A model generated the notes under the pieces. That model was not told the DNA's origin and did no database searches. It saw only the letters and a list, made by a program, of their open reading frames with translations. Position numbers and translations under genes: made by a program. Positions 1 through 64,000 of a DNA stretch of 64,000 bases are shown here, piece after piece. The stretch is from positions 1-64,000 of the forward strand of contig JANQFE010000004.1 of NCBI GenBank assembly GCA_028278025.1. Reading direction: 5' to 3'. The stretch comes from Thermodesulfobacteriota bacterium (lineage in GTDB: Bacteria > Desulfobacterota > WTBG01 > CAIYCZ01 > CAIRTM01). Numbering within the stretch: the stretch's first letter is position 1; each line of letters opens with the position of its first letter.

Positions 1-438
1 GTCTACCGTCTCATCCCAGGGTTCTGCTCCACCCGGTATGAAATCAATCTTTTGCCAGTCCCAGGTGTGGATGGATTCGGCTCCATAGATGACAGGGGGA
101 TAGGCGGGGTCGGCGGTTATGGTGATGGGACCCGTCTCATTGTCGCCGCTGCCGTTTATTTTTAAAACATAATCATCAGTATCCGTTGTATCAGTGTCTA
201 TAATGAGCCCGCTTGCGCCGCTTAATATGATTGTGTCACCCGGCCCGATTTTATTTGACGAGTTGTCACTAACCCAATTGCTTGAGTTATTAAAAAAATC
301 CGGATCTATTTCATTCTGATATTCGCCACTTTGTCCATCAGCCGTTAAATAAAACGTCTCGGCATAAATAGTGCCGCCGGTTACAGCAAACATCAAAACT
401 AGGCATAGTAGAAATTGCTTTTTTGGTATGTTCATCAT
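1..438 (-). CDS. exported protein, C-terminus beyond window start
   Basis: The gene runs off the left edge; 146 N-terminal codons are visible. The ATG at 438 is followed directly by a second ATG (435) and preceded by AAGGAGG at good spacing. The product starts with a short Lys-rich n-region and a hydrophobic stretch ending in TIYAET, a typical Sec signal peptide. The mature part is rich in D, N, S and T, contains DNSS and DNET tetrapeptides and a segment resembling the N-termini of parallel beta-helix (polysaccharide-lyase or adhesin-like) proteins. It follows the larger exported gene at 951-3443 on the same strand and shares its 51-bp upstream repeat. The function cannot be named from the fragment. 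Confidence 0.75.
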   Translation of the reverse strand, partial: MMNIPKKQFLLCLVLMFAVTGGTIYAETFYLTADGQSGEYQNEIDPDFFNNSSNWVSDNSSNKIGPGDTIILSGASGLIIDTDTTDTDDYVLKINGSGDNETGPITITADPAYPPVIYGAESIHTWDWQKIDFIPGGAEPWDETVD

Positions 439-515
439 AATTACCTCCTTTTAATCAATAAAATGATAGTGCTATTGATTTCTGCTTGCAGACACAGGCT
501 TCCCTTTAAGCATCA

Positions 516-566
516 CCCCCTTCCGGCAATACAAAAGCCCCTCCTACACCGGCAGGAGCTTCTAAT
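516..566 (-). repeat. 51-bp perfect repeat, copy 1 (REP-like or leader RNA)
   Basis: This 51-bp stretch is identical to 3555-3605. Both copies lie on the minus strand about 80-110 nt upstream of the start codon of an exported-protein gene. Read on the minus strand it forms a hairpin (AAGCTCCT against AGGA..GCTT, loop with GCCGGTGT), followed by a second GCCGG that could pair with the CCGG of the loop. The TGTAGGAGGGGCTTT core also resembles REP palindromes of the GTAG type. Either a mobile palindrome or a shared 5' leader would fit. Confidence 0.75.
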
Positions 567-590
567 AATCATGAGTAAACCCCCGGCTTT

Positions 591-728
591 GAGGCTGTGT
601 CGTAATTACTAACAAAATTGTTTTTTGACAAAAAAATATAGCAAACACTGTTAGATACCTTTACCTGTTTTATTTGTTGTATTTTATTGTCAAAAAGCGT
701 TTTAAAAAATTAATTACGACACAGCCTC
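591..728. mobile_element. MITE-like element with 18-bp terminal inverted repeats
   Basis: The left end 591-608 and right end 711-728 are perfect 18-bp inverted repeats (gaggctgtgtcgtaatta). A second, inner pair (TTTTTGACAA.. at 621-638 against ..TTGTCAAAAA at 680-696) extends the palindrome. The interior is AT-rich and non-coding, total 138 bp, as expected of a non-autonomous transposable element. No clear target-site duplication is visible. The flanks (CCCCGGCttt | GCaGGGG) would form a small hairpin if joined, so the element may have inserted into a palindrome loop. No parent transposase is in the window. Confidence 0.6.
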
Positions 729-787
729 GCAGGGGAGGGCATTCACAACCAAATGAACTGAATGTTTAACCAGTATCCCCACACTAT

Positions 788-869
788 AAAAAAGGAAGGC
801 GTAGAGGGTTAAGAACAGTAAAGCCACAAACCTGCTCCGACCTTTTGGGAAAGGGCTCCTCTACGCCTT
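788..869 (-). terminator. long-stem terminator behind the 951-3443 gene
   Basis: On the minus strand, 82 nt after the stop codon of the upstream gene, a 12-bp perfect stem (796-807 with 858-869, AAGGCGTAGAGG type) encloses a roughly 50-nt loop with smaller internal pairings and is followed by CC and six T residues (788-793). Stem plus U-tract fits an intrinsic terminator. The long loop is unusual, so a structured RNA is the alternative. Confidence 0.55.
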
Positions 870-950
870 GAAGTGTTTACATATCACACAAATTCGGTTG
901 TGTCATATTGGCCTATACAGATACATTTAAGACCGTTATGTGACCAAATG

Positions 951-3443
951 CTACTCAATTCTCGTAATGTAATAAGTTCCCGCTTTCTCATATGTGCCGT
1001 CTTCACAATCCTGATACCCAAGTTTGCTGAATTCATACGTTTTAGTTAGTTGTAATTCGCTGACATCTGCCCAGACATAGGCTCCCCAGTATGCTGCATC
1101 AACTGTTGTATGGTTATCGGATGAGCCATATTCCCTGTATTTCCAGAAATGAGAAATTGTTCCGTCGCACCCTGCATCCACATCTCCACATTCATAACAA
1201 TTATTCCAGATCCAGAGTATATCCTGATTACTAGCATGGGCACGTACTGGAAAGGGTCTGGACTCATTGTCAGATAACAAACAAAAACCGAGGGCAGTGA
1301 AGCATGTTTGGCCTTCTGGCTCAGTTTCATTATCACCGAGCAAATAAAGAACAGTACCGTTGTCGGTTTCTGCAAAAGGCCGGGGCTGTATAAAATCATA
1401 AAAGGCTGTTGTGGGCAAGGTAATATTATCATATGACCCATCCCCATATTTTGGAATAAAGTAAGAAGAATTATTATCTGATTCATCCTGACAAAATACC
1501 CTCAGGTGTACTTTATAGAGCGCATCTGAAGAATAGGGAACAAGGAATGAATAATTTCCATCTGCATCTGTAGTAGTAGTGGATACAATGTCCCAACTCG
1601 AAGTGCTATTATCGTATTCACTAAGTGTTATTCTTATACAGGGAACCCCCAAATTATAAGTATCTGTTACCCTTCCGGCAATAACGTCTTTATCCATTCT
1701 GATTACTATTACATTTTGTTCAAACCGATCTATCCAGTTTTGCGCTGGCTTAGCAGTCCAGGAGGAAGGAGGATCAACACCCTGGTCTGTTGATTCACGT
1801 TTATAGAAAAACGCCCGTTTGGGGGTTTCTTCAAGTTCCAGCAGACAGTTTGTACAGTTATCTTTTGAGTCGACGTACCAGTGCCCATTAAAGGTTCTCG
1901 TAAGGGGTTTTGCATCATTACACACATAGACACCGTTTATGTCTTGCCCATCTTTACATATTTCCCAATGCTCAGGCCAGAAAACTCTATACCTGCCAGG
2001 GTCATCGGCAAGTTCTACAACCGATACACCATCAGGATGATTGCTGCCGGTCATATAAGTAGGGGTTATACCTTTTAAGTAATGTTCTTGATGAGTAAGG
2101 GAAACATCACAATAGTTTTGACCGGATTCACAATCTTCACCAGGATCACAATATATTTCCATCAATTTAACCATGTAAAGACCGTCTTCAAAGTCATCAT
2201 CACAGGGTGAAAAAGTACCTCCAAAATAGTTCGACCAACCCGGCCATTCTTCATCGTAGAATTGCGGGACGAGAGTTGAATTATCATCAAAAACTGTTAA
2301 CCAGTAATTCTCCCACGCAGTCTGATTGTCCGTACCGTCCCATATCCAAAAAGGGCCGGCAGGAAATTCGTCAGCAAAATGCCCTATTATGGATTTGTAG
2401 CCTGTATGATTAGAATTATTTGCATCCGGGAACGGCTCATTCTCGCCGCCAGAGGGTAGATAAGAGATTTGCATATGCGGAAAGACTATAGCTTTATATA
2501 TTTTGTCAGCATAACCGTCCTCGTCTGCATCACCAAAATATAAAGTTTTGTCATATTCCACATTTTTACAATACAAAGCATAATAACCACTGCTTTCCTT
2601 CACGAAAGACAGGCCGCCTACAATATTAAATCCAATTGGATTTGTCGAATTGTCCAGTTTTGCTTCCCAATCACCTTTAATCGGTTTCAAGTCTGTCCAC
2701 GTGTCTAAACTATCCGGCCAACTTGTACATTCTGTATAAAACGGGAAATTGCGACATGTACTTAAGTCAGTTGTGCCATCTATGTATTCTATTTTCCACG
2801 TTCCGTCTTGTGCCTTACAAGCCCATGGGCCGGAAATGATAAACAGCCTTTCTTTTCCTTGGCCTTGACCATAATAATTTTCATCATAATAATAATACCA
2901 TGCACCACCGGATGCAAATGTGGCACAAGACACCTCGATTTCTTTTTCCAGTGTCCATGTGCGTAAATCCCTGGATGAAAGAACTGGAATATAGGATGTC
3001 CCGTTATCAGGATCATCGCACCAGAATGTTTTTGTATGATTAATATAAAATTTCTCATGTGGCGCATAATAAAATATTTTAGTATCTCTCACGTGATTAG
3101 TATGCTTATCACCCACCGGATCACCAGCCTTTGTAAATATTTGAATTTCAGGATCACAATCAAAATCACGCCTATTATAATAACAGGCTTCCGGGTCTTC
3201 CGGATCTTCTGGGTATAATTTACAACCCGCCAGGAAGTTACTATCATAACAGTGCCTTCTGCTTATTGAGTAAAAATGGACTCCATCGCGGGATTTTGAA
3301 ATTGCAAGACTTTGTGCATCTTCTGCAGCGGGATCGGGGTTATCGTCAAACCCGCTCGCAAGATAATAGTACTCCGCATAGACATTGAATGAACATACCA
3401 GAAGAAAGAAAAGGCCCGTGGATAGTAAAAGTGTTTTTTTCAT
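951..3443 (-). CDS. large exported protein with propeller-like N-part and carboxypeptidase-regulatory-like domain
   Basis: The chosen ATG (3443) has GGAGGCGAACT directly upstream and gives an 830-residue protein with a clean signal peptide (KK, hydrophobic core, VYAEY). A longer open frame to 3554 lacks a ribosome site and would bury the signal peptide. Residues about 25-560 contain motifs such as SKSRDGVHF and SSRDLRTWT that resemble five-bladed beta-propeller glycosidase-like proteins, but I cannot assign a family. About residues 595-690 form a carboxypeptidase-regulatory-like fold (AGRVTDTYNLGVP, TDADGNYSF). The protein is Cys-rich and carries twelve D-N-x-S/T tetrapeptides, far more than composition predicts. 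A GACAA-N7-TTGTC palindrome (about 3458-3474) just upstream of the ribosome site could be an operator. Confidence 0.8.
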   Translation of the reverse strand: MKKTLLLSTGLFFLLVCSFNVYAEYYYLASGFDDNPDPAAEDAQSLAISKSRDGVHFYSISRRHCYDSNFLAGCKLYPEDPEDPEACYYNRRDFDCDPEIQIFTKAGDPVGDKHTNHVRDTKIFYYAPHEKFYINHTKTFWCDDPDNGTSYIPVLSSRDLRTWTLEKEIEVSCATFASGGAWYYYYDENYYGQGQGKERLFIISGPWACKAQDGTWKIEYIDGTTDLSTCRNFPFYTECTSWPDSLDTWTDLKPIKGDWEAKLDNSTNPIGFNIVGGLSFVKESSGYYALYCKNVEYDKTLYFGDADEDGYADKIYKAIVFPHMQISYLPSGGENEPFPDANNSNHTGYKSIIGHFADEFPAGPFWIWDGTDNQTAWENYWLTVFDDNSTLVPQFYDEEWPGWSNYFGGTFSPCDDDFEDGLYMVKLMEIYCDPGEDCESGQNYCDVSLTHQEHYLKGITPTYMTGSNHPDGVSVVELADDPGRYRVFWPEHWEICKDGQDINGVYVCNDAKPLTRTFNGHWYVDSKDNCTNCLLELEETPKRAFFYKRESTDQGVDPPSSWTAKPAQNWIDRFEQNVIVIRMDKDVIAGRVTDTYNLGVPCIRITLSEYDNSTSSWDIVSTTTTDADGNYSFLVPYSSDALYKVHLRVFCQDESDNNSSYFIPKYGDGSYDNITLPTTAFYDFIQPRPFAETDNGTVLYLLGDNETEPEGQTCFTALGFCLLSDNESRPFPVRAHASNQDILWIWNNCYECGDVDAGCDGTISHFWKYREYGSSDNHTTVDAAYWGAYVWADVSELQLTKTYEFSKLGYQDCEDGTYEKAGTYYITRIE

Positions 3444-3554
3444 AGTTCGCCTCCATTGACAAATAATTGTTGTCAGTTTTTTTTTCAGCTGCACTGACTG
3501 AAAAAAGTTACAAAAAACACTACTACGTGGATGACAGGCATGCATATACGCCAC

Positions 3555-3605
3555 CCCCCTTCCGGCAATACAAAAGCCCCTCCTACACCGGCAGGAGCTT
3601 CTAAT
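3555..3605 (-). repeat. 51-bp perfect repeat, copy 2
   Basis: Identical over 51 bp to 516-566. It lies 112 nt upstream of the ATG at 3443 on the minus strand, the same relative position as copy 1. Sequence on both sides diverges at once, so the repeat is a discrete unit and not part of a longer gene duplication. Confidence 0.75.
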
Positions 3606-3710
3606 GGTATTTACTGTAAAAGATTTTTTCCCTTGGGCAAGATGTGCTCCTTTTTTGTTAAATCCTATTAATCAGAAACAGTGTTTTTTGTCAAGCAGAA
3701 AAAATTACTA

Positions 3711-3738
3711 TTGACAAAATGCATGGTTGGTATATATG
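3711..3738 (+). promoter_or_regulatory. sigma-70-type promoter for 3839 gene
   Basis: A perfect TTGACA (3711-3716) is followed after 16 nt by TATATG (3733-3738), about 100 nt ahead of the coding start. The rest of the 3444-3838 gap holds the 51-bp repeat and the leader of the divergent gene; I see no further gene there. Confidence 0.5.
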
Positions 3739-3838
3739 GGTGGTGTGAGGGGAACCTTGGGGTACTATAACCTTACCTTCACTATCCCCTTTTTCGATAT
3801 AGACTGTTCATAATAATCAGTACCGAAAGGAGGGCATT

Positions 3839-4687
3839 ATGAAACGCATCTATATCTACGTCTTTGCTGCATTCATCTTATACTTTACTAATTTTCTCCT
3901 CCCAGTAAAAGATGATGCAAAGGCCCAGTGCAATCAGAGAGGTCGTATAATTATTAATACAAACATGTGGGATCGGCCGCCACAGCTCACAACCGGTCAA
4001 GGATTAATATATGGTATTCAGCTTGCCTCGCTTAATGTAAACACACAGGTATTAATTTGCAATCATACGGGAGTCGGCTTTGGTTTTCAAACGCAGCTGT
4101 GGTATCAAATTGCTGTTTGGAATATTCCAAACAGGAGATGGGATTACGGTTGGGTTTTTAGTGGACATGTTGCTTTTTTGCAGTCCTATAATGTTCCAAA
4201 ACAAAAATTTAAAGTGGGGTTTATCTCCGAGGCAATCGCACAAGAAACCGATTTGAAGTATGGCAAAATTGCACCGGAGGCTCCTTCACCCCATGCTCCT
4301 AAAGTTGAAATAGGAATTAAAGGCAGTTTAAGCGATGAAAAGGATATAACCATCTTATATTATCTTTATTTATATATGTTTGCTGCCATGATCATTGGGA
4401 TGGTAGCAAAAGAATGTGTTGCACTATTAGTTAACTGGGGTGACATAGAGGTGAAAAAACATTTGAGAAAAGGATTTATACCGCTCTTGATTTCTCCTAT
4501 TGTTTTTTTGAGCTTTATGCAGACGGCTGATTTTCAAATTGATGCTCAAAGAAAATTTATTATTCTTTTACTTTTGGCTTTTCAAAATGGTTTTTTTTGG
4601 CAAACTGTATTTAATTTAGGCAGTGAGTCAAAAACAGGCCGCAATAATCAAGTTGATGCCGGAGGACAGCAAGTGCCGGTACCCTAA
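3839..4687 (+). CDS. predicted exported or membrane protein of unknown function
   Basis: ATG with AAAGGAGGGCATT upstream, 282 residues. An N-terminal hydrophobic segment (about residues 5-22) ending near DAKAQ looks like a signal sequence or anchor. Residues about 30-135 form a small compact domain with Trp-rich strands (MWDRPPQL, RRWDYGWVFSGHVAF), suggestive of an SH3-like barrel. Residues about 180-265 contain three hydrophobic segments that look like membrane helices. I do not recognise the family. It stands alone, convergent with the HPr-domain gene. A likely role is an envelope protein, but nothing in the neighbourhood defines it. Confidence 0.7.
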   Translation: MKRIYIYVFAAFILYFTNFLLPVKDDAKAQCNQRGRIIINTNMWDRPPQLTTGQGLIYGIQLASLNVNTQVLICNHTGVGFGFQTQLWYQIAVWNIPNRRWDYGWVFSGHVAFLQSYNVPKQKFKVGFISEAIAQETDLKYGKIAPEAPSPHAPKVEIGIKGSLSDEKDITILYYLYLYMFAAMIIGMVAKECVALLVNWGDIEVKKHLRKGFIPLLISPIVFLSFMQTADFQIDAQRKFIILLLLAFQNGFFWQTVFNLGSESKTGRNNQVDAGGQQVPVP

Positions 4688-4768
4688 CGGCAGAAACTCA
4701 TACGTATGATATGATCATAGTTTGGTGAGCTTTCGTTTATGATGATCACAGATGAGAAGCTATGCAAG

Positions 4769-6079
4769 CTAATCATGTCTCAGGTAGGTCAGTTCATCGG
4801 GCAGCGGAGTGCTGTTACCGATTGTGTCTTCACCGTAATTTACACTAGCCAGGACCTCTACATCCCTGATGGCATTCTTGTCACCCTGAAATTCAACCTC
4901 GGTTATACCTTCTTTTTTTATCATGCCGCCGGCCCACATAATGTCAATAACGCTGCTGGCATCAAATTCATTATTGTTCACCAGCATTGTTAATTTTGAT
5001 CCATAATGATTGGCAATTTTAGCAACCAGTGTTGACGGCCGCAGATGAAAGCCAAGACCCTCAGGGACTTTTACCTTGCGAGATTCTACAATAGTAAATT
5101 TATCCAAAATTTCATGAGCACATTTCTGACCATCATGTATAAAAGCAGTATAATAATAAAGAGCAAAATTGATAATTACATCAAGAACTTTCTTTTGCTG
5201 AATGATTTTGGCAATTTTTTTTCGCGTTGCTTCCTGCCGTATACTTGTCTCATGGCGTTCAAAAAAGTGGCTTAGACTCCTTGCTACCCCAAGCAGGTGC
5301 AGTGTTACTGAGATATGCCCACGAAGACTTTTGAGCACAGGGTGTTCGGCTTCGATTGGTGTTTTTTGAATATAGGTATCATACATTGATTGGGAATTAT
5401 GTACATGTGCTTCAAGGTGGCGCAGCGTTTCCTCATTGATTTTTTCCGGAATAATAGATATGTCCAAATTACGAATTGCTACTTTTCGGTTAAAAAGAAA
5501 AACACCGGACTCATTAAAGGCATTGATGAGCTCTGTAGCGACACGTGCGATATCACCGTGAATGTCCTCACCGCCTTCATCATTAATATTCTGGGGAAGA
5601 CTTTTGACAACAAGATGTTCTTCAAAACAACTTTCATCCAAGAAAGCCGTTGGAATGGTCAGACCCAGATTTTTTGCTTCATCCTGCAAATGGGAAAATA
5701 GTGCAAAAATTGATTCTTGCAAGAAACTGAGGCGTTTCTGGGCCTCCTTGACAAAAGCTACACTTTTTTTATTGTCGAGTTTATAGAATTTAATACGACT
5801 CAGAATATGACTGATTATATAGGCTGTGCTGGAAAAATTCCTGATGGATGCCACAAGTTCACCAAAATAGACCCAAATTTTATTATTTCTGGCACCATGA
5901 TCATCCAGAAAATCTTCAAGCTCTATGGACTCCTTAACACAGGTAACAAAAAATTTTTTACTTAATTGTTTGTGCCTGTTTTCCAATAAGTAATTGCTGT
6001 AGGTGAGCATGTTATGAGAGGCCTTGTTTGCAAGGGGTACAAAGTCTTTTTCCTTAATAATTTCTACAAAAAATTCCAT
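4769..6079 (-). CDS. protein with C-terminal HPr-like phosphocarrier domain
   Basis: 436 residues. The last 100 or so residues match the HPr fold: the motif GFHLRPSTLVAK places the phosphorylatable histidine at about residue 345, followed by FDASSVIDIMWAGG and a GDKNAIRDVEVL helix. Residues 1-330 are predominantly helical and unrelated to HPr; I do not recognise that part. The start lies only 4 nt after the stop of the 6084-8096 gene with little ribosome site of its own, so translational coupling is likely. No PTS enzyme I or sugar permease is in the window, so the domain probably serves regulation and not sugar transport. That last point is inference. Confidence 0.75.
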   Translation of the reverse strand: MEFFVEIIKEKDFVPLANKASHNMLTYSNYLLENRHKQLSKKFFVTCVKESIELEDFLDDHGARNNKIWVYFGELVASIRNFSSTAYIISHILSRIKFYKLDNKKSVAFVKEAQKRLSFLQESIFALFSHLQDEAKNLGLTIPTAFLDESCFEEHLVVKSLPQNINDEGGEDIHGDIARVATELINAFNESGVFLFNRKVAIRNLDISIIPEKINEETLRHLEAHVHNSQSMYDTYIQKTPIEAEHPVLKSLRGHISVTLHLLGVARSLSHFFERHETSIRQEATRKKIAKIIQQKKVLDVIINFALYYYTAFIHDGQKCAHEILDKFTIVESRKVKVPEGLGFHLRPSTLVAKIANHYGSKLTMLVNNNEFDASSVIDIMWAGGMIKKEGITEVEFQGDKNAIRDVEVLASVNYGEDTIGNSTPLPDELTYLRHD

Positions 6080-6083
6080 AGTC

Positions 6084-8096
6084 TTACCGTTTAACGCTGA
6101 TATGCATTCTGTTAATAATTTCCCCGTTTTGTATGCTGCCTTGTAAGCGATGGATAGATTTTTTTAAGTTTTCCGGAATCGGTTGCTGAGCAATATTGTC
6201 AAGAACAGCGTTGATCTGTTCAACAAGTGTTGCATCCACAGCCGGTTCTCTAAAGGAGCACCTGCTGAGAATTTCGTATATTCCGGTAATAATATCTTGA
6301 ACAAGTATTTTGAGTTCATGGTTTTGTGTAATAGCAGCAGCAAGAAACCGGGCATGATCATAAAATACGGTAACATACTTCTTAAACATTTCGTCTTGTA
6401 ATAAAACAGTATCGCGGTACTTCCTCAAAGTGTCCAGCACTGTTCTTGCAGCCTGAGGTGCGGCAGCATCCGCAAGGGCAATATTGAATGGACAAGGTGT
6501 AAGTTCAATGTTAAGTTCCGTGACGTCACCTTCCTGAATAAAAATACTCTGGGCCGGAGGCGTCAGGTAACCGTCTGCCTTTACCGTTAGCTGTGTCTGA
6601 CAAGCGGGAAGAGATAGGGTGTAAAATCCTGTTTCATCGCTTGAAACCTCGGCACCATGATCGGCGCTGATCTGCGCAAGAGCAATCGGGTCGCCGGTAA
6701 TACTATCCAGAACAAAACCTTGCAGCAGACCATTGCCGACAGGTTCTAATTGAAAATCATGCACTAATTGATCGCCTAACGCTACACTTGTTTCCTGCTG
6801 CTGTGCAAGATAGCACTGGTGAGATGCAGAGACAGTGTAGGGCCCGGGCGAGATATTACCGAGCGTATAGGACCCGTCATCCCTAGTGGCGGCAGATATA
6901 TCAGGTTGTTCCTGTAAAAATAACAGAGCACCCTGTATTGTGTGGTTGTCAAAATTATCAGTGACTACACCGGAAATAGTACCCAGGGGCTCAAGGGCAA
7001 TATCAAGTGTTAACGGGTCGATTGATGAGAGAGAAACCTCAATCTGTTGCTCTTGAAACCCTTCTTTAGAAACATACACAATGGATGAGCATATGCTGGT
7101 GTACAGCAGATAAGTGCCGTCGGCAGCGCTAAAACTAATTGCGCCGGTATCAGTTACAAATTCAGCATCTTCAACAGGTTCGCCTGTAAAAGCATTGGTA
7201 ACGACTCCCTGAAGCAATCCGGTCCCCTGTTCGGAAGGAAACAGTTCGAGATCAATGATACGACTTGTTGGTAAAGGTGTTAAGGATACGGTTTTATATA
7301 AGAATTGAAAATTATGAGCTGTTGCTACAATAGTAGTCAAACCGGGGGGAACTGTCAGGGAGTAATGGCCACCGGTGCTGTAAGTTTCATCACCTGTTTG
7401 AGAAAAAATGCGGGCATTGCCGATTGTTGCACCGGTGCAGGCATTAGTGATACTGCCGGTAACAGATATTGTCATATCAGAGCTTTTGGTCAGATATATC
7501 ATTTCACTGTTTTGACTGTTTATCAGTATGGGGACGTTTTTGGATATTTTAGTCGCAAAATCCGTGGCTGCAACCGTAACAGTAGCAATACCGGTAGGCG
7601 AAATCATGCTAAAGTAGCCATTTTCATCGGAAAATGCTACCCCTCCAAGATCGGTTGCAATAAATGCACCCTGAATTGCTTTACCGGTTCCCAGTTCACG
7701 TATACGGCCTTCAAGAACAGCCGTATCGGTTGAAGCGGGGATCAGCCAGAAATTAACGGTTGTGGTTTGTCCAGGGGCGGCCAGAACTCCTGCAAGCATA
7801 TTGGCCTTGTAATCAAGTGAGGTAACAATAAGTGTATATAGATTCGGCGGCACGCGAATAAAAAATTGCCCGCTAGGTGCGGTAGCGGTTAAGCCGGTAT
7901 TGGTCGCAACGGATGCTGTGCGAATCAGGCTGTTATCATATGAACTGAAAACCGCACCTTTTATAAAAGCAGGCTGCAAAGCCTGCACCGGAAAACTATA
8001 CACTAAGAGGCTGAAACCGGCTATCGCAAACAACACAAAAATCTTGCACACGGATACTAATTGATAAGAAAACCGTAGGGTCGATTCTTTTTTCAT
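6084..8096 (-). CDS. exported protein with about six carboxypeptidase-regulatory-like repeats
   Basis: 670 residues. A long n-region and a hydrophobic segment (about 18-38) ending in FPVQALQ form a signal peptide or anchor. From about 43 to 535 the protein is a string of about six beta-sandwich modules with the signature G-x-V-x-(D/N)-x-x-T-G-x-x-(V/I)-x-x-A ... DENGYFSM / DDGSYTLGNISPG, the carboxypeptidase-regulatory-like (peptidase-associated) fold. The remaining 130 residues are helical. No protease domain is present, so the modules are structural. There is no clear ribosome site before the ATG. The gene is tightly linked (4 nt) to the HPr-domain gene downstream. It contains one D-N-x-S/T site (DNHT). 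Confidence 0.75.
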   Translation of the reverse strand: MKKESTLRFSYQLVSVCKIFVLFAIAGFSLLVYSFPVQALQPAFIKGAVFSSYDNSLIRTASVATNTGLTATAPSGQFFIRVPPNLYTLIVTSLDYKANMLAGVLAAPGQTTTVNFWLIPASTDTAVLEGRIRELGTGKAIQGAFIATDLGGVAFSDENGYFSMISPTGIATVTVAATDFATKISKNVPILINSQNSEMIYLTKSSDMTISVTGSITNACTGATIGNARIFSQTGDETYSTGGHYSLTVPPGLTTIVATAHNFQFLYKTVSLTPLPTSRIIDLELFPSEQGTGLLQGVVTNAFTGEPVEDAEFVTDTGAISFSAADGTYLLYTSICSSIVYVSKEGFQEQQIEVSLSSIDPLTLDIALEPLGTISGVVTDNFDNHTIQGALLFLQEQPDISAATRDDGSYTLGNISPGPYTVSASHQCYLAQQQETSVALGDQLVHDFQLEPVGNGLLQGFVLDSITGDPIALAQISADHGAEVSSDETGFYTLSLPACQTQLTVKADGYLTPPAQSIFIQEGDVTELNIELTPCPFNIALADAAAPQAARTVLDTLRKYRDTVLLQDEMFKKYVTVFYDHARFLAAAITQNHELKILVQDIITGIYEILSRCSFREPAVDATLVEQINAVLDNIAQQPIPENLKKSIHRLQGSIQNGEIINRMHISVKR

Positions 8097-8170
8097 GAGG
8101 GTTTACAGGTAAGTATAAACATTAATGCATACAGTTGCTAATCTGAATAGTATACCGCTGCTGAGTGAAG

Positions 8171-8389
8171 TCAATCTTCTTCGGGTTGTTCTGCTGATGT
8201 TTCTTGCTGCAGATCGACTTCCTTTTTTTTGGCTTTAATACGTTGCAACAGGTTTATCGGTTCATAGTTCATGTCAAGCTCTTCATACTTGTCAGATGCA
8301 TCCGGTGTTTTTTTGACAATAGACTCCAGATAGTCTTCCTGCTCTGATAACTGTTTTTTATTGAGTATTCGTTTGTCGATCATATCCAT
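8171..8389 (-). CDS. small hypothetical protein
   Basis: 72 residues, highly charged, with a Glu/Gln-rich C-terminus and no hydrophobic segment; probably a soluble, partly disordered or coiled-coil protein. AAGG lies upstream of the ATG at 8389. It lies between the MerR-type regulator and the exported repeat protein on the same strand. I do not recognise a family. It could be a chance frame, but the ribosome site and the lack of overlap with any other gene favour a real gene. Confidence 0.45.
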   Translation of the reverse strand: MDMIDKRILNKKQLSEQEDYLESIVKKTPDASDKYEELDMNYEPINLLQRIKAKKKEVDLQQETSAEQPEED

Positions 8390-8436
8390 GAGCTGCCTTA
8401 CACATAAAAAGTTAAACGTATTTGTTTCCCGACCGG

Positions 8437-8491
8437 GATGCCCCCGCCTTGCCCCGCAGACTATCGGGATCTACGATAGGCAGGGAACATC
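8437..8491 (-). terminator. two-part hairpin at the end of the merR gene (palindrome copy A)
   Basis: The outer arms GATGcCCCcGCCT and AGGCaGGGaaCATC enclose an inner stem CTATCG/CGATAG (8461-8479). It starts at the merR stop codon. It shares flank and arm sequence (CCGGGATGCC..CCGC and GGGA.CATCAC) with the hairpin at 8930-8959. There is no strong U-tract, so it may act as an mRNA end stabiliser or REP-like palindrome more than as an efficient terminator. Confidence 0.5.
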
Positions 8492-8837
8492 ACAATAATT
8501 TATATATGCTTTTCAGTTCGTCTTTAATTTCCTTCAGTATTTCAATATATTTTTGTTCAGAAAAATTAAGAGACAGCTGTTTTTCTTGATGAGAATTTTT
8601 TTTAAGTATTTTTTTTGCTCCGGCAATTGTGAATTTTTGATCATAGAGCATTGCTTTTATTTTGAGGATTGATTCAACGTCTTTTTTTCTATAAAGTCGC
8701 TGATTTGATTTTGTTCTGTATGGTTTTACAACTTTAAACTCCGATTCCCAGTAACGTAAAATATATGGTTCGACACCGGTTATTTTGCTTACCTCACCAA
8801 TTTTAAAATATAGTTTATCCGGTATGTGTGCTGCCAT
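8490..8837 (-). CDS. MerR-family transcriptional regulator
   Basis: 115 residues with an N-terminal winged helix-turn-helix of the MerR type: FKIGEVSKITGVEPYILRYW (about 11-30), then the wing region RTKSNQRLYRKKDVE. The C-terminal part is a short helix with no metal-binding cysteines, as in the small MerR-like proteins that commonly follow pheST in deltaproteobacteria. There the order is often pheT-ihfA-merR; here no ihfA lies between. A role as DNA-binding regulator is likely, the target unknown. AGGAAAT precedes the start at a short distance. Confidence 0.85.
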   Translation of the reverse strand: MAAHIPDKLYFKIGEVSKITGVEPYILRYWESEFKVVKPYRTKSNQRLYRKKDVESILKIKAMLYDQKFTIAGAKKILKKNSHQEKQLSLNFSEQKYIEILKEIKDELKSIYKLL

Positions 8838-8929
8838 AGTAACCTATTTCCTCTGCTTATGTTATTGAATGATAGCAAACAATATAATATTTTTCAATTA
8901 TTAACAAGTTAATCTGAATCAAACACCGG

Positions 8930-8959
8930 GATGCCACCGCAGGACTGCAGGGGAGCATC
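8930..8959 (-). repeat. palindrome copy B after pheT
   Basis: A 30-nt hairpin (GATGCcaCCGCAG against CTGCAGGGGAGCATC) lies 24 nt after the pheT stop. It shares its arms and the outer CCGGG / CAC flanks with the hairpin at 8437-8491. Both lie at gene ends, a position typical of REP-like or terminator palindromes. Confidence 0.5.
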
Positions 8960-8983
8960 ACTTATAACCAGGCAGTTTATGCA

Positions 8984-11395
8984 TTACCTCAGCTCTGCAC
9001 CCAAGCTGCGTGACAGATGCTTGAGAAGGTTTTCATGAATTTTATTGACTTCCTTGTCTGTAAGGGTCCGCTCATTGGACTGGAATTTTATACGATACGC
9101 CAGGCTTTTTTTGCCTTCAGGGATAGTGCTGCCGTGATAGTAATCAAAAAAAGCAACTTCGCATATAAGTTTGTTCTTAAAAGCAATAATGGTTTCATAA
9201 ACTTTTTCAGCCGGGATATCCTGATCAACAATAAGAGCCACATCACGATAAACTGCGGGAAAACGTGAAAACGGTTCGAACATAACATCATCTGTAAAAT
9301 AACTGCCGATACGATCAAGATTGAGTTCGAACACACATACTGAAGAACATTCAATGCCGAAGTTCTCAAGTATGTCGGGATGCAGTTCACCAATACTGCC
9401 AATATATTCATTATGTACAAAATAACTCAACATTTTTTTTGGATGCAGAAAGGGCTCATGCCTGTCGTTTTTAGACAAATAGGGCCATATACGAAGACGC
9501 TCAAGAACCGTTTCTACCATGCCCTTAATATCAAAAAAATCAGTTTCCTGTTGCGGCAGATTCCACGTTTGACCGTAACGTAGCCCGGATACCAATCCGG
9601 CTATCATTTTTATTTCATCGGGTTGATTGCCCCCTGTTGCGGGCAGAAAGATGTTTGCTATCTCGAATATTTTTAGATTAGAAATTTTATTATTACAATT
9701 ATCTTTTAAATTTACGAGAAGACTGGGCAGAATCGTTGTACGCATCACCGATTGAGATAATGAGAGCGGATTAAGAACATGAATAGGATTGCATCGCGGG
9801 TCTTTGGCGGACAGTTTAAGGCCGGTGATGCAATCGGGCGAAAAAAAACTGTAATTTATGACTTCATAGAAGCCCAGCGAGATCATAATATTCCGCATTA
9901 ACGAAGCAAGCAGAAATGCTTTGCTTTCGGGTTTTGCCGACAAGCACGCTTTCGGATAGGTTGTAGGTATATGCTCATAACCTTTAATGCGTGCAATCTC
10001 TTCAATAATATCAATCGGTTCTGCAATATCGTAGCGAAAACCGGGTGGGACTGTTGCAAGGGTATTGTTATCGTGCAGGGTAGTTTGAAAGCTGAGCCTT
10101 TCCAATATATCTTGTGCCTCGTTTGGGGACAACTCAAATCCGATTATTTTATTGGCTTTGGCCATGTCCAGAACAATCGGTTTAGGCTGCGGCAGGGCTG
10201 CAGGATATATATCAAGAACACCTTGTGATATTTTCCCGCCGGACAGCTGTGCCATAAGCAGTGCAGCTCTGTGAGAGGCCTGCGCGACACCCTGTATGTC
10301 AATGCCTTTTTCAAAACGCTGTGATGATTCTGTTTTAAGATTAAGTGTCCTGCTTGTTTTATTTATAGAAGCAGGTGTGAAATAGGCGCTTTCCAGCAGA
10401 ATGGAAGCAGTGTCGGCGGACACACCTGAATGCAGACCTCCCATAACACCGCCGATAGCAACAGAAGTTGCGGCATCACAAATCATAACCATATCGGTGT
10501 CAAGAATTCTCTCTGTTTCATCAAGCGTGATGAAAGTCTCACCTTTTTCAGCTCTCTTGACAATTATTTTGTCGGAATTGATCATATTCAAATCAAAAGC
10601 GTGCAGCGGCTGTCCCCATTCAAGCAGAATGTAGTTTGTAATGTCTACAATGTTATTAATTGCACGAATACCGCAATTTTCAAGCCGTGTTTTCATCCAT
10701 AACGGTGATGGCTGAATAGATACATCCGAAAGGACACGGGCAGTATAGCGAGGACACAAATCAGCAGCATGAATTTCGACTGAGATCATTTCTTCTACAG
10801 GAGGACCGTCTTCAGTAAGGCGGCAGTCGGGTATTACGAACGGTGTCTTAAAAATCGCCGATATTTCACGGGCAAGCCCGATCACACTAAGGCAATCTGA
10901 TCGATTTGGTGTAATCCCCAGGTCAAGGATTGTATCATACAGGTTGAGAGATTCTGCAAACGGCAGTCCCGATTGTGTCTCAGGCGGCAGCACCATAATT
11001 CCGCTGCTGTCATCGCCGAGTGCCAGCTCGATTTCTGAACATATCATGCCCTCAGAGCTTTGTCCCCTGATTTTAGAACGTTTTATTTTAAGACCATTAG
11101 GGAGCAGGGCACCCTCAAGGGCAAGGGGAACTTTCTGTCCAACAGAAATATTCGGCGCGCCGCACACTACGGAAAAAATTTTACTGCCGCATTGAACTTT
11201 GGCAAGTGAAAGTTTATCGGCATTGGGGTGCGGAGCTATTTCAAGAATATCCCCGACAAAAACATTATTCCACCGAGAACCGGCCTGAATAATATCTTCT
11301 ACCTCAATACCGGCCATGGTAAGTTTTTCGGCAATATCGGTAGCAGGTATAGCCGCCGGTATGAAATCTTTAAGCCAGTTAATGCTTAGAAGCAT
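8984..11395 (-). CDS. pheT: phenylalanyl-tRNA synthetase beta subunit
   Basis: 803 residues, the normal length of bacterial PheT. In order: N-terminal segment (LLSINWLKDFI), EMAP/tRNA-binding domain (about 40-150, with PHPNADKLSLAKVQCG), B3/B4 editing region (about 200-380), B5 domain (about 400-470), catalytic-like core, and C-terminal anticodon-binding fold (about 710-803, FEPFSRFPAVYRDVALIV). With PheS it forms the alpha2-beta2 enzyme charging tRNA-Phe in the cytoplasm. It begins 12 nt after the pheS stop and belongs to the operon that starts at thrS. Confidence 0.97.
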   Translation of the reverse strand: MLLSINWLKDFIPAAIPATDIAEKLTMAGIEVEDIIQAGSRWNNVFVGDILEIAPHPNADKLSLAKVQCGSKIFSVVCGAPNISVGQKVPLALEGALLPNGLKIKRSKIRGQSSEGMICSEIELALGDDSSGIMVLPPETQSGLPFAESLNLYDTILDLGITPNRSDCLSVIGLAREISAIFKTPFVIPDCRLTEDGPPVEEMISVEIHAADLCPRYTARVLSDVSIQPSPLWMKTRLENCGIRAINNIVDITNYILLEWGQPLHAFDLNMINSDKIIVKRAEKGETFITLDETERILDTDMVMICDAATSVAIGGVMGGLHSGVSADTASILLESAYFTPASINKTSRTLNLKTESSQRFEKGIDIQGVAQASHRAALLMAQLSGGKISQGVLDIYPAALPQPKPIVLDMAKANKIIGFELSPNEAQDILERLSFQTTLHDNNTLATVPPGFRYDIAEPIDIIEEIARIKGYEHIPTTYPKACLSAKPESKAFLLASLMRNIMISLGFYEVINYSFFSPDCITGLKLSAKDPRCNPIHVLNPLSLSQSVMRTTILPSLLVNLKDNCNNKISNLKIFEIANIFLPATGGNQPDEIKMIAGLVSGLRYGQTWNLPQQETDFFDIKGMVETVLERLRIWPYLSKNDRHEPFLHPKKMLSYFVHNEYIGSIGELHPDILENFGIECSSVCVFELNLDRIGSYFTDDVMFEPFSRFPAVYRDVALIVDQDIPAEKVYETIIAFKNKLICEVAFFDYYHGSTIPEGKKSLAYRIKFQSNERTLTDKEVNKIHENLLKHLSRSLGAELR

Positions 11396-11407
11396 GTTGT
11401 ACCTTAA

Positions 11408-12424
11408 TTAAAATTGGGACAGGAATCTATAATCATTTTCAAAAAAAAGACGGATATCATTGATACCGAATTTCAGCATTGCTATTCTTTCAATGCCGAG
11501 TCCGAATGCGAAACCATTGACGTTTTCTGGATCATACCCGACATTTCTGAAAACCGCCGGATTTACCATGCCGCATCCCAGAATTTCAAGCCAACCGGTA
11601 CCCGAACAAACACGGCAGCCCTCACCTTTGCACATCACACATTGTATGTCTACTTCAGCACTCGGTTCGGTGAAAGGGAAAAAACTGGGGCGAAAGCGTA
11701 TTGCGGTATCTTCACCAAAAATCCGGTGAACAAAAAGACCAAGCAGCCCTTTCAAGTCGCCAAAAGACACATCCCCATCAACCATCAGGCCCTCAACCTG
11801 ATGAAACATTGGTGTGTGCGATATATCAGAATCACACCGGTATACTTTACCAGGGCAAATTATGCGCAGGGGTGGGGAGTGTTGCTGCATTGTGCGTATT
11901 TGTACAGGTGAAGTATGCGTTCTGAGCAGAAGCTCATCAGATAGATAAAAAGTATCGTGCATATCACGTGCCGGATGATTTTTTGGAATATTAAGGGCTT
12001 CAAAATTAAAGAAATCCAGCTCTATTTCAGGACCTTCAATTACTTCAAAACCCAGCGAGGTAAATATCCTCAAAATTTTTTCAGTGACTGTCGTGATAGG
12101 ATGTTTGCTGCCCAGAGGTAATTTTCTTCCGGGCAGACTGACGTCTAAATCCTGTTGGGATATTTTCTTCTGTTTTTGTACGTCATGCAGGTGCTGAAGG
12201 GTGTTGTTGATTTCCTGTTCAAGCAGATTTTTTAAATCATTTATACTTTTCCCTGTCGCGGCACGCTGGTCGGCAGTAAGGTTTTTTAAGTTTTTAATAA
12301 TTTGAGTTAATGCACCTTTACGCCCAAGATACCTGCTTTTTATCAGATAGACATCTGATTCGGTAGAGGCGGCCTGCAATTCTGTAAAAGCCTTTTTTTG
12401 TATGCTTGTTAGGTTGTCACTCAT
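11408..12424 (-). CDS. pheS: phenylalanyl-tRNA synthetase alpha subunit
   Basis: 338 residues, usual size. The N-terminal coiled coil (about 1-90) is followed by the class II catalytic core with motif 2 around RIICPGKVYRCDSDISHTPM, the tract HQVEGLMVD, and motif 3 GFAFGLGIERIAMLKFGI near the C-terminus. It catalyses Phe activation and charging together with PheT. The 125-nt gap from rplT contains two hairpins (about 12472-12487 and 12500-12529), a position where attenuation of pheST is possible, although I found no Phe-rich leader peptide with a start codon. Confidence 0.97.
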   Translation of the reverse strand: MSDNLTSIQKKAFTELQAASTESDVYLIKSRYLGRKGALTQIIKNLKNLTADQRAATGKSINDLKNLLEQEINNTLQHLHDVQKQKKISQQDLDVSLPGRKLPLGSKHPITTVTEKILRIFTSLGFEVIEGPEIELDFFNFEALNIPKNHPARDMHDTFYLSDELLLRTHTSPVQIRTMQQHSPPLRIICPGKVYRCDSDISHTPMFHQVEGLMVDGDVSFGDLKGLLGLFVHRIFGEDTAIRFRPSFFPFTEPSAEVDIQCVMCKGEGCRVCSGTGWLEILGCGMVNPAVFRNVGYDPENVNGFAFGLGIERIAMLKFGINDIRLFFENDYRFLSQF

Positions 12425-12549
12425 ATAACAATATATAAATTATAGAGAAAACATTTAGGCACTATTCCCGAATGCGGGAAAAAGACAGGTATGAGCTAAC
12501 ACCGCCTGCAGCTAAGCAGGAGGAGTGTAAAAAAAGTGTTAACTGCCGG

Positions 12550-12906
12550 CTAACCGATAGACTCTTTAGCAATAGTTGCCAGGTGTCCAAAAGAATTAGG
12601 ATCACTTATTGCCAATTCAGATAACATCTTTCTGTCAATAGCAATATGTGCTTTTTTCAGGCCAAGCATAAACTGGCTGTAATTAATATCGTTATTTCTG
12701 GCAGCCGCACTGATCCTTGTTATCCAGAGGCGTCTGAAATCACGTTTGCGGGCACGCCTGTCACGATAAGAAAAATTTAATGCACGGTCTACCGACTCTT
12801 TTGCAATACGATAGAGCTTGCTTCGCGGGCCTCTAAAGCCTTTTGCCAGCTTAAGAACTCTTTTTCTGCGATGCCTTAATGTAAAACCTCTTTTTACTCG
12901 TGGCAT
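12550..12906 (-). CDS. rplT: 50S ribosomal protein L20
   Basis: 118 residues from the ATG at 12906, which gives the canonical N-terminus [16 protein letters not shown]. An upstream in-frame TTG would add three residues and is not conserved. AGAGG lies about 9 nt before the ATG. The very basic N-terminal half and [17 protein letters not shown] are diagnostic for L20, which binds 23S rRNA early in assembly. In many bacteria L20 also represses this operon at the mRNA level; the sequence here does not show how. Confidence 0.97.
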
Positions 12907-13027
12907 ATTATACAACCTCTCATTATAACATTGGATTTAAAATAAATTGTTTATCAGATACAGGCAATGAACAGTTCACATTACCGTGAATCATAGTGTA
13001 CACGGCCACAATCCTCTGACGACTGTA

Positions 13028-13225
13028 TCAGGCGTAAGGAATCAGTCTGCGGACATTTTTGTTATCTACTGCAGAAATCAAGGTGGATTTTCGCAGATTT
13101 CTTTTTCTTTGAGCATTTTTGCTCGTCAATATATGACTTGCATAAGCTTTCGATCTTTTTATTTTACCGCCTTTGGTAAGTTTAAACCGCTTGGCAGCTC
13201 CTCTGCAGGTTTTTATCTTCGGCAT
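13028..13225 (-). CDS. rpmI: 50S ribosomal protein L35
   Basis: 65 residues, standard length. The sequence [20 protein letters not shown] and the [22 protein letters not shown] tract (Lys/Arg-rich) are typical of L35. It lies between infC and rplT as in most bacteria and is part of the same operon. Confidence 0.97.
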
Positions 13226-13255
13226 TGATTCTATTTCTCCTGTTTATTCATATTA

Positions 13256-13771
13256 TTATACTTTTTTAGGGGCAAGCATCATAACCATATTGCGGCCTTC
13301 CATTTTTGCAGTATTTTCAACAATACCGTTTTCAGCAATCTCTTCTGTTACTCTTTGCAGTATGCTTTCACCCTGTTCCTTGAACTGCAATTCCCTACCA
13401 CGAAAAACAACCGTTATCTTAACTTTATGCCCTCTGTCCAAAAATTCAAGGATATGCCGCATCTTAACTTCAAAATCATGGTCTCCGGTAAAAGGCCGCA
13501 ACTTGATTTCTTTTGTATGAACTGCATGGTGGGCTTTACGCTTATGCTGCTTTTTGCTCTGCTGATACTTATATTTGCCATAATCCATAAAACGACAGAC
13601 AGGCGGATCGGCGTTAGGAGATACTTCCACAAGATCAAATCCATCTGCAGCCGCACTTTCAAGTGCTTGATTAATATCAAGTACGCCTAACTGTTTACCC
13701 TCGGCATTTATAACCCTCACCCGTGCAGACTTAATTGCAGTATTTATTCGAGGTCCTTCTTTCTTTGCTAT
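13256..13771 (-). CDS. infC: translation initiation factor IF-3, predicted ATA start
   Basis: Starting at ATA (13771-13769) gives 171 residues beginning (M)AKKEGPRINTAIKSARVRVIN, which matches the conserved IF-3 N-terminus. A perfect AGGAGGT (complement of 13779-13785) sits 8 nt upstream. No ATG, GTG or TTG in that frame offers this; a downstream GTG at 13720 would delete the conserved first 17 residues. infC is known in other bacteria for rare AUU/AUA/AUC starts used in autoregulation. IF-3 N- and C-domains are complete (GKQLGVLDINQAL; GHKVKITVVFRGRE). The ribosome site overlaps the thrS stop, implying coupling. Confidence 0.93.
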   Translation of the reverse strand: MAKKEGPRINTAIKSARVRVINAEGKQLGVLDINQALESAAADGFDLVEVSPNADPPVCRFMDYGKYKYQQSKKQHKRKAHHAVHTKEIKLRPFTGDHDFEVKMRHILEFLDRGHKVKITVVFRGRELQFKEQGESILQRVTEEIAENGIVENTAKMEGRNMVMMLAPKKV

Positions 13772-13783
13772 GTTCCCTACCTC

Positions 13784-15730
13784 CTATCTAGTAGTTGACG
13801 GTTTTGAATCTGTATCGATTCCCTGTAATTCTTCTTTACATGTATGGCTTATTTTTTCAATAAAATCGTCAATTTTCATAAAACCCACATTTTCACCGCT
13901 GCGCAGCCTGGGTGAGACACCGTGCTCCTGCATCTCCTTATTCCCGATAACAAGCATGTAAGGAATTTTCTGCATTTGAGCTTCACGGATCTTTAATCCC
14001 AGACTTTCGTTGCGAATGTCAAGCTCTGTTCTGATATCATTCTCACAAAGCAGCTTGTGTACAACGGTTTGGGCATAATCGTTTTGCTGTTCGGATATGG
14101 TTAGAATTTTTACCTGAACAGGAGCAAGCCATAGCGGGAATGCTCCGGCATAGTGTTCTATCAGCACTCCCAGAAAGCGTTCGATAGAGCCGAGAATAAC
14201 TCTATGCAGCATAACCGGGCGGTGCTTTTCATTATCATCGCCGACGTATGTTAAATCAAACCGTTCAGGCAGCACAAAATCACATTGTATGGTAGCACAC
14301 TGCCAGGATCTTTTCAAACAGTCTCTGAGCTTAAAATCAATTTTAGGACCGTAAAATGCCCCTTCGCCTTCATTTATATCATAGGTAAAATTAAAACTGT
14401 CAAGAGCAGATCGAAGTGCACTGAGGGCTCTGGACCAGTCTTCATCATTACCAATGGACTTTTGAGGCCTGGTACTTAATTCAATTTCAAATTCAAAACC
14501 GAAAATGTTCATGACATCAACGACAAAGTGTATAATACCGGCAATCTCCTGATGCAGCTGGTCGGGAGTGCACAATATGTGGGCATCATCCTGAGTAAAT
14601 TCCCTTACTCTGGCAAGACCATGCAGCACACCGGATTTTTCATGCCGATTAACGGTTCCAAGCTCAAAGTAGCGCAAAGGCAGGTCCTTATAACTGCGTA
14701 AACCGGATTTATAGATGAGCATATGGGCAAGACAATTCATTGGTTTTAGACCGTATTTTTTACCCTCTACTTCGGTGAAATACATGTTTTCGCGGTAGTT
14801 ATCAAGATGACCGGATTTTTCCCAGAGGTCGAGTTTTAGTATCTGGGGGCCCTTAACAAGCAGATAGCCTCTTTTTACATGTTCCTTGATTTCAAAATCC
14901 TCAAGAATTCTTCTGAGTAGGGCACCTTTAGGATGATATACAACCAGTCCGGCTCCCGCTTCTTCATATATGCTGAATAGATCCAGTTGTTTGCCCAGTT
15001 TACGATGGTCTCTTTTTTTTGCCTCCGCAACCCTGTTGAGATATTCCTTGAGGGCTTTTTTATCAGCAAAGGCAGTACCATATATGCGCTGCAGCATCTT
15101 GTTGCGCTCATCCCCGCGCCAGTATGCACCGGCAGAACCGGTAAGCTTAAAGGCTTTTATTGCACCGGTAGACGGTACATGCGGGCCCCGGCACAGATCA
15201 ATAAAATCCCCCTGCTGGTAGAGGCTTACCGAATCAGCGGGTATTTCTTCTATGAGTTCTACTTTGTAATCTTCTTCTCTTGCTTTAAATAAGTTGATTG
15301 CTTCAACTTTAGTAAGCACCCTGCGCGTGAATGGTAAGTTTTGTTTGATGATTTCCTGCATACTGTTTTCAATTCTTTTTAAGTCTTCAGGCGTGAATGG
15401 TTCCGGAGTATCAAAATCATAGTAAAAACCGTCTTCAATAGCAGGCCCGATAGTAACCATTACCTCGGGATACAGTTTTTTAACTGCCTGGGCCATGATA
15501 TGAGAGGCGCTATGCCTGTATATTTCAAGCCCTTCTTGGGTTTCGGCATCTAATAAAGAGACGTGCGAATCCCGTTGTACCGGTGTTTGCAAATCAACCA
15601 GCTCCCCGTCAAGCTTTGCAGCAACGGGCGGCTTTTTTATTTTCAGCTCAGCAATAACCGCAGAAAGCATAGTGCCTTGAGGAACAGTGCTGGTTGACCC
15701 GTCTGCAAAAGTAATAGTTATATTCTCCAT
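13784..15730 (-). CDS. thrS: threonyl-tRNA synthetase
   Basis: 648 residues from the ATG at 15730 ([12 protein letters not shown]). An upstream in-frame ATG at 15769 adds a non-conserved 13-residue tail. Domains in order: TGS (1-60), editing N2 domain (about 65-225, with [16 protein letters not shown]), class II catalytic core (about 230-535, with [22 protein letters not shown] carrying the zinc-binding Cys and [20 protein letters not shown]), and anticodon-binding domain (about 540-648, [12 protein letters not shown]). First protein gene of the thrS-infC-rpmI-rplT-pheS-pheT operon, transcribed from upstream of tRNA-Val or from a promoter in between. Confidence 0.96.
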
Positions 15731-15778
15731 GCGTACAGCATAAATAAAATGGCACCACAAAAAATGCATTTATGATGC

Positions 15779-15815
15779 CATCTAAAAAAAGTACAGGTTT
15801 TCTTTATTTTAGATG
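15779..15815 (-). promoter_or_regulatory. hairpin in the tRNA-Val to thrS leader
   Basis: CATCTAAAA (15807-15815 on the complement) pairs perfectly with TTTTAGATG (15779-15787), with a T-run inside the 3' arm. It lies between the tRNA 3' end and the thrS start. It may terminate or attenuate read-through, or form part of a thrS operator; there is no T-box consensus. Confidence 0.35.
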
Positions 15816-15838
15816 TTACATTGTACACTTTTTTATCA

Positions 15839-15913
15839 TGGTAGGCGCGGGCGGTTTCGAACCGCCGACTTCTACCGCGTCAAGGTAGCGCTCTCCCCCT
15901 GAGCTACGCGCCT
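15839..15913 (-). tRNA. tRNA-Val (anticodon GAC)
   Basis: The minus strand folds into a full cloverleaf: acceptor AGGCGCG / CGCGCCT, D-arm GCTC / GAGC, anticodon stem CTACC / GGTAG with loop TTGACGC (anticodon GAC, valine), short variable loop, T-arm GGCGG-TTCGAAA-CCGCC, discriminator A and an encoded CCA (15839-15841). It lies directly upstream of thrS in the same orientation and could be co-transcribed with it. Confidence 0.95.
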
Positions 15914-15934
15914 AGATCAATAAAACAACCAATT

Positions 15935-15963
15935 TTGATATCAGTCAAACATATTTTTGTCAA
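15935..15963 (-). promoter_or_regulatory. sigma-70-type promoter for tRNA-Val (and thrS operon)
   Basis: On the minus strand TTGACA (complement of 15958-15963), a 17-nt spacer and TATCAA (complement of 15935-15940) end 21 nt before the tRNA 5' end. The remaining gap to 16182 shows AT-rich sequence with no gene. Confidence 0.6.
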
Positions 15964-16182
15964 GAAAATTATTTAGTTATGAGTTTTTTTAAAATAGTTA
16001 TTAAAATCAATGTATGTATCAAAAAAAGTTTTTTTGTGACGTATTACATCTAATTCATACTCTTTTTTAATGTGAAGTAAAGGGGAAAAGTTTTCTGATG
16101 TAATAACTCGGTCTGCACTTTTTTTGCATGTCCAGCTCAGCACTAATGTTTCAACTATCAGTAATTACTTCATTATTTATAA

Positions 16183-16197
16183 GGCACTAGTTTTGCA
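16183..16197 (+). promoter_or_regulatory. sigma-54-type promoter for the large exported protein
   Basis: GGCAC-N5-TTGCA with the invariant GG (16183-16184) and GC (16195-16196) exactly 10 nt apart fits the -24/-12 consensus. Transcription would start near 16208, after an upstream in-frame ATG (16198), which supports the later start at 16264. Confidence 0.55.
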
Positions 16198-16263
16198 TTG
16201 TTTTGGCTCAAAGTACTACAGACGTACTGTATGTATGCAAGGAAATTCTGCAGGTATGCATAT

Positions 16264-19200
16264 ATGAAAAAACAATACCGGAGAAAATGCATAGTTTTTA
16301 TTGCACTTGTGATTGTGGTCACAGGTGCAACAGCGGGTACCGTACAGGGCGCTTTGGAATTACATGGTAAAAAGTCTGGTTCTGTCAGCGGGCACTGTTT
16401 TTTTGACAATAACGCTAACGGCATAAAGGATGATATGGACCCTGCAATAGAGGGATTGTACGTTTCTCTGGAAAGATTTTTTGCGTTTATTCCCGGTAAA
16501 ACAGTAAAAACTGCTACTAACGCAAATGGATACTATGAATTTTCCGGTTTAAGAAGTGGTTTTTACCGAATCACCTGTCATCTTGAACAAAACCATGAAA
16601 GCAAAAACAAAAATTCGGCATTAACGTGGATTGGTTTCGTGAGAAACTCTAAAGTAATTGATTTCAGTATACATGCACAGAAAAACAGTACCGCAAACAT
16701 AACGGTAAGTATAAGCGCTGAACCTGATACTATTTATCAGGGCGAATTAGCAACATTGCAATGGCAGGCTGTGGGGGCCGACAGCGTAAGCATTGATCAA
16801 GGTATCGGCGAAGTACCTGCACAGCAACAATCATCTCACAATCCTCATAATTCTGATGAAATATCCCCAAATGTAATAGCAGGCAGCCTTCAAGTCAAAC
16901 CGGCAGCAACGATTACCTATACAATAACCGGCCGGACCAATACAGGTGAACGTGCTCTGGACAGCATAACAATAACGGTTGTTGCTGAAAAGCCCCCACC
17001 AGGGCTTACGACTACTACTGTCGGCAGTGAAGATGATGCTGCCGGGGATCCGGCAACAGGAACTGACGACAACCCCGGCGGTTCAGGAGGCGGGGGAGGC
17101 AGCAGTTCGGGAGAACCCGGTTCGACAACTACCACGCCACAACAGAACCAGCCTGTGTGTGAGGAAGACGACAGCGGGATGCTGGATATTGCCAAAAGTT
17201 TTTACGCTAGGGATAAAAATACCGTAGTGCATACAGTGAGGGTAAACAATGCACCCCATGAGGTTTTTAGCTTTGCTTTTGCCGTCACCTATGATGCAGC
17301 ACTTTTAGACTTTCTGGCTGCCGTCCAAGGGGATTGTGTTGAAAGTTATGCTTTTATTGAATGCAGCGGCGATACCAGCGGAGTTGTTTTTTGTGAAGGG
17401 ATAACTGATGAAGCCGATATGATTAAATCCGGCGATAACTGCAGCATAGTAGATTTTCACTTTGAAATCCTCAGAGAACCATGCCCATCGGGTATGTGCC
17501 CGGGTATTCTGGCAATTGAATCTGCCGAAGGAGGTTTTACAGGGTGGGTAACATCCAAGGGTTGTTTTTGCTGTTCAGACAATTGTACTGATAATAATAC
17601 AAGAGCATGTCCTAATCAAAACGGCGTATGTGCCGGCACAGAAGAGATATGTTTCGGCGCTGTATGGTCAGGATGCAGGTATAGCGACAATGCTGCTTAT
17701 CAGGATCAAGAGAGTATGTGCTTTGACGAACTGGATAACGATTGCGACGGACGTTCGGATGACAACGATACGGATTGCCTGGCAGGGTATCATTTTGAGG
17801 CAGAGTGCAGTGACGGGATAGATAATGATGGTGATAATATGACCGATTGTGCAGATAGTGATTGTGAGGGTGCCGGTTCGGACGAAGACAGGTGCTTTAC
17901 CGGAGAAGTCGGAGTGTGTGCGCAGGGAACAATGAGATGCTCGCACGGAGAGCTTGTCTGTGTGCGCGATGCTGATCCAACACCGGAGCTGTGTGACGGG
18001 CTGGATAACGACTGTGATAATGAAACTGATGAAAATTTTCTCCTGGGAGATAATTGCACTGTCGGCATGGGCATATGCAGACGCGCCGGTTTATACACAT
18101 GCTCAGATAATGGTTCTGCAGTATGTGATGCTTTACCCGGTGAACCTGAAATAGAAAGGTGCAGTGACAGCATAGATAATGACTGTGATGGTCTGATTGA
18201 CTGCCAGGACGCCCATTGTGCCGGTGATCCGGCATGCAATCTACCCCCTAGTGCCTCCATATTCGACCCTGCTGACGGAAGAATGTTTGTTGAAACTGAA
18301 TCTATAAGCTTTAGAGGAAGTGCAACTGATTCAGAAGACGGTGTACTGAGTGGCAGCAGCCTTGTGTGGTCATCTAATAAAGATGGTGTGATCGGCACCG
18401 GCACAGAATTCATAACAAATAATCTTTCACGCGGCATACATACTATTACGCTAACCGCTACAGATACGGGGGGCGGGCAGGGTACCGACAGCATTACACT
18501 AACGATCGGTGTCATCGGAGAGCCTGTCTGGAGTTTTGCAACCGATGGTTATATTGAGTCTTCTGCAGTACTGTACGGGGGATATGTATATGTCGGCAGT
18601 TATGACGGGAAGGTTTATTGTCTGGATACCCAAAACGGCAGCACAATATGGGAATTTGAAACCGGCGGGATCATAAGATCGTCCCCGACCATAGCCGGAA
18701 ATTACTTGTATGTGGGCAGCGGCGACAGTTTTGTTTATTGTCTCAATGCACTGACGGGTGCACCCATATGGTCTTTTGCAACCGGCGATATGGTTAATTC
18801 CTCGCCTGCTGTTTCCGGAGGGTACGTGTATATCGGCAGCGGCGATCATAAGCTGTACTGCCTCAATGCACAAACGGGCCAACTGCAATGGGCATTTACC
18901 ACCGGTTACTGGATACACTCCTCGCCTGCTGTTTCCGGAGGGTATGTGTATATCGGCAGTGATGATAATAAGCTGTACTGCCTTAATGCAGCAACAGGAA
19001 GTATTGTATGGGAATTTAGTGCTGCACAATGGATACAGTCTTCTCCGGCCGTCTCCTCGGAATATGTATATGTCGGCTGCGATGATAATAAACTGTACTG
19101 CCTTAATGCACACACGGGAAGCATAAACTGGGAATTTGAAACCGGCGGGAATGTACAAAGCTCACCCGCAATTGCAGACGGCAATCTATATATCGGCAGT

Positions 19201-19536
19201 TACGATCATAAGCTGTACTGCCTTGATGCACAAACAGGCGAACACAAATGGAATTTCACGACAGGCGGCTATATTATTTCCTCACCGGCAGTATCTGATG
19301 GGCATATCTATTTCGGCAGTGCTGATAATATTTTTTATTGCCTGAATGCACAAACAGGTGTGTCCGTATGGGAGTTTGCAACCAACTACTGGATTTATGC
19401 ATCCCCGGTTGTTGCAAACGGGTACGCATACATAGGAAGTGCAGATAAAAAGATGTACTGTATTTTTTCAGAACCGGATGATACCGGCAGTTGGCCAATG
19501 TTCAAACATAATCCGGCCCGGACCGGTGTTAACTGA
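16264..19536 (+). CDS. large exported mosaic protein with MopE-like region and PQQ-type propeller
   Basis: The ATG at 16264 gives 1090 residues with a signal peptide (KKQYRRK, hydrophobic core, AGTVQGALE) and an AGG ribosome site; the longer frame from 16198 precedes the predicted transcription start. Approximate domains: SdrD-like B module (39-100, FDNNANGIKDDMDPAIEG), Ig-like module (146-241), Gly/Thr/Pro linker (242-303), cohesin-like beta-sandwich (305-450), Cys/Asp-rich MopE-like metal-binding repeats (460-660, CDGLDNDCDNETDE), PKD/Ig-like module (668-752), and eight 40-residue beta-propeller repeats of the BamB/PQQ kind (754-1075). Eight D-N-x-S/T sites occur. It is probably cell-surface or secreted. 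The role is unknown; adhesion or metal binding are possibilities. Confidence 0.85.
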   Translation: MKKQYRRKCIVFIALVIVVTGATAGTVQGALELHGKKSGSVSGHCFFDNNANGIKDDMDPAIEGLYVSLERFFAFIPGKTVKTATNANGYYEFSGLRSGFYRITCHLEQNHESKNKNSALTWIGFVRNSKVIDFSIHAQKNSTANITVSISAEPDTIYQGELATLQWQAVGADSVSIDQGIGEVPAQQQSSHNPHNSDEISPNVIAGSLQVKPAATITYTITGRTNTGERALDSITITVVAEKPPPGLTTTTVGSEDDAAGDPATGTDDNPGGSGGGGGSSSGEPGSTTTTPQQNQPVCEEDDSGMLDIAKSFYARDKNTVVHTVRVNNAPHEVFSFAFAVTYDAALLDFLAAVQGDCVESYAFIECSGDTSGVVFCEGITDEADMIKSGDNCSIVDFHFEILREPCPSGMCPGILAIESAEGGFTGWVTSKGCFCCSDNCTDNNTRACPNQNGVCAGTEEICFGAVWSGCRYSDNAAYQDQESMCFDELDNDCDGRSDDNDTDCLAGYHFEAECSDGIDNDGDNMTDCADSDCEGAGSDEDRCFTGEVGVCAQGTMRCSHGELVCVRDADPTPELCDGLDNDCDNETDENFLLGDNCTVGMGICRRAGLYTCSDNGSAVCDALPGEPEIERCSDSIDNDCDGLIDCQDAHCAGDPACNLPPSASIFDPADGRMFVETESISFRGSATDSEDGVLSGSSLVWSSNKDGVIGTGTEFITNNLSRGIHTITLTATDTGGGQGTDSITLTIGVIGEPVWSFATDGYIESSAVLYGGYVYVGSYDGKVYCLDTQNGSTIWEFETGGIIRSSPTIAGNYLYVGSGDSFVYCLNALTGAPIWSFATGDMVNSSPAVSGGYVYIGSGDHKLYCLNAQTGQLQWAFTTGYWIHSSPAVSGGYVYIGSDDNKLYCLNAATGSIVWEFSAAQWIQSSPAVSSEYVYVGCDDNKLYCLNAHTGSINWEFETGGNVQSSPAIADGNLYIGSYDHKLYCLDAQTGEHKWNFTTGGYIISSPAVSDGHIYFGSADNIFYCLNAQTGVSVWEFATNYWIYASPVVANGYAYIGSADKKMYCIFSEPDDTGSWPMFKHNPARTGVN
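18525..19484 (+). repeat. eight in-frame 120-bp repeats coding propeller blades
   Basis: Landmarks of the form TAT(G/A)T(C/G)GGCAG recur at exactly 120-bp steps (18600, 18720, 18840, 18960, 19080, 19200, 19320, 19440), and AAGCTGTACTGCCT recurs in several units. Each unit codes 40 residues with the pattern W-x-F-x-T-G ... SSPAVS-GGYVYIGS-D-K-YCLNA-TG. The absence of any indel over eight units indicates either recent amplification or strict blade length. Confidence 0.85.
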
Positions 19537-19576
19537 ACTAGCACAGTGTGACACTTAAATTTGTTGGTATGCTTTA

Positions 19577-19689
19577 GTGAGGGTCTTTGTTTTTGATTGC
19601 TGCGGGCTATGTGCTCGCTGGAATGACCGTCTTTATAGTATAGGCAATTGCTCGCAGCGCCCTTGCTGCTCAAAACCAAAGACCCTCAC
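19577..19689. repeat. cruciform element, copy 1
   Basis: A 13-bp perfect inverted repeat (GTGAGGGTCTTTG, 19577-19589, with 19677-19689) encloses a second stem GCTGCG/CGCAGC (19599-19604 with 19653-19658). The loop CGCTGGAATGAC..GTATAG and the right arm CCTTGCTGCTCAAA recur in the element at 42977-43099. It lies 40 nt after the stop of the large exported protein and could act as its transcription terminator, but no U-tract follows. Confidence 0.55.
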
Positions 19690-19768
19690 CGATGAACTGA
19701 TAAATTAAAGTGTCATGAACTACTAGCATGTTAAAAAACGATTTAAAGCATCTACATAATTTGAGAAT

Positions 19769-21436
19769 ATGGCAGTCCGGTTGATTGATCTGCGTTTGCA
19801 GAAACATAAAGAAATATTTACGGAAGCACCTGATAAAAGTAATCTGCATCCGGTTGGTCGGATCAAAACCGATCGCGGCTGGCAAACAGTAGATTCACCG
19901 TATGACCCATGTGGTGAAGTACGTCGCGCTATAAGTAAAAAGGTTATGAAAGGGTCGCACATCCTTGTTCTTGGTGCCGGATCAGGCTTTTTAGCATCTG
20001 AACTTCTTAAAACGGGTAAGCACACGATAATTTTAATAACCGGGAGTTTGCAACTGGGCAAAAAAAATGCCGAGTTGTTCAGGACATGTGCTAACGGTTC
20101 AATACATTGTACCGTAATTGTCGCTTCACAACTGAGTGATAGCCTGATCACATACCTCCAGGACCACTTAAAGGATAAAAAGGAATATAACATTCTTTAC
20201 CATCCGCGTGAAACAAACATATATCCGGCATTGTTCGGCCCCCTGGCACTTTTTTTAGAGAGTATTTTTTTGCCTTTTACTAAGAAATCATCAATCCCCC
20301 CTCGAAAAGTGCTGCTGGCCTGCTCAGGACAGCTGTTTGAGCCTGAATTGCATAATGAACTTATCCTCAGGGGGATAGAGGTTGCACAAGTTGATGCGTT
20401 TACAAGCAGGCACATTACCCACCGGCAGGCATGGCAGCAGATAAGAAAATACCAGCCTGATCTGGTGCTCTCAACAAACAACAAAGGTTCTGATACCTTC
20501 GGCTATATTCCGCAAGCGTGCAGCCTGGCCGGAATCAAATGGGCAACATGGTTTCTTGACCAGCCCAAATTTTCTGTTAGCGAACACGAGATAACCGATC
20601 AACAGAAACGTTTTGCATTTTGTTGGGATATTGCCGGTGTTGAAGCGTGCAATGAACTCAAATTCGGAGCAGCAGAGTTACTGCCTCTGGCTACAAATAC
20701 AAAGCATTTTACACCAGGCGACGGCAAGAGTTTTTTACATGGAAAGATTGTATATGTCGGGAGTCCGTCTTTCGGCAATGAAAGAAAATATTTTGCCGGT
20801 TTACTCAGAGACCCCAAGGCACATCTGATTGCAAAAGCCTTTGAGCAGCAGATATGGCAGGAGCGCACCCTGCCGACTCACGATGCAATGGTACAAATGA
20901 TTACTTCTTACGGATTATGTGATCATTTTACGGGCAATACACTAAAACGTTTACCTGCTTTTGCACTGTTTAAAGCAAATCTGTCTTACAGGATTGCTGC
21001 TCTGACATATATTGCCGACCTGCAGCCGATTGTATACGGGGATGGATGGCAGGGTTTGCTTCCTGAAACCATTCAGCTGCACGGCTATGCAGATTACTAT
21101 AGAGATCTGCGCAGCATTTATCGCTCTGATGCAGTACATCTGTCTCTTACTCATCTGCAAATGCGGCATTACCCTAATCAAAGAATTTTTGACGCAGGCG
21201 CTTGCAGCAGAATTGTTCTTGGTGAAAGACTTGATGGCTGGCATGAACTCTTCGGCAATGAATTTGATGATCTTACTTTCAAAGATTTTAAGGAACTTTA
21301 TGAGAAAGCGCTGATGCTGAAAAACTGTGCAAGAAAGAGAAAAAAAATCGGTGAGTCCCTTCGTGACCTTATATTACGAAAACACACGATTGCCGATAGA
21401 ATCGATAGCATGTTTGATGTGCTTGGTACTGCCTGA
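19769..21436 (+). CDS. Maf-N-like/CgeB-type glycosyltransferase fusion
   Basis: 555 residues. The N-terminal part (about 25-150) contains GWQTVDSPYDPCGEVRRAI and ILVLGAGSGFLASEL, matching the N-terminal region of Maf motility-accessory proteins and a Rossmann loop. From about 180 the protein resembles CgeB/Glyco_trans_1_2 enzymes: LRGIEVAQVDAF, KYQPDLVLSTNNKG, WATWFLDQPKF, LPLATNTKHF and KIVYVGSPSFGNERK, ending with the receptor-like RIFDAGACSRIVLGE segment. Two homologues with the same layout lie at 29698 and 33066. It is the first gene of the glycosylation island; a role in flagellin or surface-protein glycosylation is inferred from context. There is no strong ribosome site at this ATG. Confidence 0.78.
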   Translation: MAVRLIDLRLQKHKEIFTEAPDKSNLHPVGRIKTDRGWQTVDSPYDPCGEVRRAISKKVMKGSHILVLGAGSGFLASELLKTGKHTIILITGSLQLGKKNAELFRTCANGSIHCTVIVASQLSDSLITYLQDHLKDKKEYNILYHPRETNIYPALFGPLALFLESIFLPFTKKSSIPPRKVLLACSGQLFEPELHNELILRGIEVAQVDAFTSRHITHRQAWQQIRKYQPDLVLSTNNKGSDTFGYIPQACSLAGIKWATWFLDQPKFSVSEHEITDQQKRFAFCWDIAGVEACNELKFGAAELLPLATNTKHFTPGDGKSFLHGKIVYVGSPSFGNERKYFAGLLRDPKAHLIAKAFEQQIWQERTLPTHDAMVQMITSYGLCDHFTGNTLKRLPAFALFKANLSYRIAALTYIADLQPIVYGDGWQGLLPETIQLHGYADYYRDLRSIYRSDAVHLSLTHLQMRHYPNQRIFDAGACSRIVLGERLDGWHELFGNEFDDLTFKDFKELYEKALMLKNCARKRKKIGESLRDLILRKHTIADRIDSMFDVLGTA

Positions 21437-21462
21437 ATATATAACCGGAAGGGTAATATGTG

Positions 21463-23211
21463 ATGTTTAGTGCTCAAAAGGCTGATAAACTACAAAAACT
21501 TTTCAAAGAAAAGAGATATAACCGGCTTCATAAAAGATTGTTACGCACCTTTGATGAATTTAATAAAAAAGTATATGCGGGTTTTTCAAAGCATACCCTG
21601 CAGGAAATTGATCGTTTTATTGATGTATTCTTTTATCTTTTGAGCAAAAAAGAATTTATACTGGGCCACTACCATAGAAGATACTTACAGTACGTAACAC
21701 TGCTGGAAAACTTAACGTTTTTATCATCATATACATCGACAACATCGCTATTAAAGACACTGTGCCGCCACTCAGACAGCGAAATATATAAAATTCTATT
21801 GCTGCTCAATATGAGAATAAAGATTGATTTTGAGCTGGTTGATGATCTTTTTAAGCAGGATAGTGTTTTGGGTTCATACTGGCTATATTGCGTATATGCA
21901 CGTCATTGTTTTTTCAATACCCTTGTAGCCGACAACCTTAAAATTCTTCAACAAAGGTTGATTAATTATAATCTGCATCCTTTTAAAAATATCTGCTCTG
22001 TTTACTTTAATGCTACCTATGTAAATCCGGCAAACCACCTGGAAGTTAGAAAAAAAATAAATGATACTATTAAAGAAAAAATAGTTTTTACGCAAGTTGA
22101 AAACGTATCAGAGCATAACCTGAAGCCAAAGATTGCAATTCTGTCAAAAAACTGGGTTAGAGACAGTGCAGTGAGAAAATGTATTGGTGCATTCATAAAA
22201 AATTTGAAAGACGATTATGTGCTCTCGCTTATCCAAATCAACGGATCCGGCAGCTTAAAAACACCTCAATACTTTACAAATATGTATAACATTACCACTA
22301 ACGGTATGCATATTGACTATTCATCCATTGTAAAAAACGATTTTAATATTATTATTTTTCCCGATATCGGTCTTAACACTGAATCGCTTTTGCTTTCAAA
22401 TCTGCGTATGGCTCCTGTTCAAATTTCAATGTATGGACACCCTGTGAGCAGTGCATCAAAAGAAATAGACTTTTTTTTTGTTGGCAACCTTTCAGAGACG
22501 GAACAAGTTAGACAGCACTACACAGAAAAAGTAGTACCTATAAAAGGACCGGGCATGAATTCCATGCGTCCCCCGGTAGATCGTCCAAGCTTTAGAGAAA
22601 AATCTGCATGTCTTGCTGATAAGAAGATACATATTTTTGTTTCATCATCTGCTCCTAAAATTAACTCCCTGATAAAACATTACTGGAAAAGGATTGTAGA
22701 TGAAGCTCAAGAGAAAATAAAGCTTCACTTTTTACCGGGAAATGCCGCAATGCAGGAAATTTCAGTTCTTCGTTATGAGATGGAAGATTTAATCGGCAGA
22801 ACAAATGTCACTATTCACCGCTATAAGCACTATGGGCAGTACATGAATGTCATAAAAAAATGTGATCTTGCAATCGGATCTTATCACTACGGAGATTTTA
22901 ACAGGGTAATTGATGCCCTGTGGATGGGAACACCTTTTATAGCAGTACAGGGTGTCTGCGGCTATCAGAATACGGGGGCAGCTGCTTTGAGGGCTGTTGA
23001 GCTTGATGAGTTAATTGTCTCGGATCTTGATGAGTACGTTTCAAAAACAATCGAGCTGATTACTGACTCTCAGCGCAGGAAACAACTGCAGCACAAGATC
23101 CTCAGGTACAACTTAGTCGACAGGCTGATTAATAACAAATGCTATATTCAGGACTTTAAGGAAAAGATCAATAACCTTATTGATCTATCTGTACTGCCTA
23201 AGGCCGTATGA
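21463..23211 (+). CDS. GT41-family, HMW1C-like protein glycosyltransferase
   Basis: 582 residues from ATG 21463 (a GTG at 21460 is an equally placed alternative; GGAAGGG precedes both). The N-terminal 200 residues are helical. The C-terminal half carries the GT41 signature: APVQISMYGHPVSSASKEID (about 325-345), a KVVPIKGPGMNSMRPP stretch, KIHIFVSSSAPKIN, and GDFNRVIDALWMGTPFIAVQG near the UDP-sugar site. The GHP and following segments resemble HMW1C-type N-glycosyltransferases more than TPR-bearing O-GlcNAc transferases; no TPR array is seen. Such enzymes glycosylate Asn in N-x-S/T in the cytoplasm. Substrate here unknown: flagellin and the D-N-x-S/T-rich exported proteins are candidates. Confidence 0.72.
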   Translation: MFSAQKADKLQKLFKEKRYNRLHKRLLRTFDEFNKKVYAGFSKHTLQEIDRFIDVFFYLLSKKEFILGHYHRRYLQYVTLLENLTFLSSYTSTTSLLKTLCRHSDSEIYKILLLLNMRIKIDFELVDDLFKQDSVLGSYWLYCVYARHCFFNTLVADNLKILQQRLINYNLHPFKNICSVYFNATYVNPANHLEVRKKINDTIKEKIVFTQVENVSEHNLKPKIAILSKNWVRDSAVRKCIGAFIKNLKDDYVLSLIQINGSGSLKTPQYFTNMYNITTNGMHIDYSSIVKNDFNIIIFPDIGLNTESLLLSNLRMAPVQISMYGHPVSSASKEIDFFFVGNLSETEQVRQHYTEKVVPIKGPGMNSMRPPVDRPSFREKSACLADKKIHIFVSSSAPKINSLIKHYWKRIVDEAQEKIKLHFLPGNAAMQEISVLRYEMEDLIGRTNVTIHRYKHYGQYMNVIKKCDLAIGSYHYGDFNRVIDALWMGTPFIAVQGVCGYQNTGAAALRAVELDELIVSDLDEYVSKTIELITDSQRRKQLQHKILRYNLVDRLINNKCYIQDFKEKINNLIDLSVLPKAV

Positions 23212-23232
23212 AATATAAAAAAGGTTGCGGCA

Positions 23233-25095
23233 ATGAATATACTGCTTCTGGGAAATGTACACTTTAAAGATTCGCTTGAGAAACTCGGCCACCGGGTAAC
23301 TGCCAAGGCCGGTGATCATGCTGAAATGTATGATCTAACACACTTTGATGGTGATCTTATTATACTGCATGAAACACTCGGCATGCGCGAATTGCCGCAT
23401 GGTGTGGAACGGACTGACGTTCCGACTGTTTTTTATAGTGTTGATGTACATTTAAATCTGTACTGGCACAAAGAGTATGCAAAATTGTTCGATTATGTGT
23501 TTGTTTCTCAAAAAGATTATGTGGACATGTTTGAGCATGAGCAGGTGTACTGGCTGCCCTGGTCCATAAACCCCGATATTTTCAGGGATTATGGCCAGGA
23601 GCGCAGCCGTGATATCGTTTTTGTCGGGACCATTGATGCGCAGCGGATAAAACGAAAGAGTATCATTGATGCATTAAAAAAAAGATTTCGTGTCAATGTA
23701 TATGGAACTGATCCTCACCAACGGATTGCCAGAAAAAAAATGGCACGATTATTTTCACAGGCCAAAATTATCCTGAATGAATCAATATACGGTGAAATCA
23801 ATTTCAGGACATTCGAGGCGCTGGCGTGTGGGGGCATGCTTTTAACGGAAAACGTTGCAAACGGTTTAGGTGAGCTCTTTATTGACGGTGAAGAGATAGT
23901 TACCTTTGATCATTGCAATCTTATTGAAAAGGCCGAATACTACCTGCACAACCATAAAAGGCGCAGGGAAATTGCTCAGCAGGGCATGCACAAACTGTTC
24001 ACGTTTCATACAGTACAACGAAGAGCCCAGGAAATGCTTGGTGTTCTTTATGACAAAAAATTTAAAAAACGTCAGAGAGACACAGAAGAGTTCATTCATT
24101 TCGGCAAGGCCCTCTATTTTACGGCTATGAAATTTCCGCGCTACCGGAATAGAAGACTTTCCAGGGCAGCTTTTTTCTTTAAAAAATCACAGACGTGCAG
24201 ACCGTCGGATTATGAATCAGCACTCTATCTCAGCCTGATACAGGCCTACAGAAAAGAATACACGAAGGCTAAAAATACTTTGCGCCCCTGGGTGAACAAA
24301 CAAAGTGATTCCATGCTCCAGGTAATCTTTGGTTTTCTTGAACTGGAATCGGGCTGCCCATCAGAAGCCGAATCATCCTTTAAAAAAGCCGGCCTGGAAA
24401 CGGGTTATGCCGACCTGAATTTCATGATTCAGGTCGGCAAATTGTATGAACAGCATGGTTACCTTCATGATATTGGTTTGCTGCATGACGGTACTATCCC
24501 GTTATATGCCATGCAATGCTATCTGCATACACCGACCCTGAAGGGTATTTTATGTGCAGCAAATCTTCACTACAAGCTCGGCATGCTTGAAGCGGCCAGT
24601 ATGCTCTATGAATCCGTCAGCAAGCATATCCCCGGGCGCAAAGCCTTACATATTAAATTGGCCCGCACCTATGTATATACCTACAGGTTCGGTTTGGCTA
24701 TTGATGTGTTACAAAAGATAGTACCTTTAAACGAGGTAGAACATTTAGACTTTCTGGCGCAGGATCAAAAAAGAATTCTTAAAAGTGCAATACGTATGAA
24801 TATGCAAGATTACAAAGGGGCAATAAATGAGATTATATCAATAAAAAGTGATGAGGCCTATATGCGCATTGGACATGCCTATATGCACCTGAATGATATA
24901 CCCAATGCGCTTTTCTATTACCAAAAAGCATGTAATAAACGGAGCTTTGATCCTGAGGTGCATGTTCTGCTGGGTAGGGCCTACCACAGGCTTGTCAATA
25001 TGCCGTATGCTGCGGAAAGGTTACAACACAGTTTGTCCCTCAAAGAGGATAGCTTTATTAGAAAACTCTATACTATTGGCCACAATGCTGCATAA
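23233..25095 (+). CDS. CgeB-type glycosyltransferase with C-terminal TPR repeats
   Basis: 620 residues. About 1-265 form a CgeB/DUF3880-like glycosyltransferase: MNILLLGNVHFKDSLEKLGH, FYSVDVHLNLYWHKEYAKLFDYVFV, WLPWSINPDIF, DIVFVGTIDAQRIKRKS and the acceptor-loop INFRTFEALACGGMLLTE. From about 330 to 620 a series of helical hairpins of TPR type follows (MRIGHAYMHLNDIPNALFYY, VLLGRAYHRLVNMPYAAERL). TPR tails on glycosyltransferases usually bind protein acceptors. It starts 21 nt after the GT41 gene, so the three genes 19769-25095 form one unit. Confidence 0.8.
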   Translation: MNILLLGNVHFKDSLEKLGHRVTAKAGDHAEMYDLTHFDGDLIILHETLGMRELPHGVERTDVPTVFYSVDVHLNLYWHKEYAKLFDYVFVSQKDYVDMFEHEQVYWLPWSINPDIFRDYGQERSRDIVFVGTIDAQRIKRKSIIDALKKRFRVNVYGTDPHQRIARKKMARLFSQAKIILNESIYGEINFRTFEALACGGMLLTENVANGLGELFIDGEEIVTFDHCNLIEKAEYYLHNHKRRREIAQQGMHKLFTFHTVQRRAQEMLGVLYDKKFKKRQRDTEEFIHFGKALYFTAMKFPRYRNRRLSRAAFFFKKSQTCRPSDYESALYLSLIQAYRKEYTKAKNTLRPWVNKQSDSMLQVIFGFLELESGCPSEAESSFKKAGLETGYADLNFMIQVGKLYEQHGYLHDIGLLHDGTIPLYAMQCYLHTPTLKGILCAANLHYKLGMLEAASMLYESVSKHIPGRKALHIKLARTYVYTYRFGLAIDVLQKIVPLNEVEHLDFLAQDQKRILKSAIRMNMQDYKGAINEIISIKSDEAYMRIGHAYMHLNDIPNALFYYQKACNKRSFDPEVHVLLGRAYHRLVNMPYAAERLQHSLSLKEDSFIRKLYTIGHNAA

Positions 25096-25212
25096 GGGAA
25101 TAGTATGTATTTAGTTAACTTTTTTGCCTGATACCGGAAAAAATATCCTGTATCAGGATAAGATAACCTGCCAAAAAATCTGCAACTATTTGTAATTACA
25201 CAAAAAAATACC

Positions 25213-25228
25213 CGGCACACTAATTGCT
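25213..25228 (+). promoter_or_regulatory. sigma-54-type promoter for the gpsA operon
   Basis: CGGCAC-N5-TTGCT with GG (25214-25215) and GC (25226-25227) exactly 10 nt apart fits the -24/-12 consensus. The predicted start near 25239 leaves a 37-nt leader before gpsA. A perfect 8-bp hairpin (CCTGATAC 25127-25134 with GTATCAGG 25150-25157) upstream separates this unit from the preceding gene. Confidence 0.6.
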
Positions 25229-25275
25229 TTTATAATTATCCGAAGAACTCTCAACTGTGTAAGGATGTGCGGAAC

Positions 25276-26253
25276 ATGAAGACTGTAATTATAGGTGCCG
25301 GTAATTGGGGAACAACCCTTGCAAGTATTTTTGCACAAAAACATGCTGTTTCATTATGGACAACAACGGCTGAGCAGGCCCAGAGTATAAATGAGCTTAA
25401 AGAAAATACAAAATACCTCAAGGGAATTGCCCTGCCGCCACAGGTAAGAGCTGTTAAGAAATTTTCGGAACCTGTTGACGAAGATGATATTGTGATCATC
25501 AGTGTACCCTCGAATCAGGTACGCAGTCTAGCCCGCGAGCTTCATACAACTGTCGGCAAACAGCCCCTGGTGTGTGCATCTAAAGGTTTCGAACATCAGT
25601 CATTTAAAACCATGAGTGAGGTAATTAATGATGAACTGCCGCAGTCACCAATAATAGTTTTTACCGGTCCGAATATTGCCCGTGAAGTCGCTGAAGGAAA
25701 ACCTACGAAAGCAGTACTGGCATCAAAGGATTTTGCTGCTGTAAAGCGAGTGGTGGAAGTTTTAAAAAATGACCTCATAACCTTCGAGATTTGTCGTGAT
25801 ATCAAGGGCGTAGAGCTCTGTGCAGCCCTCAAAGGTATAATAGCTATTGGTGTGGGCATTGCAGACGGACTTGGGCTGGGTAAAAACTTCACCGGTGTTC
25901 TCATGACCTATGGTCTCAGAGAATTTACCGAAATATCCGAGTTCTTAGGTATCTCTAAAAAGACAATATACGGTATTGCAGGGTTGGGTGATCTTATTGC
26001 CACCTGTTTAAGCCACAACAGTAGAAATAAAAAATTCGGCTACATGCTGGCAAAGGGAATTAACAGTACCGAGGCCTTGAAAAAAGTAGGCATGGTGGTT
26101 GAAGGAGTACAGATGGCCAAAACTATTTCGGAACTGGAAGATTTGAACATGCCCATTCCGCTTTTTTCTACTATATCAAAAATAATCTTTGAGCCCAATG
26201 GTCACATGCCAAACAGGTTTATTCAGTGTCTAACACACTATAAGTACAATTAG
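25276..26253 (+). CDS. gpsA: NAD(P)H-dependent glycerol-3-phosphate dehydrogenase
   Basis: 325 residues from ATG 25276 (AAGGA upstream; a GTG nine nt earlier is less likely). The Rossmann motif GAGNWGTTLA (about 8-17), the substrate loop VCASKGFEHQSFKTMSEV, the tract TGPNIAREVAEGKPT and the catalytic-region Lys in CAALKGIIAIGVGIADGLGLGKN, followed by GLGDLIATCLSHNSRNKKFG, identify GpsA. It reduces dihydroxyacetone phosphate to sn-glycerol-3-phosphate. Usually this feeds phospholipid synthesis; here it opens an operon whose next gene has cytidylyltransferase and CDP-glycerol transferase-like domains, so it may be dedicated to making CDP-glycerol. Whether a second gpsA exists elsewhere in the genome is not visible. 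Confidence 0.93.
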   Translation: MKTVIIGAGNWGTTLASIFAQKHAVSLWTTTAEQAQSINELKENTKYLKGIALPPQVRAVKKFSEPVDEDDIVIISVPSNQVRSLARELHTTVGKQPLVCASKGFEHQSFKTMSEVINDELPQSPIIVFTGPNIAREVAEGKPTKAVLASKDFAAVKRVVEVLKNDLITFEICRDIKGVELCAALKGIIAIGVGIADGLGLGKNFTGVLMTYGLREFTEISEFLGISKKTIYGIAGLGDLIATCLSHNSRNKKFGYMLAKGINSTEALKKVGMVVEGVQMAKTISELEDLNMPIPLFSTISKIIFEPNGHMPNRFIQCLTHYKYN

Positions 26254-26266
26254 GGAAAGCTGAACA

Positions 26267-29080
26267 ATGAAAGCAATTATTCTTGCTGCCGGAAAGGGTT
26301 CCAGGTTAGAGACATATGCTCAAAACATGCCTAAGTGCCTTGTGTCTATCGGTACTAAAAAGTTACTGGATTACCAGCTGCAGAGCCTTGCATCCATGGG
26401 TATTACGGATATTACAATGGTTGTGGGCTACAAGAAAGAGAAAATTGAGCAGCATATTGAACAGTACCCGAATCTGAATTTTACACTGCTGGAAAATTCT
26501 GATTATGCAGTTACCAATACCGCATATTCATTGTGGCTTTCTAAAGAGACCCTGACCGATGATTTTGTATTCATGAATGCAGATGTGTTGTTTCACCCTG
26601 AAGTTCTACGCAGAATTATGCAGTCTCCCCAGAATAACGTACTCGCAGTTGAGCGCAAACCGGTTGGTCAGGAAGAGGTAAAAGTAATTCTGGACGGATC
26701 TCGCATAAAATCAATCGGCAAAGATATCCCGATTGCGGATTCTTATGGAGAATTTATAGGGGTAGGCAGATGTTCAAAAAAAACAGCTACTCTTTTTAGT
26801 CAGGCACTTGACCAAGTAGTGGCCTGTAATGATGGAAAAAAGGCTTACTTTGAGGCGGCACTCCAACTGATAATTTCGTCTGCATATATCAACGCCGTAG
26901 ATGTTACGGATGTACCTTGCATTGAAATTGATTTTCCAGAAGATCTGTTTGAAGCACGCACTCATATTATTAATGAGTTTTCCAATGGTTCCCAGAAAAA
27001 AACAACAAGAGTACTTTTTTATGCAGAGCGCAACCTGCATTTACCGTTTCTGGAACCCATCCATGATTACATGGCAGCCTATTATGATGTGCAGCTTGCT
27101 TTTGCCGCTCCGCCGTATCAACAACCCCGGTCCGGAGCAACCGGCTACGGGCTGGACAGCCCTACGACGGAACGGCTTAAGGCCAAGAGTGCTTTTTATG
27201 AGCATCCCGATGAATTCCAACCCGATATTATTGTGGTAGCCGATACCTGTTTTTATCCGATCAGGAATAAGTGCAGGATTGTTAATGTCGGCCACGGTTT
27301 GATCAGTAAGGGCTGGTTTTATACCGATTCGCCGGTTGTGCGTCGTGAGAATATAGCAGATCTTATTTGTGTGCCGGGGGTATGGCATAAACAGATCCTG
27401 CAAAAAAACATATTTGTTCCTATACACGTTACCGGTTTTATTAAATCAGATGCTTTGTTTAGATGCGGTACGTATGAAATAAGCAGTTTTTTCAGGAAAC
27501 ATGCAATACCTGAGAACGTAAAAATCGTACTATTTGCACCTACTTTTAATGATGAGCTCAGTGCCGTACCTTGTGTAAAGGAAAGAATTTGTGAGTTGAT
27601 TGAGGAAAAAACAGTCGTACTTATAAAACTGCACAATATGACGGACCCCAAATGGGTGAATATATATGAACGCCTCGCAAAGCAAGAAAAAAATATTTTT
27701 CTTATAGACGATAATGATTTTACTGCAGCTATGACCTGTGCAGATGTTATGATCAGTGATGTCTCATCCGCTTATGTTGAATTCATGCTTTTAGATAAAC
27801 CTGTCGTATTATTCAACAATCCAATGCAAAGAAATTATGATCAGCACGACGAGAACAATATTGAATATAAAGTGCGAGACGCAGGGATACAGGTCGGCAG
27901 TATTGAGGAACTCAAGCTTGCCGTAAAGCTGTCACTTGCCGATCCAGACGAGTATAGTCAGAAAAGACAATCATATGCAGAATTAATCAACTGTAAAATA
28001 GACGGTAAATGTGCCCAGCGGGCTGCCCGGGCAATTATGCAGCTGGCAACCGACGATGAGAGCCGGATTACAGATGACGTTTTTTTCAGTATTATTATGC
28101 ATTGCGGTCAGGCACTATCAAAAGAGGAACTGCATGCAACCCTGCATGAAATACAGCAAAAAAGTGCGGGACTTAAATATGAAATTATTTTAACCGGTCA
28201 TATCAGCACACAGTGGGATATACAAAACAGGAATGTCAGACTGTGTGAAAACAATTATCTTAATCAGGAAAACAAGTTTGATAGAGCTTTGGCAGAAGCG
28301 CGTGGTGATTTTTTCGTTTTTTTGCAGCCCGGAACAGCACTGCCCCGCTTATGGCTGAAATGGTTGTACCATTACTTTAAATGGCATCCCGATGCAGGAG
28401 CCGTAAAAGCACTGTCACAACGAGACGACTATAACAGGATTCTTGAAAAAGCTCCCCCCTCTCAGCGTCCTGAAACCCTGCATGATATTTCTGAATATTT
28501 CGTACATGTGCTGATGGGCAATGAGGTAATGGCTGCAACAGTAGATAATGATACCGAATGTATCATGATTGCAAAAGATGCATATCAAAAACTTTTTGTG
28601 TCCGGGAAGGAAAAGCTCTCAGGGAGCACTCTTGAAGAGATGTGTGCAAAAATGAGAGATTACGGGTTCACGGTTTGGCATGCGCTCGAAGTATTTGTCT
28701 ATCCTTTACACAATCAACCCGCAAGCACACCGGATAAAGTCGCCGGGACAGGCATGGATATCTTTACCAAACCTGCACCTGTTGATGCTTGTCTCCATAA
28801 AACCGGAAACACGCCTGGACAGGAAACTACCCGGCGAAAGAATGAAAACATTGAGAGGCTTTTACAGGAAGCCTTAGATTATAAGAAGGGGAAAAAGTAT
28901 GCTGATGCAATTACCAGACTGGAAAGCGCCAAAAAGAGTATCGAAGACTGTAACGCGGAAGAACAGGGGAACATAAAACATATTGAAGCATTACTGGAAG
29001 AAAGCAGAATGCATAAAAAGAAAAAAGATTATATGGCTTCGATACAATTACTTGAAGAGGCTAAACAAAAAATTGCCTAA
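26267..29080 (+). CDS. fusion: cytidylyltransferase-like + TagB/TagF-like glycerophosphotransferase + GT2-like + helical tail
   Basis: 937 residues. About 1-235: nucleotidyltransferase of the LicC/CTP:alcohol-phosphate type (MKAIILAAGKGSRL, MPKCLVSIG, FMNADVLF, YGEFIGVGR). About 245-595: CDP-glycerol glycerophosphotransferase-like domain of the TagB/TagF kind (NVGHGLISKGWF, VLFAPTFNDEL, VLIKLHN, CADVMISDVSSAYVEFMLLDKPVVLFNNP). About 605-790: partial GT2-like fold (FFSIIMHCGQALSKEELHAT, FDRALAEARGDFFVFLQPGT). About 860-937: two charged helical hairpins like TPRs. It starts 13 nt after gpsA. The combination suggests one polypeptide that makes CDP-glycerol from the GpsA product and transfers glycerol phosphate to a glycan. 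Substrate assignment is inference; CDP-choline or CDP-ribitol are alternatives. Confidence 0.78.
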   Translation: MKAIILAAGKGSRLETYAQNMPKCLVSIGTKKLLDYQLQSLASMGITDITMVVGYKKEKIEQHIEQYPNLNFTLLENSDYAVTNTAYSLWLSKETLTDDFVFMNADVLFHPEVLRRIMQSPQNNVLAVERKPVGQEEVKVILDGSRIKSIGKDIPIADSYGEFIGVGRCSKKTATLFSQALDQVVACNDGKKAYFEAALQLIISSAYINAVDVTDVPCIEIDFPEDLFEARTHIINEFSNGSQKKTTRVLFYAERNLHLPFLEPIHDYMAAYYDVQLAFAAPPYQQPRSGATGYGLDSPTTERLKAKSAFYEHPDEFQPDIIVVADTCFYPIRNKCRIVNVGHGLISKGWFYTDSPVVRRENIADLICVPGVWHKQILQKNIFVPIHVTGFIKSDALFRCGTYEISSFFRKHAIPENVKIVLFAPTFNDELSAVPCVKERICELIEEKTVVLIKLHNMTDPKWVNIYERLAKQEKNIFLIDDNDFTAAMTCADVMISDVSSAYVEFMLLDKPVVLFNNPMQRNYDQHDENNIEYKVRDAGIQVGSIEELKLAVKLSLADPDEYSQKRQSYAELINCKIDGKCAQRAARAIMQLATDDESRITDDVFFSIIMHCGQALSKEELHATLHEIQQKSAGLKYEIILTGHISTQWDIQNRNVRLCENNYLNQENKFDRALAEARGDFFVFLQPGTALPRLWLKWLYHYFKWHPDAGAVKALSQRDDYNRILEKAPPSQRPETLHDISEYFVHVLMGNEVMAATVDNDTECIMIAKDAYQKLFVSGKEKLSGSTLEEMCAKMRDYGFTVWHALEVFVYPLHNQPASTPDKVAGTGMDIFTKPAPVDACLHKTGNTPGQETTRRKNENIERLLQEALDYKKGKKYADAITRLESAKKSIEDCNAEEQGNIKHIEALLEESRMHKKKKDYMASIQLLEEAKQKIA

Positions 29081-29102
29081 AACCTTTAAGGAGGAAGCGA
29101 GC

Positions 29103-29720
29103 ATGGAACTTAGCAGCAGGGAACAACTGAAGTTTGAAATTTATCAAGAACTCGGCGAATGTTATACTCACATCGGGAAAATCGGTGAAGCAATAGAACA
29201 TTTTAATGTTGCCCTGGACATTGACTCGCAAAGTGAAAGACCGTTTATAGGTTTAGGAGTTGCAGTGCTACAGGAAAATAATATCGAGCAGGCAAAAACC
29301 TATTTTAAAAGTGCACTTAAAAATAATCCGCATAATGATAAGGCCCTGACAGGACTGGCCATGGCACTCAGCAATAACGGCGATAAGGAAGAAGGTTTTA
29401 AAAAATATCAGGAGGCTCTGGACATCTATCCCGGAAATGTAACGGCCCTTATGGGACTTGTGCAGAGTGCGTATGGTTTCCAGAGACTGGAAGTAGCCGA
29501 ATACTACTTAAAACAGTATCTCGATCTTTATCCAGGCAACATTAAAATGCTGTATTGTTTAGCCGGGACATACTTTAAGCAGAAAAAATTGTCCGAGGCC
29601 AGAGAGTTGCTGGAAAGAATTTTTATTTTTGAGCCTGATCATGCAGACGCGCACGAACTGCTCCGTAATATCGACATGCTCCGGCAGGATACTACAGATG
29701 AACTCTGCCAAAATTTTTGA
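29103..29720 (+). CDS. TPR-repeat protein
   Basis: 205 residues from ATG 29103, which follows a strong AAGGAGGAAGCGAGC; the longer frame starting at 28983 would overlap the preceding gene by 98 nt and lacks a ribosome site. Nearly the whole protein consists of five to six TPR units (e.g. YQELGECYTHIGKIGEAIEHF, KALTGLAMALSNNGDKEEGF, MLYCLAGTYFKQKKLSEARE). No signal peptide, so cytoplasmic. Sitting between glycosyltransferase genes and overlapping the next one by 23 nt, it probably scaffolds the glycosylation complex or binds the acceptor protein. Confidence 0.8.
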   Translation: MELSSREQLKFEIYQELGECYTHIGKIGEAIEHFNVALDIDSQSERPFIGLGVAVLQENNIEQAKTYFKSALKNNPHNDKALTGLAMALSNNGDKEEGFKKYQEALDIYPGNVTALMGLVQSAYGFQRLEVAEYYLKQYLDLYPGNIKMLYCLAGTYFKQKKLSEARELLERIFIFEPDHADAHELLRNIDMLRQDTTDELCQNF

Positions 29721-31494
29721 AGAAAACAGAGCACTGCTCGGTGAGAGTGCTCTGGATAACGACCTGCAAAAGGACTGCCTGTACAATACAGATACAAACC
29801 AAAATATCAAGATAGTGCGTGCCCGCTCAGGGCATCCGGTATTACAAGTGCTTGGTGAGTACGGTGCCTGGCATACCCTGCACAGCCTGGTTGATCCGTA
29901 TGCAGAAGCAAAGCGCTTTGCGGAAAACGTTACCCCGTTGAAGAACTCAATAGTTGTCATCCTGGGAATGGGTATGGGGTATCATGCAGAACAATTACTT
30001 AAGAACACTGAGAACCAGCCGGTAGTCATAATTGAAAAAAACCGGGAGATCCTTAAGAGTTTTTTACACACAGTGACTCTGAAAGAATGGGCTAAGGATA
30101 GATTCGTTTATTTTATTGCCACTGACGATACTGCTGTCGTTCTAAAACGTATTTCACGTATACAACTGAAGCATGCCTTACAGCCCTTTACAATAGTTGA
30201 GCATAGACCTTCAACCAGGCTTTACCCACAATTTTATAGTAGTATTAAACACATGCTTGGTCATATACAAAATATTAACATCGGTGCAAAATGCAGGTAC
30301 CAGAAATTTAAAAATGAACAACTTCGTATTCTCATAATCCACAGCAAGTATTATCTTCTGGCCGAAATCCTCAACAGCTTAAAAAAACTTGGACATAATA
30401 CAAAACTTATTATGGTGGAAACAGACCATGAAGGGCAGGGCAGCCAGGAAGTTATTGAAAAAATAATTGCTGAAATACTTGTTTTTAAACCTGATTTTGT
30501 TCTGACAATTAATCATCTGGGATTCGATAGGGCGGGGATCCTGACACAGTTTTTTACCGATATAGAGCTACCCTATGCGTCATGGTATGTTGACAGCCCG
30601 GTCTTCATATTAGAGGACTTTAAAAAACAGATTTCCCCGCTTCTTGCAATTTTTGTCTGGGACAGCGATTACATCAGTGATTTAACACAACGCGGTTTTG
30701 AACATGTATTTTATCTACCGCTTGCAACTGACCCTGATATTTTTAAAGACATTACATTACATGCGAACCCATTAAAAAAAATTGCCTGTGACGTCGGTTT
30801 TGTCGGCAATTCCGGCGAGCACATTATTGACGAATGTACGCAGAAATTGCACAAAAACCGGATTGCATTAAAGCTGCTTGACCGGTTTGCACGGCAATTT
30901 ATGCTTTCCAAGGAACGTTTGCTCCAAAATATACAGATTGATCTTAGTGCGGAAGAGCACTACGAGTATCAAAATATTATGGAAAATATGCGCAGTGTTT
31001 TTGAACCTGCCGTAACGTGGAGAGCAACGCAGATATACAGGATAGACTGCATAAAAAAGCTGCTCGGTTTCAGACCGCGCATTCATGGTGATCCTGGGTG
31101 GAGCACGCATGTCAACGGTCACGCACTGCTTGGTTCCGAGCTAAACTATTATGAAGAACTCCCTCATTTTTATAATGTCTGCACCGTGAATTTTAACACG
31201 ACAAGCCTGCAAATGAAACAGGGAGTAAACCAGCGTGTTTTTGATGTGCCGGCCTGCAGAAGTTTTTTGCTGACCGACTACCGTCGGCAAATTGAAAACA
31301 TGTTTGAAATAGACAAAGAGGTTGTATGCTATAACCATCCTGATGAAATCAAGGATTTGATATCTTTTTATTTAAGACATCCTACACACAGACAGAGCAT
31401 TGCCGCTAAAGCTTATACGCGCGTTCTTGAAGAACATACCTACATGCACAGGATCACTATGTTACTTGATCATATGAGAACACTCTATGGATAA
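29698..31494 (+). CDS. Maf-N-like/CgeB-type glycosyltransferase fusion, paralogue 2
   Basis: 598 residues from ATG 29698 (AGGA 8 nt upstream), overlapping the TPR gene by 23 nt. N-terminal Maf-like domain (about 20-150): RSGHPVLQVLGEYGAWHTLHS, VDPYAEAKRFAEN and VVILGMGMGYHAEQLL. C-terminal CgeB-like glycosyltransferase (about 205-590): LRILIIHSKYYLLAEILNSL, VFKPDFVLTINHLGFDRAG, YASWYVDSPVFI, VFYLPLATDPDIF, CDVGFVGNSGEH, and NQRVFDVPACRSFLLTDYRR. Same layout as 19769 and 33066. In flagellar loci Maf proteins transfer nonulosonic sugars to flagellin Ser/Thr; here only the N-terminal part is Maf-like and catalysis must rest with the CgeB-type half. Confidence 0.8.
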   Translation: MNSAKIFEENRALLGESALDNDLQKDCLYNTDTNQNIKIVRARSGHPVLQVLGEYGAWHTLHSLVDPYAEAKRFAENVTPLKNSIVVILGMGMGYHAEQLLKNTENQPVVIIEKNREILKSFLHTVTLKEWAKDRFVYFIATDDTAVVLKRISRIQLKHALQPFTIVEHRPSTRLYPQFYSSIKHMLGHIQNINIGAKCRYQKFKNEQLRILIIHSKYYLLAEILNSLKKLGHNTKLIMVETDHEGQGSQEVIEKIIAEILVFKPDFVLTINHLGFDRAGILTQFFTDIELPYASWYVDSPVFILEDFKKQISPLLAIFVWDSDYISDLTQRGFEHVFYLPLATDPDIFKDITLHANPLKKIACDVGFVGNSGEHIIDECTQKLHKNRIALKLLDRFARQFMLSKERLLQNIQIDLSAEEHYEYQNIMENMRSVFEPAVTWRATQIYRIDCIKKLLGFRPRIHGDPGWSTHVNGHALLGSELNYYEELPHFYNVCTVNFNTTSLQMKQGVNQRVFDVPACRSFLLTDYRRQIENMFEIDKEVVCYNHPDEIKDLISFYLRHPTHRQSIAAKAYTRVLEEHTYMHRITMLLDHMRTLYG

Positions 31495-33094
31495 AGTACT
31501 TGTTATACAGATGGCCCGACTGGGTGATTTTATGCAGACTACTCCGCTCATTCAGGGCATTAAGCAGTCAAACCCATCATGCAGGATCTGGGTACTTATT
31601 GACAAGTCGTTACATGATGTTGCTTTGCACTGCCCTTGTGTAGATGAAATACTGACCATTGATACCGTAAAGCTGTACCGGATGGCAGAAAGCACACATA
31701 ATCTTGTCGGCTTGTATGAAGAATTGAAGCAAAAATGTGCATTTTTAAAAGAACTAAGGTTTGATTGTATATACAATGTTAATTTTTCGCCGCTGACTGC
31801 ATATCTGAGTTCAATACCGCAATGTCCAAAGGTGGTCGGATACAGCCTGTGCGCTGATCGCAGGGAAATTGCCGGCAGTCCCTGGTTTCAGTTTCTTAAT
31901 ACGATTGTAAAATTTGCACCTCTTGCTCCTTTCAATCTGGTTGATTTTTTTACAAACCCTAATGACCTGGGAATGCATACCAATAACCATCTGCATTTTT
32001 TGCTTAGTTCTGCCGAACAGCATGCCGCTGAAAAAAGGCTGTACGCTCATAACATTTCTCAACAGGATTGTATCATTGCATTACAACTCAGCACACGCAA
32101 TATACAGCGGCAATGGCCCCTGGAATATTTTTCAGAGCTTGCGGTCAAACTACTCAAGAATGAGGGTACCCACATATTGCTGCTTGGTTCAAAAGAAGAT
32201 GAAAAGCGTGCTGAAATATTTAAACAGCAGATCATGCAAACAGCCCCTGCAATGCTCAAACGTATTCATGATTTCGTATCAAAGACAACCATACCCGAGC
32301 TTGCCGGACTGCTTTCCCTGGCACAATTACTTATTAGTTGCGATACCGGTACTATTCATATTGCAGCTGCGGTGGATTGCAAAATACTGGCACTTTTCTT
32401 CGGACCGGCACGTGTGGAATACACGGGCCCATACGGCCGTGGACACTGGATTTTACAAGTCAGCAATGCATGCAGCCCCTGTATTGAGGATAAACCGACA
32501 TGTGATGATTATTTGTGTACTCGCATTATTAAGCCGGATACGGTAGTGTCCGCGGCTCAACATATTATCTATAACCGTGCTCTCGATGCTGAATTGCCGA
32601 AGGATGTCACGCTGCTAACATCGTACTATGACAAGTGGGGCATACTATATGAACCCGTAGACAGCAGACCACTTACTCTAATAGATATTCAAAACGTTGT
32701 CTACCGGGAAATGGGAAAAAAGATTTTAGACCAATCATATTGTCCTGATCTTCTCGAATTTGAAGATACGTACCGGTATTTGAGCAATACCATAAAATGT
32801 TACACTGCAATATTCAAAAGTGTTCTTATGCAAGGCAGAAAATTGATCAACAGCTATTATACTAACCATTACGAGTTGCAGTGTGCTGCCCTGAATGATG
32901 ATATGTCTTTCTGGCATCCGTGGATTGATTATTATCTGTGTGCAATCCGCTATGGCACACAACAGCAGGTGCAGAGCATTTTTGTGAGCGGGTTACATGC
33001 TGCTACGGAATTACTCAGTAAATTGGCAGAAAGTCAAAAATCAACCGTAAAGCAGGTTCCTCAACATGAAACAGCAAGAGAATATATTTGTTAA
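31487..33094 (+). CDS. GT9-family (heptosyltransferase-like) glycosyltransferase with C-terminal extension
   Basis: 535 residues; starts 8 nt inside the previous gene. Residues 1-350 are a complete GT9 fold as in LPS heptosyltransferases: KVLVIQMARLGDFMQTTPLI, IALQLSTRNIQRQWPLEYF, LLLGSKEDEKRAEIF, LAGLLSLAQLLISCDTGTIHIAAA and LFFGPARVEYTGPYG. The conserved Asp-Thr-Gly-x-x-H motif is present. About 375-535 is a helical extension shared with the second GT9 gene at 34898 and not part of usual heptosyltransferases. Similar GT9 genes occur in flagellin glycosylation islands of deltaproteobacteria; the sugar donor cannot be inferred. Confidence 0.82.
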   Translation: MDKVLVIQMARLGDFMQTTPLIQGIKQSNPSCRIWVLIDKSLHDVALHCPCVDEILTIDTVKLYRMAESTHNLVGLYEELKQKCAFLKELRFDCIYNVNFSPLTAYLSSIPQCPKVVGYSLCADRREIAGSPWFQFLNTIVKFAPLAPFNLVDFFTNPNDLGMHTNNHLHFLLSSAEQHAAEKRLYAHNISQQDCIIALQLSTRNIQRQWPLEYFSELAVKLLKNEGTHILLLGSKEDEKRAEIFKQQIMQTAPAMLKRIHDFVSKTTIPELAGLLSLAQLLISCDTGTIHIAAAVDCKILALFFGPARVEYTGPYGRGHWILQVSNACSPCIEDKPTCDDYLCTRIIKPDTVVSAAQHIIYNRALDAELPKDVTLLTSYYDKWGILYEPVDSRPLTLIDIQNVVYREMGKKILDQSYCPDLLEFEDTYRYLSNTIKCYTAIFKSVLMQGRKLINSYYTNHYELQCAALNDDMSFWHPWIDYYLCAIRYGTQQQVQSIFVSGLHAATELLSKLAESQKSTVKQVPQHETAREYIC

Positions 33095-34901
33095 GAATCT
33101 GAAGACTTTGAGGAAAAAAAATCCTCAGCTGGCGGAACGGCTTCTGGATATACGCGTGCCCGGTTACTACAGTGTTGTAACGGCACGCAGCGGGCATCCT
33201 GTGCTGCACGTTATGAATATAACCTTTCACAGCATGTATGATCCTGTAAAGGAAGGACAACATTTTGCAGATTACCATCTAAAAAATGATGATTACAGGC
33301 CAGGTGAAAAAGTTGCTGTTTTCGGGCTTGGATTCGGTTACCACCTAAAAGCCTTGGTTGAAAAAAACATTTCGTGCATCGTAGTTGAACCGCGTATTGA
33401 AATAGTGCGCTTCGCCATGGAACATATTAATCTTGAAGATATACTGGCACACATTGAAATATATACGGAAACAGATATAGTGCTGGAGAGTGATACCAGG
33501 CTCTGGCCGCACCAGCCATCGGTAAAATACAGCAAATCATCGTTTGACCGGCTGAAATGCTTACGCCCTGTAAGCCGAACCGACCATACCGACATACATC
33601 ATCAGTCTCAAGAAAAAGAAAGGTTAAAAATTACCGTCGTTACACCAATTTACGGCGGCTCACTGCCGGTGGCTAGGTACTGTTATGCTGCGCTGAAAAA
33701 GTTGGGCCATGATGTTGAGCTTTGGGATGCATCGATCTTTGAGGAACCTTTTGCCAAAGCACTTTCACTGGATGTTCATGACAAGAATAAAAAAGTTCTG
33801 CATGATTTATTTCTGCACCTTATTTCAGAGATGATTGTGGCATCATGCACACAATCGCCACCCGATCTGCTCCTGGCTCTTGCACAAGCCCCGCTCAGTA
33901 TCAAAGCCCTTGAGCGTATTAAGAAACTGAAAATCATTACAGCATACTGGTTTGTCGAAGATTATCAGCTTATGGAGTACTGGAGAACCTATGCACCTTA
34001 TTATGATTTTTTCTTTACAATTCAAGAACATGGATTTTTTGAAGAGCTGAAAAAATGCGGTCTGAAACACTGCTATTATTTGCCGATGGCTGCAGATCCG
34101 CAAATACACAGACCCCTTGTATTGACAGAATCTGAAAGGCAGGAATTCGGCAGTGATATATCTTTTATGGGAGCCGGTTATTATAATCGTGAAAAGATGT
34201 TGCAGGGGCTGCTTGATTATAATTTTAAGATATGGGGCACGGGGTGGAATCCTGTTTCAGTTTTGTGGCAACATGTGCAGGACTGCGGAAACCGCCTGTC
34301 GACTGAAAAAACGGTTAAAGTTTTCAACGCTTCTAAAATAAATATTAACCTGCACTCGTCGGTATGCCATCAAGGTATAAATCCTTTTGGAGATTACCTA
34401 AATCCCCGAACTTTCGAGATAGCATCATGCGGCGGTTTCCAGTTGGTAGACCGGCGCAGTATGCTTGCAAGGCATTTCACAGAAGATGATGAAATAATAT
34501 GTTATGCATCACTGCAGGAACTGCGGGATAAGATAAATTGTTATCTACAAAAACCGGATGAAAGGCTGAAAATAGCCGGACGTGCACGCAACCGAATCCT
34601 TAAAGAACATACATACGAACATCGTATGCAGGAACTGATTACTTTTATTAGAACGCACATGCCGGAGCAGTTTTTTGTCAGAAAGCAAAGCATACCGATT
34701 ATTGATGATGTTGATACTTTTTGTTCACGACACCCCGAAGTGCAGTCAATTTTTAAAGATATTGACTGCAAAGACAGGGGGGTTGCAATTGATGAAATCA
34801 CAGCAGCAATTCAGTCAAGAAGCGGCCCACTGGAATATCAGGAAGTACTGTTTTTGCTACTCAACGAATTTCATGCAAAATTCAGGGAGTCGGCAGCATG
34901 A
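33066..34901 (+). CDS. Maf-N-like/CgeB-type glycosyltransferase fusion, paralogue 3
   Basis: 611 residues, overlapping the preceding gene by 29 nt. N-terminal Maf-like domain: VTARSGHPVLHVMNITFHSMYDPVKEGQHFADYH region (about 38-75) and VAVFGLGFGYHLKALVEK (about 83-100). C-terminal CgeB-like domain (about 185-535): ITVVTPIYGGSLPVARYCYAAL, ITAYWFVEDYQLMEYWRTYA, HCYYLPMAADPQIH, DISFMGAGYYNREK, NPRTFEIASCGGFQLVD. The final 60 residues are a helical tail. Gene order Maf-CgeB then GT9 repeats that of 29698-33094, indicating duplication of a two-gene unit followed by strong divergence. Confidence 0.8.
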   Translation: MKQQENIFVKNLKTLRKKNPQLAERLLDIRVPGYYSVVTARSGHPVLHVMNITFHSMYDPVKEGQHFADYHLKNDDYRPGEKVAVFGLGFGYHLKALVEKNISCIVVEPRIEIVRFAMEHINLEDILAHIEIYTETDIVLESDTRLWPHQPSVKYSKSSFDRLKCLRPVSRTDHTDIHHQSQEKERLKITVVTPIYGGSLPVARYCYAALKKLGHDVELWDASIFEEPFAKALSLDVHDKNKKVLHDLFLHLISEMIVASCTQSPPDLLLALAQAPLSIKALERIKKLKIITAYWFVEDYQLMEYWRTYAPYYDFFFTIQEHGFFEELKKCGLKHCYYLPMAADPQIHRPLVLTESERQEFGSDISFMGAGYYNREKMLQGLLDYNFKIWGTGWNPVSVLWQHVQDCGNRLSTEKTVKVFNASKININLHSSVCHQGINPFGDYLNPRTFEIASCGGFQLVDRRSMLARHFTEDDEIICYASLQELRDKINCYLQKPDERLKIAGRARNRILKEHTYEHRMQELITFIRTHMPEQFFVRKQSIPIIDDVDTFCSRHPEVQSIFKDIDCKDRGVAIDEITAAIQSRSGPLEYQEVLFLLLNEFHAKFRESAA

Positions 34902-36583
34902 AACAGATTCTTATCGTAAATCTTGCTCGTTTTGGGGACATCTTCCAGTCATTACCGATGATCCAGACCATAAGACGCCAAGAACCCGATGCCCGGATAT
35001 CCTTACTGGTTAATGATACTTTTTCAGATGTGTGTACTTTGCTGCCCGGTGTTAATGACTATTTTAAGATCGACTTTAGGAAGGTTTGGACGAATCTTTG
35101 TGAGCATTCAGCCTGCCTGGAGAATGCCTATGAATATTTACAGGGTCTTTTCAGTTCGTTGAGGAAACAAAAGTATGACAGAGTCATCAATATTACCCCT
35201 CACTATATTGGAATTTATTCATCTTTTCTGGCAGGAGATGAATCAATAGTCGGTTCACGCATGAATGAATGGCAAAAGTACTATATAAACATTACCCGGC
35301 ATTGGAAAACCATATCTTTTCATCTTGCGGATCTTTTTACCAGGATAGCCGGTTGTCCCGTAGAAAAGCATGTTCCCAGGCTTTGTATAAGCAAGCAAGC
35401 CCATATGTTTGCCCGAGAACTGCTTTGCAAAGAGGGTCTGACTGCAAACGAACATCTGATAGGTTTTCACATCGGTGCAAGCCATGCAGAAAAACAATGG
35501 CCGCTGGAGTATTTCAGTGAGCTCGGCAATCGTATATTGGATAAAATACATGCACGTATAATTCTGTTCGGCATAGAATCTGAGGCCGCCGACGGAAAGA
35601 TACTGGAACAAAAGTTATCCGGTAATGTTATTAATGTCATTGGTAAAACAAGGGTTGTGGAGCTTGCTGCGCTTCTGTCACAGACACACGTTTTAGTATC
35701 AAACGACTCGGGACCAATGCATGTTGCGGCAGCCTGCGGCACAAAGATTATAAGCATACATACCGGTAAAGAAAAGTGTTTTTCTACAGGACCATACGGC
35801 AGCGGGCATATTGCCCTGCAGCCGCGCATCGCCTGCCACCCCTGTGAAATCCCGGAATCGTGCCCCACACTTATGTGCAGAGCAATGATCGGTCCCGGGC
35901 TTGTATATTCAGCAGTTGCTTTTATGCTTAACGGCACAAATGTTTCAGAGACTTTTGATTGCACACATGATCTGCAACAAGCTGATGTGTTGGTGTCACG
36001 CTTTGATGATAATGGGTACCTGGATTTTTATCCATTAATTAAATCCGAGATAACGATGAGTGTCCTGAGCAATCGAATGCTGCGCTTTTTATGGAACAAA
36101 ACTCTTTCACCGCTTTCGGATCACAACGAAGATAACCACGATCTGAAGTGCTATAGTAATGCATTAGTTGAACAGATAAAAAAGTTTTACCTTATTGAAT
36201 CGTGTTTAAAATTAAAAATGCAGTGGCAGAACGTTGATGCATGTATGCTTGATCTTTGTGACATGGCCCGGCAGGGCATCGCATTAGCCGATGATATAGC
36301 ACAAGTCGGGTCCAGACCGTTACAAAATATAAAAATACTGCAGCAGCTTTCAGAAAGAATAGAAGCGCTTGATTTAAAGATCATCAGCCGGGGTGAAGCA
36401 TTAACTGATTTTGCAACTATAACCCATATGTTTAATTTTGAAAAACAGAAACTTGATGGTACCCACATAAAAGATATGGTCCAGATGACACATGATATTT
36501 ATCAAAGACTGTTTACAAGGTGCAATGTATTGCACATGCTGGGGCACTTGTTTTTCAAGGGCATTGAAAATTTAGACGTTTAA
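34898..36583 (+). CDS. GT9-family glycosyltransferase with C-terminal extension, paralogue 2
   Basis: 561 residues, ATGA overlap of 4 nt with the previous gene. GT9 core (1-345): QILIVNLARFGDIFQSLPMI, LIGFHIGASHAEKQWPLEYF, IILFGIESEAADGKI, LAALLSQTHVLVSNDSGPMHVAAACG, and ISIHTGKEKCFSTGPYG. The conserved D-S-G-P-x-H motif is present. Residues about 365-561 form the same kind of helical extension as in 31487-33094 (both begin with a V-S/T-x-[YF]-x-D-x-G-x-L segment). It precedes the flagellar accessory genes by 17 nt. Confidence 0.82.
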   Translation: MKQILIVNLARFGDIFQSLPMIQTIRRQEPDARISLLVNDTFSDVCTLLPGVNDYFKIDFRKVWTNLCEHSACLENAYEYLQGLFSSLRKQKYDRVINITPHYIGIYSSFLAGDESIVGSRMNEWQKYYINITRHWKTISFHLADLFTRIAGCPVEKHVPRLCISKQAHMFARELLCKEGLTANEHLIGFHIGASHAEKQWPLEYFSELGNRILDKIHARIILFGIESEAADGKILEQKLSGNVINVIGKTRVVELAALLSQTHVLVSNDSGPMHVAAACGTKIISIHTGKEKCFSTGPYGSGHIALQPRIACHPCEIPESCPTLMCRAMIGPGLVYSAVAFMLNGTNVSETFDCTHDLQQADVLVSRFDDNGYLDFYPLIKSEITMSVLSNRMLRFLWNKTLSPLSDHNEDNHDLKCYSNALVEQIKKFYLIESCLKLKMQWQNVDACMLDLCDMARQGIALADDIAQVGSRPLQNIKILQQLSERIEALDLKIISRGEALTDFATITHMFNFEKQKLDGTHIKDMVQMTHDIYQRLFTRCNVLHMLGHLFFKGIENLDV

Positions 36584-36600
36584 CTTATAAGGAGGTAACT

Positions 36601-37215
36601 ATGAATATAACAGTAAATGGAGCACCGGTGTTGGATCAATGCCGAGACGCTGTCAATCTGGAAGAACTGCTGTTGAAGCTGTCAAGAACCACACTGCCTC
36701 AGGACCATTTAGTGGGTGTAGTAAAGGTTAACGGCGAGGAATTTTCCGAACAGTATGACGGGCAAGCCCGGGAAGTTATGGTTAAAGGAATACAGGAAAT
36801 TGAAATCGCAACGATACCTATCGAAAAATTTGCTGCGGCAGCCTTTAGCGATTGCACAGTACTTATCGGAAAGATTATTGATTCCGTCATGAACACTGCC
36901 GAGCTTTTCAGGATGTATGATGAGTCAGAAGCAAATGAACAGTATAGCAAGGTTATTGATTCACTCAGAGCCCTGTACCAGTTTATTGATTCTACTCAAA
37001 AAACTATCGGGTGGGATTTTACTGCTTCGATGTATCAAGGCAAACCTGTTCAAACTTCCTGGGAACGCCTTATTGAAATTGTTGACGAGCTTAAGCAGCC
37101 CCAGGAAGAAGGTGATTGGGTACTGCTTGCGGATTTGATGGAGTATGAACTTGTTCCTATCCTTACACAATGGAAAGAAATTTTTGGCGAAAAAGCTGTA
37201 AGCTCTCAGGCGTAG
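36601..37215 (+). CDS. conserved-looking protein of unknown function in the flagellar glycosylation operon
   Basis: 204 residues with an excellent ribosome site (AAGGAGGTAACT). Residues 1-75 look like a ubiquitin-like or ThiS-like beta-grasp (MNITVNGAPVLDQ ... GVVKVNGEEFSEQYDGQAREVMVKGIQEIEIATIP). Residues about 80-195 are helical. No signal peptide. I do not know the family. Its location between the last glycosyltransferase and a FliT-like gene, in one run of tightly spaced genes, suggests a flagellin- or chaperone-related accessory role. Confidence 0.7.
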   Translation: MNITVNGAPVLDQCRDAVNLEELLLKLSRTTLPQDHLVGVVKVNGEEFSEQYDGQAREVMVKGIQEIEIATIPIEKFAAAAFSDCTVLIGKIIDSVMNTAELFRMYDESEANEQYSKVIDSLRALYQFIDSTQKTIGWDFTASMYQGKPVQTSWERLIEIVDELKQPQEEGDWVLLADLMEYELVPILTQWKEIFGEKAVSSQA

Positions 37216-37248
37216 ATATAACCGTTTTTACAGAATGAAACCGGTGTA

Positions 37249-37596
37249 ATGAAAAAAATTGAAGAGCTTTTTGTGCTTACAAATTCTGCACTTTCATATG
37301 CTGAAAAAAAGGATATTGCCCAAGTAACCAGATGTCTGCGCGAAAGAGCAAAAATTCTGGAAAAATTACAAGTCTATCTCAAAAGCATACCATCTGAGAA
37401 TCGATTGAAAATTCTTTGCAAGATGAACAACATTCTTAAAAAGGATGAGCAGTTAAACACTCTTTTAAGAGAACATAAAGAGGCGCTGGGAAGGGAAAAG
37501 AAAACCCATAAACAAAGACAGTTGCTCAAGCTGCGTTTTGCCGACACTAAACGGGCCGGCTTTGGGGGCCCAAACTTCATAGACAAGAAAGTTTAA
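37249..37596 (+). CDS. FliT-like flagellar export chaperone (probable)
   Basis: 115 residues, entirely helical and charged (MKKIEELFVLTNSALSYAEKKDIAQVTRCLRERAKILEKLQ ... KKDEQLNTLLREHKEAL), the size and character of FliT/FlgN-type chaperones. Sequence identity in this family is low, so the call rests on position: 34 nt after the unknown gene and convergent with fliS-fliD, where fliT normally accompanies fliD and fliS. The last 35 residues are basic. An unrelated coiled-coil protein is the alternative. Confidence 0.5.
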   Translation: MKKIEELFVLTNSALSYAEKKDIAQVTRCLRERAKILEKLQVYLKSIPSENRLKILCKMNNILKKDEQLNTLLREHKEALGREKKTHKQRQLLKLRFADTKRAGFGGPNFIDKKV

Positions 37597-37619
37597 ACAC
37601 TGCACTATTTTTTTAACCT

Positions 37620-38066
37620 TTAGGCATAATTGATACGATTTTCCCCATGATATACGGCAGCATCCTGCGGCCTGCTTTCCGTATCAATTGTTTTATCGGT
37701 AGAAATTTCCTGCCATGCATCCCGCAGTTCGGATAGTATCTTTAATGACTGGTTAACTTTTGTGATGTCATTATCGGTAAGAACATCGGTTAAATGCCGG
37801 TTGAGAAAATGGTAGAGCTTGCGCAGGGTTTCGGCAATCTCTTTGCCGCCTTCCATATTAAGGGCATTGTTGAGTTCATGGATAATAAACTGTGTTCGTG
37901 TAATGAACTGATTTCGCCTGGTCGGATCATTGCGCTTATGACACTCAAGGGCCTGCTTAAGTGATGCTATGGCAGCATTATACACCATGATGATGAGTTT
38001 AATGCGATTGGTGGACGTAACTTCAATATTTTTATAAGCATTTGCATTTTCTTGTGGATTCACCAT
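37620..38066 (-). CDS. fliS: flagellar export chaperone FliS
   Basis: 148 residues from ATG 38066, preceded by GGGGGT; an ATG four codons upstream lacks a ribosome site. ENANAYKNIEVTSTNRIKLIIMVYNAAIASLKQAL is the conserved FliS N-terminus (broken here into AYKNIEVTS and KLIIMVYNAA), followed by the helical bundle with ALNMEGGKEIAETLRKLYHF. FliS binds flagellin C-termini and delivers them to the export gate. It lies 25 nt after fliD on the same strand and is probably co-transcribed from the sigma-54 promoter upstream of fliD. Confidence 0.93.
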   Translation of the reverse strand: MVNPQENANAYKNIEVTSTNRIKLIIMVYNAAIASLKQALECHKRNDPTRRNQFITRTQFIIHELNNALNMEGGKEIAETLRKLYHFLNRHLTDVLTDNDITKVNQSLKILSELRDAWQEISTDKTIDTESRPQDAAVYHGENRINYA

Positions 38067-38091
38067 TGATACCCCCATGCATTATTTATTA

Positions 38092-40422
38092 TTATTGTCC
38101 GAAACTTGCCACTGCATTGGATATATAAGCACTTTGTTGATTGAGCTCTGCCAACACACCCTCAAGACGAGCAAAACGCTCGGTAAGCCTTCGCTCATAC
38201 AAAGCAAGCCTTTTTTCTTCGAGTTCAATTTTTTCATCGATGCTGTCAATAATATCCTGATAATTATCATTAAGTATTCCCACAGGACCGTCGGAAGGAT
38301 CTGTCAGAAAATCAAGCTCATCCTTCAAAACGCCGGCAAGCCCCAGTTTAAGATCAACTTCACCGGTAAAACTTTGTAATGTATCATTGACTCTGATCTC
38401 CATACCTTTCCCCGGACCATCTAGGATCGTAAGGGTATCGTTTGTTGCGTCCCATGAAACATCATACCAGGTAGAACTATCCGTAGGTCGTATTCTGCTT
38501 TGTGAAGGAAATGCAGAATCAAACTCTATCTCATAGGTTCCGGCTTCAGTAATGCCCGCAATATAGCTTTCAAAGTCAAGGCTTGAATGGGCAGATCTGC
38601 CTAAAAAATATTCTGAAAAAAGGTCTGCAACAGCATCAGGATCATCTGCCAGAGCACTATCAAGCACGGATTCATCAATCAGCAGCTGACCCTGCGTATC
38701 AGATCCCTGATCAGCATCAGTATAAATACCAATTTGCATAAGATTAATATAGCTATCATAGCCATCTCTAAACCCGGACGGGTTCGTTGAAACAATACTA
38801 TTAAGCCTGTTTTTTATGGTATCAACAGCATAATTGCCGAGAAGAATTCCTGTTTCTTCTGTCTCGGTATTATAATAAGTCTGTTCTTTAATGTAGCTGC
38901 GGACTTCATTAAAAGCAGTCACAAAAGTTGTTATATTCTCTTTTACTGCTTCGGTATCGGTTGTTACCGTAACATTTGCAGTGCCGTCCCCTACCAAAGT
39001 AAGATTAACTCCGGTGATCAAATCACCAATTGTGTTGGATGCTCTTTGAAGGTAGGAGTCATCAGCAGGATATCCATCAATCTGCAGCATTGCGTTTTGG
39101 GCCGACTGGCCCTCTGTGAAAGTAGTTGAAAAGTTATCAAGCGTATGGGTTGTATCAAAGGATATTTTATAGGCCGCACCGGTATTATTGCCTGATAAGA
39201 CCAGATGGTATGCGGTCGGCAATCCTGTTCCATCATGGATAATACTGGCCGTTACGCCCGGGTTATCACTGTCGGTGTTAATAAGATTAACAAGCTCGGT
39301 CAGGGTTGTTCCTGCGCTTACCTCCAGCTCTACAACCTGACCATTATAGGTGTAGTAAAATGTTCCATTTACGGTTGTTACTGCAGTGGTGTCTTCATCA
39401 GCAAAGCCTGCGTGTATTTCCTTTTCTGCTTTGGCAAGACCGTTGTCCTGTGCCGCCTGGATATCGGCGTTCCAGACATCTATCGTAAAAGTATCGCCAC
39501 CTTGGGCCGTACCCGCACTGAACTGAACCGTAAGGCCCTGGAATACGGTAACCGCGCTGGTCGAGTCGATAGTAACGGTACCGCTGTTTCCTTCTGAGTC
39601 GGTCCAGGCAACATCGAATTCATCAGTGCCGACTGTATATTCCGTTGTACTGCTGCCTGCTATGGTAAACGTAAAAGTCTTGTTGGTAGTTCCAAGATAT
39701 TGCCCGCCTGATGTTACAGACGCAGTGCCGTTGAGCGTGCCCTCAGCAGTATCAATTCTGTCACCGGCACCGGACATGGCAAAATCAACAGAAGTATCAT
39801 TAGTCCCGATTGTAATACTGTTTGAAGAACCGCCGCTTGCTGCTGTCAGCACAAGCCTGTACTGGTTGCTTGTGGAACCGTCATCTACAACTTCAGCAGT
39901 TGCAAGCACTACAGCGCCGGCCCAGTTTGCTGAATCGTTTATTGCGGTGGCAACATCCTCAAGGGTATAATTTGTTGCCGGGGTAGGATCGGCAGGAAGA
40001 GTTACAGTATCAGTGGTGGAACCAACAGTTATCTGAATCTGATCATTTTGTGCTGCCACTGCCGTGGTATCCTTATCAGCATAACCTTTTGAACCAAGTC
40101 TGTGTTGTATATTTGTACCGATTTCAATGCTGTAGGAGCCACTCAATGCACTGCTGCCGGCAGTGGCGGTTATGACATCTTCATCTGAGCTTGTAGCACT
40201 TTTAACAAGGAACTCGTTTGGACGGTCTATTGCTTTAACAGCTGTATGCAGGGAAGCAAGTTTAATGTTGAGCTCCTGTAGAGCGCTGGTTTTGGATGCC
40301 CATTCGGTTCTCCAGTCTTCAAACGGACCGATACGGCTTTGCCGCTCAGTATCAATGAGGGCCTGGACGATGCTTGCCATATCAATGCCTGACCCAAGTC
40401 CTGTAAAAGAGATAGCTGCCAT
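38092..40422 (-). CDS. fliD: flagellar filament cap protein FliD
   Basis: 776 residues, longer than the usual 450-700. The N-terminal FliD domain begins ISFTGLGSGIDMASIVQALID, and the C-terminal D0/D1 part ends with the coiled-coil LEEKRLALYERRLTERFARLE and SAYISNAVASFGQ. The central region (about 90-480) contains beta-rich inserts with recurrent DTTAV..N and G-x-YSIEIG-type strands, accounting for the extra length. FliD caps the growing filament and guides flagellin assembly. The region is Thr/Ser-rich. There is no strong ribosome site at the ATG; a sigma-54-type promoter lies 50 nt upstream. Confidence 0.93.
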   Translation of the reverse strand: MAAISFTGLGSGIDMASIVQALIDTERQSRIGPFEDWRTEWASKTSALQELNIKLASLHTAVKAIDRPNEFLVKSATSSDEDVITATAGSSALSGSYSIEIGTNIQHRLGSKGYADKDTTAVAAQNDQIQITVGSTTDTVTLPADPTPATNYTLEDVATAINDSANWAGAVVLATAEVVDDGSTSNQYRLVLTAASGGSSNSITIGTNDTSVDFAMSGAGDRIDTAEGTLNGTASVTSGGQYLGTTNKTFTFTIAGSSTTEYTVGTDEFDVAWTDSEGNSGTVTIDSTSAVTVFQGLTVQFSAGTAQGGDTFTIDVWNADIQAAQDNGLAKAEKEIHAGFADEDTTAVTTVNGTFYYTYNGQVVELEVSAGTTLTELVNLINTDSDNPGVTASIIHDGTGLPTAYHLVLSGNNTGAAYKISFDTTHTLDNFSTTFTEGQSAQNAMLQIDGYPADDSYLQRASNTIGDLITGVNLTLVGDGTANVTVTTDTEAVKENITTFVTAFNEVRSYIKEQTYYNTETEETGILLGNYAVDTIKNRLNSIVSTNPSGFRDGYDSYINLMQIGIYTDADQGSDTQGQLLIDESVLDSALADDPDAVADLFSEYFLGRSAHSSLDFESYIAGITEAGTYEIEFDSAFPSQSRIRPTDSSTWYDVSWDATNDTLTILDGPGKGMEIRVNDTLQSFTGEVDLKLGLAGVLKDELDFLTDPSDGPVGILNDNYQDIIDSIDEKIELEEKRLALYERRLTERFARLEGVLAELNQQSAYISNAVASFGQ

Positions 40423-40472
40423 GATAGGTAAATGTCCGCACGATTACTCTTTGAGTTCTCTACCTGGATACC

Positions 40473-40489
40473 TGCAAAAACAAAGCCAA
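40473..40489 (-). promoter_or_regulatory. sigma-54-type promoter for fliD-fliS
   Basis: On the minus strand TTGGC-N7-TTGCA with GG and GC exactly 10 nt apart. The start would lie about 12 nt after the GC, giving a leader of about 40 nt to the fliD ATG. It sits between the fliC terminator and fliD. Confidence 0.65.
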
Positions 40490-40545
40490 TCTCCGGGGCA
40501 AGTAAAATAGTATGGAATAACAGGTGATTACATTCATGTTCGGGC

Positions 40546-40592
40546 AAAAAAAAGAATGGCAGGGTAGTATGTATCTGCCACTGCCATTCTTT
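40546..40592 (-). terminator. rho-independent terminator of fliC
   Basis: A 12-bp perfect stem (AAAGAATGGCAG against CTGCCATTCTTT, 40551-40562 with 40581-40592) followed on the minus strand by a run of T residues. It starts 14 nt after the fliC stop. Confidence 0.92.
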
Positions 40593-40605
40593 AAAAAGGA
40601 AAATA

Positions 40606-41454
40606 TTACCCACCGATAAGTGTCAGGGCCATTTGCGGAATCATATTGGCCTGCGCCAACATGGCAATGGCTGCCTGTGATTTAATCTGGTTGTTGACAA
40701 ATTGCGTCATCTCGGTTGCAACGTCAACGTCGCGGATACGAGATTCGGCAGACTGCAGGTTCTCGGCCTGGATAGACAGCTGAGCCATTGTGTTTGAGAG
40801 CCTGTTGATGTATGCACCGATATCGGCACGGACGGTATCTTTTGATACAATAGCAGTATTAATAGTTGTCAGTGCAGACTGGGCACCTGCCTGGGAATTG
40901 ATGCTGAGCGAATCAATACCCAGGGCAGTCTCGGTTGCAGCTCCGATAGCAATGTAGTAGTAGTCCTCGCTCGAGCTATTATTGGGACCAAAATGAATCT
41001 TAATACCGTTACCGGAGTTTGCAGCAGTCAGAGCACCGTTGAGAAGCTGAACACCGTTAAATCTCGTTGCAAGCGCAATTCGGGTAATCTCGCTGCGCAT
41101 TGTAATGAACTCGTTGTTCATGATGCTTCTTTGGGTTGAGGTGTAGGTACCGGTTGCCGACTGTTCCGCCAACTCTTTCATTCTGACAAGCTTTTCGTCG
41201 ATAACCGATAGGGCACCGTCTGCCGTGTAGAGCAAACTCTGGGCATCACCGGCATTTCTAATGCCCTGATTAAGAGCTGCAATTTCTGCACGCATCAACT
41301 CACTAACGGCGAGGCCTGCGGCATCATCTGCCGAGGTGTTGATACGCATACCAGATGATAACCTTGTAGTGGATAATTGGAGTTTGTCGTAGGTCACAGC
41401 GAAGTTTCTCGCTACTGCCATCGACATCAAGTTGTTGTTAATTACTAATGGCAT
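40606..41454 (-). CDS. fliC: flagellin
   Basis: 282 residues. The conserved flagellin N-terminus (LVINNNLMSMAVARNF, LSTTRLSSGMRINTSADDAAGLAVSE) and C-terminus (IRDVDVATEMTQFVNNQI, AIAMLAQANMIPQMAL) are present. Only a short central segment (about 135-190) separates them, so the filament lacks large D2/D3 domains. The surface loop contains GPNNSSSEDYYY, a Ser- and Asn-rich tract that could be glycosylated. Strong AAGGAGG ribosome site. Transcribed from a sigma-28 promoter about 140 nt upstream and ended by a strong terminator. The neighbouring glycosylation island makes it a probable substrate. Confidence 0.96.
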   Translation of the reverse strand: MPLVINNNLMSMAVARNFAVTYDKLQLSTTRLSSGMRINTSADDAAGLAVSELMRAEIAALNQGIRNAGDAQSLLYTADGALSVIDEKLVRMKELAEQSATGTYTSTQRSIMNNEFITMRSEITRIALATRFNGVQLLNGALTAANSGNGIKIHFGPNNSSSEDYYYIAIGAATETALGIDSLSINSQAGAQSALTTINTAIVSKDTVRADIGAYINRLSNTMAQLSIQAENLQSAESRIRDVDVATEMTQFVNNQIKSQAAIAMLAQANMIPQMALTLIGG

Positions 41455-41590
41455 GATGTATCCTCCTTGATTTAAATGTTTGCCACGAGCATTGTTGCAT
41501 GCATCCTTGCCTTAATTGTTCTAATGCTATGGCAGGTGATTACTACTTATTAACACACCTCCTTTCTATTTAATTTTTTTTACACCTTAC

Positions 41591-41617
41591 GTATCGACAG
41601 ATTGATCAAAAATCTTA
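41591..41617 (-). promoter_or_regulatory. sigma-28 promoter for fliC
   Basis: On the minus strand TAAG, a 15-nt spacer, then GTCGATAC. The consensus is TAAA-N15-GCCGATAA, so 3/4 and 6/8 positions match at exact spacing. The transcription start would be near 41583, leaving a leader of about 130 nt. The 41455-41779 gap contains only this and the divergent flaG promoter. Confidence 0.72.
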
Positions 41618-41676
41618 ACCGTGACAGCTGTTTAACTATATATAAAATGCAATCAAAAATTAAAACTTGGGGGAGT

Positions 41677-41703
41677 TAAGTTTTTTAACGAAATTGCCGA
41701 TGA
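41677..41703 (+). promoter_or_regulatory. sigma-28 promoter for flaG
   Basis: TAAG (41677-41680), 15-nt spacer, GCCGATGA (41696-41703): 3/4 and 7/8 matches to the FliA consensus at exact spacing. Start near 41712, about 70 nt before flaG. It diverges from the fliC promoter 60 bp away. Confidence 0.8.
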
Positions 41704-41779
41704 GGACTGTGCAAAAAAAATAATTAAAATAATTGATATAAATAAAAGGTCACATGCATAAATACATAGGGGGGCACTA

Positions 41780-42139
41780 ATGGAAGCAATTCATACTAAT
41801 ATAAAAAATGTCGCCGAAGCAATGCGGACTGCTGAGCTGACCAAACAAGGCCAGACAGATAAAAATGTTAAAGAAACCAAACAAGAAACCATCTCTGAAA
41901 GTGACACGACCGTTAACGAAGAACAGGCAAAAAAAATTGCAAAGGGAGTTGATGATTTTCTTAAATTGATACAGACAGACTTACAAGTAGAAATTCATCA
42001 GGAAACAAAAACGCCGGTCTTTAAAATAGTAAGAACCGATGATAATAAAGTAATCAAAGAAGTTCCTCCTAAAGTAATGCTTGATATTGCAGTAAATATT
42101 AAGAATATGGTCGGATCTTTTGTAGATGATAATGCCTAA
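41780..42139 (+). CDS. flaG: FlaG-family protein
   Basis: 119 residues with a polar, disordered N-terminal half and the conserved FlaG C-terminus: VDDFLKLIQTDLQVEIHQET, FKIVRTDDNKVIKEVPPKVMLDIA. FlaG influences filament length and commonly neighbours fliC, fliD and fliS. AGGGGGG precedes the ATG. The sigma-28 promoter upstream puts it in the late flagellar class with fliC. Confidence 0.92.
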   Translation: MEAIHTNIKNVAEAMRTAELTKQGQTDKNVKETKQETISESDTTVNEEQAKKIAKGVDDFLKLIQTDLQVEIHQETKTPVFKIVRTDDNKVIKEVPPKVMLDIAVNIKNMVGSFVDDNA

Positions 42140-42353
42140 GCAGAAACAAAACTCTACAAATTCTGCGTACGAACTTACCTGAAAAATTACCTTTCAAAAA
42201 ATCTATCTGCACCACATGACAATCTTTTGATTACAATTGATTACACACAAGCAGAAATAGCTATATTGCATTGGAAATAACATTAAAGTTGCCATCTGGA
42301 TATTTCGATTACACATTAACAAACCGTTAAAAGTCTATTATAAGTGAAAATTC

Positions 42354-42950
42354 ATGAAAAAAGACCACTATAACGTACTGCCGGGTGACGGTACCCTAAA
42401 GGATGCGCTGTATGCCCTGGTAGCTGCTATCGAGGTGCGTGACAGGGATACGTTATCGCATTCGAAAAGAGTTACAAGGTATGCACTGGATATAGCTGGT
42501 GTTTTAGGGTGTTCTGCAGATGAACGAGAAATACTGTATTCTGCCTGCTATTTGCATGACATTGGTAAGATCGGGATCAGTGATAGTATTCTATTAAAGC
42601 AAGGCCAGCTGACGACAGGGGAATACGAAATTATAAAACTGCATCCGGTTATCGGTGAAAATATCTTAAAACTTCTGTATCTGCTTCCCCTGCAGAGATC
42701 CGTTATCCGTCATCATCATGAAAGATGGGACGGAAACGGTTACCCTGACGGTTTGAAGCATGAGGACATTCCGCTGCTGTCACGCATATTAGCTGTAGCG
42801 GATTCATATGATGCAATTACAACCGACAGGCCGTATCAAACATCATTGCATCATGATCAGGCCGTTGCTGAGTTGAGAAGCAATGATGATCAGTTTGATC
42901 AGAACGTTGTTGATGCTTTCATAAGAAGTTATAACGGTACGGAAAACTAG
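42354..42950 (+). CDS. HD-GYP domain phosphodiesterase (c-di-GMP)
   Basis: 198 residues, a stand-alone HD-GYP domain without a receiver or sensor module. Metal-binding and signature residues are present: HSKRVTRYALDIA, LHDIGKIGI (about 67-75), HPVIGENIL, and HHHERWDGNGYPDGL (about 118-132), followed by RILAVADSYDAITTDRPY. All residues for a two- or three-metal centre appear conserved, so it should hydrolyse cyclic di-GMP. The position between flaG and a PilZ protein suggests control of motility. I see no clear ribosome site or promoter. The 214-bp gap before it shows nothing recognisable. Confidence 0.9.
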   Translation: MKKDHYNVLPGDGTLKDALYALVAAIEVRDRDTLSHSKRVTRYALDIAGVLGCSADEREILYSACYLHDIGKIGISDSILLKQGQLTTGEYEIIKLHPVIGENILKLLYLLPLQRSVIRHHHERWDGNGYPDGLKHEDIPLLSRILAVADSYDAITTDRPYQTSLHHDQAVAELRSNDDQFDQNVVDAFIRSYNGTEN

Positions 42951-42976
42951 TACATGAGGACGATTAACATTGGGCC

Positions 42977-43099
42977 TAAGCTGGGCTCGCACCTGCTTAT
43001 TTGCTGTGGGCAACTTGTTCGCTGGAACGACTATTAGTATATTAGTATAGTTCAGGCTGGAGGGGCCCACACTGACCTTGCTGCCCAAACTGGTGCTTA
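42977..43099. repeat. cruciform element, copy 2, in a 404-bp intergenic region
   Basis: Outer arms TAAGC..GGGC (42977-42986) pair with GCCC..GCTTA (43083-43099); inner arms TGTGGGC (43005-43011) and GCCCACA (43065-43071) are perfect. The segments CGCTGGAACGAC..GTATAG and CCTTGCTGCCCAAA match the copy at 19577-19689. The rest of the 42951-43354 gap is AT-rich with no gene that I can support. Confidence 0.55.
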
Positions 43100-43354
43100 A
43101 CCTCCGACTCCACAGTTTTAATTTTTCATTTGGGGGTAAAGATTCAGCGAAGTTTTTAGCTTTTATTACTAAATCATTATCAGTAGATTTTTTATTAACT
43201 ATATGCTATAAAAAATATATTTTTTACATTGTAATAGCATTTTTTTATATCCTATGTTTATATTATATAGGCATATTTTGTGCATATATAGTGTAAATGC
43301 AAGGCTGTCACAACGATCACAATACCTGATTTAGACCAAAGAAAGGCAACTGCT

Positions 43355-44209
43355 TTGAGTTTTACAGATTATATTGAAAAAGGACAGGTCATAGATTTGG
43401 AAATTGAGCTGTCTGATACTCATCCAATATATGCCGCTCGTGTAGAAGAAATCTCCGATTCAATAATCAGCGTAAAAATTATTGATACGGATTTCACCGC
43501 AGAAAATGATTTTGCAAAGAAAAAAGGTATTATCTGGGGCAAAAAAAAGGGGTTGAAATACAGCTTTTACGTTATTATCGAATCAATTAAAAACTCATCC
43601 GTTTTCTTGTTAAAACATATCCCCTCCCGGTCTCATCTTCGTATTGATGCATTTTTGATATTTGAATACAAGGAAATAACAGACACGGGCGTATTGCAAA
43701 AACGTAAAAAATACATCCATACTATGTCACCGGACAGTGAAGGATATGTTTTTACCCCGAGCAGAACTATCAGTGATGAAACTGATTTACAGACAAGCAT
43801 ACCACCCGAACTCATCAATGAAATCAACAGTATCCACAGAAAATTGGATTTTATAATTAAATTTCTCGGTAAGACAGATCAGGAAAATATTTTCAACAAA
43901 GACCCGGAAGAAGTCAACATCAGCGGTTCCGGGATGAGATTCACAACGACCGAAGAATACAAGCCTGGTGATTTCCTTGATATAAAACTTGTCCTGCCGA
44001 TTTCCTCCGGTATTATTATTGAAACTATCGGGCAGGTTGTGCGTGTCAACACTCTAGCAGATGCGGTACAAAAAAATGACGCTGTTCGCTATGCGATTGC
44101 AGTCAAATTTATCACCATTAATGAAGATGACAGAGAATTTATAATCAGATATGTCTTCAAGCGGCAGAGAGAACTGTTAAGGACCGAAGAAGAGCTCCCG
44201 CCGACATAA
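43355..44209 (+). CDS. PilZ-domain protein (YcgR-like)
   Basis: 284 residues from a TTG start with AAAGG 8 nt upstream; no ATG or GTG offers a better start. An N-terminal beta-barrel region (about 1-120) resembles the PilZN/YcgR-N fold. The C-terminal PilZ domain (about 185-275) contains VNISGSGMRFTTTEEYKPGDFLDIKLVLP. The RxxxR part of the c-di-GMP motif is not obvious, so binding is uncertain. A helix (about 150-175) joins them. Next to an HD-GYP enzyme and flagellar genes, it probably links c-di-GMP to motor output or surface behaviour. Confidence 0.72.
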   Translation: MSFTDYIEKGQVIDLEIELSDTHPIYAARVEEISDSIISVKIIDTDFTAENDFAKKKGIIWGKKKGLKYSFYVIIESIKNSSVFLLKHIPSRSHLRIDAFLIFEYKEITDTGVLQKRKKYIHTMSPDSEGYVFTPSRTISDETDLQTSIPPELINEINSIHRKLDFIIKFLGKTDQENIFNKDPEEVNISGSGMRFTTTEEYKPGDFLDIKLVLPISSGIIIETIGQVVRVNTLADAVQKNDAVRYAIAVKFITINEDDREFIIRYVFKRQRELLRTEEELPPT

Positions 44210-44261
44210 AATTGCCGGCCATTAAAAAACCCAGTAGGGTAGCTTCAGCTGCAGGTACCCG

Positions 44262-44918
44262 TTACTTTTTCAATGTTTTGGCTACTATTTCTTTGCTGTT
44301 ATGCAACATTTCAACAAAATCCTTCTTATCAAGACCGGATCCAATAGCAACTTTCTCAGCATGCTCCCTGGTAAGCAGATCATAGGGGGCATGTGCATCT
44401 GAATTAAGTACTAACCTGGCGTTATATTTTTTAGCAAGATGTGCTACATGGCCGTTACAAAGAGAATGGCCTCCCCGTGAGGATATCTCTAAAAATACCC
44501 CCTTTGAAGCCGCACGTTGTACTTCTTCCACGGTAATAAGACCGGGATGCGCAAGGATATCAATACCGGCATCTATTGCTTTACTGTTTGTGCCCGGGGC
44601 AACAGGTTCTACGATTGTTTCACCATGCACCACAACAATGCCTGCGCCCATTGAGCGCGCATCAGCTGCAAGCATTGCAATATCATCAGGAAACACATGG
44701 GTTAATTCTATACCGGCTATCGCGGTAATCGTACCTGCCATGTTGATTTTACTGCATATCTTTATAATGCGCGGAATGATAAAATCATAATTGGAAAAAT
44801 CAGCATGGTCGGTTACTGCGATTGCCTGATAGCCGCATACAACAGCTCGTCTTATCAATTCCGACGGCAGCAGTTCTCCATCGCTGAATAATGAATGCGT
44901 GTGCAAATCAATCATCAT
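44262..44918 (-). CDS. PHP-domain metal-dependent phosphoesterase
   Basis: 218 residues from ATG 44918, six nt after GAGGAG. PHP motifs: IDLHTHSLFSDGELLPSEL, AVTDHAD, GIELTH, VVVHGE, DILAHPG and LNSDAHAP, giving the full set of His/Asp metal ligands. Histidinol-phosphatase-like stand-alone PHP proteins act on phosphomonoesters, but the substrate here is unknown; no histidine genes are nearby. It starts 14 nt after the miaB stop, so the two are probably co-transcribed. Confidence 0.88.
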   Translation of the reverse strand: MMIDLHTHSLFSDGELLPSELIRRAVVCGYQAIAVTDHADFSNYDFIIPRIIKICSKINMAGTITAIAGIELTHVFPDDIAMLAADARSMGAGIVVVHGETIVEPVAPGTNSKAIDAGIDILAHPGLITVEEVQRAASKGVFLEISSRGGHSLCNGHVAHLAKKYNARLVLNSDAHAPYDLLTREHAEKVAIGSGLDKKDFVEMLHNSKEIVAKTLKK

Positions 44919-44932
44919 GCCCATCTCCTCAA

Positions 44933-46270
44933 TCAGATTAGTTTTCCCGAAAGTGAATGAATTCGGGCTTTTTCTATTTTTACCACAGCGGTAGTCCCTA
45001 TACGTTCGGGTTGCCCCTTACAGTTTACAACTTTATTACCTGCAGTCCGACCGGCAATGCAGCCACGGCCTCTTTTACTATGGCCTTCAAAAAGCACAGA
45101 GCATGTTTTGCCGATGAGTTGCATGTTTTTCTGCAGGCTGATGTTTCTTTGCTTTTCTTTAATCATGGAGAGCCTTTTGATTTTTACTGCATACGGAACC
45201 TTGGCGGTATATTGTGATGCTTTTGTTCCCGGCCGATCGGTATAGTGAAACATAAATAAGTCATCGTAGCCTATAGACTCGATGAGAGCAAGTGTTTCAC
45301 GAAAATCATCATTGGTTTCGCCAGGGAACCCGACCAAAATATCGGATGTAATACTTATATCAGGCACTGCCTGTCTGAGCAAATGTATTTTATGACGGTA
45401 TTCTTTAGACGTGTAACCCCGGTTCATCAAATCAAGAATTCTGTCAGAACCTGACTGCAGGGGTAAATGGATATGCCCACACAGCTTATCAAGTTCAGCA
45501 AAGCAGTCAATCAGCTGATCGGACAAATCTTTAGGATGAGAGGTTGTAAAGCGAATCCTTTCTAAACCGGTAATGACATTAAGTTGCCGGAGTAGTGCGG
45601 CAAACGTCAGTGAAGGTGACACTGTTCTGCCGTAAGAATTTACATTTTGACCTAAAAGTGTAATTTCTTTAATACCGGCATCAACAAGGTTTGTGACTTC
45701 ACGAAGAATATCATCGGGATCTCGGCTATACTCACGTCCCCGTACAAAGGGCACTACACAGTATGAACAATAATTATCACACCCATGCATAATTGATATA
45801 AAAGCACTAATCTGTGAAGAATGCGGCATGTAGGAATCTGAAGGATAAATATCAGAATGTGCAGGCATGCTAACGTCTACTGCTTTGTCACCACAAAATG
45901 CCTTTTCGATAAGAACAGGCAGGCGAGACAAACAGTGTGTCCCAAAGACTATATCTATGTAAGGAAAACGTTTTACCAGATTGTGCCCTTCTTGCTGAGC
46001 AACACAACCGCCAACACCTAAGATAAAATTACTCTGACGGTTCTTAAGTTTTTTAATTCTCCCCAGCTCACTATAAACCTTATCTTCAGCTTTACGGCGA
46101 ACACTGCACGTGTTTAAAAGAATTACGGTTGCTTCTTCATACGACAGTGCTCTTTCGTAACCACATGATTCAAGTAACCTGAGGATACGCAAAGAATCAT
46201 ATTCGTTCATCTGACAACCAAAAGTCTTTATATAAACTTTTGGCCGGCTTGCTGTACTTCTTATACCCAT
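44933..46270 (-). CDS. miaB: tRNA-2-methylthio-N6-dimethylallyladenosine synthase
   Basis: 445 residues. UPF0004 domain (about 10-125, with VYIKTFGCQMNEYDS and LNTCSVRRKAEDKV carrying two cluster-binding Cys), radical SAM domain with CDNYCSYCVVPFVRGREYSR (three-Cys motif), and C-terminal TRAM domain (about 380-440). MiaB methylthiolates A37 of tRNAs reading UNN codons using two 4Fe-4S clusters. The ATG choice is plausible but no strong ribosome site is visible. Sequence features (GREYSR) favour MiaB over MtaB or RimO. Confidence 0.93.
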   Translation of the reverse strand: MGIRSTASRPKVYIKTFGCQMNEYDSLRILRLLESCGYERALSYEEATVILLNTCSVRRKAEDKVYSELGRIKKLKNRQSNFILGVGGCVAQQEGHNLVKRFPYIDIVFGTHCLSRLPVLIEKAFCGDKAVDVSMPAHSDIYPSDSYMPHSSQISAFISIMHGCDNYCSYCVVPFVRGREYSRDPDDILREVTNLVDAGIKEITLLGQNVNSYGRTVSPSLTFAALLRQLNVITGLERIRFTTSHPKDLSDQLIDCFAELDKLCGHIHLPLQSGSDRILDLMNRGYTSKEYRHKIHLLRQAVPDISITSDILVGFPGETNDDFRETLALIESIGYDDLFMFHYTDRPGTKASQYTAKVPYAVKIKRLSMIKEKQRNISLQKNMQLIGKTCSVLFEGHSKRGRGCIAGRTAGNKVVNCKGQPERIGTTAVVKIEKARIHSLSGKLI

Positions 46271-46473
46271 GATCGGTAATGTTTAGTTGCATTACAAAAG
46301 TAAGTTGACGTTTTTTTATATACACCGGACAATGCATTGAATGCATATTCATAAAATAACATAAATGTACTTTATATAAAACAACATATTCTTATACCAG
46401 AAGCGTACAGAGCCCGGATATGTGATTGTGTTACAAGACAGCAGGGTTTGTTTTTAATGTAATAACAGGAAAA

Positions 46474-47307
46474 TTAATTTTTATCAGATTGGCTTTCGGG
46501 GTGGTGATATGCTGCAATTTTTTTATTTGCTTCGTTCAAACGTTTTGCCAGTGCATCTACAATTTTAATAGACAGTTGTGGATAGTTTTCCAGTACAGCC
46601 GGCAGGTCGTCAACATTAAAAATTTGAACAATACTGCGGCCGATAGATGTTACGGTGGCACTTCTTTCTTCATGAAGCAGAGCACTCATTTCACCAAAGT
46701 ATTCATCGGTTCCTGTAATTCTACCAACTTCCTTGCCGGCCCTGGTGACCTGTAAACCATGCTCTGATTCCACCAGTCGAAAAATATCTGTTCCGTCGGT
46801 TCCTTCTGCAATAAGCACTTCACCGTCATGAAATATTTTCTCGTTTATATCAACAACATTTTCAAAAGAAATATTTGCTTCAGCAATCTGGGTGGTTTGT
46901 TCCAATTGGGTTAAAACCGACTCCAAAATCTGCAGAATAAGCTGGGGACGATCATAAATAAATTCTTTTAACATAAGGGCAGGATAGGAAGCGATACGGG
47001 ACTTTGTGAGCGAAACTGCCGTGGTTGTATACGGACGTTTCAAAAAGTGATTTTCAATACCGAAAACATCACCGTCTTTTAGAACTCGAATGCTTTTATT
47101 GTTTTGGAGTATCTCAACATTGCCTTTCAGTATAACAAAAAAGCGATCATTAGAAGAGCCTTCAACTACAATATGCTCCCGAGGGATATATTCACGAACT
47201 ACAACATCTTTAATGTTTTTTTGAGCAGGCATTTTGAATTTGTTACGTGAATGATTATTGATAGGGTTTGTTTCGGATTTTATGAATAAAATATTAGAAG
47301 ATTTCAT
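46474..47307 (-). CDS. protein with two cyclic-nucleotide-binding domains
   Basis: 277 residues. The first cNMP-binding-type beta-roll (about 35-130) has REYIPREHIVVEGSSNDRFFVILKG and LKDGDVFGIENHF; the second (about 150-250) has IFHDGEVLIAEGTDGTDIFRLV and DEYFGEMSALLHEERSATVTS, which includes the phosphate-binding GEMSAL..RSATV cassette. The first repeat lacks that cassette, so probably only the second binds a nucleotide. No DNA-binding helix-turn-helix is present, so it is not a CRP-type regulator. Start unclear: no ribosome site before ATG 47307; the Met 26 codons further in is an alternative. Divergent from cheY. Confidence 0.8.
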   Translation of the reverse strand: MKSSNILFIKSETNPINNHSRNKFKMPAQKNIKDVVVREYIPREHIVVEGSSNDRFFVILKGNVEILQNNKSIRVLKDGDVFGIENHFLKRPYTTTAVSLTKSRIASYPALMLKEFIYDRPQLILQILESVLTQLEQTTQIAEANISFENVVDINEKIFHDGEVLIAEGTDGTDIFRLVESEHGLQVTRAGKEVGRITGTDEYFGEMSALLHEERSATVTSIGRSIVQIFNVDDLPAVLENYPQLSIKIVDALAKRLNEANKKIAAYHHPESQSDKN

Positions 47308-47497
47308 ATGTTATTTGCTTAAAGCTTACAACTATTTTTGCCGAATATAAGTGCATAAAAAATACAGTTAAGTTTGGAGTATTTGTCGTAAAATAGGTAA
47401 ATTTTACTGATTATTGACTTAGTAGCAAAAGTATATATTTTATCATAATATACAATAAGATATAAAAAAGTAAACAACTAGTGAAGGAGCACCATAA

Positions 47498-47878
47498 ATG
47501 GCCATAAATACCAATATGAAAATACTGGTGGTAGATGATTTTTCTACCATAAGAAGAATCGTGCGAAATATTCTTAAACAGCTCGGATTTACTAATATAG
47601 AAGAGGCTGAGGACGGTGATATTGCTTTAGAGCAGTTAAAATTAAAGGATTTTGAATTAGTGGTAACTGATTGGAATATGCCGAACATGACCGGTTTGGA
47701 TTTGTTAAAGGCAATCAGGGCTGATGAAAGGTTGAAGGACATTAAAGTATTGCTGGTTACTGCTGAGGCCGAAAAGGAAAATGTTGTTCAGGCTGCTCAG
47801 GCCGGGGTCAATGATTATGTTGTAAAACCCTTCACTGCTGAGGTCCTGCAGCAAAAAATAGATAGAATTTTTTCATAG
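47498..47878 (+). CDS. cheY: chemotaxis response regulator CheY
   Basis: 126 residues, a single receiver domain. Acidic pocket DD ([13 protein letters not shown]), phospho-acceptor Asp in [12 protein letters not shown], switch Thr in [12 protein letters not shown], and Lys in VKPFTAEVL are all present, with the CheY-specific WNMPNMxG motif. Phospho-CheY binds FliM to change flagellar rotation. AAGGAGCACCATAA precedes the ATG. First gene of the chemotaxis operon; a weak TTGACT-N16-TATTTT lies upstream. Confidence 0.95.
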
Positions 47879-47913
47879 CACAGTCACCTTTTCTTAAAAA
47901 ACTAATCGTTTAT

Positions 47914-50589
47914 ATGATAACTAAAAAATTACTTCAGTATATTGAAGCAGTTGCTGAGGAACTCGTAACTGCCGATCCTTATAATCTCCAGGAGCTAGGT
48001 AAAATATTAGATCATTTTGCAGCCATATCTGAGGAAGCCCAACGTACTGAACTGCAAAATGTTGCTGAATCGGCTCAAAAGGCGTCTGAGCTGATAAAAC
48101 AAATGATACTTGATGAACATAGTGATCGTGATAAGGCAATTGAATTTCTCAACAATACTGTTACGGCACTGCAGCAAGCAACCCGCCCCGGTGCCCGGGG
48201 AAACGATATCGTTTTAAATAATCAAAAAACTACAGACAGCCCAGATGCAGGAATAAAGGGGACAAAGTCTTTTAGGTTACCGGATTATCTTGATGAAACT
48301 ATCTTCAACGAGTTCTTAAATGAACAGAACAATGTGCTTGAAAAAATGGAAGCACATATTTTGCAATTGGAAAAAGAAAAAGACGCTGAAACAATTGCCG
48401 ATCTGCGCCGTGTCTTCCACACGCTGAAGGGTGAAAGTGCAGTTTTTGCCCTGCATGATATTGAACGCATATGTCATATGACGGAAGACTTGATTGATTC
48501 TACAGTGGACAGATTACCTATTGATCTGCTGCTCCACGTAAAAGACTGGTTAGGTGGTGTATTTGATGTATTAAAAAGCACTGGAGAGCTGCTTGAACCC
48601 GATGAAAAGCTTCTGTCTTTTTTCAACGGAGATGCTGATCAAAAAGCAGCAGACGTGACAAAAAAAAATAGTGTAGATCAGGCACCGGCAGATGCGGAAA
48701 CCGCTGCTGCTGCCATTGAGAGTCCGGTTCCTCAAAAAGATGAAGTACAGATTGAAAAAACATTAAGCGGGGATATTGATCTTCTTACTGATTTTGTTTC
48801 AGAAGCACAAGAACACATTGATACTATTGACAACAGACTGCTGACCCTTGAAAGCAATCCTGAAGATGCCGATCTTTTAAATGCTGTTTTCAGGGTTTTT
48901 CATACAATAAAAGGTGCGGCAGGTTTCCTTGCTCTTGATGATATGGCCGGCTTGGCCCATACAACTGAAAACTTGCTGGATCTCGCACGCAAAGGAGAAA
49001 TAATATTATCTGGAGGTAGGATTGATGTTGTTTTTGAAGCAGTTGATACCATGAAACGAATGGTTGCAAACATCAGGGATGCTATAGCAAGCGGTTCAAC
49101 CACCTATGCAGTCGAAACAAATTTAGATGCATTAATCAATACAATAACAGTTGCAACCTCTGAAAAAACCGGAGCAGCACTGCAACAATCTGCTGATGCA
49201 GGGCAGATACAAACAAGAACCGGATTGCCGGAACAAGAAACGAACCGTGGTGAAGAAGAAAAAAATGTGGACGCTGAGACACCGATAGTGCTTACTACTG
49301 AAAAGTCTTCACTATCAGCTAAAGATAGTCAGGACCGGGCCGCACAAAAGAAAATGCCGCAGGGTCAGGTTAAAATAAAAGAGTCGATTAAGGTTGATTC
49401 GGAATATCTTGATAAATTGATAGATGCGATCGGGGAACTTGTCATAATAGAGTCAATGATCAAACAGGACTCCGAAGTGGAGAACCTGCAATCTGCACGG
49501 TTGATGCGCAATATGTCACAGATGGGTAAGATTACCCGCGAACTGCAACAGCTTGGAATGACCTTGCGTATGATACCCGTTAAAGCGACATTTCAAAAAA
49601 TGGCAAGGGTTGTGAGAGATCTTGCCAAAAAAGGGAATAAAAAAATCGAATTCGTCGATTATGGTGAAGATACAATGCTTGATAAAAGTGTAGTCGATAG
49701 AATTGGTGATCCGCTTATTCATTTAGTAAGGAATTCTGTTGATCATGGCATAGAATCAACGGCAGAGGAAAGGGTGCAGGCAGGCAAGAACGCAACGGGC
49801 CGGGTGGAACTAAATGCTTTTCATAAGGGCGGCAATATACATATAGAAATTAAAGATGATGGACGCGGTTTAAATAAAGAAGCAATTTTAAAAAAAGCCG
49901 CTGAAAAGGGACTCATCCACGAAGGGCAGAGCTTAAGTGATAGAGAAATCTATAATCTTATTTTTTTACCGGGTTTTTCAACTGCAAGTAAGGTTACCGA
50001 TGTTTCCGGTCGCGGTGTCGGGATGGATGTTGTAAAAAGAACGATAGAAGACTTGCGAGGCAGTGTAGATATATTTTCCGATCCGGGCAAAGGGTCACTT
50101 TTCAGTATTCGCCTGCCGTTAACCCTGGCAATAATTGACGGGATGCTGGTGCGTATAGGTGCTGAGCGCTATATTATACCGACACTTTCAATAGTTGAAG
50201 CAATACGGCCCCGCGCTGATGATATCTCCATTGTTGTAAATCGTGGTGAAATGATTAAAGTACGCGACAACGTAATCCCTCTTTTCAGACTGGCTGATCT
50301 TTTCAACATACCGGCTCAGGTAACAGACCCGGTTGACGGTATTGTTATCGTTGTAGAGGACAGCGGCAAAATGACAGGTATTTTGGTGGATGAACTTTTA
50401 GGGCAGCAGTCAACCGTCATAAAAAGTCTCGGGGCTTCATTTAAGGGGCTTTCTGGAATTTCCGGCGGATCAATAATGTCTGACGGTCGTGTCGGAATTA
50501 TCCTTGATATTGCCGGAATTATTAAGTTTGCAACTGCCCGTAACACACTGAGTAACGAGAAAAAAAGTAATGATGCCTTGCGGGTATAA
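47914..50589 (+). CDS. cheA: chemotaxis histidine kinase CheA with two HPt domains
   Basis: 891 residues, longer than the usual 650-750. An N-terminal helical region (1-95), HPt 1 with FHTLKGES (His about 169), HPt 2 with FHTIKGAAGF (His about 330), a variable acidic linker (400-480), dimerisation helices (about 490-545), HATPase (N box LVRNSVDHGIE about 602; DDGRGLN; GRGVGMDVVK about 700), and a CheW-like domain (about 735-875). Both HPt histidines are intact, so either could phosphorylate CheY or CheB. There is no good ribosome site at ATG 47914; coupling to cheY, 36 nt upstream, is possible. Confidence 0.95.
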   Translation: MITKKLLQYIEAVAEELVTADPYNLQELGKILDHFAAISEEAQRTELQNVAESAQKASELIKQMILDEHSDRDKAIEFLNNTVTALQQATRPGARGNDIVLNNQKTTDSPDAGIKGTKSFRLPDYLDETIFNEFLNEQNNVLEKMEAHILQLEKEKDAETIADLRRVFHTLKGESAVFALHDIERICHMTEDLIDSTVDRLPIDLLLHVKDWLGGVFDVLKSTGELLEPDEKLLSFFNGDADQKAADVTKKNSVDQAPADAETAAAAIESPVPQKDEVQIEKTLSGDIDLLTDFVSEAQEHIDTIDNRLLTLESNPEDADLLNAVFRVFHTIKGAAGFLALDDMAGLAHTTENLLDLARKGEIILSGGRIDVVFEAVDTMKRMVANIRDAIASGSTTYAVETNLDALINTITVATSEKTGAALQQSADAGQIQTRTGLPEQETNRGEEEKNVDAETPIVLTTEKSSLSAKDSQDRAAQKKMPQGQVKIKESIKVDSEYLDKLIDAIGELVIIESMIKQDSEVENLQSARLMRNMSQMGKITRELQQLGMTLRMIPVKATFQKMARVVRDLAKKGNKKIEFVDYGEDTMLDKSVVDRIGDPLIHLVRNSVDHGIESTAEERVQAGKNATGRVELNAFHKGGNIHIEIKDDGRGLNKEAILKKAAEKGLIHEGQSLSDREIYNLIFLPGFSTASKVTDVSGRGVGMDVVKRTIEDLRGSVDIFSDPGKGSLFSIRLPLTLAIIDGMLVRIGAERYIIPTLSIVEAIRPRADDISIVVNRGEMIKVRDNVIPLFRLADLFNIPAQVTDPVDGIVIVVEDSGKMTGILVDELLGQQSTVIKSLGASFKGLSGISGGSIMSDGRVGIILDIAGIIKFATARNTLSNEKKSNDALRV

Positions 50590-50613
50590 TTTTTTTATGA
50601 GAGGAGTACGGCC

Positions 50614-51150
50614 ATGATGGGTACTATGTCGGAAGGGAAGGGTATTGCCGTAAACAAGACCGGAAAATATCTGACCTTTACTCTTGGTAGCGAACAATAC
50701 GGTCTGGAAATACTAAAAGTAAGAGAAATCATCGGCATTATGGAAATAACAAAAGTTCCCAGAACGCCTGAATTTATTCGGGGTGTTGTAAATTTGCGCG
50801 GGAAAGTCATACCGGTGGTCAATTTAAGAAAAAAGTTTGATATGGAAACTGTGGATGATACTGACCAAACCTGCATAATTGTTGTTGACATCCATCTTGA
50901 AAACACGGTTCTGCAGATGGGTACTATTGTTGACAGTGTTTCCGAGGTTTTGGATATTGAGGAAGATGATATTGAAGATACGCCAACTTTTGGAACAAAC
51001 CTCAATACCAAATTTATAAAAGGCATTGCAAAAACAAAAGGCGGTGTAAAGATATTGCTTAATATTGAAGAAGTACTGTCGGCGGATGATGTCCAAGCTC
51101 TTTCAACGACCTCATCATCTGAGTCTCACTCAGAGCAAAACAATACATAG
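50614..51150 (+). CDS. cheW: chemotaxis coupling protein CheW
   Basis: 178 residues with one CheW domain (about 15-155): YLTFTLGSEQYGLEILKVRE, RTPEFIRGVVNLRGKVIPVV and FIKGIAKTKGGVKILLNIEE. A Ser-rich tail follows. It links chemoreceptors to CheA. GAGAGGAG precedes the start. No chemoreceptor gene lies in the window. Confidence 0.95.
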   Translation: MMGTMSEGKGIAVNKTGKYLTFTLGSEQYGLEILKVREIIGIMEITKVPRTPEFIRGVVNLRGKVIPVVNLRKKFDMETVDDTDQTCIIVVDIHLENTVLQMGTIVDSVSEVLDIEEDDIEDTPTFGTNLNTKFIKGIAKTKGGVKILLNIEEVLSADDVQALSTTSSSESHSEQNNT

Positions 51151-51154
51151 AAAA

Positions 51155-51958
51155 ATGGATACAAAGACTTTTCAAAAATTCAGGGAAATTGTTTATAGCA
51201 ACAGCGGTATAAACCTGAGTTCTTCCAAAGAAGCAATGGTTTCGTCCAGGGTTTCAAAACGAATGCGTGAACTTGGTATAACGGAGCCTCACCACTATCT
51301 TCACTACCTTTTAAAGGATGATAGCGGTGATGAAATTATTAAATTTTTGGATGTTATTTCAACAAATGTTACGAGTTTCTATCGAGAACAGGAACATTTT
51401 GAATTTTTGGCAGAAGTGGCTTCGCAATGGATACACAACGGGCAGAGCTCCGTTAGAATATGGTGTGCCGCCGCATCTACCGGGGAGGAGCCCTATACCA
51501 TTGCTATGTCACTGCTTTCAGCAGCAGGTGACAAAGATGTTGATATTAAAATACTGGCGACCGATATATCAACAAGAGCACTTGCAAAAGCTCAAACGGG
51601 AAAATATTCATCTGCAACAATGACGGCAGTTCCAAAACATTATAGAAAAAAATATTTTTTTGTTCATAAGGAAGGCGATCAAACATTCTATATTGCAAAA
51701 GATGTGCTCAAAAGTATAATTGTCTTTAGACGTTTAAACTTGTCAAAACCGCCTTTTCCTATGAAAGGCCCTCTGGATACGGTGTTTTGCAGGAATGTCA
51801 TGATTTATTTTGATAATCAAACACGTGCAAAGCTTATTGCTGAAATTGATCACTTATTAAAAACTGAAGGCTATCTGATCACCGGGCATGCTGAAAGTCT
51901 GACAAGCATTCAAACTAATTTACAATGTGTTCGTCCTTCGGTTTATCAAAAACGGTAA
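51155..51958 (+). CDS. cheR: chemoreceptor glutamate methyltransferase CheR
   Basis: 267 residues from ATG 51155, 4 nt after the cheW stop; the longer frame from 51065 overlaps cheW and adds a non-conserved tail. N-terminal helical domain (1-75) and SAM-binding domain: IWCAAASTGEEPYTIAM, ILATDISTRALAKAQ, DTVFCRNVMIYFD and LLKTEGYLITGHAESL. It methylates receptor glutamates and opposes CheB and CheD. No C-terminal NWETF-tether pocket features can be judged. Confidence 0.95.
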   Translation: MDTKTFQKFREIVYSNSGINLSSSKEAMVSSRVSKRMRELGITEPHHYLHYLLKDDSGDEIIKFLDVISTNVTSFYREQEHFEFLAEVASQWIHNGQSSVRIWCAAASTGEEPYTIAMSLLSAAGDKDVDIKILATDISTRALAKAQTGKYSSATMTAVPKHYRKKYFFVHKEGDQTFYIAKDVLKSIIVFRRLNLSKPPFPMKGPLDTVFCRNVMIYFDNQTRAKLIAEIDHLLKTEGYLITGHAESLTSIQTNLQCVRPSVYQKR

Positions 51959-51980
51959 AAATCGTTAATGGAGTAAATAA

Positions 51981-52460
51981 GTGAAGACAGTAGTTGTCGG
52001 TATTTCCGACATGAAAGTTTCTAATAATACCAAGGAAATTCTTATTACCTATTCTCTGGGTTCTTGCCTCGGCGTTGTTCTATACGATCCTGTAGCACAT
52101 GTTGCGGGCCTGTTGCATAGTATGCTGCCGCTTTCTAAAATAGACCCGCTTAAAGCAAAGACGTCACCCTGGATGTTTGTTGATACAGCGGTACCGCTTT
52201 TGTTTAAAGAAGCTTATAAACTGGGGGCTGAAAAAAAACGCATTATTGTTAAAGCCGTGGGATGTTCATCTCTTTTAGATGAGCAAGGATTTTTTAAGAT
52301 CGGGGAACGAAATTTTACGGTGCTCCGAAAACTATTATGGAAGAACAACATACTCATTGAAAAACAGGATATAGGGGGTAATCATTCACGCACAGTATCA
52401 ATTGCAGTTGGTTCTGGGCGCGTAATCCTCAAAGCAAAAGGTGAGGAGAATGAACTATGA
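51981..52460 (+). CDS. cheD: chemoreceptor glutamine deamidase CheD
   Basis: 159 residues from a GTG with GGAG upstream. Catalytic Cys in YSLGSCLGVVLYD and His in AGLLHSMLP are present, with the conserved DIGGNHSRTVSIAVGSGRV segment near the end. CheD deamidates receptor glutamines and in many bacteria interacts with CheC/CheX-type phosphatases. Ends with an ATGA overlap into the HDOD gene. Confidence 0.93.
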   Translation: MKTVVVGISDMKVSNNTKEILITYSLGSCLGVVLYDPVAHVAGLLHSMLPLSKIDPLKAKTSPWMFVDTAVPLLFKEAYKLGAEKKRIIVKAVGCSSLLDEQGFFKIGERNFTVLRKLLWKNNILIEKQDIGGNHSRTVSIAVGSGRVILKAKGEENEL

Positions 52461-53299
52461 GTATTAAAAAAGAGATACTGGATAACATAAAATCTTTACC
52501 TGCCATGAATACTACAACAAAGAAGATTATGGCAATTCTGGGGTCTACAAATGTTGAAATTTCGGAAGTGGTAAAAATTATTGAATATGACCCGGCGCTT
52601 ACCAGTAATGTTTTAAAGCTGGTTAATTCTGCCTACTTCGGATTGCAGAGTGAGGTTACCTCTATTAAACAGGCTGTTGTACTGCTGGGCTTGAACCAAA
52701 TTTACAGAATAGTCATTGCAGTATCTTTCTCATCACTTATGAATAAGCCCATAGCGGGTTATGAACTTCCCTCCGGTGCTCTTTGGAAACATTGTGTTGC
52801 TACGGCAATTGCCTCTGAGACTATTGCACAGATGTTGAAAAACAGTGATGCCGATGTACTGTTCACTGCTGCACTTCTGCATGATATCGGTAAAATTGCG
52901 CTCTCTACTTTTGTTGATGAGTATTATAATCTCATTGAAGAAGAATCCCGGAAAATAGGAGAATCGTTTGAAATAATCGAGAGAAAAGTCCTCGGTATCG
53001 ACCATGCTGAAGCGGGAGCAATTATACTTAAGAACTGGGGTATTCCCGAAGGTCTGTACTCTCCGGTTCGCTGGCATCACAGCCCGGATGATTGCACTCC
53101 TGCAGTTACTGTCGATATTGTTCATGTCGCTGATTCGCTCTGTCTTACAGGCGGCCTGGGTATCGGCCGGGAGGGCCTGCAGTACCGTCCATCAATAAAG
53201 GTAATGAAGCGCCTTTCGTTGAAAACGGAAACAATGGAAATGATTATGAGCCGCACCATGACAGGTCTGGACAATATCAAGGAAATATTTGAAATATAG
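52457..53299 (+). CDS. HDOD-domain protein
   Basis: 280 residues, 4-nt overlap with cheD. An HDOD domain covers about 15-210: SLPAMNTTTKKIMAILGS, IIEYDPALTSNVLKLVNSAYFG, SIKQAVVLLGLNQIYRIVIA and AALLHDIGKIALS. The HD residues are present, but HDOD proteins normally lack demonstrated phosphodiesterase activity. They often sit in chemotaxis and flagellar operons as signalling adaptors. The role here is unproven. Confidence 0.88.
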   Translation: MSIKKEILDNIKSLPAMNTTTKKIMAILGSTNVEISEVVKIIEYDPALTSNVLKLVNSAYFGLQSEVTSIKQAVVLLGLNQIYRIVIAVSFSSLMNKPIAGYELPSGALWKHCVATAIASETIAQMLKNSDADVLFTAALLHDIGKIALSTFVDEYYNLIEEESRKIGESFEIIERKVLGIDHAEAGAIILKNWGIPEGLYSPVRWHHSPDDCTPAVTVDIVHVADSLCLTGGLGIGREGLQYRPSIKVMKRLSLKTETMEMIMSRTMTGLDNIKEIFEI

Positions 53300-53314
53300 T
53301 GGAGGATGTATGCC

Positions 53315-53710
53315 ATGGCATTCAACATACTTATCGTTGATGATTCAAAAACTATTCGTTCGGTTATAAAAAAGACCCTTGAAATTGCTGAGATACCTGT
53401 AGGTGAGTTATATGAAGCAGAAAACGGGCAGGCAGGTCTTGCTGTGTTGCAAGAAAATTGGATCGATATTGTTTTTGCAGATATAAACATGCCTGTTATG
53501 ACCGGCATCGAAATGATTGAAAAAATGAATGCAGACAATCTGCTTGAAAAAACTCCGGTTATAATAGTGTCGACTGAAGGAAGTCAGACCCGGGTAGAGG
53601 AACTCATTAAGAAGGGTGTACGTGCTTTTATCCGCAAGCCTATCAGTCCGGAGACATTAAGAAATGTTGTTAATGAAGTTATGGGAGATTATGATGAAGG
53701 AGGAAACTAA
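53315..53710 (+). CDS. single-domain response regulator (second CheY-like)
   Basis: 131 residues from ATG 53315, 9 nt after GGAGG; an ATG three codons earlier abuts the ribosome site and is unlikely. Receiver motifs: ILIVDDSKTIRS, phospho-acceptor in VFADINMPVMTGIEM, VSTEGSQTRVEELI and FIRKPISPETL. It lies directly before cheX and overlaps it, suggesting it is the CheX substrate or a phosphate sink. It differs from the canonical CheY at 47498 in the WNMP tract (INMP). Confidence 0.88.
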   Translation: MAFNILIVDDSKTIRSVIKKTLEIAEIPVGELYEAENGQAGLAVLQENWIDIVFADINMPVMTGIEMIEKMNADNLLEKTPVIIVSTEGSQTRVEELIKKGVRAFIRKPISPETLRNVVNEVMGDYDEGGN

Positions 53711-54152
53711 AGATATTGTATATAAAGTATGTTGTGATGTTTTTGAACATCTGGCTTTTATGTTTGGGGAAGTGCTTGATGAAGATGATATTACAAGCGT
53801 TGCGGATACATTTATTAAAGCATCGATGTCATTTAAAGGTGAACAGCAGTCCGGGATTGTAGCAATAGTCGTACCGGAAGAATTGTCGGTAAACCTTGCA
53901 TATGAAATACTTGGTCTTGAAAAATCAGAACAGATTGATCCCGACGGGCCGGAAGATGCCGTAAAGGAAGTGCTCAATACAATATGCGGCCGTTTGCTGC
54001 CGGCAATTTTTGGTGATTCTCCAATTTTTGATCTCACCCCTCCGGAAACCACTGTAATTTCTTACCAGGAATGGGAAGAGCTTGTTCAGGGACATGCGTA
54101 CATTTCCCTAGAGATTGAAAATAATCCCGTATTGATAACCACATCACTCTAA
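53691..54152 (+). CDS. cheX: CheX-like phosphatase domain protein
   Basis: 153 residues from ATG 53691 (or 53694, better spaced from GGGAG), inside the end of the preceding gene. CheX/CheC-type fold: FKGEQQSGIVAIVVPEELSVNLA and the helix DAVKEVLNTICGRLLPAIFG, which carries the E-x2-N motif required for CheY-P dephosphorylation (KEVLN). One such motif is visible, as in CheX. It probably removes phosphate from one of the two receiver proteins. Confidence 0.78.
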   Translation: MMKEETKDIVYKVCCDVFEHLAFMFGEVLDEDDITSVADTFIKASMSFKGEQQSGIVAIVVPEELSVNLAYEILGLEKSEQIDPDGPEDAVKEVLNTICGRLLPAIFGDSPIFDLTPPETTVISYQEWEELVQGHAYISLEIENNPVLITTSL

Positions 54153-55187
<1,035 letters not shown>

Positions 55188-55235
55188 TATATTTTTTAAA
55201 TTTATTGGTTTACATAATATAACTTATCAGACATT

Positions 55236-55760
55236 TTAAACATGGTCGGCAATCAGTTTATTCATATAATCAAATACAAACTGCGAATAGCGGCCTAGCC
55301 GGTAAATTTCAGTAAGTTTCTCAACAAATACTTCATAGGTAAGCATTTTATTATATAGAAGTGCTAAAAGAGCAATTGGCGCATTAATATATGCTATATT
55401 GTGAGCTTTACACCAGCGGCATACTTTGCCATCATCTGTCAGGACTGCCTGGGCCCTGCAGTGTTCATAGAGTTCAATAATAAGGTAATCCGGGGCTGAG
55501 AGATTATTTGATTTTCTTTTTGTAAATGGTGCCTTATAAATATTAAGAAGATTATCAGCAACTAACTGCTTATATACTGTAATGTCATCATTTATCTTAT
55601 TTACATTTTTGCATATAAGCTCATTATATATCTGAGACGCTACAAAAACATCTTTTATACGGCAATAGTGCCGCAAGACACCTGCCTTGGATAGATAGAT
55701 TAGTGAAGACGCATCCGCAACTATGCGACCGCCCTTGCAAAGAATTTTTTTGTTTGCCAT
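55236..55760 (-). CDS. PIN-domain-like protein (DUF3368 type)
   Basis: 174 residues. The N-terminal strand IVADASSLIYLSKAG carries the first acidic residue of a PIN nuclease fold, followed by SAPDYLIIELYEHCRAQAVLTDDGKVCRWCKAHNIAYIN (second Asp region and LTDD), which matches DUF3368-type PIN proteins. No antitoxin gene is adjacent, so it is not an obvious toxin-antitoxin pair. It is convergent with cheB and divergent from speB. Function uncertain; nuclease activity is inference. Confidence 0.65.
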   Translation of the reverse strand: MANKKILCKGGRIVADASSLIYLSKAGVLRHYCRIKDVFVASQIYNELICKNVNKINDDITVYKQLVADNLLNIYKAPFTKRKSNNLSAPDYLIIELYEHCRAQAVLTDDGKVCRWCKAHNIAYINAPIALLALLYNKMLTYEVFVEKLTEIYRLGRYSQFVFDYMNKLIADHV

Positions 55761-55929
55761 TGATAAAAGTTGTGTGTGTTAATATATGATTGATTAATTA
55801 TTTTGTTTGTATTATGATTCTTATCTTAAAAAAATATAAATAAAATATAATTTAACAATTATTATTATCAAATTATAATGATTTTTGAAAGAAAAAATAT
55901 CTTATTTTTATTTCAGCTAACTGACCCCT

Positions 55930-56814
55930 ATGAGCACGAAAAGCGTATCTGTCCCATATAATTTTGCCGGTTTGGATGATGACTGCTCCTCCTGGGAAAC
56001 TTCACGTGTCGCTGTAATTCCGGTACCATATGATTTGACAACAACCTACCAGACCGGTACACGCAAAGGCCCGCAGGCCGTTATTGAAGCATCAACACAT
56101 ATGGAACTTTTTGACGATGAGCTGCACGGTGACGTCTCCATGATTGGAATACATACTTGTGACCAGGTCGAGCAGGTAACAACAGGACCCGATGCAATGG
56201 TTGCACGGGTAGCAGAAGTTGTTTCACGTGTTGTTGACGCCGGGAAATTCCCCGTTGTGCTGGGTGGTGAACATACCGTGACGCTGGGTGCCGTGCAGGC
56301 CATGAAAAAAAAACATGCTCATATCGGTGTTGTGCAGTTTGATGCCCATGCCGATCTGCGTAACACCTATCAAGGGTCGCACTATAATCATGCTTGTGTA
56401 GGCCGGCGCCTAAATGAACTCGGTAAGCTTACCCAGATAGGCACTAGAAGCCTTTGCTCGGAAGAGTATGACTTTTTAGCAAGCTCAAATATACATTCTT
56501 TTTTTGCAAAAGATATATTGCAAGATACTGCCTGGATTGAAAAATGTATTGAAATACTACCATCACCTATATATATTACTATTGATGTGGATGTGTTCGA
56601 TCCTTCTATAATGCCTTCCGTAGGCACACCGGAGCCCGGCGGGCTCGGCTGGTATGAAATACTGCATGTGCTGAGAAGCATTACGGCAAAAAAACAGATT
56701 ATCGGTTTTGACATTGTCGAATTGTGCCCGCAGCCGTCAAACCATGCACCTGATTTTCTGGCTGCAAAATTATGCTACAAGATGCTGGGGTATATATTAT
56801 TGCACACGAGCTGA
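55930..56814 (+). CDS. speB: agmatinase (ureohydrolase)
   Basis: 294 residues. Ureohydrolase motifs with the manganese ligands: LGGEHTVTLGA, FDAHADLRNTYQGSHYNHACVG, TIDVDVFDPSIMPSVGTPEPGGL and GFDIVELCPQPSNHAPDFLAAKL. Arginine decarboxylase follows 37 nt downstream, so this enzyme probably hydrolyses agmatine to putrescine and urea. The 169-bp AT-rich gap before it is the likely promoter region. Confidence 0.93.
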   Translation: MSTKSVSVPYNFAGLDDDCSSWETSRVAVIPVPYDLTTTYQTGTRKGPQAVIEASTHMELFDDELHGDVSMIGIHTCDQVEQVTTGPDAMVARVAEVVSRVVDAGKFPVVLGGEHTVTLGAVQAMKKKHAHIGVVQFDAHADLRNTYQGSHYNHACVGRRLNELGKLTQIGTRSLCSEEYDFLASSNIHSFFAKDILQDTAWIEKCIEILPSPIYITIDVDVFDPSIMPSVGTPEPGGLGWYEILHVLRSITAKKQIIGFDIVELCPQPSNHAPDFLAAKLCYKMLGYILLHTS

Positions 56815-56850
56815 TGCGGAACCCTGTGCTTGTAAAGGAGATATACAACC

Positions 56851-57396
56851 GTGAAACTGGTTCCTCAAAAAGTTTTTTTTACCAAGGGTGACGGCACCCA
56901 CAAGGATGAGTTGCGTTCATTTGAGCTTGCCCTGCGCGATGCCGGCATTGAAAAATTAAATTTAGTGTCTGTTTCAAGCATACTGCCGCCCGGCTGTAAA
57001 ATAATCTCAAGAAAACAGGGGTTAAGAACATTAGAACCGGGCGCAATTACATTTTGTGTATTAAGTAAATGTTCCAGTAATGAACCCCGACGCCTTATTG
57101 CAGCCTCGGTTGGATGTGCAATGCCGATGGATAATAACGGCTACGGCTATCTTTCGGAGGTGCATGAATACGGCATGACTGAAAAAGAGGCCGGGGATCG
57201 TGCTGAGGATATGGCCGCTGCCATGCTGGCATCAACACTGGGCATAGAATTTGATGAAGATAAAAGCTGGGATGAAAAGAAAGAGGTGTATCGCATCAGT
57301 AATAAAATTTACAAATCAACGGAAATAACCCAATCTGCGATCGTAACAAAAAAAGGCTATACAACTGTTGTCGCAGCAGCTGTTTTTATTATGTAA
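56851..57396 (+). CDS. pyruvoyl-dependent arginine decarboxylase
   Basis: 181 residues from a GTG with AAAGGAGAT upstream. The self-cleavage region LVSVSSILPPGCKII (about 39-53) contains the Ser that becomes the pyruvoyl group, followed by LEPGAITFCVLSK and SEVHEYGMTEKEAGDRAEDMA. It converts arginine to agmatine, and with the upstream agmatinase forms a putrescine route. This enzyme class is common in archaea and found in some bacteria such as deltaproteobacteria and Chlamydiae. Confidence 0.93.
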   Translation: MKLVPQKVFFTKGDGTHKDELRSFELALRDAGIEKLNLVSVSSILPPGCKIISRKQGLRTLEPGAITFCVLSKCSSNEPRRLIAASVGCAMPMDNNGYGYLSEVHEYGMTEKEAGDRAEDMAAAMLASTLGIEFDEDKSWDEKKEVYRISNKIYKSTEITQSAIVTKKGYTTVVAAAVFIM

Positions 57397-57424
57397 TAAT
57401 TACTACACAAGGAGGTCAGAACCT

Positions 57425-60200
<2,776 letters not shown>

Positions 60201-60203
60201 CTC

Positions 60204-60869
60204 ATGGGCTTTTTCGACCAGGGCAATCAGAGCGAAAAAGAAAGACTGCATATGGTTGATAAACAGCTGGTTGCACGCGGCATTTCCGATGAGCAGGTGC
60301 TCGATGCTATGAGAAATGTTCCCCGCGAAGTATTTGTCCCGGCTAAATACAGACATGATGCTTTTAATGACGGTCCGTTACCGATCGGAAAGGGCCAAAC
60401 CATATCGCAACCCTATATGGTTGCCCTGATGACTGAATGTTTAAATCTTACAAAAGATGCGAAAGTCCTGGAAATCGGCACAGGTTCCGGTTATCAAATG
60501 GCTGTTCTGCTGCGCATTACTCCGTATGTCTATTCAATAGAACGAATTGCCGCCCTGGCTGAAAATGCTCAAAATACACTCGTTTCACTGGGATACGAAT
60601 CAGTCAATATTAAAGTCGGCGACGGAACCTGCGGCTGGCCGGAGCAGGCCCCCTTTGACGGCATTATTGTTACGTCCGGGGCTCCATCAATCACTGAAAC
60701 ACTTAAAGAACAGCTTGCTGACGGCGGACGGTTGATTATACCCGTAGGCACCCGGCATACGCAAACCCTCTATAAAATTACCCGAACAGGTAATAGGTTC
60801 AACCAGGAAGAAATTACTTGTTGTGTTTTTGTACCGCTTATTGGAAAATACGGCTGGGAAGACAACTGA
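60204..60869 (+). CDS. pcm: protein-L-isoaspartate O-methyltransferase
   Basis: 221 residues, starting 3 nt after the eno stop. The Pcm motifs are MRNVPREVFVPAKYRHDAF, LPIGKGQTISQPYMVALM, VLEIGTGSGYQMAVL (SAM loop) and GGRLIIPVGTRHTQTLY. It repairs isoaspartyl residues in aged proteins. Its operon position between eno and the mutase gene is not functionally obvious. Confidence 0.94.
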   Translation: MGFFDQGNQSEKERLHMVDKQLVARGISDEQVLDAMRNVPREVFVPAKYRHDAFNDGPLPIGKGQTISQPYMVALMTECLNLTKDAKVLEIGTGSGYQMAVLLRITPYVYSIERIAALAENAQNTLVSLGYESVNIKVGDGTCGWPEQAPFDGIIVTSGAPSITETLKEQLADGGRLIIPVGTRHTQTLYKITRTGNRFNQEEITCCVFVPLIGKYGWEDN

Positions 60870-60902
60870 AAGACCGGTCATGAACATGTATGGAGTACTA
60901 CT

Positions 60903-62114
60903 ATGAAATCTCACCATTTTGAAGAACTTGTTATAGAGAATACAACAAAGATTATTTTTTTGATTATGGACGGACTTGGCGGTGTTGAAATGCCGGGCAG
61001 CGGCGGTACCGAACTCCAGGTTGCCTGCACACCGCATCTTGACCGGCTTGCCTCTGATGGTATCTGCGGACTGCTTGATCCGATTGCACCCGGCATCACA
61101 CCCGGCAGTGGGCCCGCTCACTTCGGATTGTTCGGCTATGATCCGGTGGAGTATAATATCGGCCGCGGCGTTCTTGAGGCCGCCGGCATAGACTTTCCAT
61201 TTACACCGGATGATGTTGTAGCACGAATAAATTTTTGTACCGTTGCAGATGACGGTACTATAACTGATCGTCGTGCCGGTCGAATTACATCGGAAGAGAA
61301 TGTAAGCATATGTAAAAAAATTCAGGAATCTATTAAAAAGCATCCCCGCCTGGATGAGATTATTATTGAACCGGTGAAGGAACACCGGGCCGTTGTCGTC
61401 TTTCGTGGCAAAGGTCTGCAGGGAGATCTCGATGATACCGATCCGCAAAAAACCGGTGTACGGCCCCTTGAACCGAAGGCACGCAATCAGCAGTCGGTTG
61501 AAACAGTACCGATAGTTTCAGACTTTATTTCTCAGGTAGCAGACATCCTGTCGGATGAGCCCAAGGCAAACATGTTGCTTCTGCGCGGGTTTGCAAAATA
61601 TCATAGATTCCCTTCCATGTTCGAACGCTTCAAACTCAAGTCACTGGCCATTGCAGCCTACCCTATGTATAAAGGCATTGCCCGACTGCTCGGCATGGAG
61701 GTCCTTGAGGGAATGACTGATATAGCTAGCGAGTTTAAAGCCCTGGAGGATAATTATGCTAACTATGATTTTTTCTTTATCCATATTAAACCTACCGACT
61801 CACGCGGCGAAGATGGTGATTTTGAGGCCAAAGTAAAAGTGATAGAAGAAGTCGATTCATATATCCCGGCAGTTCAAAAACTTAGTCCCGGCGTACTGGT
61901 TGTCACCGGTGACCACTCTACCCCTGCCCTTCTCAAAAGTCATAGCTGGCATCCTGTACCGGTAGTGCTTTATTCACAATGTTGCCGAAAGGATGCAGTT
62001 ACACACTTTGATGAGTTAAGTTGTATCAATGGCGGCATAGGCCGCATGGAGACTGTCTTTTTGATGAGTATTGCACTTGCTAATGCCGACAGACTTGCAA
62101 AGTTCGGGGCGTGA
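60903..62114 (+). CDS. apgM: 2,3-bisphosphoglycerate-independent phosphoglycerate mutase, archaeal type
   Basis: 403 residues. Alkaline-phosphatase superfamily motifs: FLIMDGLGG (first metal Asp), GITPGSGPAHFGLFGYDP (phosphoserine Ser), GRGVLEAAGIDFPFTPDDVVARINF, FFFIHIKPTDSRGEDGDFEAKV and VLVVTGDHSTPAL. Length and motifs match ApgM and not the 510-residue GpmI. It interconverts 3- and 2-phosphoglycerate, directly upstream of enolase in the pathway. Confidence 0.93.
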   Translation: MKSHHFEELVIENTTKIIFLIMDGLGGVEMPGSGGTELQVACTPHLDRLASDGICGLLDPIAPGITPGSGPAHFGLFGYDPVEYNIGRGVLEAAGIDFPFTPDDVVARINFCTVADDGTITDRRAGRITSEENVSICKKIQESIKKHPRLDEIIIEPVKEHRAVVVFRGKGLQGDLDDTDPQKTGVRPLEPKARNQQSVETVPIVSDFISQVADILSDEPKANMLLLRGFAKYHRFPSMFERFKLKSLAIAAYPMYKGIARLLGMEVLEGMTDIASEFKALEDNYANYDFFFIHIKPTDSRGEDGDFEAKVKVIEEVDSYIPAVQKLSPGVLVVTGDHSTPALLKSHSWHPVPVVLYSQCCRKDAVTHFDELSCINGGIGRMETVFLMSIALANADRLAKFGA

Positions 62115-62123
62115 TTATTATAA

Positions 62124-64000
<1,877 letters not shown>

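Follow-up and report, generated by a model that had tools for sequence, protein, structure and literature searches.

A gpsA paralogue and a LicC/TagF-like fusion gene in a flagellin glycosylation island: a candidate CDP-polyol pathway

Within the window, a stretch of 64,000 nucleotides from a Thermodesulfobacteriota bacterium (contig JANQFE010000004.1), a gpsA paralogue is followed by a gene that encodes a LicC-like cytidylyltransferase domain and a TagF-like polyol-phosphate transferase domain in one chain (together, the cassette), in an island of glycosyltransferase genes next to flagellar genes (Table 1). We propose, with a probability of about 0.55, that the cassette is a dedicated CDP-polyol pathway whose GpsA, LicC-like and TagF-like steps put glycerol phosphate on the flagellin glycan. 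The second GpsA would reduce a ketone phosphate, most likely dihydroxyacetone phosphate (DHAP), to sn-glycerol-3-phosphate, from which the LicC-like domain would make CDP-glycerol with CTP; the TagF-like domain, in the same polypeptide, would then transfer glycerol phosphate, probably as a single unit and not as a polymer, to a hydroxyl group on a sugar of the glycan. The acceptor glycan would be built on flagellin by the Maf, CgeB, GT9 and GT41 enzymes in the cytoplasm before export, and the fusion would use its degenerate GT-A domain and its helical tail to bind the acceptor or partner enzymes.

Table 1. Coordinates of the cassette, its promoter element and the neighbouring genes in the window
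Feature	Position	Strand	Remarks
CgeB/DUF3880-type glycosyltransferase	19769..21436	+	upstream in island
GT41 (OGT-like) glycosyltransferase	21460..23211	+	
CgeB-type glycosyltransferase	23233..25095	+	C-terminal TPRs
sigma-54-type -24/-12 promoter element	25213..25228	+	CGGCACACTAATTGCT, CGGCAC-N5-TTGCT; pattern scan
gpsA paralogue, NAD(P)H-dependent glycerol-3-phosphate dehydrogenase family	25276..26253	+	325 aa from ATG
Fusion ORF	26267..29080	+	937 aa
LicC/PntC-like (COG1213 type) cytidylyltransferase domain	26267..26986	+	fusion residues 1-240
TagF-like polyol-phosphate transferase domain (PF04464)	26987..28060	+	fusion residues 241-598
GT-A/GT2-fold domain without acidic catalytic motifs (pseudo-glycosyltransferase)	28061..28756	+	fusion residues ~599-830
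Disordered linker and helical tail	28757..29080	+	fusion residues ~831-937; variable in homologues
TPR protein	29103..29720	+	next operon gene after fusion; kept in G185, 60% identity
Maf-N/DUF3880/Glyco_trans_1_2 glycosyltransferase	29704..31494	+	
GT9-family glycosyltransferase	31487..33094	+	
Maf-N/DUF3880/Glyco_trans_1_2 glycosyltransferase	33066..34901	+	
GT9-family glycosyltransferase	34898..36583	+	
FliT-like chaperone	37249..37596	+	match below Pfam cut-off
fliS	37620..38078	-	
fliD	38092..40422	-	
fliC	40606..41454	-	only flagellin detected in genome

The preliminary description had placed gpsA at the start of a sigma-54-type operon with the fusion gene 13 nt behind it, and the ORF coordinates give exactly this spacing. 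The promoter element behind which both genes lie is the only perfect match to YGGCAYRNWNWTTGCW within the window (pattern scan). The same element is also present approximately 63-74 nt upstream of gpsA in genome G185 and of the fusion gene in genome G274, and the upstream DNA around the kept element is otherwise diverged in these two relatives. The description of the neighbours as Maf, CgeB and GT9 genes beside FliS, FliD and FliC genes agrees with the domain scan, apart from FliT, for which only the sub-threshold match was detected. PF20157 (Maf-N) scored over the cut-off in both Maf-type genes beside the fli genes, and the FliS, FliD and FliC genes (37620-41454) are convergent with the island operon.

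The window GpsA scored 299 bits with the family model NF000942 (cut-off 257), NAD_Gly3P_dh_N and NAD_Gly3P_dh_C were above the Pfam cut-off, and NCBIfam and PDB matches place the cassette GpsA within the glycerol-3-phosphate dehydrogenases (GPDH). The GPDH motif residues are present, with K103, K186, D239, T243, R250 and N251 invariant in the GpsA comparison. A second gpsA at C145 of the same genome, a stronger match, is the housekeeping copy; the window gpsA is therefore a dedicated second copy, and a housekeeping gene placed there by chance was ruled out. This second gene, together with the conserved pairing with a cytidylyltransferase, upholds the earlier assignment of gpsA to a dedicated pathway. 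G185, G098 and G153 also have a separate housekeeping gpsA. A gpsA tree was left out of the evidence because its rows were too few and its branches very long.

The first domain of the fusion had been called cytidylyltransferase-like, which is correct but can be narrowed to a LicC/COG1213-type enzyme with no relationship to TagD. A Pfam NTP_transferase match covers residues 2-112, and LicC is a structural match (AlphaFold/Foldseek; TM 0.83 on target, E 8e-18). R13, K23, D106, E220 and D222 are conserved, and the first three are present in at least 116 of 117 relatives. These data support a CTP-type phospho-alcohol cytidylyltransferase domain in residues 1-240, with predicted activity. The TagD family domain (PF01467/TIGR01518) was absent from the fusion in the Pfam scan, and TIGR01518 gave no match above cut-off in five genomes, which rules out a classical TagD as hidden partner and counts in favour of the main reading.

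For the second domain the TagB/TagF-like call is confirmed by Pfam family, fold and intact catalytic motifs. Glyphos_transf (PF04464) matched residues 385-591 with 79.4 bits (cut-off 22.1), and TagF (3L7I) is a structural match with E 2.6e-14 (AlphaFold/Foldseek). The motif check, which took in three of the five published active-site motifs, found HG (H343), IKLH (H456) and SDVSS (497-501), aligned with the TagF segments HG, RMH and TDYSS; the two catalytic His motifs and SDxSS are invariant in 13 aligned relatives. Bcs3 of H. influenzae, which we take to be a multi-domain capsule polymerase, was a PDB match in the comparison of this domain. It holds donor-making and TagF-like functions within one large protein, and its product, a ribitol phosphate capsule, differs from that predicted for the window.

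The third domain, previously described as GT2-like, has a GT-A fold and lacks the corresponding catalytic residues. It resembles many GT-A structures (E approximately 1e-8, from a predicted model of modest confidence), and the GT2 Pfam match at residues 655-729 is weak and below cut-off. The acidic nucleotide/metal motifs (DD, DXD) are absent in all five homologues, where the position holds sequences such as LQPGT, LKSGT and FKPRI; the domain is thus probably inactive as a glycosyltransferase, and the candidate of an active GT2 domain was rejected on this motif loss. The helical tail was also found as described, preceded by a disordered linker.

The two-domain stretch (approximately 595 aa) occurs in four other genomes at 48-60% identity to the window, far beyond chance. 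The cassette gpsA subfamily was found in 4 of 395 genomes of the phylum, each time directly before a cytidylyltransferase. Beyond the phylum, where one pattern-based scan was carried out and loci are counted as at least two, the pair was seen in L066 (Phycisphaerae) and L071 among the matches listed, and, inside and outside the phylum together, the cassette gpsA is linked to a cytidylyltransferase in all six loci seen. L066 has gpsA before the cytidylyltransferase ORF in a locus that gave no TagF-like match, and gpsA is thereby linked to the cytidylyltransferase itself. A survey for the gpsA-fusion pair beside flagellin genes, suggested in the preliminary description, found it adjoining them in two distant lineages: in G185 the island is kept together with fliC, fliD, fliS and FliT-like genes, and G153, from another family of the same phylum, has flagellin-flbT-flaF genes convergent with the cassette operon. 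The third genome, G098, differs: its cassette lies inside a polysaccharide cluster that includes UDP-galactopyranose mutase, and within 20 kb of it no flagellin was found. G274 keeps the fusion and has the housekeeping gpsA only. These last two genomes, one with no flagellin near its cassette and the other without a cassette gpsA, count against the main reading.

In the window GpsA the usual Asn beside the catalytic Lys186 is replaced by Gly187. Gly occupies this position, after the second Lys, in 6/6 cassette GpsAs across phyla, versus Asn in 29/29 housekeeping GpsAs. The substrate may therefore be other than DHAP, and because of this replacement glycerol as the polyol is something we infer, as likely, and put no higher. 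A cassette GpsA that reduces another 2-keto phosphate, with the fusion transferring a non-glycerol CDP-polyol onto the flagellin glycan, would fit the fixed Gly, the retention of the Lys, Asp, Thr, Arg and Asn motif residues despite it, and the constant link to a cytidylyltransferase. We consider it unlikely, since the other GPDH motif residues are intact, database matches place the enzyme among glycerol-3-phosphate dehydrogenases, and the G274 fusion coexists with a housekeeping gpsA only, as expected if glycerol-3-phosphate is the substrate. To about the same low degree, the altered GpsA subfamily might supply a polyol phosphate other than sn-glycerol-3-phosphate, from which LicC-TagF fusions in several phyla would make a new CDP-polyol for flagellin and other surface glycans.

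Somewhat less probable still, the cassette would supply CDP-glycerol to a general surface polysaccharide, either O-antigen or capsule, and lie next to flagellin genes incidentally. The G098 locus points in that direction, and capsule polymerases commonly have TagF-like domains (PMC5974469), but the cassette is flagellin-adjacent in two lineages with a conserved sigma-54 element, its operon is continuous with Maf-type genes and the FliT-like gene, and separate TagF-like loci lie elsewhere in the genome, at C56 and C74.

The use of a TagF-type domain on flagellin had been put forward as new, and this is contradicted by published models. C. difficile Type A (CD0240-CD0244) and P. aeruginosa PAO1 b-type (PA1088-PA1091) are flagellin glycan systems with phosphothreonine, in which the LicC-like nucleotidyltransferase CD0242/PA1090 is the proposed maker of a CDP-linked donor, and transfer of the phospho group to the flagellin sugar is assigned in these models to the TagF-like CD0244 and the phosphotransferase part of PA1091 (PMC10714395, PMC11833859); a wholly new use was thus ruled out. 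The pairs CD0242/CD0244 and PA1090/PA1091 also give the proposed pathway a precedent for its mechanism. The window shares the LicC-like and TagF-like pair at a flagellin locus and differs in having both enzymes as one chain with a pseudo-GT2 domain. That the window encodes a phosphothreonine/phosphoserine system of the Type A kind, with gpsA merely a neighbour, is very improbable despite the matching enzyme pair, as the ThrH-like phosphatase and methyltransferase were found nowhere among the island proteins scanned and gpsA is present instead, its subfamily cytidylyltransferase-linked in all six loci. With a dedicated gpsA in place of the threonine-phosphate and methylation genes, the predicted group is glycerol phosphate or another polyol phosphate.

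The TagD/TagF teichoic acid pathway and TagF-like capsule polymerases (Cps3D, Cps7D, C. jejuni HS1.09 with HS1.11) resemble the proposed pathway in CDP-glycerol chemistry and the two catalytic His motifs, but their cytidylyltransferase is of TagD type, whereas that of the fusion is of LicC type; unlike those polymerases, the fusion probably lacks an active glycosyltransferase domain, and the island showed no capsule genes. CpgD (CTP:phosphoglycerate cytidylyltransferase of Caulobacter), PntC and LicC are COG1213-type CDP-alcohol makers with the same R/K/D catalytic residues, but they use another phospho-alcohol and have neither a TagF-like fusion nor a gpsA link, and CpgD serves sphingolipid synthesis. 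COG1213 enzymes act on a range of phospho-alcohols, and hexose phosphates are also among the groups that TagF-like domains can transfer (PMC12275187, PMC5974469); both count against the main reading.

In the open-access literature searched, we found no paper joining flagellin with CDP-glycerol and glycerol phosphate. Flagellar phosphate decoration is known only with a threonine-based group, and the group added by the window pair is probably glycerol phosphate or something closely related. Owing to the gpsA pairing, two purified proteins would suffice for a direct test of the donor used by this enzyme class. If the proposed pathway is true, phosphodiester decoration of flagellin, so far with phosphothreonine, would come to include glycerol phosphate or another polyol phosphate, the LicC type would be a non-homologous replacement for TagD as CDP-glycerol synthase, and the flagellum would carry a negatively charged, teichoic-acid-like group.

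The gpsA gene and the 937-aa fusion lie where the preliminary description had placed them (see table), and its observation of the gene pair was confirmed by gene structure, Pfam and fold matches. The accompanying interpretation, a CDP-glycerol pathway serving the flagellin glycan, held in part: comparative evidence upholds the pathway logic, while the third domain is probably not an active GT2, its acidic motifs being missing. As judged from sequence comparison, a route from a dedicated GpsA through CDP-polyol synthesis and TagF-type transfer to the flagellin glycan is well supported; glycerol is the likely polyol and the flagellin glycan the predicted acceptor.

Positions of the gene pair, its promoter element and other genes of the window
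Feature	Position	Remarks
Sigma-54-type promoter element CGGCACACTAATTGCT	25213-25228	GG-N10-GC layout
gpsA	25276-26253	same strand as fusion
Fusion ORF, 937 aa	26267-29080	same strand as gpsA, 13 nt apart
Putative secreted protein, 1112 aa	16198-19536	MopE-like Cys/Asp-rich and PQQ-type beta-propeller repeats (by eye)
204-aa protein with no Pfam hit	36601-37215	between last GT9 and FliT-like genes; homologue at same place in G185, 53% identical
Agmatinase-like gene adjoining pyruvoyl arginine decarboxylase-like gene	55930-57396	by eye; probable polyamine pathway

Taken as a pattern alone, a match as good as the promoter element is not rare within 64 kb, and about 3% of random 300-base stretches reach a score of this order. 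The element is convincing because it is retained at a similar distance before gpsA in G185 and before the fusion in G274 (two relatives), forming a conserved block inside diverged upstream DNA. A weaker site of similar kind is found at the window FliD gene.

Pfam detected both GpsA domains in the gpsA product and, in the fusion, a nucleotidyltransferase (residues 2-124), Glyphos_transf (residues 385-591) and a weak GT2 trace under the cut-off. For residues 1-600, the AlphaFold model (mean pLDDT 91) matched LicC with a TM of 0.83 on the target and TagF with an E value of 3e-14. Among solved structures, LicC and PntC come closest to the N-terminal domain (inositol-1-phosphate cytidylyltransferases match too), which groups it with these CTP-dependent CDP-alcohol makers, not with TagD. 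LicC-type enzymes can produce CDP-glycerate, as CpgD shows; its published residues R16, K26 and D112 (PMC12275187) have motif counterparts in R13, K23 and D106, which 116 or more of the 117 relatives retain. The HG, IKLH and SDVSS motifs of the TagF-like domain align with the corresponding TagF motifs and are retained in 13 aligned relatives. A structure search gave a GT-A fold for the third domain (model mean pLDDT 69); since the acidic motifs are missing in all five homologues, this domain is in all likelihood a pseudo-enzyme. The helical tail varies between homologues and is missing in G153, a genome from a different family of the phylum.

Two gpsA genes are present in the genome, the copy on contig C145 being the stronger family match and the window copy 35% identical to it. 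At a threshold of E below 1e-70, window-type gpsA was found in 4 of 395 genomes of the phylum, own genome included; in all four it lies directly 5' of the cytidylyltransferase, and a housekeeping gpsA is also present. Beyond these four genomes, among the matches listed, the gpsA-cytidylyltransferase pair occurs in L066 (Phycisphaerae), a locus without TagF-like match where the cytidylyltransferase is a separate ORF, and in L071, where the contig end falls within the cytidylyltransferase. In G098, another genome of the phylum, the cytidylyltransferase and the TagF part are encoded by two ORFs with 12 nt between them; the fusion is therefore one of the forms that a modular pair takes. G274 carries the fusion with a housekeeping gpsA only, which fits glycerol-3-phosphate as substrate unless a window-type gpsA was missed in this 95% complete assembly.

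Glycerol as the polyol is graded only likely because of a substitution in the cassette-linked GpsAs. All six (the window copy and those of L038, L039, L040, L066 and L071) have Gly after the second, catalytic Lys, a position occupied by Asn in 29/29 housekeeping GpsAs of the phylum and in three aligned PDB chains. This Asn is an active-site residue of glycerol-3-phosphate dehydrogenases. The change to Gly would reflect either tuned kinetics or a substrate other than DHAP.

In the published model of the C. difficile Type A flagellin glycan, CD0242, which resembles CTP:phosphocholine cytidylyltransferase, makes CDP-threonine, and the TagF-similar CD0244 transfers phosphothreonine to FliC-borne GlcNAc (PMC10714395); the P. 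aeruginosa counterparts are PA1090 and PA1091 (PMC11833859). The window fusion unites the same two enzyme kinds, but gpsA replaces the amino-acid branch. CDP-glycerol is the substrate of TagF-like capsule polymerases (PMC5974469), and C. jejuni HS:1 produces it with a TagD-type enzyme (PMC11924219). No report of glycerol-phosphate flagellin was found in the open literature searched.

Adjoining but separate LicC-like and TagF-like genes, with no window-type gpsA in the locus, were also seen on contig C74 of the same genome (L047, 3541-7222; a GT4 gene alongside) and in several genomes of the family (L043, L044, L046). Contig C56 (L041) encodes a 1479-aa protein with GT4 and two TagF-like domains (9560-13999) beside an 1180-aa protein with sulfotransferase and three GT2 domains (14656-18198), perhaps a separate teichoic-acid-like polymer locus. 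In a Neomarinimicrobiota genome (L055, 9947-12344), a cytidylyltransferase sharing about 48% identity with the window domain is followed by two genes resembling, by eye, CDP-alcohol phosphotransferases. In Bacteroidales (L059, 8782-11899; L074, 8913-11793), related cytidylyltransferase and TagF-like genes follow a PLP aminotransferase-like gene (by eye), which suggests an amino-alcohol phosphate as the donor there.

In the window, the operon continues with TPR, Maf-type, GT9 and FliT-like genes and converges on fliS, fliD and fliC, the last of which codes for the sole flagellin detected in this genome. G185 has the island in common, with identical gene order. In G153, TPR and GT2 genes follow the cassette, which converges on flagellin, flbT and flaF genes, and the remaining glycosyltransferases are no counterparts of those in the window. 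The G098 cassette sits inside a polysaccharide cluster, with no flagellin found within about 20 kb. With flagellin neighbours in the window, G185 and G153 but not in G098, the cassette is therefore best understood as a module for decorating glycans in general, one that occupies flagellin loci in two or more lineages.
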